A DNA stretch of 32,609 nucleotides from a virus: positions 1 through 32,609 of IMG/VR virus record IMGVR_UViG_3300032205_000012; one strand, written 5' to 3'. Under the pieces are notes generated by a model. That model saw nothing but the letters and a program-made list of their open reading frames with translations, ran no database searches and had not been told where the DNA came from. The position numbers and the translations under genes were made by a program. Positions 1-32,609 of this stretch are shown piece after piece (positions within the stretch are counted from its first letter, which is position 1; every line of letters begins with the position of its first letter).

Positions 1-384
1 GGAGACCATGATCTTCCCGGTCGTGGTGATCTTCGAGTAGGTCCCGTAGAAGCGGGCCTGAAGGCCCGTTTCCGGGGTTCCTGCCGCATCCGTCCGGATG
101 TACTGGGTCGACGTGTTCTCGTTCGTGATTGCCCAGCCGTCGGCCGTGAAGGAGCGCCCCGTCGTGTTGGAGTAGGTTGTCAGCGTCGCCGGAGCCTGCC
201 GCTGCGCGAACCAGAAGCCTCCGTTCCGGAGGAGGTTCTGAAGACTGCGGGCCGAGAGGATTTGCAAGACGCCCTTGTCGTCGAGCGAGTAGGGGCGCCG
301 GTTGACGTTCTCGACGCCGTCCAGGTTCTTGTTGGCGGCGGGCGTCGCGCCCTGCGCCTGCTGCGTGCGGAGATTGAAGCTCAT
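1..384 (-). CDS. Fibre/spike-like particle protein, N-terminal part (cut by window edge)
   Basis: The ATG is at 384-382 and the frame stays open to base 1, giving 128 residues with the C-terminus missing. Residues about 47-58 read LRNGGFWFAQRQ, followed further on by FTADGWAI. This NGGF/WxxRQ...TADGW pattern is typical of carbohydrate-binding-like beta domains at the distal ends of phage tail fibres. The gene begins 1 nt after the stop of the upstream gene (386-832), so the two are probably translated together. I infer a role in host attachment or as an exposed appendage. Whether the appendage is a tail fibre or a vertex spike cannot be told here. Confidence 0.7.
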   Translation of the reverse strand, partial: MSFNLRTQQAQGATPAANKNLDGVENVNRRPYSLDDKGVLQILSARSLQNLLRNGGFWFAQRQAPATLTTYSNTTGRSFTADGWAITNENTSTQYIRTDAAGTPETGLQARFYGTYSKITTTGKIMVS

Positions 385-385
385 T

Positions 386-832
386 TTAGCCGACCTCCAG
401 AATGGCGCCCGCGCGGATCTCACATGTCCGCCCGGCCGCGATCTCGTGCGTCCCCGAGACGTACATCGTTGAGTTCTCCGGGACGACGACATCGTTTCCA
501 GAGACGAGGTTTCTTGCCGGAGTCGTGACCCCTTGAGCCCCGGCGAAGTCCAGGAACACGTCCTTCGTCCCCGCCGAGAAGTTGACCGCCGCATCGGCGT
601 TCGACGAGGCCAGCACCTTCGTCCGCGTCAGGCTGTTCGCGCCGGAATTGTAGGTCCCGTAGCCAACCTCCCATTCTGAGAGCGACTGGTGGACGATCGC
701 GTAGAAGACCGTGTCCTGGTCGGCGCAGGCCGCCGAGAACGCCTGAAAGTTTGCGACGGCTCCGGCAAGGGCGATGTCGCCGGTTCCGGTCGAGATCGAG
801 GTCTCCCGGACGCGGTCGTCGATGACCCACAT
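386..832 (-). CDS. Phage particle protein with N-terminal DRVRETS motif
   Basis: A 148-residue protein. Residues about 5-11 read DRVRETS and are followed by a Gly/Thr-rich stretch, then WEVGYGTY and KVLASSNAD. This arrangement recurs in small appendage proteins of many phages. The C-terminus ends with the beta-like repeat EIRAGAILEVG, common at the ends of fibre-associated proteins. It sits between other predicted appendage genes on the same strand. Placement in a virion appendage is well supported by the pattern. Its exact role (adaptor, chaperone or fibre base) is not known. Confidence 0.65.
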   Translation of the reverse strand: MWVIDDRVRETSISTGTGDIALAGAVANFQAFSAACADQDTVFYAIVHQSLSEWEVGYGTYNSGANSLTRTKVLASSNADAAVNFSAGTKDVFLDFAGAQGVTTPARNLVSGNDVVVPENSTMYVSGTHEIAAGRTCEIRAGAILEVG

Positions 833-838
833 TCCAGA

Positions 839-1009
839 CTAGACCTTGCTCGCTCCGCGGCCCTTGTCGCCGACGCCGACGTCGGTCGCCGGGGCGGACG
901 GCTTCGGATCCTTCGGCAGCGGAACCTCGGCGAAGGACCAGCCGGACTCGACGGGGACCTTCGCGATCTCATTTCCGGACCGGTCCTTGATGATGAGCAG
1001 ATGCGACAT
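839..1009 (-). CDS. Small protein of unknown function in the appendage cluster
   Basis: A 56-residue protein starting MSHLLIIKDRSG at 1009. The start was chosen because longer upstream readings would run into the preceding gene (1027-1581). The N-terminal half looks like two short beta strands (LLIIKD, EIAKVPV). The tail is rich in Pro, Lys and Gly. It lies between two appendage-type genes in the same direction, so it may be a small accessory particle protein. I do not recognise a family. Confidence 0.55.
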   Translation of the reverse strand: MSHLLIIKDRSGNEIAKVPVESGWSFAEVPLPKDPKPSAPATDVGVGDKGRGASKV

Positions 1010-1026
1010 TGACGGTCTCCTTCTTC

Positions 1027-1581
1027 CTACGAAAGCGTAAAGCTGAACGTGAGTCTCCAGGTCTGTCCGCTCGTCTTCGTTCCCTGCGTCGACGTTGCCC
1101 GGTCCATCATGACTCCGGCGGACGAGGCATTGAAGACGGCGAACTCGTTCCAGGCGTAGTTCGCGTCGGAGCCGGTGAAGTCGCTCTGCCACTGCTCGAG
1201 ACCGTTCGCCGGGGCGTTCGGGTAGCTGGCGTTCATCGCCTTCCGGAGCTTGTTCGTCGCGGCCTGAAGATCGGTCTGCGAGACCGCCGGGGCCGTGGAC
1301 GAATCGCCGACGCCGAGGTAGGCGTTCGCATTCGAGAAGGCCGTACCGCCCTGCGCGGTGACGAGTTTCCAGACTTCGGCGAGGCCGGTATTGACGAAGA
1401 TATTGTGGAAGGGCTTCCCGCGGTCGAAGAGCTTCCCGTTCTCGTCGAAACGGTCGATCTGGAAGAGGCCGACCGCCTTTCCCTGCTCCATGATTGCGTC
1501 GAGGTCCTTCAGGCGTCCTTCCTTGAGGAGCTTGAAGAAGGCGGCGACGCCGCGGGCGTGTTCCCGAAAACTTTCGATCAT
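1027..1581 (-). CDS. Phage appendage-type structural protein (184 aa)
   Basis: The start at 1581 (MIESFREHARG) overlaps the upstream stop by one base (TAATG), a classic coupling signal. The N-terminal 50 residues are helical. The remainder carries AYLGVGDSST, LRKAMNASYP, WNEFAVFNA and a beta-rich ending RLTFSFTLS. That set of blocks recurs in hypothetical phage proteins encoded beside tail-fibre genes. I infer a virion surface or appendage component. No enzymatic motif is visible. Confidence 0.65.
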   Translation of the reverse strand: MIESFREHARGVAAFFKLLKEGRLKDLDAIMEQGKAVGLFQIDRFDENGKLFDRGKPFHNIFVNTGLAEVWKLVTAQGGTAFSNANAYLGVGDSSTAPAVSQTDLQAATNKLRKAMNASYPNAPANGLEQWQSDFTGSDANYAWNEFAVFNASSAGVMMDRATSTQGTKTSGQTWRLTFSFTLS

Positions 1582-2036
1582 TAGAACCTCTCGCTCTGGA
1601 GTACCTGACCCTGCGCCTCTATCGGCACTCTCCCGGGCGGACAGGCCCAGAAGACTCTGACCGACGGCCAGCCCGCCGTCGAGGTCACTTCCATCACGTT
1701 CCATCCCCGGTTCCGGTAGTCATCGAGCTGCTGGTACATCGTCGTCTCGTTCCCGGGGGTCTCGGCGATCCGGACGCACTGCTCGCCCGCGATCACCGGC
1801 CGCGGCGCGATCGTCGGGTCCAGGTCCCGCCGGAGCGAGCGCATCTGCTGGATCCCCAGGCCGTCCCGGCAGGTCCCGCAGCAGTCCCTCCCGTTGCAAC
1901 CCAGCCCCCCGCGGAGCGCGACGCGGTCGACGGCACGCCGGACGATGGCGCCTGCGACCGACGGATGCCAGCCCAGCTCGACGAGCACCCGCTGCGCGTC
2001 GATCGTGGCCCGGTACTGTCCGGCGGTCAGGGACAC
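1581..2036 (-). CDS. Unknown protein with a Cys cluster
   Basis: A 151-residue protein. Residues about 47-57 contain CNGRDCCGTCR, four cysteines in eleven residues, which could bind a metal or form disulfides. The C-terminal third has short beta-like segments (WNVMEVTSTAGW, VRVFWACPPG). It overlaps the next gene by one base and follows the acidic protein by 2 nt, so it is part of the same operon. I do not recognise the family. Confidence 0.6.
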   Translation of the reverse strand: MSLTAGQYRATIDAQRVLVELGWHPSVAGAIVRRAVDRVALRGGLGCNGRDCCGTCRDGLGIQQMRSLRRDLDPTIAPRPVIAGEQCVRIAETPGNETTMYQQLDDYRNRGWNVMEVTSTAGWPSVRVFWACPPGRVPIEAQGQVLQSERF

Positions 2037-2038
2037 GG

Positions 2039-2458
2039 CTACTCGGCCTCCTCGGTCTCGGCGTCTTCCTCCTCGCTCTCCTCTTCCTCTTCTTCCTCGT
2101 CGCCGGAGGCATCGTCCACGATCTCATCCCAGTCCTTGTCGAGCTCCTCTTCCTCCTCGTCGTCGTAGTAGTCGACGCTGACGAAGCCCTGCTCGTTCTC
2201 GACCAGGATCGCCCCGTAGGAGTCGAGGACCATGTCCTTCTCCTCCTGGGTCAGGGTGTCGTTGTTTTCCGCGGCGATCCGCTCGACTTCCTTCAGAGCC
2301 TCCTCGTCGCCGAGCTCGATGCTGTCGGCCGAGAAGCCGACCTCGGAGACGTCGCCGCAGGTCTGGTCGCCCATCCCTTCCAGGACCATGCTGTGAATAT
2401 AGCTGTCCAGGATCGTGTTGTACTTCCCCGGACCGTAGCGCCTGATGCCTTTGGACAT
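2039..2458 (-). CDS. Acidic protein with a Glu/Asp-rich tail
   Basis: A 139-residue protein beginning MSKGIRRYGPGKYNT. The first 100 residues are of mixed composition. From about residue 100 nearly every residue is Glu or Asp (EEEEEL, then EEEEEESEEEDAETEEAE at the end). Such tails occur in DNA mimics, chaperones for basic proteins and scaffolding proteins. The same virus encodes an extremely Arg-rich protein at 13470-14567, so a partner or counter-ion role is conceivable but unproven. It starts 1 nt after the stop of 2460-2720. Confidence 0.6.
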   Translation of the reverse strand: MSKGIRRYGPGKYNTILDSYIHSMVLEGMGDQTCGDVSEVGFSADSIELGDEEALKEVERIAAENNDTLTQEEKDMVLDSYGAILVENEQGFVSVDYYDDEEEEELDKDWDEIVDDASGDEEEEEEESEEEDAETEEAE

Positions 2459-2459
2459 C

Positions 2460-2720
2460 CTATCCTCCCGTCACGAGATTCCGGATCCAGCCGACCGCCG
2501 ACAGCAGCGAACCGGCCCCCATAAGCGACGCGCCGGACCAGCCGACGCCCGCGTCCTTCGGCCGACGCGCCGTCACGAAGCGCGTCGGATTCGACCGGGC
2601 CGCCCGGACGACCGCGGCGACGCCGATCCGGATCGCCTGCGGCTTCGTCAGACCGTCGTCGTGATGGAGATGGTAGGCGTACTCGGCCGCCACGTCGATC
2701 GCCGCGGACAGTCTGTTCAT
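2460..2720 (-). CDS. Small protein with an Asn-Pro motif and hydrophobic C-terminus
   Basis: An 86-residue protein. The N-terminal 40 residues look helical (AAIDVAAEYAYHLHH). Then comes RAARSNPTRF, an Asn-Pro motif in a basic context like those repeated in the proteins at 13470-14567 and 14572-17334. Residues about 64-78 (GASLMGAGSLLSAVG) could insert in a membrane. It begins 1 nt after the glycosyltransferase stop. Function unknown; a membrane-associated virion component is plausible. Confidence 0.55.
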   Translation of the reverse strand: MNRLSAAIDVAAEYAYHLHHDDGLTKPQAIRIGVAAVVRAARSNPTRFVTARRPKDAGVGWSGASLMGAGSLLSAVGWIRNLVTGG

Positions 2721-2721
2721 G

Positions 2722-4071
2722 CTACAGAATCAGACGGCGGGCCGACTCGGTCGGCGCCGTCCGCTCCTTCCTGGGTTTGTCCTTCGTGAGGTCGACGACG
2801 ACGTCGGACCACTGCCCGGCCTTGCTCAGACCCATGCAGCGGTTCCGCATGACCCAGTCGAGGCAGAGCCGCCCCATCGCGTCCCGCTCGTCGCGCGTCC
2901 GGTCGACCATCCGCCGGAGAGCCTCGGCCCAGCCGTCGTCCGGGACGATCTCGGCCGGGAAGCCCGCCTCGACCATCGACGGGTACTCGGCGGCCGGGGA
3001 GCACAGGACCGGGTACCCGGCGCTGGCGTACTCGAGTCCCTTCAGGCCGGACTTGCCGGAGTTGAACTCGTTGTTTTCGAGCGGGACGATCCCGAAGTCC
3101 GCCGAGATCTCGGCGAGCTCGTCGTGGTACTCCTCGAAGTCGACGGGCTTCTTCAGGTCGATCCACTTGTAGCAGTCCGCCAGGAGCTCCGGCAGGCGCT
3201 CGCCGAAGAGCGTGAAGCGGACCTTGCCGTCGCGTTCCTTCAGCAGGTCCCGGATCGCCGGGGCGACGATCGCGAGGTCCCGCTTGTGCGTCGCGGATCC
3301 GGCCCAGAGGATCCGGACGAAGGACGGGTCCGGCGGGTGGCGGCGCGGGGCGACGTTCGCCGTCACCATGTTCGGCAGGATCCGGACGGGCTTCCCGTAC
3401 TTCTGGGCGATGTGCCGGGCCAGGGGCTCGGTCGTCACCGTGACGAGGTCAGCGAGACCGATGATCTCGGCAATCTCGGCCTGCTTCCGTTCGGTCCCGT
3501 AGACGGTCTTCGCCTGATTCTCGTCGGGGATCGCGTCCAGGCGATCGTCGATGTCGTAGACGATCCGGACCCCCTCGGCCTTGACCTGCCGGACGATCTC
3601 GTTCAGGAGGCGCTCGGCGAGGAGCTGGATCCAGAGGACGTCGTACCGGAGGACCTTCGCGGGGTCGACCTTCGAGGTCCAGTTCGAGATGACCCGGCCG
3701 CCCTCGTTCATGATGTCGGCGGGGAGCATCGCGCGGTAGTAGGCCGCGGCGGTCACTCCGGCCGGGATGAAGAGGACGGAGGGGAGATTCGGCTTGTTGA
3801 AGACGTTCTCGAGGAAGGCGTCCTCGGCGGCGTGCCGGAGCTCCAGGACGTCGATGATCCCGTACAGCTTCCGACTGCCCCAGCGGATCGCGATCGTCTG
3901 GGCGACCTTGTGGGCCTCCTGGAAGATCTCCGCCGAGACCGTGATGGACCGGTTCTCGAAGGTGACGCGGACGCCGTCGTCAGACTGGGATGCCTGACCG
4001 CCTGACCAGAGTCGCACGGCGACCTCCGGCACGGTCCGGATCATGTCGATGAGCTGTGTCTTGGGTGGCAT
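2722..4071 (-). CDS. GT4-like glycosyltransferase
   Basis: A 449-residue protein with the GT-B fold layout of family GT4. The N-terminal Rossmann half includes RIVYDIDDRLD (about 169-179). The C-terminal half begins RILWAGSATHKRD (253-265) and has the donor-site region NSGKSGLKGLEYASAGYPVL (337-356), where GT4 enzymes bind the sugar nucleotide. GT4 enzymes move an activated sugar to an acceptor. The donor and acceptor here are unknown. Within a late structural operon it may glycosylate virion proteins or alter host surface glycans. The strong SD (AAGGAGAGAGGT) and the promoter at 4122-4150 suggest its own transcript start. Confidence 0.85.
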   Translation of the reverse strand: MPPKTQLIDMIRTVPEVAVRLWSGGQASQSDDGVRVTFENRSITVSAEIFQEAHKVAQTIAIRWGSRKLYGIIDVLELRHAAEDAFLENVFNKPNLPSVLFIPAGVTAAAYYRAMLPADIMNEGGRVISNWTSKVDPAKVLRYDVLWIQLLAERLLNEIVRQVKAEGVRIVYDIDDRLDAIPDENQAKTVYGTERKQAEIAEIIGLADLVTVTTEPLARHIAQKYGKPVRILPNMVTANVAPRRHPPDPSFVRILWAGSATHKRDLAIVAPAIRDLLKERDGKVRFTLFGERLPELLADCYKWIDLKKPVDFEEYHDELAEISADFGIVPLENNEFNSGKSGLKGLEYASAGYPVLCSPAAEYPSMVEAGFPAEIVPDDGWAEALRRMVDRTRDERDAMGRLCLDWVMRNRCMGLSKAGQWSDVVVDLTKDKPRKERTAPTESARRLIL

Positions 4072-4095
4072 ACCTCTCTCCTTCCTTCTTCCTGA

Positions 4096-4112
4096 GCCCG
4101 GCCCCTCCGGGC
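4096..4112 (-). other. Leader hairpin of the glycosyltransferase transcript
   Basis: GCCCGG (4096-4101) and CCGGGC (4107-4112) pair perfectly around a 5-nt loop. The hairpin lies between the predicted promoter at 4122-4150 and the SD of the gene starting at 4071. No U-tract follows on the minus strand, so it is not a standard terminator. It could protect the 5' end of the transcript. Confidence 0.35.
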
Positions 4113-4121
4113 GTTCAAATG

Positions 4122-4150
4122 ATTCTACTTCCGTCCGGTCAAATTGTCAT
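4122..4150 (-). promoter_or_regulatory. Predicted sigma70-type promoter for the glycosyltransferase/appendage genes
   Basis: Read on the minus strand, ATGACA (4150-4145) is separated by exactly 17 nt from TAGAAT (4127-4122). Each hexamer differs from consensus at one base. It lies in the 82-nt gap between 4154-4939 and 2722-4071, pointing at the glycosyltransferase. The -10 TAGAAT recurs at 8327-8332, which may mark a common promoter type in this arm. Confidence 0.5.
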
Positions 4151-4153
4151 CAC

Positions 4154-4939
4154 CTACCAGAGGTGGGCGGCCTTCGCGACCGTCACGGTGCCCGCGGCGA
4201 CCCCCAGCCAGACGTACCAGGGGAGATCCAGCGAGAGCTTCGGCAGGCCGCCGGGTCGACCCATATCGGAGATCTGCTTGCCGAGGACCTTCTGGTAGGC
4301 GTTCGCAGCGAGCAGGTCGGTCGTGTTCTTCAGGTCGTCCCGGACGGCGATCAGGATCGCGTCGATCGGGTCGGTCCGGTTCCACTGGTACGGCGGGACG
4401 CCGCCGCGCACGGAGACGGCCCAGTCCGTCCAGTCATTGTAGAGACCCTCGACGGCGTTCCGGATCGACATCCGGCCCGCGTCGTCCTCGGTCGCGGCGA
4501 GCTGGGAGATCAGGGTCCGGTGGGCGTTCTGGAAGTCGTTGCCCTTCGACTGGACGTCCGCGAGCGTCGGCCCGGCGGTGGCGTCGTCGCCGAGGCCGGA
4601 GCGGTACCCCGTACCCACCCCGTGCTTCGACGCGGCGACGCTGTGCCTCGACACGACTCCGTGCTTGACGATCCGGTGCTTCGCGCGGGCGACGAGGACC
4701 CGGGCGCGTTCGGGGTGGACGCCCCGCCGGACCATCGACTTGACGAGGTCCGCCGACGGGTCGCCGAGTCCGGAGACCGGCCGCTCGTACGCCGGGGCGA
4801 CCTGCATGTACCCGGCCGCCCGGTTGTGGAACTGGTTCATGCCGTCGGGGATGAGCGTCGCCGTCGTGACGTACGTCACGGGACGCTTCAGGAGGACCCG
4901 CGTGGTTCCGTGGCCCCGGGGCCAGATTTTCGTCGTCAT
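4154..4939 (-). CDS. C-terminally membrane-anchored protein (261 aa), unknown
   Basis: The protein starts MTTKIWPRGHG. Residues about 60-115 are basic with several His (KHRIVKHGVVSRHSVAASKHG). The middle is helical with Trp-rich WTDWAVSV. The last 22 residues, PWYVWLGVAAGTVTVAKAAH and two more, form a single Gly/Ala-rich membrane segment with no sequence behind it. This tail-anchor layout is shared with the next two upstream proteins and with 17608-19233. I infer a protein fixed in a viral or host membrane with its bulk on one side. No family recognised. Confidence 0.65.
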   Translation of the reverse strand: MTTKIWPRGHGTTRVLLKRPVTYVTTATLIPDGMNQFHNRAAGYMQVAPAYERPVSGLGDPSADLVKSMVRRGVHPERARVLVARAKHRIVKHGVVSRHSVAASKHGVGTGYRSGLGDDATAGPTLADVQSKGNDFQNAHRTLISQLAATEDDAGRMSIRNAVEGLYNDWTDWAVSVRGGVPPYQWNRTDPIDAILIAVRDDLKNTTDLLAANAYQKVLGKQISDMGRPGGLPKLSLDLPWYVWLGVAAGTVTVAKAAHLW

Positions 4940-4951
4940 CGTTCAGTCCCT

Positions 4952-5581
4952 CTAGTTGTGCGAGAATGCGAAGATTCCGCCCACGACCGCCGCAGCCGCG
5001 CCGGTACCGAGCACCCACGCCGGGATCCCGGCGATTTTCGCCTGCGCGGCCTGACCAATTTCGGAGAGTGGTGCGTTAGTCGACGGATCGACCGGCTGGC
5101 CGGTCGCCGGATCCGCCTTCAGACCTTGTGCGGTCGCATTCTGGATCAGGGCGCTCTTCATGGCGATCGACTGGGAGTTCGCGACGATCTGGGCTTCCTG
5201 GAGCCGGATCTGCGCGAGCTGCTTCGCGGCAGTCGTCTGGATCTTCGCACCCCAGATCGCCCCGACGGCTCCGGCGAGCGCACCCGCCAGCGAGGAGATC
5301 CCGCCGATGTCCGACATGTCGACCGCGGACATACCGGCGGACCGCTGCGCCCGCCGGATCGCCCCGATGTCGACGACCGAGCGCGCGAAGGCCCGGACGT
5401 TCGGGAAGAGCGCCGGACCGGACTCGCCCCGCAGGCCGCGGGCGACGTCGCGATTGACGATCGCCGTGAACTGTCCCTTCGTCAGGCCGCCGCCCTGAAC
5501 CGCCGCGGCGACGGCGGGCTGCTTCAGGTCCTCGGCGAAGGCGGTCGCCAGGGCGTTCGCGTAGGCAGCGGTGCGGTCCAT
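4952..5581 (-). CDS. Small membrane protein with two hydrophobic segments (209 aa)
   Basis: The first 90 residues are helical and Ala-rich. Residues about 94-112 (GGISSLAGALAGAVGAIWG) form a glycine-zipper-like hydrophobic stretch. A helical linker rich in Gln and Ala follows. The C-terminus is a second membrane segment (IPAWVLGTGAAAAVVGGIFA and four more residues). It starts 3 nt after the stop of the next protein (5585-6670), which has a similar layout. Likely a membrane component of the particle or of genome delivery. No family recognised. Confidence 0.65.
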   Translation of the reverse strand: MDRTAAYANALATAFAEDLKQPAVAAAVQGGGLTKGQFTAIVNRDVARGLRGESGPALFPNVRAFARSVVDIGAIRRAQRSAGMSAVDMSDIGGISSLAGALAGAVGAIWGAKIQTTAAKQLAQIRLQEAQIVANSQSIAMKSALIQNATAQGLKADPATGQPVDPSTNAPLSEIGQAAQAKIAGIPAWVLGTGAAAAVVGGIFAFSHN

Positions 5582-5584
5582 CGA

Positions 5585-6670
5585 CTACCTGCCCTTCTTT
5601 CCGGATGCAGCGACAACGACGGCACCACCAGCCAGGAGCATCCAGAAGAGACCGGATCCACCGCTTGCCGGAGCAGGAGCCGGAGCGGGAGGTACGGTAG
5701 CCGCCGAGCCGGTCGTGTCGGGGGCTGCCCCCGGAACCGGAACCGGCGCGGACGAGGACGAAGTGTCGGGAGGAGATGGAGGTGCGTAATCCCCTCCGGG
5801 CGCGGGGTTTCCTCCGTAGGCCGTACCGCCCGCGACGATCCCGGACGGTCCGGCCGCCTGTTCGGCGGCAGCGAACGCTGCCTGCGTCGCGGTTCCGACG
5901 ACCTGCTGCTGTGCGGCGACGGCCTCCGGGGTCGGCTGGAGAGTCCCGGCAGAGGCACGCTCGATCAGGTCGACCTTCTGGTCGAGCGTCAGGGAGTTCC
6001 ACCTCGCCTGATCGTACCCGGCAGCCAGGAAGATCTCGGTGTTCTGGGCGTAGACGCCGTCGGCCTGTGACATGACCTGCGCGTTCTGTCGGTTTACTTC
6101 CCCCTGCATGACGGCGGCCTCGGCCTTACCGGCACGCTTCGCCTTGTCGGCGTCGATCTTCATCGCCCGGAGCTTGTAGGCCGTCGTCAGGACCGCCGCG
6201 GCGGCCAGCGAGGCGCCGCCCGTGAACGGTGAGAGCACGGCGCCCGCAACCGTGATGATGATCGGCGCGAACTTCCGGGCGACGTTCATGACCTTCTTCA
6301 GGGTCGGCTTCAGCACCTTGTAGATCGGATCGTGCTGGGCGATCTTGCTCGTGACCCTCCGGGCGGCATTGAAGACCCTCCGGTTGATCTTGACGAGCTT
6401 CTTGAAGAAGCTCTTGCCCATCCCGGCGTCGGAGAGTCCGGCGTAGTGGTGCGCCGTGGCTTCCAGAGTCGCCTGCTGGATGTTCTCGGTGATCGCATCG
6501 GCGAGGGCTCGCTCGGGGTCCCGCTGCTGAAGGATCCAGCGGATCGTGTCGTGCGAGCCCGGCTCCTGGAGCTCCTCGACAATGACCTGAAGCGACGGGC
6601 GCGAGAGTCTCCGCATCGCGGAGATCTCCGGTGCGCCGAGTCCGGCTCCAGGGGGAATGTAGACCCTCAT
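5585..6670 (-). CDS. Membrane-associated structural protein (361 aa)
   Basis: Residues about 88-135 are basic and helical (FFKKLVKINRRVF, KPTLKKVMNVARKF). They lead into a hydrophobic Gly/Ala stretch at 135-165 (PIIITVAGAVLSPFTGGASL) of the kind seen in internal virion or membrane-penetration proteins. A helical, Gln/Ala-rich region follows, then a Pro/Ser-rich flexible linker at about 270-338 that includes GGNPAPGG. The last 20 residues are a membrane segment (LFWMLLAGGAVVVAAS) ending in GKKGR. I infer an internal or membrane virion protein. The exact role is unknown. Confidence 0.65.
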   Translation of the reverse strand: MRVYIPPGAGLGAPEISAMRRLSRPSLQVIVEELQEPGSHDTIRWILQQRDPERALADAITENIQQATLEATAHHYAGLSDAGMGKSFFKKLVKINRRVFNAARRVTSKIAQHDPIYKVLKPTLKKVMNVARKFAPIIITVAGAVLSPFTGGASLAAAAVLTTAYKLRAMKIDADKAKRAGKAEAAVMQGEVNRQNAQVMSQADGVYAQNTEIFLAAGYDQARWNSLTLDQKVDLIERASAGTLQPTPEAVAAQQQVVGTATQAAFAAAEQAAGPSGIVAGGTAYGGNPAPGGDYAPPSPPDTSSSSAPVPVPGAAPDTTGSAATVPPAPAPAPASGGSGLFWMLLAGGAVVVAASGKKGR

Positions 6671-6677
6671 CTTGTCC

Positions 6678-7022
6678 TCAGATTGCGGCGATCAGTTTCG
6701 GAGCGTTCTTGAGCAGGAAGAGTCCGGCCGTCTCGACGACCTTGATGAAGGCGGCCCGCAGCTCCTTCGAGCTCACGATCACGGCGTCGGCCGCGTCGAT
6801 GAGGACGTGGGCCTTGAGGGACCGCAGGTTGCCGGGCGCCTGTGACTTCTCCTGGTCGCTGCCGTTGATGGAGAGCCACGTCTGCTTCGCGCCCTGCTCG
6901 GCGACCTCCGCCAGGAGTGCCTTGACCTCGTCCTTCTCGACGTCCATGAAGTCCTTCACGGAGTCCTTCAGGACGTCCAGGACGTCGTCCTTCAGGGACG
7001 ACCAGAGTGCGGGGTCGGCCAT
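6678..7022 (-). CDS. Small helical protein (114 aa), unknown
   Basis: The protein starts MADPALWSSLKDD at 7022 with the SD GGAGG upstream. It is almost entirely helical. The N-terminal half is acidic and amphipathic (VLDVLKDSVKDFMDVEKDEV). The C-terminus is hydrophobic (AGLFLLKNAPKLIAAI), which may touch a membrane. It lies between the lipoprotein and the membrane protein 5585-6670 on the same strand. It resembles small phage proteins near holin or spanin genes, but I cannot assign a function. Confidence 0.6.
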   Translation of the reverse strand: MADPALWSSLKDDVLDVLKDSVKDFMDVEKDEVKALLAEVAEQGAKQTWLSINGSDQEKSQAPGNLRSLKAHVLIDAADAVIVSSKELRAAFIKVVETAGLFLLKNAPKLIAAI

Positions 7023-7036
7023 ATCGTCCTCCCTAC

Positions 7037-7294
7037 TTACTTGGCGTCGGCGATCAGCTTCCGCAGCTTCGCCGTCGTGGTCTTCTCGATCTTCTTCGTG
7101 TCGGCCGTCAGCGTCGGGTCGGCGTCGACGTACTTGTCGTACTTGTTCAGGATGTCGGCGCCGGAGGGGCCGCCGTTCAGGCCCGCGTCGACGCCCGCCA
7201 CGAAGGCGGCGTTCGGGCTCCGGAACAGGGCGCACCCGCCGAGGGCGCAGACCATCACGAGCGCCAGGGTCAGTCGCGCGAGGAGCTGTTTCAC
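7037..7294 (-). CDS. Lipoprotein, candidate outer-membrane spanin subunit
   Basis: The GTG at 7294 is supported by GGAGGG 8 nt upstream and by a 4-nt GTGA overlap with the holin-like gene. The 85-residue product has a lipoprotein signal: basic start (MKQLLAR), hydrophobic core, then the lipobox ALGGC with Cys21 as the predicted lipidated residue. The mature part is about 65 residues, mostly polar and helical. In phages of diderm hosts a short lipoprotein beside a holin and a single-TM coiled-coil protein is the usual outer spanin, which helps fuse the two host membranes at lysis. The function is inferred from context. Confidence 0.7.
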   Translation of the reverse strand: MKQLLARLTLALVMVCALGGCALFRSPNAAFVAGVDAGLNGGPSGADILNKYDKYVDADPTLTADTKKIEKTTTAKLRKLIADAK

Positions 7295-7677
7295 GGTTGA
7301 GGCCCTCCATCGCCGCCCGCGGGCGGCTGCTTCTTCGGGACAAACTTCATAAGGACCGACAGGAATCCGTCGTGGAATGCGGCAGCGCCGACCGCAACGA
7401 AGATCAGGATGAGCTCGTGCAGGCCCCAGGAGTTCAGCGTGTTCGGGCCATAAACCGGCAGCAGCGCCTTCGCGGCGGACCCCAGGGCGAACGCCAGCAG
7501 GATCACGAGCACCGGCTCCCGGCCGCTGATCCTGTCCTTGAACATCGCCTTCAGACCCTCGACCAGGAAGGAGACGCCCCCGGCGATCCCGCCGTACGAC
7601 AGCAGGAACCGGAGCACGAGCTCCTTCACGGGGTCGCCCGCCTTGTCGTCGAACATCGCCAGCAGCAGGCTCGACAT
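7291..7677 (-). CDS. Holin-like membrane protein (three predicted TM segments)
   Basis: A 128-residue protein with hydrophobic segments at about 20-40 (LVLRFLLSYGGIAGGVSFLV), 54-74 (EPVLVILLAFALGSAAKALL) and 86-106 (LHELILIFVAVGAAAFHDGF), and a polar tail ending PPAGGDGGPQP. Length, topology and charged tail fit class I-like holins, which make the inner-membrane hole at lysis. The SD is GGGAGG 5 nt before the ATG. Its stop overlaps the lipoprotein start (GTGA), so both are translated in step. No endolysin was recognised nearby, so the lysis assignment rests on topology and neighbours. Confidence 0.6.
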   Translation of the reverse strand: MSSLLLAMFDDKAGDPVKELVLRFLLSYGGIAGGVSFLVEGLKAMFKDRISGREPVLVILLAFALGSAAKALLPVYGPNTLNSWGLHELILIFVAVGAAAFHDGFLSVLMKFVPKKQPPAGGDGGPQP

Positions 7678-7759
7678 GTCGCCTCCCTTGAACTTTTCCC
7701 GTCCGTCCCACGGACTTTCGGATAGATACTCGCCCGATCGCCGGATCAGAACCGCCCAG

Positions 7760-8005
7760 CTACGGGACGGACGGTTCCGTCCCGGCGGTCCGGGCCTCGT
7801 TCAGGCGCCGGGTCGTCACGCGCTCCTCGAGCTCCTGGATCGCACGATCGAGCTCCGCCTTCACGATCCGCTTCTGCTCCGGCGAGACGTTCGGATCGTT
7901 GTAGAGGTCGAGGAGCTTCTGGGCCTCCTCGGGGAGCTCCTTCTTCATGACCGCGTCGGAGCGGACGCAGAGCATCTTGACCGTACTCTTCGTTCTCGAG
8001 CTCAT
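7760..8005 (-). CDS. Small helical protein in the lysis-like cluster (81 aa)
   Basis: Its ATG overlaps the stop of 8002-8271 by 4 nt (ATGA), so the two are coupled. After a basic start the sequence KKELPEEAQKLLDLYNDPNV and the following 30 residues form charged helices, probably a short coiled coil. No signal peptide or membrane segment is visible. The 82 nt between its stop and the holin-like gene hold only weak dyads. Function unknown. Confidence 0.6.
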   Translation of the reverse strand: MSSRTKSTVKMLCVRSDAVMKKELPEEAQKLLDLYNDPNVSPEQKRIVKAELDRAIQELEERVTTRRLNEARTAGTEPSVP

Positions 8006-8271
8006 CCCTTCTTACCTCCTCTCGACGCTTCCATCTGGAGGCGGAGGACCTTCATGAGTCCGAGGACATCGTCCTCGGTCTTGGCCCTCTTCTCGTTGCA
8101 CACCTTCAGGTCCTCGTACATCCGGTCCTGGATCTTGTTCCCCCGGAGCCAGAGCGCCGGGATCACCGCCGCGATCACGCCAACCAGGGTGATAATGATG
8201 ACCCAGGCGAGCGGACTGATCCCCCCGGTCGGGGGATCCACCACCATCATACAGGACAGGGAAAGCCACAT
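8002..8271 (-). CDS. Single-TM coiled-coil protein, candidate inner spanin or membrane accessory
   Basis: An 89-residue protein. Residues about 20-42 (PLAWVIIITLVGVIAAVIPA and the next few) form one membrane segment, followed by LRGNKIQ and a charged helical tail to the end. One N-terminal membrane helix plus a coiled-coil tail is the layout of inner spanins, and a matching lipoprotein lies two genes downstream. The SD is weak, so the exact start among several nearby Met codons (1, 8, 9) is uncertain. The promoter at 8327-8356 would place its start about 50 nt into the transcript. Confidence 0.6.
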   Translation of the reverse strand: MWLSLSCMMVVDPPTGGISPLAWVIIITLVGVIAAVIPALWLRGNKIQDRMYEDLKVCNEKRAKTEDDVLGLMKVLRLQMEASRGGKKG

Positions 8272-8326
8272 GGTTCTTTACCAAACCTTTCCTTGTCCCC
8301 GGTCGCATACCCTACTTATTGAAACT

Positions 8327-8356
8327 ATTCTACCATTTGGACGGACCGTCGGTCAG
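8327..8356 (-). promoter_or_regulatory. Predicted promoter before the lysis-like genes
   Basis: On the minus strand CTGACC (8356-8351), an 18-nt spacer and TAGAAT (8332-8327) lie in the 94-nt gap between 8366-8587 and 8002-8271. TGG directly before TAGAAT gives an extended -10. The spacer holds the small dyad GACGG-T-CCGTC, which could be an operator. The -35 matches consensus in only four of six positions. Confidence 0.4.
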
Positions 8357-8365
8357 CGGCACGGG

Positions 8366-8587
8366 CTACTTCAGTCGGTCCTTCAGCTCGACCGCGAGTC
8401 GATCGAGGTACGCCTGCGGCTTCTCCCCGAGCTTCATCGGCTTCGACTCGACCTCGATCGTCTTGACCTTCTTCGGGTCGAAGTGGATCGCCCCCGACTT
8501 CAGCTTGTGGCCCTTCAGGGATTCGATCGTCGTCCCGGCCGCGAGGACCTGCGGCGGGTTGCACGAAAGACAGTAGCCGATCTTCAT
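8366..8587 (-). CDS. Small protein with one CxxC motif (73 aa)
   Basis: The start MKIGYCLSCNPP at 8587 overlaps the stop of 8584-9015 by 4 nt (ATGA). CLSC at residues 6-9 is a single CxxC pair, so it could form half of a zinc site or be redox active. The rest is a mix of beta (SGAIHFDP, KTIEVESKP) and a C-terminal helix (YLDRLAVELKDRLK). It lies just downstream of two beta-sandwich particle proteins. Function unknown. Confidence 0.6.
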   Translation of the reverse strand: MKIGYCLSCNPPQVLAAGTTIESLKGHKLKSGAIHFDPKKVKTIEVESKPMKLGEKPQAYLDRLAVELKDRLK

Positions 8588-9015
8588 GACCCTTCTACCT
8601 TCTCTATGGAAAACCAGGACCCGGTCAGAAGTAGGAGTCCGCCTCCGGCATTCTGAAAGGCTTCCGACTCGAAGTAGTCGCCGGGAGACACGCTGAGAAC
8701 ACCCGTGAAACTCTGGAGGTTTGCCGAGGTCCGGGCGTTGGCAAGGATGTTCTCCGGGCTCGCTCCTCCCGTGATGAAGGCCCCGTTCTTCTTGATGACG
8801 ACCTGCCGGACGCCGCTTGGGTTGTGGTCGAACGTGAAGCCCGCGAACACGCGGACCCTCTGGACTCCCGGCGGAACCGTGAGCCGTCGCGGGTTTCCGT
8901 TGCTCCACCACCCGCCTTCGTCGTAAACGGTTGCACCCATGTCGACGAAGGACGGCGCGTTGTTGGGAACGAACTGATCCACCGTGACGTAGGCAAGCGC
9001 TCCGGCAAAACCCAT
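8584..9015 (-). CDS. Beta-sandwich (C1q/TNF-like) particle protein, copy A
   Basis: A 143-residue protein related in sequence to its neighbour 9028-9501. Shared blocks are the GGWW or GGWF stretch, RLTVPPGVQRVRVFAGF, RQ(V/I)VIKKNGA, NARTSANLQSFTG, V(S/V)PGDYF, and the ending SWFSIEKVE. Alternating beta strands with an aromatic C-terminal strand fit the C1q/TNF-like jelly roll used by viral fibres and capsid decorations. I infer a trimeric surface knob. Tandem duplication is visible directly; the fold is inferred. Confidence 0.65.
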   Translation of the reverse strand: MGFAGALAYVTVDQFVPNNAPSFVDMGATVYDEGGWWSNGNPRRLTVPPGVQRVRVFAGFTFDHNPSGVRQVVIKKNGAFITGGASPENILANARTSANLQSFTGVLSVSPGDYFESEAFQNAGGGLLLLTGSWFSIEKVEGS

Positions 9016-9027
9016 CCGTACACTCCT

Positions 9028-9501
9028 CTACGAGATTTTCTCGATGGAGAAGCACGCATTCAGAAGATCGAGGGGATCCGTTCCGGAATCCTGAAGCGCT
9101 TCAACCTGGAAATAATCTCCTGGAACGACCTCCAGGACCGCCGTGAAGGCGCCGATGTCGGTCGTCGTCCGGGCATTGGCGGGAGTATTGAGCGCACCGG
9201 TTCCGGGACCGATGTCCGCGCCGTTCTTCTTGATGACGATCTGCCGCATCCCGTTGACGTTCAGGGTGCAGACGAAGCTCGCACAGACGCGAACCCGCGT
9301 AACGTCCGCCGGAACGGTCAGCTTGGTCGGATCGCCCGGATCGAACCATCCGCCGATGTCGTACTGCTCAACGCCGAAGGTGATGATCTGACCGACGTTA
9401 TCGGGGAGGGGTTGATTCACCGCAAGAGTGACGAATGCACCCTTGAACGGGAAGGACGAACTCCCTCCGCCGCCGGTTCCGGGGTTATCGCAGGTAGGCA
9501 T
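9028..9501 (-). CDS. Beta-sandwich (C1q/TNF-like) particle protein, copy B
   Basis: A 157-residue protein starting MPTCDNPGTGGGGSSSF at 9501. The start lies 5 nt after the stop of 9507-10430. The Gly/Ser-rich leader (residues 7-16) looks like a flexible linker to a partner. The remainder aligns with copy A through LTVPADVTRVRV, RQIVIKKNGADIG, NARTTTDIGAFT and ACFSIEKIS. The extra N-terminal linker and the divergence from copy A suggest the two knobs occupy different positions or bind different ligands. Confidence 0.65.
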   Translation of the reverse strand: MPTCDNPGTGGGGSSSFPFKGAFVTLAVNQPLPDNVGQIITFGVEQYDIGGWFDPGDPTKLTVPADVTRVRVCASFVCTLNVNGMRQIVIKKNGADIGPGTGALNTPANARTTTDIGAFTAVLEVVPGDYFQVEALQDSGTDPLDLLNACFSIEKIS

Positions 9502-9506
9502 CCATC

Positions 9507-10430
9507 CTACCCCTGAATCGACGCTTCGAGAACCGTCGTGAAGGAGTCGGCCGCGGAACCCAGAGGACCCGTGTCGGCCGCGTAGTTGTTCGTGCCTCCG
9601 GCGGCGGCATTCGCGAGCATGTCGAGGAAGTGATACCCCTCGGACGGCTGCCAGTTGTTCGAGAGCGAGAGGCACACGTAGGCTCCGGCGGCCACTGACG
9701 AGGCGAAGGCGGCGTCCCGGGCATCGGTCCCGGAGTCCCTGCCGATACCGAAGAAGACGATTCCGCCAACGCCGGTATTGTAAGCGGTCGTGTTGGCCGT
9801 GTAGGGGTAGGCGTCCTCCCCGGTGGACAGGAATTCCACCTTGCTGTCGACGCCGCTGTTCGCCTCCGCCCAGACCGCCGCGCCGGAACTCCAGAAGGTC
9901 GTCGCACCGTCGTCCACGTAGCCGGGACAGGTGAAGAGTCCGCGGGCCACGCGGTTGTAGTAGTTGATGAGGAATCTCTTACGCTTGCTGTCCTCGGTCG
10001 TCCCGGCCGCGGTCGCCCGGAAGGTCCCAAGGAACCGGCGGGTCGGATCTGCCGCCAGAACTCGGACGCCGTCCTGGAGCATCAGTGCGCCGGGGCCCGA
10101 CCGGGTCGTGTCGTTCGTCCAGGCCGGACCCAGCTCCAGCGTCAGGACTCCGGCGTTGTCGTAGGCGAAGATGTCGTAGTTCTTCCCGGAGGTCAGACCG
10201 GCCAGGGCGATCGAGATCTCCGTGAACGTCATGATCTCCCAGGCGGAGCCGTCGAAGAGCGCGATCGTGTCCCCCTTGTAGGGGGTGAAGTAGATGGTGC
10301 CCTTGCCAACCTGATCGGCTGCGGGAGCGGGATCTCCGGTGAGGAGAGTCAGACGTCCCTGCGACAGCAGATTGACGTTTGCGGCTCCGAGGCCGCCGCT
10401 ACCTGACCCTGGATTGTTGATTTCCGGCAT
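9507..10430 (-). CDS. Virion fibre/spike protein of a family common in phage genomes (307 aa)
   Basis: The sequence begins MPEINNPGSGSGGLG, a Gly/Ser linker. It continues with GRLTLLTGDP, IYFTPYKGD, LFDGSAWE, SIALAGLTSGKNYDIFAYD, TRRFLGTFRAT and INYYNRVARGLF. This run of blocks is a widespread phage particle domain, usually annotated as tail fibre or hypothetical structural protein. The C-terminal half is Gly/Ala/Thr-rich and beta-like. It sits between the candidate capsid proteins and the tandem C1q-like knobs, so I infer a spike or fibre shaft component. Confidence 0.7.
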   Translation of the reverse strand: MPEINNPGSGSGGLGAANVNLLSQGRLTLLTGDPAPAADQVGKGTIYFTPYKGDTIALFDGSAWEIMTFTEISIALAGLTSGKNYDIFAYDNAGVLTLELGPAWTNDTTRSGPGALMLQDGVRVLAADPTRRFLGTFRATAAGTTEDSKRKRFLINYYNRVARGLFTCPGYVDDGATTFWSSGAAVWAEANSGVDSKVEFLSTGEDAYPYTANTTAYNTGVGGIVFFGIGRDSGTDARDAAFASSVAAGAYVCLSLSNNWQPSEGYHFLDMLANAAAGGTNNYAADTGPLGSAADSFTTVLEASIQG

Positions 10431-10439
10431 GTCTTAGAC

Positions 10440-10817
10440 CTAAGTTACCTCGAACTGAATGGCGACCGAGGTCGCGATCCCGGCGACCTCCTCGACCTCG
10501 AGCTGTGCGATCGCGGCGGTGTAGTAGGCGACGCCGTTCATGAGGAGCTTGATTCCGGCCCCCGCGGTCCCGGCCGCCTCGCGGACCCGGATCACGGTCC
10601 CGGACGTGGTCCCGGTGTTCTGGACGGTCTCGGCCTTCGTGCCGGTGGGGGGCGCGGTCAGGATGACGGTCGCGCCGATCCCGACGACCGCATCGGGCTC
10701 GCTCGTAATCGTCGTTCCAGGGGTCGAGCCACCCCCACCCCCGCCGCCGGGGATCGGGACGCCGTTCTCGTCGTGGATGACGACGGGCCAGAGATTAGGG
10801 TTCAGTGGCGCGGGCAT
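10440..10817 (-). CDS. Beta-rich fibre/spike protein with a poly-Gly hinge (125 aa)
   Basis: Residues 1-22 (NPNLWPVVIHDENGVPIPG) end in a run of Gly, then a beta domain from about residue 34: ITSEPDAVVGIGATVILTAP, VQNTGTTSGTVIRVREA, GVAYYTAAIAQLEVEEVAGI, VAIQFEVT. The layout of short anchor, Gly hinge and small beta-sandwich resembles minor spike or decoration proteins. It lies directly between the candidate capsid gene 10833-11585 and the spike gene 9507-10430. No enzyme motif seen. Confidence 0.6.
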   Translation of the reverse strand: MPAPLNPNLWPVVIHDENGVPIPGGGGGGGSTPGTTITSEPDAVVGIGATVILTAPPTGTKAETVQNTGTTSGTVIRVREAAGTAGAGIKLLMNGVAYYTAAIAQLEVEEVAGIATSVAIQFEVT

Positions 10818-10832
10818 TTCAGTTCATCCTCC

Positions 10833-11585
10833 CTACGACTGGAAGTCACCGGACTCGAACTCGGAGGCCCCGCCGGAGTCGCCGGTCTGGAGGCTCGACC
10901 AGTAGTAGTAGTAACCCAGGATCCCGCGGACCGTGATCGAGACCGCGGACTTGTTCTCGATGAGTCCCTGGAGCTGCGCGCGGCCCTTCACGCCCCACTG
11001 GAGGCCGTCCCGCATGAAGGACTCCGGTGTCGCAACGCCCGGCCAGACGGTCGTCCGGCCGTACCGGACCGGCGTCGCCCCGCCGTAGGAGGTCGGGTTC
11101 TGGTCGTCCCAGACCGGGATGATGTTCTTCGAGACCTGAGCGACGCCCTTCGTCCCGTACTGGAACCAGAATTCGAGCTGCGAGTTCATGAGGGGCGCGA
11201 TCGGGGCGACGTCGATCCCGACGAAGGAGATGATCGCGCGCTGGCGGTCGGCGATCTCGCGGTCGAAGATGAGGGCGATCGACCCCGCCGGGATCACGAG
11301 CGACGAGCGGGCCTTGATGAGCGGCTTCGCGAAGAAGGGCGGCTCGTTGAAGGCCGGACGCTTCACCCAGTTGAGCTTGACCTTCGCGCACTTCTCGTTC
11401 GCCTTCGGCGGCGGGCAGGTCGGGTCGTAGATGACGTCGGCCGGGCGGGGCTCGCCCTGACCGGCGTCACGCCAGCCATCGTACTCGTACTGCTCGCGGT
11501 CGTCGCCGAGGCCGCCGGGCCCTCCTGGAGGTCTCGGAGGACCTCCCGGACGACGGGGCGGACGGGGCGGATGTTTAGCTGACAT
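10833..11585 (-). CDS. Candidate capsid/vertex protein, beta-rich (250 aa)
   Basis: The first 33 residues are Pro/Arg/Gly-rich (PPRPPRRPGG...), a disordered basic arm. A beta-rich body follows: RSSLVIPAGSIALIFDREI, IISFVGIDVAPIAPLMNSQ, LEFWFQYGTKG, and a C-terminal block SITVRGILGYYYYWSS. Strand spacing is that of a single jelly roll, and a basic N-terminal arm is common in capsid or penton proteins lying against nucleic acid or membrane. It overlaps the larger beta protein 11575-12531 by 11 nt, so the two are made in a fixed ratio. The capsid role is inferred. Confidence 0.55.
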   Translation of the reverse strand: MSAKHPPRPPRRPGGPPRPPGGPGGLGDDREQYEYDGWRDAGQGEPRPADVIYDPTCPPPKANEKCAKVKLNWVKRPAFNEPPFFAKPLIKARSSLVIPAGSIALIFDREIADRQRAIISFVGIDVAPIAPLMNSQLEFWFQYGTKGVAQVSKNIIPVWDDQNPTSYGGATPVRYGRTTVWPGVATPESFMRDGLQWGVKGRAQLQGLIENKSAVSITVRGILGYYYYWSSLQTGDSGGASEFESGDFQS

Positions 11586-12531
11586 AGCTGATCTTCCTGC
11601 CTCCGAAGACCGGACGGACCGTGTTCGGGTTGACCGTGTCGAGGTTCAGGAGGTCGAGCTGGACCTTCGTCGAGCGCCGGATGAGCCACGAGGTCGCCCA
11701 GCGTGCGGGCCAGATCCCGCCGGAGCCGCCGATGCCGCCCGCCGCCGCGGTCGGCGAGTGACCGCCGAAGAGCAGCGAGCAGTGGATCTGGTCGCCGGTC
11801 AGGGCACGGTCGTTCTGGCCGTCCCGGATCCGGCAGCGGAACTCCGCGTCGGACTGCGCGGTCAGCTTGAAGCACTCGAAGTCCGAGTTGTCCGGGATCG
11901 TCATGAAGAAGGAGTTCGCCTGACCGGCCGTCAGGACGGCCTCCTCGTCGGTCGTCTGCCAGTACGAGTAGGTCCGCTCGCGGCGGTCGACGTACTTCCA
12001 GGTCTCGGTCTTCATGGGCTCCGGCGCCATGTTCGGGTAGAACTTGATCCCGCCCAGGACGAGCTCGACCCAGCGTCCGTTCACGCCGTCGTTGTTCTTT
12101 AGCGTGATATTGAGGGACTGGACCGGCGGGATGAAGATCGTCTCCGGCAGGACGTACGGACGACCGCCGTCGCCCGCGAGCGCCAGCAGCGGGACCATCC
12201 GATTCATGAACTGGATCCGCTTGCCGGGGTGCTCGAGGAGGAAGTCGATGTCGTAGGTCTGGACCGGAACGCCCGGAGCGCTCGCAACGTCCGTGTACAC
12301 GACGACCTTCGAGTAGAAGACCTCGATCGGACCGTCGTACTGCGCGGTCAGCGGGAAGGGGCCGACCTGACCGCCCGCCGGGATGAAGATGATCTGGTTC
12401 GGCTTCGCGACCGTCAGCTCGAAGGGCTGGATCCAGTCCTTCGCCGGGTTCATGTAGATGACGCCGCGCTTCTTCGGATCCGGATCGTCCTGGGGAACGC
12501 GGAGGAATGTCGGGACCTGGGACCAGCTCAT
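11575..12531 (-). CDS. Candidate major capsid protein, two beta domains (318 aa)
   Basis: The protein reads as two consecutive beta domains. The first (about 30-165) has FELTVAKPNQIIFIPAGG, IEVFYSKVVVYTD, SLNITLKNNDG and RWVELVLGGIKFYPN. The second (about 180-300) has TYSYWQTTDEEAVLTAG, SFFMTIPDNSDFECFKL and FRCRIRDGQN. Total length lies in the range of double jelly-roll major capsid proteins (PM2 P2 is about 270 residues, PRD1 P3 about 395). A good SD (AAGGAG) precedes it. A double jelly roll is inferred from strand pattern and length; there is no sequence match behind it. It could instead be a spike or portal-complex component. Confidence 0.5.
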   Translation of the reverse strand: MSWSQVPTFLRVPQDDPDPKKRGVIYMNPAKDWIQPFELTVAKPNQIIFIPAGGQVGPFPLTAQYDGPIEVFYSKVVVYTDVASAPGVPVQTYDIDFLLEHPGKRIQFMNRMVPLLALAGDGGRPYVLPETIFIPPVQSLNITLKNNDGVNGRWVELVLGGIKFYPNMAPEPMKTETWKYVDRRERTYSYWQTTDEEAVLTAGQANSFFMTIPDNSDFECFKLTAQSDAEFRCRIRDGQNDRALTGDQIHCSLLFGGHSPTAAAGGIGGSGGIWPARWATSWLIRRSTKVQLDLLNLDTVNPNTVRPVFGGRKISYVS

Positions 12532-12607
12532 CGTCGTCTCCTTCCGAGCTATCTCAGCAGGGAAGCGGGACCGCGAACAGTGCGGGCGCGCTTACGGGCT
12601 CATCAAG

Positions 12608-12631
12608 GGATGCTCCCCCGTGGGAGCATCC
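12608..12631 (-). other. Strong intergenic hairpin between two candidate capsid genes
   Basis: GGATGCTCCC (12608-12617) and GGGAGCATCC (12622-12631) form a perfect 10-bp stem with a 4-nt loop. No U-tract follows on the minus strand, so a simple intrinsic terminator is unlikely. It lies in a 120-nt gap between 12652-13326 and 11575-12531. It could be a transcript-end stabiliser, an attenuator or an RNase processing point. Confidence 0.6.
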
Positions 12632-12651
12632 GAAGTTGTGCCCGGTGAGGG

Positions 12652-13326
12652 CTAGACTCCTTTGTACCGGATCCCGCGCATGAACCAGCGGAACAAGAGG
12701 TTCCCCGTGGTTCCCGCGAGACCCGACGGCCAGGAGATCTTGACCGAGTACGGCTCGGTCGAGTTGATGTGCAGCGCCCGGCCGCCCACGTCGAAGCGGT
12801 ACAGGTTGTCGCTGACACCCCAGCCGACGTGCGGCGCGTCCGTCGCACCGAGACCCTCGGTGTCGACGCCGGACGGCACGTCCTCGATCGGGATGGTCAG
12901 GAACTTCGTGTCCTGACCGAAGATCACCTCGGCCACGCCCGCGGCGAAGACCAGGGTGTAGTTGCCGATCGACAGCGTCTTCGTCGCGACGCCGCCCCAG
13001 ACCCGCGCGTTGAACCCGTACACGTCGAACGAGAGCGGGGTGCCCAGCGACCCGGCCTGCGTCTGGTTCGAGTACAGGAACGTCTTCACGGTGCCGTCGT
13101 TCATCGACTGACCGACGGGCTTCTGGTAGAGCGTGAACTCGCGCGACGGGGTCGCGGCGAGGATCACCTCCGAGTCGTACAGGGGTTCCTTGTACGACCG
13201 CACGATCGCCGCGGGCACGCCCTGGACGATCTTGTAGTAGGGCTGGACCACCGTCACGCCCTGGTCCGCGGGCGCTCCGCCACCGTTGGGAGGGGGCATA
13301 GCTTTCCACCTTTCCGAATACGCCAC
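12652..13326 (-). CDS. Candidate capsid protein, single beta domain (224 aa)
   Basis: The protein starts MAYSERWKAMPPPNGGG, an extended arm. A beta-rich body follows: VVQPYYKIVQGVPAAIVRSY, YDSEVILAATPSREFTLYQK, SLGTPLSFDVYGFNARVWGG, NYTLVFAAGVAEVIFG and the end LLFRWFMRGIRYKGV. Length and strand density fit a small jelly-roll capsid protein. Viruses such as SH1 and P23-77 use a small and a large beta-barrel capsid protein, and the neighbours here (224, 318 and 250 aa) would suit that arrangement. This is an inference from size and strand pattern only. Hairpins lie on both sides of the gene. Confidence 0.5.
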   Translation of the reverse strand: MAYSERWKAMPPPNGGGAPADQGVTVVQPYYKIVQGVPAAIVRSYKEPLYDSEVILAATPSREFTLYQKPVGQSMNDGTVKTFLYSNQTQAGSLGTPLSFDVYGFNARVWGGVATKTLSIGNYTLVFAAGVAEVIFGQDTKFLTIPIEDVPSGVDTEGLGATDAPHVGWGVSDNLYRFDVGGRALHINSTEPYSVKISWPSGLAGTTGNLLFRWFMRGIRYKGV

Positions 13327-13386
13327 TTCCGGCCGGGGATTTCTCCCACAAGAATGCCGTCGGGCAGGTCGGCGTCCCGTAACCTG

Positions 13387-13451
13387 CTCCTCGTGGGGAG
13401 CTCACTCGGAGCCCCCCGCGAGGAGGCACCGGAGGGTTGCCCCTCCGGTGC
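13387..13451 (-). other. Two abutting hairpins upstream of a candidate capsid gene
   Basis: Hairpin 1 pairs GCACCGGAGGG (13426-13436) with CCCTCCGGTGC (13441-13451). On the minus-strand RNA its loop is GCAA, a stable GNRA tetraloop on an 11-bp stem. Hairpin 2 pairs CTCCTCG (13387-13393) with CGAGGAG (13419-13425), with inner GGGG/CCCC pairing. Both lie in the 143-nt gap between 13470-14567 and 12652-13326. No U-tract follows. A role in mRNA processing, stability or partial termination before abundant structural genes is plausible. Confidence 0.6.
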
Positions 13452-13469
13452 TCCCTTGGATCGCTGGAA

Positions 13470-14567
13470 CTAGAACCGCTCGGGCATCCCCCGACGCGAG
13501 AACTCGTCGTCGCTGTCGTGGCCGACCCCGGCGTTCGCCATCTCGGTGTTCCGCTCCGTCAGGTAGGCGGACATCCCGGCGTTGGCGCGCTCGGTGTTGA
13601 CCTGGGTCAGGTACGCCTCCGAGCCCGCGGCCCGGAGGTACTCGATCCCGGCGGGCTTGAGGTACGTCGAGTACCCCTCGGATCCGGCCGCGGCCACGTA
13701 GCCGCTGTGACCGCCCCGGAGCTCCTTCAGGACCTCGGACTCGATCGCCCGACGGAACTCGTCCGTCTCGGCGCCCGACAGGGTCGGGACGAATTGGGCG
13801 AACTGGGTTCCGGAGATCGCCTCGGAGACTCCCTGCCAGAGGGTCGCGAAGAGGCCGCCGGTCAGGACCCGTGCGGTCAGCTTCGAGTTCTTGAGCACGC
13901 TGGAGAGGCCGGTCAGGGCGAGCGTCGACAGGAACGTCGAGCCGACCTTCGTGACCGCGGCGCCGAGCGTGATGGGCATCCAGGGCTGCGTGTAGAGCAG
14001 CTTGCCCAACCAGAGCGAGCCGCCGAAGCCGACGCCCATGTGGGCGAGGGTCTCGAGCGTGTCGACCGAGAAGGCCGACATGATCGCGTTCTTGATCGCG
14101 CCGATCGGATCGGACGCGAGGCGGTAGGACGCCGCCGGGTTCCGGTAGACGCGCCGCGAACGGCGGCCGGAGCTACGACGACGACGACTCCGGCGCGGGT
14201 TCGACACGACCACCGGGTTGCGGTGGACGCGCCGACGGCTCCGGCGGTAGCGCTTCGGGAACTTGAAGCCGCGGATCTGGCCGCGACGCTTGCCGCGCTT
14301 CCGGCGCGTGGCGAACTTCGTGATCTTCCTCCAGCGGCGGCCGGTCTTGATGTAGCCGCTGGGGTTCCGGTGCCGACGCCGCCGGGTCGTGCGGGACCGC
14401 TTGACGAAATGCCCCTTGGCATTCCGCAGAGTGCGCCGCCTGCCCCGACGGCGCGTACGGGAGCGTGCCATGACTTTCTCCTTGCCCGTCGTGCGGGCGG
14501 TTCTGGAACGACGCCTCCGGGTGGCGACAGGCCGCCCGGGGTTTGCGAACACAAGTGCTCCGATCAT
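13470..14567 (-). CDS. Arg-rich nucleic-acid-binding protein with membrane-like core and Asn-Pro motifs
   Basis: A 365-residue protein. Residues 10-145 are extremely basic (runs such as TRRRGRRRT, SRRRRSSGRRSRR) and carry five Asn-Pro motifs: FANP (8-10), RNPS (67-70), RNPV (117-120), SNPR (122-125), RNPA (142-145). Residues about 165-250 are hydrophobic and Gly-rich (HMGVGFGGSLWLGKLL, ITLGAAVTKVGSTF, LTGGLFATLWQGV). The C-terminus has imperfect repeats (AAGSEGYST/AAGSEAYLT; ERANAG/EMANAG). I infer a genome-condensing protein that also contacts a membrane or shell. The ATG at 14567 has GAGGG upstream and adds an Asn-Pro motif. A second start at 14471 (MARSRT) has AAGGAG, so both forms may be made. 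Confidence 0.65.
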   Translation of the reverse strand: MIGALVFANPGRPVATRRRRSRTARTTGKEKVMARSRTRRRGRRRTLRNAKGHFVKRSRTTRRRRHRNPSGYIKTGRRWRKITKFATRRKRGKRRGQIRGFKFPKRYRRSRRRVHRNPVVVSNPRRSRRRRSSGRRSRRVYRNPAASYRLASDPIGAIKNAIMSAFSVDTLETLAHMGVGFGGSLWLGKLLYTQPWMPITLGAAVTKVGSTFLSTLALTGLSSVLKNSKLTARVLTGGLFATLWQGVSEAISGTQFAQFVPTLSGAETDEFRRAIESEVLKELRGGHSGYVAAAGSEGYSTYLKPAGIEYLRAAGSEAYLTQVNTERANAGMSAYLTERNTEMANAGVGHDSDDEFSRRGMPERF

Positions 14568-14571
14568 TTCT

Positions 14572-17334
14572 CTACCCTCGCATCCAGTCGCCGACCTTCT
14601 GGCCGGGGCCCATGACCTTGACGATCATCTTGCCACTCGGGGAAGCGAGCACGGGGACCGGTCTCGACCGGCCGGAGCCGTCGCCCCACTTGTGGCGGTA
14701 CATGTGCGTGCCCTTCTTCGAGCCCTTCGGCGGACGATACATGTCCTCCGGCGAGTCCCCGTAGTGCGTCAGGGCGACGACCGAGTCGATCTTGTCCTTC
14801 GAGCCCATCGGGAGGTGCTTCCAGGTCACGGACTTCGCGTGGGAGTTCGCCTTCGTCTGGAGCTTCGCCGCCGCCTGACATTCCTTGATGAGGGCGCGGT
14901 CGCCGATCCGGCGCGCGAGCGCCATCGCCTGCGCGACGGTCATCTTCGTGCCGGGCGCCGGAAGACGCAGGCCGCCGGGGTTCGAGATCGTCGTTCTCGC
15001 CACCTTCCGAGCTTTGTCGGAGATTCGGTCCGCGGCGCGACGGGCGACTTTCGGCCCGTACTGACGAACGACCTTCGCTTTCCCAAAGGCCATCCCGGCG
15101 CGGGACGAACGAGTGTGTCCACCCTGGAAAGTCGATCCGTGACGGACATCGAAGCGTGCGTCGCGGAGAACCTGCCCGGCCTCGCGGCGTGTCAGCGGAT
15201 TCACTGCACCGACCGGCGCCAGCCGCCGGACCGTCGTGCCGCCGGACGGGCGACGCGAGGTGTCGAGCCAGCCGCCCTCGAGCGCACGCTTCGCCGACGG
15301 CGGAAGCGTCGACCAGGAGCGACGGGCCTGCATGTGGGCGAGGTCCTCCGGAACTCCCGCGAACATGAGCGTCTTCGCTTTCACGCGAGGCTGCATCGAG
15401 TCCCACTGCGCCGAGATCGGCGGATTCGCCGCGAAGACGGTCTGGAGCAGCGGATTCGGAAGCGGGTCGCCCTTCTTCCAGTCGTCCGCCATGTAGTGCG
15501 GTTCGGCGTGGTGATGCCGGAGACTGAGACGCCCGTCCTTCGTGACGTGGAAGGCGTGCTCGCGGAGCCACTGGGCGTCGGAGATCAGCGGGATTCTCGG
15601 GGGCTTTACGCCGCCCGTTGCGTACCAGGACCGAGCGCGCCCCTCGTTCTCCTTCGTCCAACGATACCCGAACGAATTGAGAATCTCCCGCTGGAGGTTG
15701 TACGGGAGCTTGTCGCCGCGGACGATCGGGTTCGCGCAGACGGGAGGATTCCGGAGCACGCGATCGAGCGTCGTGTGCATCGCGACCCAGGTCCGCCGGG
15801 CGGCCTTCGGTCCGGTCTCCTGAACGGCGAAGCCGATTCCGCGGGCCCGGCCGGTGTGGTACTTCTGCTCTCCGACGAGACCGTGCCGACGGGCGGACCC
15901 CGCCTCGCGGACATCGGCGCGGGCGTGCCGCAGCAGGTACCCGGCCTCGGAGCGCGTCAACGGGTTCTTCATGGGATAGCCATGCTTCCGCACGTAATCG
16001 ACGGCTCTCTTGAGGATGTCGGGACGTGCCAGAGTCAGGACTTCGCCATCTCTGGCCTGTGCCCAGATGAAGGCGTCCCGGAGCATCCGCGCGACGCGCT
16101 CCTCGTGGCCGCTCGGAACCTTGTAGGCACGGACCGACTTCGAGGGGGGATTCGTCCGCGCCGACCGACCCTTGCCGAACGCGGCGATGAACGCCATCGC
16201 GTCCTTCCGGCCGAGCGCCGTGTAGACGCCGTCGCCCTGGTGATAGTCGCCGTACGAGCTCTTCCCGGACTTCAGGAAGAAGCGGTAGCGCGTGACGCCG
16301 TCACCGGGCGCCCACGTTCCGATGACCAGACCGACCGCGGCGGCGGCCTGCTCCATCGCGTTCAGCTTCCGAGGTCCGTTGTTGAAGAGGAAGATGTTCT
16401 TCCGGACACTTCTCGGATTCGAGACCGGGCCGATCAGGCGGTCGTAGTTCCCGAGCTCGGCCTCGTTCTCGAAGGAGTCCCGGAAGGCGCGAGCCGCCAG
16501 GAGCCGCGTGTTCTTGTTGAACATCGCGTCGATTTTCTGACCCGCCGTCCCGAACTCGCGGACGTACTTCTTCGCGCCTGCGTCCATCAGGTACATGAAG
16601 AGCTTGACCGCCAGCTCGCGGTCGTAGACGCCCTTCCGACGCTTCAGCATCAGGTTCTTCACGATCGGGATGAACTGCTGGAAATAGAGGTTCCGATCGT
16701 TGTCGATATAGAGCTCGAGCTCGTGCGCCGCGGTCTCGTCGGCCGGACCGGATGGCGAGTTGTTGAAGACGAAGATGTTCTTCCGGACGGAAGCAGGATT
16801 CTTCTGCACGAGCTCCATTGACTTCGCCATCTGGATCACCGTCTGGACGCGAGGATCGTGGTAGTCCATCGGACCGAACTTCTGTCGAAGCGCGTCAATC
16901 ACAAGCCGAGTCCCGGTCTGGATGGAAATCCATCCGGGGAGAGCGGAGAGCTTGGTCGGAGCGAGGCGGATCTTGTAGATCCTGTTGAGAGCGATCAACA
17001 GGTACATGCCCCAGACCATATTCGGAGCGCCTGATGGAGGATTCCGGAACTTCATCGAGCGGACGCTCTTCCGGCCGAACGAATTCTTGAGCTCGCGGTA
17101 CATCATCGTCGCGATCTCGCCCTCGTCCTTGACGGACCGATGCGACGGGCCCGGACGGAATTGAGACTTCGAGAGAATTCCGTAGAGCGCATCGCCCTGT
17201 CCGGCATAGTTGTCGGAGGCGTACCAGTAGATCGCCGCCTCCATATCGAATTCGGACTCTCTCAGGTCAAGGAGACCACCGAATGCCTCCTCGAGACGAG
17301 CGAGCATCCGGCGCTTCAGGGTGTCGGCGTCCAT
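14572..17334 (-). CDS. Large modular protein with about a dozen Asn-Pro motifs; possible polyprotein (920 aa)
   Basis: The start MDADTLKRRM at 17334 overlaps the upstream stop by one base (TGATG). Asn-Pro motifs recur at about residues 98, 179, 306, 395, 457, 529, 535, 627, 637, 712 and 785, mostly preceded by Arg, Lys, Ser, Thr or Ala. They cut the chain into modules of roughly 60-130 residues. Two modules are internal duplicates: SVRKNIFVFNN (182-192) with SVRKNIFLFNN (309-319), and NPLTRSEAGYLLRHARADVR (457-476) with NPLTRREAGQVLRDARFDVR (712-731). Many modules are basic. The order of motif, module, motif suggests either proteolytic processing into several virion proteins or a docking peptide repeated along a scaffold. 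No enzyme domain recognised. Confidence 0.65.
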   Translation of the reverse strand: MDADTLKRRMLARLEEAFGGLLDLRESEFDMEAAIYWYASDNYAGQGDALYGILSKSQFRPGPSHRSVKDEGEIATMMYRELKNSFGRKSVRSMKFRNPPSGAPNMVWGMYLLIALNRIYKIRLAPTKLSALPGWISIQTGTRLVIDALRQKFGPMDYHDPRVQTVIQMAKSMELVQKNPASVRKNIFVFNNSPSGPADETAAHELELYIDNDRNLYFQQFIPIVKNLMLKRRKGVYDRELAVKLFMYLMDAGAKKYVREFGTAGQKIDAMFNKNTRLLAARAFRDSFENEAELGNYDRLIGPVSNPRSVRKNIFLFNNGPRKLNAMEQAAAAVGLVIGTWAPGDGVTRYRFFLKSGKSSYGDYHQGDGVYTALGRKDAMAFIAAFGKGRSARTNPPSKSVRAYKVPSGHEERVARMLRDAFIWAQARDGEVLTLARPDILKRAVDYVRKHGYPMKNPLTRSEAGYLLRHARADVREAGSARRHGLVGEQKYHTGRARGIGFAVQETGPKAARRTWVAMHTTLDRVLRNPPVCANPIVRGDKLPYNLQREILNSFGYRWTKENEGRARSWYATGGVKPPRIPLISDAQWLREHAFHVTKDGRLSLRHHHAEPHYMADDWKKGDPLPNPLLQTVFAANPPISAQWDSMQPRVKAKTLMFAGVPEDLAHMQARRSWSTLPPSAKRALEGGWLDTSRRPSGGTTVRRLAPVGAVNPLTRREAGQVLRDARFDVRHGSTFQGGHTRSSRAGMAFGKAKVVRQYGPKVARRAADRISDKARKVARTTISNPGGLRLPAPGTKMTVAQAMALARRIGDRALIKECQAAAKLQTKANSHAKSVTWKHLPMGSKDKIDSVVALTHYGDSPEDMYRPPKGSKKGTHMYRHKWGDGSGRSRPVPVLASPSGKMIVKVMGPGQKVGDWMRG

Positions 17335-17603
17335 CACGCAACCCTCCGACGGCGGCCGATCGCAACGTGCGGGACGGGGTTCCGGCGGACGCCGGAGGAG
17401 CGCTGGGCGCGGTGGCCGAACCACGTCCCGATGAAGGCCGCGGCGACGGCGCCCGTCACCATGAAGACGCCCAGCATCGGCAGGACGTCGTTGACCATGA
17501 TGTCCTTGATCGCGGGCGTGAGCGAGGCGATCGCCGCGTCGGTGATCGACGAGGTCACGTCGCCCATTCCCGGTCTCCGGACGTAGGTCACGTACTGGCG
17601 CAT
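17334..17603 (-). CDS. Small single-TM protein with a basic Asn-Pro tail (89 aa)
   Basis: Residues about 41-63 (LPMLGVFMVTGAVAAAFIGT and the next three) form one membrane segment. The tail HRAQRSSGVRRNPVPH ends in GRRRRVA, so it is basic and carries the Asn-Pro motif of its neighbours. The ATG at 17603 lies 4 nt after the upstream stop but lacks a clear SD. The internal ATG at 17567 (MGDVTSS) has GGAG 7 nt upstream and may be the true start, giving 77 residues. The stop overlaps the 920-aa gene by one base. I infer a virion membrane protein whose basic tail faces the nucleic acid. Confidence 0.6.
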   Translation of the reverse strand: MRQYVTYVRRPGMGDVTSSITDAAIASLTPAIKDIMVNDVLPMLGVFMVTGAVAAAFIGTWFGHRAQRSSGVRRNPVPHVAIGRRRRVA

Positions 17604-17607
17604 TCGA

Positions 17608-19233
17608 CTACCGGCGGCGCCTCCCGGAGGAGCCCGGACGGGACTTGAAGGCGACGTAGAGTCCGCCGCCGAGGACCAGGGCCCCGGCACCCAGAACGAA
17701 GGGATTGAAGTACCAGGGCGTCGTGACGGTCGCGCCCATGACGTTCCTTCCGGCGACCTTGTTCGTCGCGTTGATGACGGCCTGCGCCACCTTCGACTGC
17801 ATGACGGACGGGATGACCGAGCCGACGGACTTGAAGACCGAGCCGACCGCGTCCCAGACGGATCCGCCCGCGGTCGCCGCCGCCTTCGTCGCGGGCGTCG
17901 CCGCCGCGACCGGCGTCGGCTTGACGGTGACGGCCCCGGCGGATCCGGACGGAGCGTTCGGGTTGTAGCCGGGGACCGACGTGACGATCTGGGTGTCCGG
18001 GACCGTCGGGGGCTCCGAGAAGGAGGTGATGATCCCGCCGGAGTTGTCGGCGGCCTGCGGGGGATCCGGCATGTCCTCGTCGCCCATATTCATGCCGTCC
18101 ATCGCGCCGAACGGAATGCGCCGGGGCGTCATCGCGACGGACCTCCGGACCAGCATCGGCTGACCCATCTTGACCTCCACCTGTCTCTCGGGTGATTCTG
18201 CACTCTTGACTTTCACGTACTGGCCCGTCTTGACGAAACGGACCGCGTCGTGCCCGATCGCGCCGTTCCAGCGCGAGCCGGGCGGGTAGGGCATCGTCTC
18301 GGTCTTGAAGTACGGCTGGGGACCGGCGCCGCGGTAGTAGGGGTTCCCGTGGTCGTCCGGGTAGCCGTCGATCGACTGGATCCGCTCGGCGGGGTCCAGG
18401 GTCGGGGCGGCCTTCAGGAGGTGCATGTCCGGCTCGAGGTCCGCCGAGGGGATCTGCGTGTCGTGGGGGACGAGGAGCTGGAGGTCGTCGAAGTTCCCCG
18501 GGGGGATCACGCCGGGTCCGTAGCCGAAGTCCTTCGGGACCCCGTAGCCGATGTAGTCCTGCGCGTACGCGGCGTCGACGTCGGCCAGCGGCGAGACGCC
18601 GCGGTCGCCGTTGTCGCCCAGGAGGCCGCCGCTGGACATCGTCTTCATGTCGGATCTCCCCACGATGTTCTCGATCGGCTTCTCCGGCCAGCGGGCGAAG
18701 AGCTTCGCGTCGACCGGCGGACGCCAGCCGGGGTACGCCCCGCCCGTCGAGGAGTCCAGCGCGTGCCACTCGTCCCCGACCAGGAGGGCCGCCCAGACGT
18801 GGGAGAACTCGTCCGGCCGGGCCGGATCGACCTTCGCGGTCTCGAAGGCGTACTGGAATCCCAGGATCCCGCCCAGCGTCGAGGTGACGATCGTGAAGGT
18901 GTCGCAGTCGCCGACGAAGAGTCCGGGGCCCCTGTAGGTCCCCGCCTTCCGGGCCTCGATGATCGGCCGCATCGCCTCGATCGGGTGCTCGATCTTCTCG
19001 ATCTGGAAGGGGTCCCGCTGGAAGATGCCGTGCTTCTGGACCCAGTTGAAGATCGCGTCGGCGGTCTCCTTCGTCGAGCCGCGCCGGTCCGTCGGCACCG
19101 AGGCGCGGATCCAGGTCGCGATCTTCTGGAAGGTCGGGTCGAGCTTGCCGAGGGCGACCAGCTTGTGCATCTTCTCGATTGTCGCGGCGGTCCCGGTGAC
19201 GCCGCGTTCGAGACCCTCGACGGTCGTGCTCAC
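17608..19233 (-). CDS. Transglutaminase/papain-fold protein with a C-terminal membrane anchor (541 aa)
   Basis: The start is GTG at 19233, with a weak GGGGGT SD. The N-terminal domain (about 30-180) matches the transglutaminase-like superfamily. Candidate catalytic residues are Cys110 in VGDCDTFT, His145 in SHVWAALLV and Asp160 in WHALDSSTGG. The fold covers cross-linkers, amidases and cysteine peptidases. A central unknown region and a Pro/Ala/Thr-rich linker (about 400-460) follow. The C-terminus has WYFNPFVLGAGALVLGGGLY, one membrane anchor, then a basic end (GSSGRRRR). It stands just upstream of the Asn-Pro modular protein, so a processing peptidase or a virion peptidoglycan/cross-linking enzyme are both open. 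Confidence 0.75.
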   Translation of the reverse strand: MSTTVEGLERGVTGTAATIEKMHKLVALGKLDPTFQKIATWIRASVPTDRRGSTKETADAIFNWVQKHGIFQRDPFQIEKIEHPIEAMRPIIEARKAGTYRGPGLFVGDCDTFTIVTSTLGGILGFQYAFETAKVDPARPDEFSHVWAALLVGDEWHALDSSTGGAYPGWRPPVDAKLFARWPEKPIENIVGRSDMKTMSSGGLLGDNGDRGVSPLADVDAAYAQDYIGYGVPKDFGYGPGVIPPGNFDDLQLLVPHDTQIPSADLEPDMHLLKAAPTLDPAERIQSIDGYPDDHGNPYYRGAGPQPYFKTETMPYPPGSRWNGAIGHDAVRFVKTGQYVKVKSAESPERQVEVKMGQPMLVRRSVAMTPRRIPFGAMDGMNMGDEDMPDPPQAADNSGGIITSFSEPPTVPDTQIVTSVPGYNPNAPSGSAGAVTVKPTPVAAATPATKAAATAGGSVWDAVGSVFKSVGSVIPSVMQSKVAQAVINATNKVAGRNVMGATVTTPWYFNPFVLGAGALVLGGGLYVAFKSRPGSSGRRRR

Positions 19234-19257
19234 CGGGCACCCCCGGGGAAAAAGGAG

Positions 19258-19282
19258 GTGGCCCGCGCGCAGGCCACGGGCC
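19258..19282 (-). other. Two mutually exclusive hairpins before the transglutaminase-fold gene
   Basis: GTGGCC (19258-19263) can pair with GGCCAC (19272-19277), or GGCCCG (19260-19265) can pair with CGGGCC (19277-19282). The two pairings share bases, so only one can form. On the minus strand ACCTCCTTTTT follows before the GTG at 19233, giving a terminator-like and SD-adjacent element. A switch controlling the gene is possible but unproven. Confidence 0.35.
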
Positions 19283-19340
19283 CCCCGGAAGAAGGAAGAA
19301 CGAAGGAGTGTCTGCGGAGTGACGCGCGGAAATGAGACGA

Positions 19341-19385
19341 ACGGACCATTCGAGGTCAGCTCCGCGTTGCGCGGCCTCGGTCCGT
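19341..19385 (-). other. Three-tier hairpin after the zinc-ribbon gene
   Basis: ACGGAC (19341-19346) pairs with GTCCGT (19380-19385), CGAGG (19351-19355) with CCTCG (19375-19379), and CCGCG (19362-19366) with CGCGG (19370-19374), leaving a 3-nt loop. That is 16 bp with two bulges on one side. It lies 15 nt past the stop of 19401-19589. No strong U-tract follows on either strand. It may protect or end the short first-gene transcript. Confidence 0.45.
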
Positions 19386-19400
19386 CTACCCTGGTGGACC

Positions 19401-19589
19401 CTACGCCTTTACCGTCTGCCGGGGAATCGTCCGGATCGCCGTCGACCCGTCCCTCAAGATCTCCACAACGAAGTTCGCCCTACAGTCGCGATCGTTGCAG
19501 ATCGTCTCGATCACCTGGAACCTGCCCTTCAGTGCGAACCGTGAGCACTTCGGACAGAAGACCGTGATCTCATTCCCCATCTCGGCCAT
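19401..19589 (-). CDS. Small zinc-ribbon protein (62 aa), first gene after the late promoter-terminator
   Basis: The sequence has CPKC at residues 12-15 and CNDRDC at 31-36, a CxxC...CxxxxC arrangement of a zinc ribbon. It is followed by two beta-like stretches (NFVVEILRDG, STAIRTIPRQ). The ATG at 19589 comes directly after the U-tract of the terminator at 19590-19618 and has no SD. A second ATG at codon 4 is equally weak. Placement as the first gene behind a promoter-terminator pair suggests a regulator or a factor acting on transcription, but the sequence alone does not show this. Confidence 0.55.
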   Translation of the reverse strand: MAEMGNEITVFCPKCSRFALKGRFQVIETICNDRDCRANFVVEILRDGSTAIRTIPRQTVKA

Positions 19590-19618
19590 AAAAAAAGACC
19601 GCGACTTGCGCCGCGGCC
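19590..19618 (-). terminator. Intrinsic terminator with GCAA tetraloop and seven-U tract
   Basis: On the minus-strand RNA GGCCGCGGC (19618-19610) pairs with GUCGCGGUC (19605-19597) through 9 bp, including two G-U pairs, closed by a GCAA tetraloop (19609-19606). Seven U residues follow (19596-19590). This is a textbook rho-independent terminator for leftward transcription. It lies downstream of both the 19707-23749 operon and the promoter at 19661-19689, and directly before the gene at 19589. Confidence 0.85.
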
Positions 19619-19660
19619 TATTCTGCTCCTACGAGCGTCCATGCCGATCTAACGAATAAC

Positions 19661-19689
19661 ATTGTGCGCTACGGTGCATCACTTGTCAA
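19661..19689 (-). promoter_or_regulatory. Predicted sigma70 promoter upstream of the terminator (late promoter candidate)
   Basis: On the minus strand a perfect TTGACA (19689-19684) is followed after 17 nt by CACAAT (19666-19661), four of six matching TATAAT. It lies in the 117-nt gap between 19707-20018 and 19401-19589. Transcription would start near 19653 and meet the terminator about 35-60 nt later. Promoter followed by terminator before structural genes is the layout of the lambda pR'-tR' late control region. Confidence 0.55.
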
Positions 19690-19706
19690 CGGGTAAACGA
19701 CATTAT

Positions 19707-20018
19707 TTAACTCCGCTTCCGTCCGGCGCCGAAGAGCGCGGCGAGCGTCGTCTGGAGACCGCCCGCCTTCGCGACGACCCGCAGGTCCTCCCGGAGGCCG
19801 CGGATCTCGTCGATCAACTCGTCGAGCACGTCCCGCAGTCCGTCCTTCGGCAGCATGATCGACTCGATCTGGCCGGAGACGACGTCGATCTGCTGGTTCA
19901 TGAGCTCGATCTGCTTCTTCGAGATCGCCGCGAGGTTCGCCGTCGCGACGGCGATGTCCTGGAACGCCTTGATGAACTGCTCCCGGTGCTTCCGGATCTC
20001 GACTTCGTTCGGGTCCAC
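19707..20018 (-). CDS. Coiled-coil protein (103 aa), unknown
   Basis: The start is GTG at 20018 (GTG GAC CCG), with GGAG 9 nt upstream. Residues 1-80 are a long heptad-like helix rich in Gln, Glu and Ile (REQFIKAFQDIAVATANLAA, KKQIELMNQQIDVVSGQIES). The C-terminus is short and basic (GAGRKRS). The perfect palindrome CGTGTACACG (20031-20040) sits just before it. It is the last gene before the terminator region. Similar in size and style to 20598-20909. Function unknown. Confidence 0.6.
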   Translation of the reverse strand: MDPNEVEIRKHREQFIKAFQDIAVATANLAAISKKQIELMNQQIDVVSGQIESIMLPKDGLRDVLDELIDEIRGLREDLRVVAKAGGLQTTLAALFGAGRKRS

Positions 20019-20030
20019 TCAGAAAGTCTC

Positions 20031-20040
20031 CGTGTACACG
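20031..20040. promoter_or_regulatory. Perfect 10-bp palindrome CGTGTACACG
   Basis: The palindrome lies in the 29-nt gap between 20048-20596 and 19707-20018. It could be a dimer-binding site, but a single copy of this length may arise by chance. Confidence 0.2.
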
Positions 20041-20047
20041 CTGACCT

Positions 20048-20596
20048 TCAGGCGACGATCGGCGCGACCTCGATCTCCGCGAGGTCGACCGATCCGGTCG
20101 AGGCGGTCTTCCGGGCCTTCAGGAAGACCCCGGGGGATCCGGGGTCCGTGTCCGGCACAAGCTCGAGGATCTGCATGTCGGCGAAGATCTTCCGGAAGTC
20201 CTCGACTGTGTAGCGCCAGTAGTCGTGCGGGAAGCCGTGGTACGGGAAGCCCGGCCCGCGGGTCGTGACGACCAGGAGTCCGCCGGGCCGCAGGACGGCC
20301 TTCATCTGCGCGACGGCGCCCCGCCAGTCCTGCGCGTGCTCCAGCATCTCGGTCGAGACGACGACGCCGAAGCAGTCCAGGCCGAAGTACGTCGTCAGGT
20401 CCTTGACGTCCATGACGATGTCGACGCTCCTCGCGTGGACGAAGTCGACGCCGACGTACCTCTTTGGACCGTGCGGGACGAGGACCTCCCGCGGCGAGCC
20501 GTTGACGTCCTGCGAGCCGACCTCGAGCAGCTCGAGGCCGCGGATCTCGTCCGGCGCGATGCGCTCCCGGAGGAATTGCATAACGCTTCCGTGCAT
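20048..20596 (-). CDS. Class I SAM-dependent methyltransferase-like protein (182 aa)
   Basis: Motif I is LEVGSQDVNGS (24-34), the SAM-binding glycine loop in altered form. YVGVDFV (47-53) is the acidic motif II region. FGVVVSTEMLEH (76-87) is the motif IV/V region typical of Methyltransf_11, and LRPGGLLVVTT (102-112) the following strand. HDYWRYT (124-130) recurs in methyltransferases found in sugar-biosynthesis clusters. The ATG at 20596 has AGGAG upstream. It probably methylates a small molecule, sugar or protein. With the glycosyltransferase at 2722-4071 it may modify surface glycans. The substrate is unknown. Confidence 0.8.
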   Translation of the reverse strand: MHGSVMQFLRERIAPDEIRGLELLEVGSQDVNGSPREVLVPHGPKRYVGVDFVHARSVDIVMDVKDLTTYFGLDCFGVVVSTEMLEHAQDWRGAVAQMKAVLRPGGLLVVTTRGPGFPYHGFPHDYWRYTVEDFRKIFADMQILELVPDTDPGSPGVFLKARKTASTGSVDLAEIEVAPIVA

Positions 20597-20597
20597 A

Positions 20598-20909
20598 TCA
20601 GCTCCTCGTCGCCGCGTTCCGACGCTTCAGCTCGTCGACGACCTTCTGGACGGCGTCGTACATTCGGTCGATCTGCATCGAGTTCGCCTGATCCGCCATC
20701 TGGGCGATCGAGGACATCTGATTCCGGAGCTCCAGCGCGATCATCGGCAGCGCCGCGATGAGCAGATCCTTCCGGGCGTCGTCCCCGAAGCCGATCCGCT
20801 CGATCGACTCGGAGATCAGCTTCTCCGCCATGACGAAGGAGTGGCGGTAGAGCTCCTCGATCTGGGAGATCAGGGACGCCTGAATGGACACGTTCTCCGG
20901 ATGACTCAT
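20598..20909 (-). CDS. Helical protein between two methyltransferases (103 aa)
   Basis: The protein is helical throughout: SLISQIEELYRHSFVMAEKL, ALELRNQMSSIAQMADQAN, YDAVQKVVDELKRRNAA. No signal, membrane segment or metal motif is visible. GAGGGG 4 nt before the ATG is a good SD. Its stop lies 1 nt before the next ATG, so it belongs to the same operon. Function unknown; a small structural or adaptor protein is plausible. Confidence 0.6.
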   Translation of the reverse strand: MSHPENVSIQASLISQIEELYRHSFVMAEKLISESIERIGFGDDARKDLLIAALPMIALELRNQMSSIAQMADQANSMQIDRMYDAVQKVVDELKRRNAATRS

Positions 20910-20925
20910 TTTCCCCTCGCTTTCC

Positions 20926-21423
20926 TCAGACGTTGCACTTCAGGACGATCTGCCAGCCGACCCGGGCGGTGAGCCAGGGGCAGTCCGGCCACTCCGTAAC
21001 CCTGTGGTAGCCGACCCACTGGAGGAGCGCCAGGAGATCCTTCGTCCGCCACCAGGAACGGTGCGCGATCCCGTACGGCGCGTTCGGGTACATCTCGTGG
21101 TGCGAGATGATCTGCTGGAGGAGTGCGAAGTCGACCGCCGGATCGTTCGTCCGGTCCAGGACCGGGACGACCAGAACAAGAGTCGCCTGCGGTGCCTGAT
21201 CGTAGATCATCTTGACGAAGCGTCGGGCGTCCTCCGGGGTCTGGTGCTCGATGAAGTGACCGGCGAAGACGTACTCCGCGCCCCGGTAGTCGACCTCGAA
21301 GGCGTCCTTCTTCAGGATGTGCGCGGCGTTCGCGCACTCCTTCTCGGTCGGCGGATTGAGATCGTAGTTCTCCCAGTTCAGAATCGGAAATGGTCCGCAC
21401 CCGCAGTTGATCCGCCTCCCCAT
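20926..21423 (-). CDS. Methyltransferase-like protein (165 aa)
   Basis: Starts MGRRINCGCGPFPILNWENY, where INCGCGP is motif I (GxGxG-like) and the following Trp-Glu-Asn-Tyr-Asp gives the acidic residue expected in motif II. EYVFAGHFIEHQTPEDARRF (50-69) matches the region that follows motif II in Methyltransf_11-like enzymes. LVLVVPVLDRTND follows. The ATG at 21423 has AGGTGG upstream and was preferred over the GTG at 21432. Pairing with 20048-20596 in one operon suggests two steps on the same substrate, which is unknown. Some typical SAM-binding residues are altered, so it may be inactive. Confidence 0.7.
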   Translation of the reverse strand: MGRRINCGCGPFPILNWENYDLNPPTEKECANAAHILKKDAFEVDYRGAEYVFAGHFIEHQTPEDARRFVKMIYDQAPQATLVLVVPVLDRTNDPAVDFALLQQIISHHEMYPNAPYGIAHRSWWRTKDLLALLQWVGYHRVTEWPDCPWLTARVGWQIVLKCNV

Positions 21424-21438
21424 CCCGTCCACCTTCCG

Positions 21439-23541
21439 CTACTTGATGCCCTTCTCGATCTTGAAGTCCCGCCAGACGTCCTGAATCGTGATGACGAGCT
21501 TCCGGAGCCAGCTCTTCGTGACCTCGTCCTGACCGGCGGTCTTGATCTCGGTGATCTTCGCCGCGTCGCCCCACTCGGTCAGGAGCGTTTCGAGCTGCGC
21601 GCCGCCCTCGACGCCCTGGATCCGGTTCAGGAGCTCGTCGTCCAGGTAGTCCATCGCGTCGGACGGGACGTAGCTCTCGGTCTTCGGGTCCTTCTCGGCC
21701 TTCGCCGGGAGGCCCTGCCGGATCTCCGAGCGGATGCCGTCCAGAATGAAGTTGACCGCCGCCCGGCGGTCGTACTTCATGTCGCCGGGCTGGGCCGGGA
21801 ACGGGATCTTCAGGACCGTCCCGCCCTCGCCAAGGAACGGAAACTCTCCGAACTTCGCCACATCTCCCCCCTTCGACGGCTCCGGAGCCTCGGCGGTCGC
21901 CGCGTCTCCGCGAGGCGTCTTCTTCTGCGACAGGTCCGCGGGCTCGACGACGATCTTCTTGACGACCCCGCCCGACGTCCGCTGCTCCGAGACGACCCGC
22001 GAGCCGGGATGCCGGGGCGGGACGACCGGCGTCTTCTGTCCGGGCTTCGGCGCCGGGAGAGCGACCAGCTTCCCGTCGGCGCCCTGCGCGAGGTTGATCC
22101 CCTGCGCGGCGAGGTCCTCGGTGACTTTCCGGGCAGCGGCCTGCGCCGCCTCGGCGTAGACGATCCGCTTCTGCTCCTCCGAGAGCGGAACGCCGCCGGA
22201 CGCCTCGCTCTGCTGGCTCATCTTCTTCTCGACGAAGGTCTTCAGGATCGGCGCGAACTGCTTGACCGCCAGCTTCGCGACGTCGTCGGTGTCCTCGTCG
22301 CCGGAGCCCTCGCCCTCGCCGCCGGTCAGTCGGTCGAAGGACATGTCGATCAGACGCTCCTCGAGAGAGGAGAGTTTCCGGCCATTGCCGCTCGGGGCGG
22401 ATCCGGTGATGACCTGGAGCTTCGTGACCCGGTCCAGGAACTTGTCGAGGTCGCCCTCGGCGGAGGAGGTCGGTTTACCCTTCTCCTGGATCAGCGTCAG
22501 CATGTCCTTCGAGTGCTGCTGGCTCTGGGTGAACATCTTCTCCTGACTCGCCATCAGCGTTTTCACGATGGAAGCCTCGTCACTGACCGCAGGCTTCGCC
22601 GTGGCGGACTTCGCGATCGCCTCGGCGAGGCTGGCGATCGAACCCTCCAGCTTGTCGAAGCGGTCGTTGACCTTCTTCTCGGCGAGCTGCGCCTGAAGCT
22701 GTGCGTTCTGCTCGCGGAGCTTTCGGACCTCGTCGGACTCGCCGACGGCGGCGACGGGCGCGACCGGCTTCTTCTCCGTGCCGTCGATCTCCTCCTCGAG
22801 ACGCTTCGCCTCGGCTTCGAGTTCCTTCATCTCCTTCCGGACCCGGGCGCGCTCCAGGCGCCGCTCGGCGTCGGCCCGGAGCTTCGCGAGACCGTCGGTC
22901 TCGTGCATCGTGCGGTCCCCTCCGGACGTGTTGACGTCCGTCCGGGGGTCGTAGGGCTGCTCCTGCGGCGGGTCGTCCGGGAAGTACGGCGGCTCCTCCG
23001 GGTTCGGGTGCTCGATCGTGAAGTAGCCGAGCTGGGTCGTCTCGCCGTTCGTCGTCGACGGGTGGATCGTACACTTGTACTCCGACCCGCCGAAGCGGTC
23101 GAAGACGTCGTTCTCGATCTTCTCGCGCGTCGTCGGGCACTCGTAGCGGTCCGGGAGCTTCGTCGCGCAGCGACGCTTCGTGCCGTCGGCCATCTCGACG
23201 GACTTCGGGAAGGTCCGGCGGACGACGACCATATTGTGCCCGTCCGCCAGGAGCGCGTCCGTGTCGTCCTCGACCGGGACGTCGTTCGACGGCGTCGCGA
23301 TCGGGGTCGGCTGGACGTTGGCGATCTTCCGGGCCGCGGCGGCGACGGCGCGGGGCGAGCCCTCCGCGGAGTACTTCACCTTCGCGGGCGGCTCCGGCGC
23401 CTCGACCGGCTCGACGTTCTCCGTGTCGCCGTGGCCGTTCGTCTCCAGCTCCGGCAGGACCTCCGTCTCGACGGTCCCCTCGTCAGCGGGGTCGCTGGAG
23501 GGGGGCGACGACTCGGGCTTTTGCTTTTTCGGCTTCGGCAT
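21439..23541 (-). CDS. Large coiled-coil protein (700 aa), possible scaffold or assembly factor
   Basis: The start MPKPKKQKPESS at 23541 has GGAG 7 nt upstream. Residues 1-100 are Pro/Glu-rich and probably disordered. Residues 105-170 form a small domain with RRCATKLPDRYECP (124-136) and YKCTIHP (156-161), a possible C-C-C-H metal site. Residues 212-310 are a long charged coiled coil (ARVRKEMKELEAEAKRLEEE). The rest is helical with low-complexity linkers, ending in TKSWLRKLVITIQDVWRDF. No enzyme motif is seen. Length, coiled coil and position in the leftward operon fit a scaffolding or assembly role. This is inferred. Confidence 0.65.
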   Translation of the reverse strand: MPKPKKQKPESSPPSSDPADEGTVETEVLPELETNGHGDTENVEPVEAPEPPAKVKYSAEGSPRAVAAAARKIANVQPTPIATPSNDVPVEDDTDALLADGHNMVVVRRTFPKSVEMADGTKRRCATKLPDRYECPTTREKIENDVFDRFGGSEYKCTIHPSTTNGETTQLGYFTIEHPNPEEPPYFPDDPPQEQPYDPRTDVNTSGGDRTMHETDGLAKLRADAERRLERARVRKEMKELEAEAKRLEEEIDGTEKKPVAPVAAVGESDEVRKLREQNAQLQAQLAEKKVNDRFDKLEGSIASLAEAIAKSATAKPAVSDEASIVKTLMASQEKMFTQSQQHSKDMLTLIQEKGKPTSSAEGDLDKFLDRVTKLQVITGSAPSGNGRKLSSLEERLIDMSFDRLTGGEGEGSGDEDTDDVAKLAVKQFAPILKTFVEKKMSQQSEASGGVPLSEEQKRIVYAEAAQAAARKVTEDLAAQGINLAQGADGKLVALPAPKPGQKTPVVPPRHPGSRVVSEQRTSGGVVKKIVVEPADLSQKKTPRGDAATAEAPEPSKGGDVAKFGEFPFLGEGGTVLKIPFPAQPGDMKYDRRAAVNFILDGIRSEIRQGLPAKAEKDPKTESYVPSDAMDYLDDELLNRIQGVEGGAQLETLLTEWGDAAKITEIKTAGQDEVTKSWLRKLVITIQDVWRDFKIEKGIK

Positions 23542-23749
23542 TGACGAGCTCCACGATAGTAGGGTTATTGATGAATCCCTGGAAGCCGTGGGGGTAGCAG
23601 AGGACGTAGACCGACTGGCCGCCCTTGGCTGTGTAGGCATTCGCGAGGTGCTCGTCGAAGGCTTTCGAGCCGATCAGAGCACCGGAGAGAGGGCACTTCA
23701 GCTTGACGGGCAGGGTCGGCTTCGGTGGACGGGCCATTTCTAGGGCCAT
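23483..23749 (-). CDS. First small gene of the leftward operon (about 88 aa)
   Basis: Several starts are possible: GTG 23761, ATG 23749 and ATG 23737. None has a clear SD, and 23749 was chosen as a compromise. The body reads KPTLPVKLKCPLSGALIGSK, then FDEHLANAY and VYVLCYPHGFQGFINNPTI, with two Cys and two His that might bind a metal. The 3' end overlaps the 700-aa gene by 59 nt in another frame. A weak minus-strand promoter (CATAAT at 23756-23751 with a poorly spaced TTGCCT) would make the ATG at 23737 nearly leaderless. Confidence 0.5.
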   Translation of the reverse strand: MALEMARPPKPTLPVKLKCPLSGALIGSKAFDEHLANAYTAKGGQSVYVLCYPHGFQGFINNPTIVELVNAEAEKAKARVVAPLQRPR

Positions 23750-23812
23750 TATTATGAGCACCGGCCCCGGAAGGCAAGGGTTTTTTAATCGAATATTTCG
23801 TCACAATTTCAT

Positions 23813-23841
23813 TTGACAGGGTTCTACCCTCGGGCTATACT
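23813..23841 (+). promoter_or_regulatory. Strong sigma70 promoter for the replication operon
   Basis: TTGACA (23813-23818), a 17-nt spacer and TATACT (23836-23841) make a near-consensus promoter. The AT-rich stretch 23781-23812 upstream could serve as an UP element and includes the small palindrome CGAATATTTCG (23790-23800). Transcription is predicted to start at about 23848. It points toward the helicase and is probably the early promoter. Confidence 0.8.
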
Positions 23842-23847
23842 CCTGTC

Positions 23848-24041
23848 GTGAGGACCACGGCAAGCGTTGAACCCGAGTCTCTGGATATGGACCGCCGCCG
23901 CTCTGTTCGCGGCCGGGGTCCTCACAAGCTCACGCCGCAGTTTGTGGACAGACGTACGGCGGTCCAGATCCAGCGACTCTAGGGAAGGCCCGGCCGCGCG
24001 GCGGAGGAACCGCGCGGCCGGGAAGGAAGAAGGAGGAATCC
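23848..24041 (+). ncRNA. Structured leader RNA of the replication operon (predicted pseudoknot plus SD-proximal hairpin)
   Basis: Helix A: GTGAGGACC (23848-23856) pairs with GGTCCTCAC (23917-23925). Helix B: TGGACCGCCG (23888-23897) pairs with CGGCGGTCCA (23957-23966). The arms interleave (A5', B5', A3', B3') without sharing bases, so together they form a pseudoknot. A small inner hairpin GCCGC/GCGGC (23897-23901, 23909-23913) touches helix B by one base. Helix C: CCCGGCCGCGCGG (23989-24001) pairs with CCGCGCGGCCGGG (24010-24022), 13 bp with loop CGGAGGAA, the same GGAGGAA as the real SD of the helicase at about 24032. The first paired bases coincide with the predicted transcript start. Cis-regulation, transcript protection or a free RNA are all possible. 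No convincing protein is encoded here. Confidence 0.6.
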
Positions 24042-25856
24042 GTGGTCACGAAGCCCAGCGTACCCGCCGCGCCGGTCAAAAGAGAATTGTCCCCCTGGAC
24101 CTTCACGGCCGAGCAGCTCCTCGCGGAGTTCACGCCCGGCAAGACCCCCCGCCCGCAGCAGATTCACTTCCTGGAGCGTGCCGCCGACGCCTACCGGCGC
24201 GGGAAGCGCGTCGTGGTCGGCGAGCTGCCGACCGGCGCCGGGAAGACCGACGCCTGCAAGACCCTGGCGAACGCCCTGCGGTCGGCGGGCAAGGGGACCT
24301 TCATGCTGACCTCCCAGAAGATCCTCCAGGACCAGTACGCGACCGACTACCCCTCCCCGGACATCGAGACGATCAAGGGCCGGGCGAACTACCCATGCAC
24401 GCACCCGGACGCCCACCCGGACGGTCAGAACGCCGCCGACGGTGTCTGCCGCCGGAAGTCGAAGGGCATCCTGTCGGCCTGCATCGACGCTGACATCGCC
24501 GGGCCGATTGCCCGCGCCGCTGATCTGACCGTCATGCAGGCTGCGGTCGCTCTCGCGCTGCCGCATACCTGTCACGCCTGTCCGTACTGGGCCCAGCTCC
24601 AGCGGACGCACGACGCCCCGATCGCGCTCTTCAACTTCTCCAGCTTCCTCTTCCAGCAGCGGATCGGCCGCTTCGCCCCCCGGGCCCTCATGATCGTCGA
24701 CGAGGCGCACAACACCGAGAGTCAGCTCATGAACTTCGTGACTCTCGAACTCTCGGAGTGGACGCTGTCCCTGGTCAACGTCCGGATCACCCGGGACATC
24801 CGGACGAAGGCGGAGTTCCTGGACTGGCTGGCCGAGACCGATCTGCTCCAGCTCGTCTCCCGGAAGCTGAAGGCCGCCGAGAGCGACCGCTCCGAGGAGG
24901 AGGAGATGGACGAGGACGACCTGGAGGCCGAGCTCTCCGCGGCCGAGCTGGACGCCCTGAAGGAGCTCGACGGGAAGCTGGCGAACTTCCTGACCTTCCT
25001 GGAGAAGACCGAGTGGATCCTGGAGGTCGCGAAGTACAACGACAAGCGCACGGGCGAGGAGCGCCGGAAGATCGTCGCGCGGCCCCTGTACGCGAAGGAC
25101 TTCGCGCAGGACCTCCTCTTCCGGCACGCCGAGCGCCTCTGCTTCATGTCGGCGACGATCCTGGACGTCGAGGTCTGGGCCCGGAACCTCGGCCTCTCGA
25201 TGGACGAGGTCGAGTTGATCCGGACCCCCTGCGACTTCCCGGTCGAGAACCGCCTGATCTGGAAGGAGTACTGCGGGAACTTCGGCTTCAAGTTCTTCTC
25301 CCGCGAGCAGAACCCGAAGGACCCCACCGAGCCGAAGTTCGTCCGGAAGGTCGACGAGATCCTGACCCGGCACGCCGGACAGCGCGGCATCATCCACTGC
25401 CACTCCTTCAGTCTGGCGAAGGTCCTCTTCAACGGCATCGACGGGAGGAACGGCGACCGCCTGCTCTTCCAGGAACACTTCGAGAACAAGGACGAGATGC
25501 TCCAGGAGCACGCCCGCCGGACGGACTCCGTCATCGTCGCCCCCGCCATGCACGAGGGGCTCGACCTGAAGGGCGACCTCTCACGCTTCCAGGTAATCGC
25601 GAAGATGCCCTGGCCGAACATGCAGGACCGGGTCATCAAGCAGCGGATGGACCGCGACGCTGCGTGGTACTCCTGGCTCTGCGCTCTCAAGATCGTCCAG
25701 TCCTACGGCCGGTCGGTCCGCTCCCGGGACGACTGGGCGACGACGTACCTGCTCGACGCGGGCTTCGAGTCCTTCCTCTGGCGCTCGGCGAAGATGCTGC
25801 CGGACTGGTTCCACGAGGCCCTCCGGCGCGGCGCCCCGAAGGAGGTGCGGCGGTGA
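24042..25856 (+). CDS. XPD/DinG-type superfamily 2 DNA helicase (604 aa)
   Basis: The start is GTG at 24042 with GGAGGAA before it. Walker A is ELPTGAGKTD (61-70) and the DEAH box VDEAHN (219-224). Between them lie Cys119, Cys136, Cys147, Cys177 and Cys180 (YPCTHP, GVCRRK, CHACPYW), the pattern of the 4Fe-4S domain in XPD/DinG helicases. Motif VI is QSYGRSVRSRDDW (about 548-560). These enzymes unwind DNA in the 5'-3' direction with ATP. In phage modules they accompany RecA-like and primase genes and serve replication or recombination. An acidic loop (EEEEMDEDDLEAE) around 285-300 is unusual. Confidence 0.88.
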   Translation: MVTKPSVPAAPVKRELSPWTFTAEQLLAEFTPGKTPRPQQIHFLERAADAYRRGKRVVVGELPTGAGKTDACKTLANALRSAGKGTFMLTSQKILQDQYATDYPSPDIETIKGRANYPCTHPDAHPDGQNAADGVCRRKSKGILSACIDADIAGPIARAADLTVMQAAVALALPHTCHACPYWAQLQRTHDAPIALFNFSSFLFQQRIGRFAPRALMIVDEAHNTESQLMNFVTLELSEWTLSLVNVRITRDIRTKAEFLDWLAETDLLQLVSRKLKAAESDRSEEEEMDEDDLEAELSAAELDALKELDGKLANFLTFLEKTEWILEVAKYNDKRTGEERRKIVARPLYAKDFAQDLLFRHAERLCFMSATILDVEVWARNLGLSMDEVELIRTPCDFPVENRLIWKEYCGNFGFKFFSREQNPKDPTEPKFVRKVDEILTRHAGQRGIIHCHSFSLAKVLFNGIDGRNGDRLLFQEHFENKDEMLQEHARRTDSVIVAPAMHEGLDLKGDLSRFQVIAKMPWPNMQDRVIKQRMDRDAAWYSWLCALKIVQSYGRSVRSRDDWATTYLLDAGFESFLWRSAKMLPDWFHEALRRGAPKEVRR

Positions 25857-26155
25857 GCCGCCGCATCGAAGTCCGGGAGGAGCGGAAGGACCGGTACTGC
25901 GTTCTCCGGATCGACCCGGCATTCGATCCGGAGAACAAGAAGCGCGGATTTCAGCCGCGCATCACGGCCTACGCCGAGATGGATTTCTCGTTCGAGAGCG
26001 ACGACTACCACTGGAAACGGGCAGAAGTCTCCTGGTACTCGTGCGGCGGCGTCGAGCCGGAGATGGCTGGAGACTTCGGTCAGGCGATCCTGACGGCCAC
26101 CGAGTACGCGAAGAAGATCAACGCCGAGCACGGCTTCGTGGAGCTGAAATGCTGA
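25853..26155 (+). CDS. Small unknown protein coupled to the helicase (100 aa)
   Basis: GTG at 25853 overlaps the helicase stop by 4 nt (GTGA) and has GGAGG 7 nt upstream, so it is probably translated with the helicase. It looks like an alpha/beta fold: KDRYCVLRIDPAFD, RITAYAEMDFSFES, WYSCGGVEPEMAGDF, then a helix ILTATEYAKKINAEH. No catalytic motif recognised. A helicase partner or DNA-metabolism accessory is plausible from position only. Confidence 0.65.
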   Translation: MSRRIEVREERKDRYCVLRIDPAFDPENKKRGFQPRITAYAEMDFSFESDDYHWKRAEVSWYSCGGVEPEMAGDFGQAILTATEYAKKINAEHGFVELKC

Positions 26156-26370
26156 CCGTGACGATCGTCATGTGCGGCTGGTGCCGGAGCCCGAGGCCCC
26201 TGGAGGTCCAGGGGATCGACGATCTCCCGCCCGGCGCGCACCCCGCGAAGGTCAGCATCTCGCACGGGATCTGTATCCCCTGCGGGACGAAGTTCTCCGA
26301 CATGATCGAGAAGGGAGGTGCGACCCCGGATGGCACGTCAGTAAGGGACAATGCGACCAGGGAGAAGTAG
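26149..26370 (+). CDS. Small zinc-ribbon-like protein (73 aa)
   Basis: Two CxxC pairs, MCGWC (8-12) and ICIPC (41-45), make a typical four-Cys zinc ribbon. The ATG overlaps the preceding stop by 7 nt. The chain between the pairs is short and polar (EVQGIDDLPPGAHPAK). Such proteins in phage replication modules may bind DNA or RNA or act as small regulators. The specific role here is unknown. Confidence 0.6.
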   Translation: MLTVTIVMCGWCRSPRPLEVQGIDDLPPGAHPAKVSISHGICIPCGTKFSDMIEKGGATPDGTSVRDNATREK

Positions 26371-26416
26371 GGCTGTCGGTTGGTTAGTGGGGAAAGAAGA
26401 AGAAGGAGGAACAGCA

Positions 26417-27676
26417 GTGGCATCGCAGATCAGGGATCCCTTCGAGGATCCCGTCAAGCACAAGAAGTTCCTGAAGGTGGCCGTCTTCGGGAAGGGCGGC
26501 ACCGGGAAGACCCGATTCGCGCTCTCCTTCCCGAACCCCTGCGTGATCGACACCGAGAAGGGGACCGATCCCTACAAGGGGATCTACACCTTCAAGGTGA
26601 AGTTCGCGAACCGCTGGCGCCAGCTCGAGTCGATCCTGCACTTCTGCCGGACCCAGACGACCTACGAGACCCTCATCATCGACTCCGCGACGGTCTTCTA
26701 TGCTGATCTGATCCAGGAGATCGTCGACTACATCAAGAACAAGCGCGGCAACGAGACGATGACGAAGGGCGACTGGGGGATCGAGAAGCGCCGCTGGGCG
26801 GCCTTCCTGAACAATCTCGTCGAGCTCCAGATGCACGTCGTCCTGTGCTTCCGGGAGAAGGACGAGTACGAGGAGACGACGAACCGTGCCGGGGAGGAGA
26901 CCCTGAAGAAGACCGGGAACTTCTTCCCGGAGGCCGACAAGGTCACGGAGTACCTCTTCGATCTGGCCTTCCGCTGCTACACCGAGGAGAACAAGAAGGA
27001 GAAGAGCTCGAAGTTCCTGATTACCTGCACGAAGACCCGCTACAACGAGTGGATGCCGAAGTACTCCGTCCACGACGTCACGCGGAAGCGCGCCTTCGAC
27101 ACGCTCTTCGCCCCGCACGTCGTCGAGATGCTGGACGCCCCGGCCGCGCCACAGGCCGACCCGGAGCCGATCCTGATCGTCCCGGACGGCACGGTGCCGC
27201 CGAAGGAGACCGTCGAGGCGGCGCCGCCCGGGGCCACTGCGGATCCCGAGCCGCTGCCCGAGTCCGTCCAGGAGAACATCGACGACATCGTCAAGACCTT
27301 CGGCGTCACGAAGCCCCTGCCGGACCAGCCGGAGGCGACTCTCGAGGACATCAAGGTCCTCATGACCCGCTCCGGCGAGATGCGCTGGCCGGACGATGCG
27401 AAGAAGTGCCGGAAGCAGAGCTGCTCGGCGAACGGCCACATCCACCCGTACTTCAAGGGCGCCGAGGCGAAGTCCATGATCCGCTCGCTGTACGGCGTCG
27501 AGTCGTCGAAGGAACTCCGGAAGCCCCAGGTGGAGTTCCTTCACGAGGAATTCGGAAAGGTGCTCGCGGGCCGGGCCTTCCTCGACCGGGACGGTCAGGG
27601 GACGGTCTACATCGCGACACCGTCGGGGGCAACCGAGGAGGAGGTGCGGGCGAACGTCCTGCTGTACACGAAGTAG
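26417..27676 (+). CDS. RecA-like ATPase, Sak4/AAA_24 type (419 aa)
   Basis: The start is GTG at 26417 with GGAGG 7 nt before it. Walker A is VFGKGGTGKTRF (23-34) and Walker B TLIIDSATVF (85-94). The following KGDWGIEKRRW and VVLCFREKDEY match the AAA_24/Sak4 family of phage RecA-like annealing or recombinase proteins. The C-terminal part (from about 240) is a Pro/Ala linker and a unique domain with CRKQSCSANGHIHPYF, possibly metal-binding. Sak4-type proteins work with an SSB in phage recombination and replication. The next gene is SSB-like, which fits. A terminase or packaging ATPase is less likely. Confidence 0.8.
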   Translation: MASQIRDPFEDPVKHKKFLKVAVFGKGGTGKTRFALSFPNPCVIDTEKGTDPYKGIYTFKVKFANRWRQLESILHFCRTQTTYETLIIDSATVFYADLIQEIVDYIKNKRGNETMTKGDWGIEKRRWAAFLNNLVELQMHVVLCFREKDEYEETTNRAGEETLKKTGNFFPEADKVTEYLFDLAFRCYTEENKKEKSSKFLITCTKTRYNEWMPKYSVHDVTRKRAFDTLFAPHVVEMLDAPAAPQADPEPILIVPDGTVPPKETVEAAPPGATADPEPLPESVQENIDDIVKTFGVTKPLPDQPEATLEDIKVLMTRSGEMRWPDDAKKCRKQSCSANGHIHPYFKGAEAKSMIRSLYGVESSKELRKPQVEFLHEEFGKVLAGRAFLDRDGQGTVYIATPSGATEEEVRANVLLYTK

Positions 27677-27757
27677 CTGATCTTCGACCGGGGTAACTGG
27701 CTCTGGACGAGGGGAACTGACGTGGTTGATTTTGGAAAAAGGATGAAGGAGAAGAAT

Positions 27758-28423
27758 ATGACGAATCCTGTGAATCCGTTCGCCGACTTCGAGGACGACT
27801 ACAAGAAGGCGCAGAAGGCTGAGAACACGACGCCCGGTCGCGTCCCGCCGGAGACCTACAAGTTCGTCCTCTGCGCGCAGGAGGTCCCGCCGAACTCCGG
27901 CACGATGGCCGACTTCGAGGTCTTGGTCGGCAAGAACACCGGCACGAAGGGCTTCAAGCTATTCTGCGAGATCCTGGAGCCCGAGTCCGTCCCGAATCCC
28001 AAGACGAAGGAGCCGCACGTCACGAAGGGCGCGGTCCTCGATCACGTCTTCTGGGTGACGGCCAAGAACCTCCCCTACATCAAGCGAGACGTCGCGACGA
28101 TCACCGGCCGGGACGTCGAGACGATGGGCGAGCTCCTGAAGATCGCGTGGGCCGGACGGACTTTCGAGGGCGTCGTCCGGGACGAGGAGTACAACGGCCG
28201 GATCTCCAGCCGCATCGCCTTCATCAACCCCTGGTCGCCGAAGGCTGAAGCGGGGGCGAACCCCGACGGTGTCGCCACCAGCTCGAAGGACGCCGCGAAG
28301 CCGGACCCGAAGGCCGAGACGAAGAAGGCCGCCACGCAGCAGGCCCCGGCGAAGGGGACGACGGCCCCGGCGAAGGACACGAAGCAGCCCGCGAAGACGG
28401 GGGGCGTCGACAACTCCTGGTAA
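27758..28423 (+). CDS. DUF669-like ssDNA-binding protein (221 aa)
   Basis: The ATG at 27758 has GGAG 6 nt upstream and was preferred over a GTG at 27722. Residues 1-160 are a beta-rich domain (PPETYKFVLCAQEVPPNSG, KGFKLFCEILEPES, GRISSRIAFINPWSP). Residues 160-221 are a low-complexity Ala/Lys/Pro tail ending in GGVDNSW. A beta domain with a flexible C-terminal tail next to a Sak4 gene is the usual layout of DUF669 phage proteins, which are thought to bind single-stranded DNA. The tail could recruit other replication proteins. Domain identity is moderate. Confidence 0.65.
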   Translation: MTNPVNPFADFEDDYKKAQKAENTTPGRVPPETYKFVLCAQEVPPNSGTMADFEVLVGKNTGTKGFKLFCEILEPESVPNPKTKEPHVTKGAVLDHVFWVTAKNLPYIKRDVATITGRDVETMGELLKIAWAGRTFEGVVRDEEYNGRISSRIAFINPWSPKAEAGANPDGVATSSKDAAKPDPKAETKKAATQQAPAKGTTAPAKDTKQPAKTGGVDNSW

Positions 28424-28435
28424 CTGGTTCCTCCC

Positions 28436-28464
28436 GAGAGAAGGGTTCGTGACCCCCTTCTCTC
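28436..28464 (+). terminator. Terminator-like hairpin after the ssDNA-binding gene
   Basis: GAGAGAAGGG (28436-28445) and CCCTTCTCTC (28455-28464) form a perfect 10-bp stem with a 9-nt loop, 13 nt past the stop of 27758-28423. Only TCTATG follows, so the U-tract is poor and termination may be partial. It stands just before the AT-rich HNH insert. Confidence 0.5.
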
Positions 28465-28469
28465 TCTAT

Positions 28470-28506
28470 GAGGTGCATTCTCTTCCTCCAATAGGGAATG
28501 CACCTC
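28470..28506 (+). other. Hairpin upstream of the HNH gene
   Basis: GAGGTGCATTC (28470-28480) and GAATGCACCTC (28496-28506) form a perfect 11-bp stem with a 15-nt loop that itself has CCT/AGG pairing. It ends 14 nt before the HNH start and just ahead of its SD (GGGAG). It may tune translation of the endonuclease or mark an insertion border. Confidence 0.5.
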
Positions 28507-28520
28507 GACAGGGAGAGAAA

Positions 28521-29054
28521 ATGAAAGGACCGATGAATTGCTTTAGTCGGCTGGCGATGTTCTGCCAACTTATTAATTTCAACGGTCCAAATGGATGCTG
28601 GCTTTGGATCGGAACCCGTCACCGTCGATCACAAAAAGAAAGAGGTAAGACAAAAGGTCAGTTGAGTTATGGAATTTTCCATACATACGACAAAGAAGAT
28701 GCAAAAGTACCAATGACACACAGGGTTGCGTACAGGTACTTCGTTGGAAAAATTCCTAATGGATTAGATGTTCTTCATAAATGCGATGTTCCAGAGTGCG
28801 TAAATCCAGATCACCTATTTACAGGAACTCACAAAGAAAATATGGAGGACATGGCTCGTAAAGGCCGAACCTTCAAAGGCTGGATGCCAACAGCTTTAAG
28901 AAAACTTACTGAACATCAAGTTTGCGAGATCAGATCAAAATACATCCGAGGAAAAGTCACATTACAAACACTTGCTGATGAATACGGAATGTCGAATAGC
29001 CAGATCTCTAGGATTGTCCGAAAGAGGCACTGGAAATACGTAAACGAAGCCTAA
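28521..29054 (+). CDS. HNH homing-type endonuclease with HTH tail, AT-rich insert (177 aa)
   Basis: The ATG at 28521 has GGGAGAGAAA before it. THRVAYRYFVGKIPNG (66-81), LHKCDVPECVNPDHLF (86-101) and GTHKENMEDMARKGR (102-116) form the HNH_3 core, with His87 and His98 as likely active-site or metal residues. Residues 129-171 form a helix-turn-helix with TLQTLADEYGMSNSQISRIV. Codons are clearly AT-rich, unlike every neighbour, so the gene was probably acquired recently. As a free-standing HNH gene between two replication genes it would spread by cutting a related target. Confidence 0.88.
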   Translation: MKGPMNCFSRLAMFCQLINFNGPNGCWLWIGTRHRRSQKERGKTKGQLSYGIFHTYDKEDAKVPMTHRVAYRYFVGKIPNGLDVLHKCDVPECVNPDHLFTGTHKENMEDMARKGRTFKGWMPTALRKLTEHQVCEIRSKYIRGKVTLQTLADEYGMSNSQISRIVRKRHWKYVNEA

Positions 29055-29112
29055 TTCAAAGAGAACAAAGTGGGCAACGGGTTCGGGGGACGGTAGCTAG
29101 AGAGAGGGTCCG

Positions 29113-31521
29113 ATGGCGGACACCGCGCCGGAGCGCGTCGCTTCGGCACAGTTCATACGCGAGTTGTGGGGGATCTGCCCCTCCGACTGGATCGTCGAGT
29201 TCAACCTGCTCCAGTACAGGCCGACGCAGGAGAAGCACGACGACCAGCGGATGCGGGCACTCTTCTACAGGGTCGATCAGGTCCTCGCCGATTGGCCGAC
29301 GATCTCGAATCAGCTCGACCATCTGAACCGGACCCAGGTCGAGAACATCCATCACGGCGTCAACCCGCGCTTCCAGAAGCCCCGGAAGCACGGGAAGAAC
29401 TCCGACGTCTCCCACTACGTCGCCGTCTGGGTCGACGTCGACTTCCACGGTCAGGAGGCCGCGGTCCGGAAGCAGTTCGACGAGGTCGTCGCGGACCTGC
29501 GGGCCCGGGGACTCGGACCCTCGGTCATCGTCGAGTCCGGCCGGGGCCTGCACGCCTACTGGCTCTTCGACAAGCCCTACCCGGTCGCGCAGGCCCGGCC
29601 GATCTGCGCCGGGATCCAGGACTACTTCAAGATCTCCGACGCCGTCCACGACCCCCGGCGGATCCTCCGGGTCCCGGGCTTCGCAAACCTGAAGGACTCG
29701 AAGAACCCCTGCTGGTGCAGGGTCGCCGAGGCGACCTGGGAGCGATTCCCGATCGAACTCTTCAAGGACTTCGCGATCACGGATCTGAAGAAGTCGAACG
29801 AGGACCTCGAAGCCGAGGAGGAGCAGCGTGCGACGGCGGACATCACCTCCCTAAAGTCACGCGATCCGAAGCTCCAGGAAGCCCTGTCCAAAGGCGTCGA
29901 TGAATCCGGCGGACCCCACGGTGGCCGTCACCTCTCCGCGACTGCCGTCGTCGGCTACTTCTGCCGCTTCTCGAAGACGAAGCGGATCGCCGAGACGAAT
30001 GCCGGGAACTGGAACAAGAAGCTCTGCCGTCCGCCGCTCCCGGACGACGAAGTTCAGCGGATGGTCGAGGACTTCTGGGCGAAGGAGGAGGTCCGTCGCG
30101 CCGAGTACAAAGAAGAGCGTCGGCTTCTCAAAGAGAAAGAGAAGGAGCTGAAGGGTGGACCCGACGACGGACCGCCCTGGTGGAAGGGCGACGAATTCCT
30201 GCCGGAGGAGCTGGCCCGGCACATCTGCTCGCAGCAGAAGATCATCGCAACGCCGATCGGCGACGACTACAAGGGCGTCACCCTCTACGTCTACAGAAGC
30301 GGGGTCTACCGCTCGAAGCTGGGCTCCTCAATCGAGACGGAGGTCCGGGACGCGCTCGCCCGGGATGCGAAGCCGGACCGGATCAATCAGGTCCTCGACC
30401 TGATCCACCGCTCACAGAAGATCGACTACGACGAGATCAATCCGCTGGCCTGCGAACTCATCAACGTCCAGAACGGAATGCTCGACTGGCGGACCGAGAA
30501 GATCGTCCCGCACGATCCGAAGTACCTCTCGACCATCCAGATCTCCGCGGAGTACGCGCCGGAGGTACGCTGCGAAGCGCTCGACAAATTCTTCGAGGAC
30601 GTCTTCCCTCCGGACTGCGTCGCCCTGGCGGAGGAGTTCGTCGGCTACCTGCTGATCCCGGACACCCGACTCCAGAAGGCGTTCATCGCGGTCGGCGCCG
30701 GAGGCAACGGAAAGGGGACCTTCCTGAAGATCCTGACCTCGCTGCTCGGGAAGGAGAACGTCTCGACCCTCGACATCCACACACTCGAGGACGACAAGTT
30801 CGCGACCGCAGCGCTGGTCGGGAAGCTGGCGAACGTCCACCACGACCTCAGTCGGAAGCAGCTCGAATCGACCAGCCGCTTCAAGACGCTCGTCTCCGGC
30901 GATCCGATCTCCGGAGAGAAGAAGTTCAAGGACGGCTTCACCTTCCGGCCGTTCGCCAGGCTCGTCTTCTCCGCCAACGAATTCCCGCGCTCGGAGGACA
31001 AGACAAACGCCTACTTCCGACGGCTGATCTTCGTCGAGTTCCCGAACAGCTTCTCCGGCGCTGCCAGCGAGATCCTCGACTATGACAAGGTCCTGACGAA
31101 GACGCCCGGCTTCATGTCGGCACTCCTGAACCGAGGGATCGCCGGACTTCGACGGGTGATGGACTCCGGCCGCTTCTCGATCTCGGAGACGAGCACCCGG
31201 ACGATCGAGCAGTACAAGCGGGAGTGCAACTCTGCCTACGACTTCGTCCAGGAGTTCTGCCACATTGAGGAGTGGGGTTGGATCCCCCGCCAGCAGATGT
31301 ACCAGAAGTACGACGGCTGGTGCCGCGACAACGGACTGAAGCCGATGAGTTCAAAGAACTTTGTGAACGGAATCCGGGACACAAAGGGCATCAAAGAGGT
31401 CAAGCGGGAGGGCGTCCGCGGCTGGCTCGGGATCTCCTGGACGAACGGTTCAGGGCCGCACACGAGCCAGGAAGAGGTCGAAACCTTCGGGAAGGAGAGG
31501 AAGGTCTCGAATGAGTTCTGA
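29113..31521 (+). CDS. P4-type primase-helicase (802 aa)
   Basis: The N-terminal AEP primase domain has WVDVDFHG with the metal-binding Asp108 and Asp110, and SGRGLHAYWLF (142-152) with His147. A helical linker with Lys/Glu-rich coiled coil (about 330-350) follows. The C-terminal D5_N/SF3 helicase has Walker A GAGGNGKGT (528-536) and NVHHDLSRKQ downstream, typical of P4 alpha and related phage or plasmid enzymes. It makes primers and unwinds DNA at the origin. GAGGG 5 nt before the ATG is the SD. The stop lies in the first copy of a 15-bp direct repeat. It is the main replication enzyme of the module. Confidence 0.9.
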   Translation: MADTAPERVASAQFIRELWGICPSDWIVEFNLLQYRPTQEKHDDQRMRALFYRVDQVLADWPTISNQLDHLNRTQVENIHHGVNPRFQKPRKHGKNSDVSHYVAVWVDVDFHGQEAAVRKQFDEVVADLRARGLGPSVIVESGRGLHAYWLFDKPYPVAQARPICAGIQDYFKISDAVHDPRRILRVPGFANLKDSKNPCWCRVAEATWERFPIELFKDFAITDLKKSNEDLEAEEEQRATADITSLKSRDPKLQEALSKGVDESGGPHGGRHLSATAVVGYFCRFSKTKRIAETNAGNWNKKLCRPPLPDDEVQRMVEDFWAKEEVRRAEYKEERRLLKEKEKELKGGPDDGPPWWKGDEFLPEELARHICSQQKIIATPIGDDYKGVTLYVYRSGVYRSKLGSSIETEVRDALARDAKPDRINQVLDLIHRSQKIDYDEINPLACELINVQNGMLDWRTEKIVPHDPKYLSTIQISAEYAPEVRCEALDKFFEDVFPPDCVALAEEFVGYLLIPDTRLQKAFIAVGAGGNGKGTFLKILTSLLGKENVSTLDIHTLEDDKFATAALVGKLANVHHDLSRKQLESTSRFKTLVSGDPISGEKKFKDGFTFRPFARLVFSANEFPRSEDKTNAYFRRLIFVEFPNSFSGAASEILDYDKVLTKTPGFMSALLNRGIAGLRRVMDSGRFSISETSTRTIEQYKRECNSAYDFVQEFCHIEEWGWIPRQQMYQKYDGWCRDNGLKPMSSKNFVNGIRDTKGIKEVKREGVRGWLGISWTNGSGPHTSQEEVETFGKERKVSNEF

Positions 31522-31790
31522 ACCCATAAATGGCGGGGCACTTGGCGGGGCATCAACGTGCCCCGGAAAGGCATCCGTATGTGTCTGGTAGATGTCTACT
31601 TACATCGTATGTGTCTGACGGGGCACGACGGGGCACGAGAAGCTCTTATAAACGCTTGGGCTAGGATTGCTAACAAAACTTTTTATTTACCTATAGAAGA
31701 TAGCGTAGAAGATAAAAAAGTAGTACACGAAAGCCCTGGCGTAATAAATGACGTGTATGTGCCCCGTCGTGCCCCGTTCTGAACCCATAA
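31515..31790. repeat. Repeat-rich AT-rich segment: candidate replication origin or small inserted element
   Basis: GTTCTGAACCCATAA occurs at 31515-31529 and 31776-31790 as a 15-bp direct repeat flanking the segment. CGGGGCAC-type 8-mers occur seven times: 31534-31541, 31546-31553 (last base T), 31619-31626 and 31629-31636 on plus, and 31558-31565, 31759-31766 and 31769-31776 inverted. The 18-mer at 31619-31636 is an exact inverted copy of 31759-31776. CGTATGTGTCTG is directly repeated at 31576-31587 and 31606-31617. Between the inverted arms, 31640-31755 is markedly AT-rich. A reading frame at 31558-31782 lacks an SD and is probably not a gene. Confidence 0.6.
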
Positions 31791-31800
31791 CGGAGATTTT

Positions 31801-32253
31801 ATGGCTACGATCCAGGAGACTATCGCTGCGAAGCAGCGCGCCATGATCCCGCAGCGCCTCGTGCGTGGCGCGGAGGTCCTCGGCCGCCTCTGGAAGGATG
31901 GCGTTCGCTGCCGCTCGGAGTGGTCCGGCGTCTGCCCCTGCGAGCCGCCGAACGACTTCTGCCTCTCGAAAAAGAAATGGCTGGGACTCGTCCGGGAGTT
32001 CAACGGCGGAAAGTACCCCTCCGATCTCTCCGGCACCGAGGGCTTCCTGGTCCTGGACTGTATGACGATGGAGATGCTGACGGCGTCCGGCCTGACGATC
32101 CTGAAGGTCGTCCCGGGGGCCCGCGTGCCGATCCGGGTCGGCCGGAAGGGGACCTGCCTCCAGACGATCCTCGACCTCGCGGCGCTGGAGGGGACTGCCG
32201 ACTACGACGCCGCCGTCGAGGCGGTCGTCCGGATCCAGGAGGTCGGCCTGTGA
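31801..32253 (+). CDS. Unknown protein downstream of the repeat segment (150 aa)
   Basis: The ATG at 31801 has GGAG and a 5-nt spacer. After a helical N-terminus the chain has Cys37, Cys45, Cys47, Cys54 (VRCRSEW, VCPCEPP, FCLSKKK), a possible metal cluster. Further on are a beta segment VRGAEVLGRL and VLDCMTMEMLTASGLTILKV. No family recognised. It continues the rightward operon after the primase gene, so a regulatory or DNA-metabolism role is possible. Confidence 0.6.
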   Translation: MATIQETIAAKQRAMIPQRLVRGAEVLGRLWKDGVRCRSEWSGVCPCEPPNDFCLSKKKWLGLVREFNGGKYPSDLSGTEGFLVLDCMTMEMLTASGLTILKVVPGARVPIRVGRKGTCLQTILDLAALEGTADYDAAVEAVVRIQEVGL

Positions 32254-32474
32254 GCTCCGCCGATCGGTTCCGTAGCATGGTTCGGTTGTCGTCGGACCTC
32301 TGGCTGGCCGAACAGATCTCGACGACGACACGCCTGATTCACGAGTCGGAGCAGCTTCTTCGTGGGCAACGCTGGAATGAATCGACGGAGCTCCGACGAG
32401 CCGTCGCGGATGCCCGCTGGGAGCTTCGGGTCCTACGCGAGGAACTCGACCTACGGAAGGTGGATGTCCGATGA
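32250..32474 (+). CDS. Small helical protein (74 aa)
   Basis: GTG at 32250 overlaps the preceding stop by 4 nt (GTGA) with AGGAGG upstream. The whole chain is helical and charged (TTRLIHESEQLLRGQRW, LRRAVADARWELRVLREELD), likely a short coiled coil. Its stop overlaps the next ATG by 4 nt (ATGA). Function unknown. Confidence 0.6.
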   Translation: MSSADRFRSMVRLSSDLWLAEQISTTTRLIHESEQLLRGQRWNESTELRRAVADARWELRVLREELDLRKVDVR

Positions 32475-32609
32475 CCGATGAAAATCCATTCGAGGACGTC
32501 GATCGCGCGATCAGCGAGATCATCGAGAAGCAGCTCGAGACCGTCAAGGCGCTCGACGGAATGCAGGCGGACGTGACTTCCTGGGAGGCGGACTTCCTGG
32601 AGAGCGTCC
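32471..32609 (+). CDS. Start of an unknown gene (cut by window edge)
   Basis: The ATG at 32471 overlaps the preceding stop (ATGA). The 46 visible residues read MTDENPFEDVDRAISEIIEK followed by a charged helix (QLETVKALDGMQADVT). The C-terminus is outside the window, so no function can be given. Confidence 0.55.
   Translation, partial: MTDENPFEDVDRAISEIIEKQLETVKALDGMQADVTSWEADFLESV

Follow-up and report, generated by a model that had tools for sequence, protein, structure and literature searches.

Origin of the question

The window, which is the whole stretch of DNA analysed and corresponds to a virus record of 32.6 kb, encodes a long modular protein in which the dipeptide Asn-Pro (NP) recurs at intervals. 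An earlier note, made from the sequence alone, had suggested that these motifs divide the protein into modules and serve either as processing sites of a polyprotein or as docking peptides for a capsid or membrane partner. The question raised by this locus is therefore what the repeated NP is for, and whether the same arrangement is found in other viruses.

Asn-Pro sites and gene context

The protein contains exactly 11 NP dipeptides (the earlier note had counted about eleven), compared to a shuffle expectation of 2.27 (sd 1.42), and none of 20,000 shuffles reached 11; NP is also conserved in homologues, so that both properties which the note had proposed to check have been found. As it had also remarked, the preceding residues (R, K, S, T, K, R, A, P, A, V and S) are mostly basic or small. 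NP has been lost at certain junctions, where NNSP and NNGP stand in the window protein and VRPT in one relative (G006). The coordinates of all features are listed in Table 1.

The ATG of the modular gene is preceded by a Shine-Dalgarno-like GGAGGG and overlaps the stop codon of the gene for a small transmembrane (TM) protein in the sequence TGATG, and the gene for a basic protein starts 4 nt past the modular-gene stop, with GAGGG inside the coding end of the modular gene. Because of this overlap, the 4-nt gap and the position of GAGGG, translation of the TM, modular and basic genes seems to be coupled. If the modular protein is read from GTG instead of ATG, its ORF extends to 17424 (950 aa). 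A plus-strand ORF of 810 aa (14389-16821) across the modular gene was taken as a high-GC shadow frame, as the conserved protein homologues correspond to the minus-strand frame.

No credible Pfam match was detected in the window protein and its seven homologues, tblastn of the modular, transglutaminase-like (TG-like) and capsid proteins of the window against 50,697 phages gave no matches, and two scans of genome contigs found no provirus. The AlphaFold model of the modular protein (pLDDT 44), as well as that of the 318-aa capsid candidate (pLDDT 49), was too poor for fold assignment, and for this reason the view that NP links folded modules is based on coil assignment and on the mosaic structure of the proteins.

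Table 1. Features of the window that bear on the Asn-Pro motif
Feature	Position	Strand	Remarks
Small protein with RSNPTRF	2460..2720	-	motif in 3/4 homologues
Putative capsid protein, 250 aa	10833..11585	-	conserved in 8/8
Putative major capsid protein, 318 aa	11575..12531	-	relatives 72-80% identical; low-confidence, largely beta model
Putative capsid protein, 224 aa	12652..13326	-	conserved in 8/8
Basic protein, 365 aa	13470..14567	-	basic N-terminal tail with 5 NP (VHRNPVVVSNP doublet); hydrophobic C-terminal domain
Asn-Pro-punctuated modular protein, 920 aa	14572..17334	-	ATG at 17334; homologues in 7 related viruses
C-terminal module, HYGDSPE..MYRHKW	14575..14982	-	last module in 8/8 genomes
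Asn-Pro 11, ISNPGG, residue 785	14977..14982	-	invariant C-terminal module begins
Asn-Pro 10, AVNPLT, residue 712	15196..15201	-	second NPLTR-type module begins; paralogous to module 15751-15966
Asn-Pro 9, AANPPI, residue 637	15421..15426	-	
Asn-Pro 8, LPNPLLQT, residue 627	15451..15456	-	conserved doublet NPLLQTVFAANP begins
Asn-Pro 7, CANPIV, residue 535	15727..15732	-	
Asn-Pro 6, LRNPPV, residue 529	15745..15750	-	
Asn-Pro 5, MKNPLT, residue 457	15961..15966	-	first NPLTR-type module begins
Asn-Pro 4, RTNPPS, residue 395	16147..16152	-	
Linker VRKNIFLFNN, second copy	16378..16407	-	
Asn-Pro 3, VSNPRS, residue 306	16414..16419	-	
Linker VRKNIFVFNN	16759..16788	-	97% identical to second copy over 30 nt; repeated in relatives
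Asn-Pro 2, QKNPAS, residue 179	16795..16800	-	followed by linker VRKNIFVFNN
Asn-Pro 1, FRNPPS, residue 98	17038..17043	-	coordinates derived from residue numbers
Small single-TM protein	17334..17603	-	C-terminal tail ..GVRRNPVPHVAIGRRRRVA; [V/I]-R-x-N-P in 7/7 homologues
TG-like protein, 541 aa (C110, H145, D160)	17608..19233	-	TM segment and basic tail at the C-terminus; homologue of SSIP-1 gp34

Mosaic structure of the modular proteins

Scans of viral contigs yielded seven metagenomic relatives of 22-73 kb, in all of which the modular gene is located immediately ahead of the basic gene. Their modular proteins have 459-1213 aa and 9-16 NP, the lowest count belonging to a contig that ends within the gene. 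Among all 400 dipeptides, NP is the most enriched in the eight modular proteins (102 occurrences vs 17.3 expected, z = 20.2), and the next dipeptide reaches z = 7.5. Splitting the proteins at NP produces mostly segments of 50-140 aa, many of which cluster as families. The order of these modules is mosaic, with variable upstream modules and a conserved C-terminal run that closes every protein; for example, three genomes have a module marked by AIYWFANDY at the N-terminus and a fourth has it at an internal position flanked by NP on each side, and the NPLTR-type module is present in two copies in every genome.

The ends of local homology (HSPs) lie at a median distance of 3.5 residues from NP (23 for random positions), and 74% of homology breakpoints are found within 10 residues of NP compared to 25% of random ones, a value reached in none of 500 simulations. 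Since homology starts and stops at NP, the modular proteins are best described as mosaics of swappable 50-140-aa modules. In one pair of genomes (G005 and G006), neighbouring modules are 96%, 78% and 40% identical. As judged from these alignments, modules are shown to be exchanged between viruses at NP linkers, and the proposal that NP delimits modules is well founded: at NP junctions, modules have been acquired, lost, duplicated or moved among the relatives, as well as in a second virus group.

The linkers are conserved across 10-14 residues, one of them, VRKNIF[T/V/L]FNN[P], recurs among the window and its relatives, and one NP doublet keeps its exact spacing in 8/8 genomes. Conservation is 0.80-0.89 for most linkers vs 0.65-0.76 for the bodies of modules 1b, 2 and the second NPLTR-type module, the exceptions being linker 781-788 (0.69) and the C-terminal module (0.80, equal to the linkers). 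The near-identity of the two VRKNIF(V/L)FNN copies in DNA makes recombination at linkers likely, and NP might then be a passive spacer, inherited and homogenised by recombination without a partner, that only terminates a helix or forms a turn between domains; proline-containing turns are indeed ordinary domain boundaries. We consider this explanation improbable, given that conservation is higher in most linkers than in the bodies of most modules, that the motif with V/I at -3 is also conserved in unrelated basic and TM proteins, and that strong NP enrichment is almost confined to the families described in the next section.

Motif consensus and its spread among neighbouring proteins

The motif can be written as [V/I/T]-x-x-N-P. 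One of these three residues occupies position -3 at 44 of 94 sites in modular proteins (p 3e-13) and at 25 of 41 sites in basic proteins (p 6e-11), with a background of approximately 0.15; both p values are nominal because the site contexts are related and non-independent. The earlier note had assigned Asn-Pro to three further proteins of the window. This is correct for the basic protein, whose family contains 49 NP vs 4.7 expected and keeps the doublet NPVVV[S/A]NP in 8/8, and for the TM protein, whose single NP is conserved in all seven homologues within the tail pattern [V/I]-R-[RKSQ]-N-P. It holds in part for the small protein, which has one NP that is lost in one of four homologues.

In a survey of 77 gene families found in at least three of the genomes, strong NP enrichment was restricted to the modular family (102 vs 18.7 expected), the basic family and one replication-side family (28 vs 5.1 expected). 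The window member of the latter (27722-28423, plus strand) has NP conserved in all relatives (NPF.DF, VPNPKTGEP and FINPW) without the basic or valine context. NP by itself is therefore not diagnostic, and the enrichment in this unrelated protein has another cause.

Other virus groups carrying the motif

A DNA pattern for NP-R-R-N-P arrays was used to find further groups. It led to an unrelated group of 16-19 kb (referred to here as the 17-kb group) that has a GPA-type rolling-circle replication protein and the gene order coiled-coil, TG-like, TM, NP modular, DUF6321-NP, basic NP with hydrophobic domain, and capsid-like genes. Its modular protein contains 8 NP vs 1.1 expected, and within the group the last module has been replaced directly after NP and another has been inserted between two NPATG copies. 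The contigs (L052, L055-L057 and L185) look like an undescribed group of tailless phages. An SLT lysozyme and a holin-like membrane protein are also encoded in this group.

A third virus, G008 (L181-L184), has a genome of 78.8 kb with a terminal repeat. Its basic protein (31470-32957, minus strand) contains RGRPRK AT-hook-like repeats followed by an RYRRNP array and a hydrophobic domain, and the gene adjoins many small proteins ending in a TM segment and a basic tail. A looser version of the DNA pattern mostly detected chance matches or noncoding repeats, together with one real new group; among the former is a 36-nt-spaced array in L128 (504-1770), where a regular RNP-encoding pattern runs across several ORFs and looks like a CRISPR-like noncoding repeat array and not a protein feature.

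Arrays such as RRNPRR suggest that Asn-Pro might form an Asx-Pro turn that holds packaged DNA, like SPKK of sperm histones. The net charge of the modular proteins (+6 to +11 per 100 aa) would fit, as would the position of the RYRRNP array in the 78.8-kb virus after AT-hook-like segments. In the modular proteins the residue after NP is usually L, P or G instead of K/R, and the contexts of the TM tail and of the doublets are hydrophobic, which makes a DNA-binding turn very unlikely.

The basic proteins of the 17-kb group and the 78.8-kb virus are at best possible homologues of the window basic family; that of the 17-kb group matches it with an E-value of 0.0025 and high composition bias. For the C-terminal modules of the two groups, an HMM search was negative and a profile-profile comparison gave an E-value of 0.0025, above 60 column shuffles at a probability of only 12, which is suggestive only. 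Homology of the C-terminal module to the C-terminus of SSIP-1 gp43 was rejected, the score being no better than that of shuffles. A search for NP arrays in FLiP, PM2 and SSIP-1 found none comparable.

Relationship to SSIP-1 and polyvalent proteins

The phage SSIP-1 contains a membrane and has two major capsid proteins, with a virion architecture of the PRD1-adenovirus type (PMC6356626). It resembles the window family in a similar order of coiled-coil, TG-like, TM, modular, hydrophobic-domain and structural genes, in a homologous TG-like protein with C-terminal TM segment (gp34, E 1.6e-6 with the window-family profile), and in the motifs MRENP, VRENP, FARENP and VVHENP of its annotated structural proteins gp41, gp43 and gp44. 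These motifs are placed near the N-terminus, before a C-terminal TM segment, before a C-terminal domain and before a hydrophobic domain. It differs in that NP is sparse (1-2 per motif-bearing protein, 3 in gp43) and that its capsid proteins have no detectable sequence similarity to those of the window family.

The gp43 of SSIP-1 (L059, 26863-33822; 2319 aa, annotated structural) has N6-methyltransferase-like and ParB_N domains and is a protein of the polyvalent type as described in PMC5512222, not merely a DNA methyltransferase. Polyvalent proteins of phages and conjugative elements are long, multi-module proteins with shuffled domains that are predicted to travel with the DNA, and some are predicted to be processed (Iyer et al. 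2017, PMC5512222). The window protein lies ahead of basic and capsid genes much as gp43 lies upstream of gp44 and structural genes, but, along with its seven homologues, it differs from polyvalent proteins in having no recognisable enzymatic or Pfam domain; in addition, its modules are small with a uniform Asn-Pro linker, and the candidate peptidase is a separate gene instead of an embedded domain. From the position and annotation of gp43, the window protein may likewise be packaged in the particle and enter the host along with the DNA.

Capsid candidates and the rest of the genome

No terminase or tail genes were recognised among the window proteins scanned. The capsid assignments are putative and low-confidence, being based on conservation, gene order and a largely beta model of the 318-aa protein. 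When that poor model was compared by Foldseek with regard to single- or double-jelly-roll capsid folds, the matches were weak; they included proteins of STIV, PM2 and PRD1, with a best E-value of 2e-3 and a TM-score of approximately 0.2. An internal membrane is probably present, as suggested by the proteins with C-terminal TM segments and by the link to SSIP-1.

Several proteins encoded at 4154-6670 and 17608-19233 (both minus strand) terminate with a hydrophobic stretch and a short, mostly basic tail, as in tail-anchored virion membrane proteins, and proteins with such ends are also present in G008, L185 and SSIP-1. A glycosyltransferase gene (2722-4071, minus strand; phrog_7162, E 1.9e-39) lies inside the structural region, and a methyltransferase is encoded at 20048-20596. 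The divergent replication block (24042-31521, plus strand) contains a DEAD_2-type helicase, an AAA_24 ATPase (26351-27676) and a D5-like primase-helicase. One relative (G006, L026) has a tyrosine recombinase, putative by eye, at 49620-50405, suggesting that some relatives may integrate.

Transglutaminase-like protein and possible cleavage at Asn-Pro

The earlier note had pointed to a neighbouring 541-aa protein with Cys110, His145 and Asp160 as a possible peptidase; this triad is present and is invariant in seven aligned homologues. The window TG-like protein alone scores 13.1 bits against PF01841, below the cut-off of 23, and is linked to it via its family profile, whereas the 17-kb-group homologue (53.2 bits) and SSIP-1 gp34 (29.6 bits) exceed the cut-off. 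The window-family profile also matches the 17-kb group (E 4.8e-9), and a combined profile matches the 78.8-kb virus at 43 bits (best of 1000 shuffles, 6.1), so that a homologue is found in all four motif-bearing groups (window family, 17-kb group, 78.8-kb virus and SSIP-1). Among 50,697 phage records, the 17-kb-group protein matches only two SSIP-1 records, in which gp34 is annotated as structural. Since this homologue in an isolated phage is annotated as a structural protein, a peptidase within the particle is plausible.

The modular protein may be a polyprotein in which [V/I/T]-x-x-N-P is a maturation site for the upstream TG-like cysteine peptidase, which would free the modules and trim the basic and membrane proteins in the manner of the adenovirus protease. 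The presence of NP at module/module and soluble/membrane boundaries, the concentration of homology ends close to these recurrent short sites at domain junctions, the invariant C-H-D triad of a virus-encoded candidate and its occurrence in all motif-carrying groups are consistent with such processing, and a hydrophobic residue at -3 with an invariant NP resembles P3 or P4 plus P1-P1' specificity. Several observations argue against it. Cysteine peptidases rarely have proline at P1' or P2' of their sites; the sequence between NP doublets 5-11 residues apart is conserved, which free fragments would not need; some NP lie very close to N-termini; TG-like proteins need not be peptidases; and the TG-like gene belongs to the core genes, so that finding it together with NP counts for little. 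Cleavage is the main alternative, a possibility that we take seriously but do not prefer.

A precedent for site-specific cleavage by this fold is LapG, a TG-fold cysteine peptidase that cuts the large protein LapA (PMC3032545). The window TG-like protein shares with LapG and other BTLCPs a transglutaminase-like fold with a C-H-D triad; the cleavage site differs, and PF06035 (Peptidase_C93) was matched only below threshold by the 17-kb-group homologue (14.7 bits vs a cut-off of 27, E 0.026) and not by window-family members. Two other mechanisms, 2A-type ribosome skipping (D-x-E-x-N-P-G-P) and FlhB/YscU autoproteolysis, were rejected, as NPGP and NPTH each have 0 occurrences in the eight modular proteins.

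Adenovirus encodes a cysteine peptidase as well as a basic core protein and an internal protein with short consensus sites in several copies. The window virus likewise pairs a basic protein, short repeated sites and a candidate cysteine peptidase gene, but the peptidase fold and the consensus are different, and cleavage in the window virus is only hypothetical. It is somewhat doubtful that membrane-containing bacterial viruses use the TG-like virion protein as a maturation peptidase that cuts [V/I/T]-x-x-Asn-Pro and would represent a bacterial counterpart of the adenovirus protease.

Asn-Pro as a proposed docking peptide

With a probability of about 0.4, we favour the reading that the phage is a tailless relative of SSIP-1, probably with an internal membrane, and that the NP protein lies inside its virion as a modular cargo or core component docked through NP. 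The protein would consist of 50-140-aa modules connected through conserved [V/I/T]-x-x-Asn-Pro linkers, with a net basic charge over its whole length, and the motif would act as a short peptide recognised by a single shared partner in the virion, either a capsid or a membrane protein. Any module or tail bearing the motif would thus be docked and packaged, many copies would provide multivalent attachment, and recombination at near-identical linkers would allow payload modules to be swapped without loss of docking. We infer the virion location from homology and gene order, and likewise the existence of a common reader.

Docking or sorting is slightly favoured over cleavage, and a docking peptide is supported at least as much as a cleavage site, because the linkers and the sequences between doublets are conserved, with fixed doublet spacing, and because NP is found 5-9 residues from N-termini (MSVRKNPPSF and MIGALVFANP), where cleavage would gain little. 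In addition, the independent 17-kb group has NP modular, basic NP and capsid-like genes in the same order. Counted against docking are one virus of that group (G009), which shows no V preference at -3, and the junctions without NP.

Implications

Because it is found again in further groups of viruses, the NP arrangement looks like a real, undescribed assembly or processing code in membrane-containing phages. It can be read from sequence, marks modular and basic-tail proteins across virus groups that differ in genome size and replication genes, and ties these groups to one isolated phage, SSIP-1. Should the motif serve for docking, the swapping of modules would explain how such viruses exchange internal cargo. 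To our knowledge, no maturation peptidase has been described for bacterial relatives of adenovirus-type capsids, and a cleavage function of the motif would provide one. Either way, the motif may serve as an annotation marker for under-recognised tailless phages in metagenomes.
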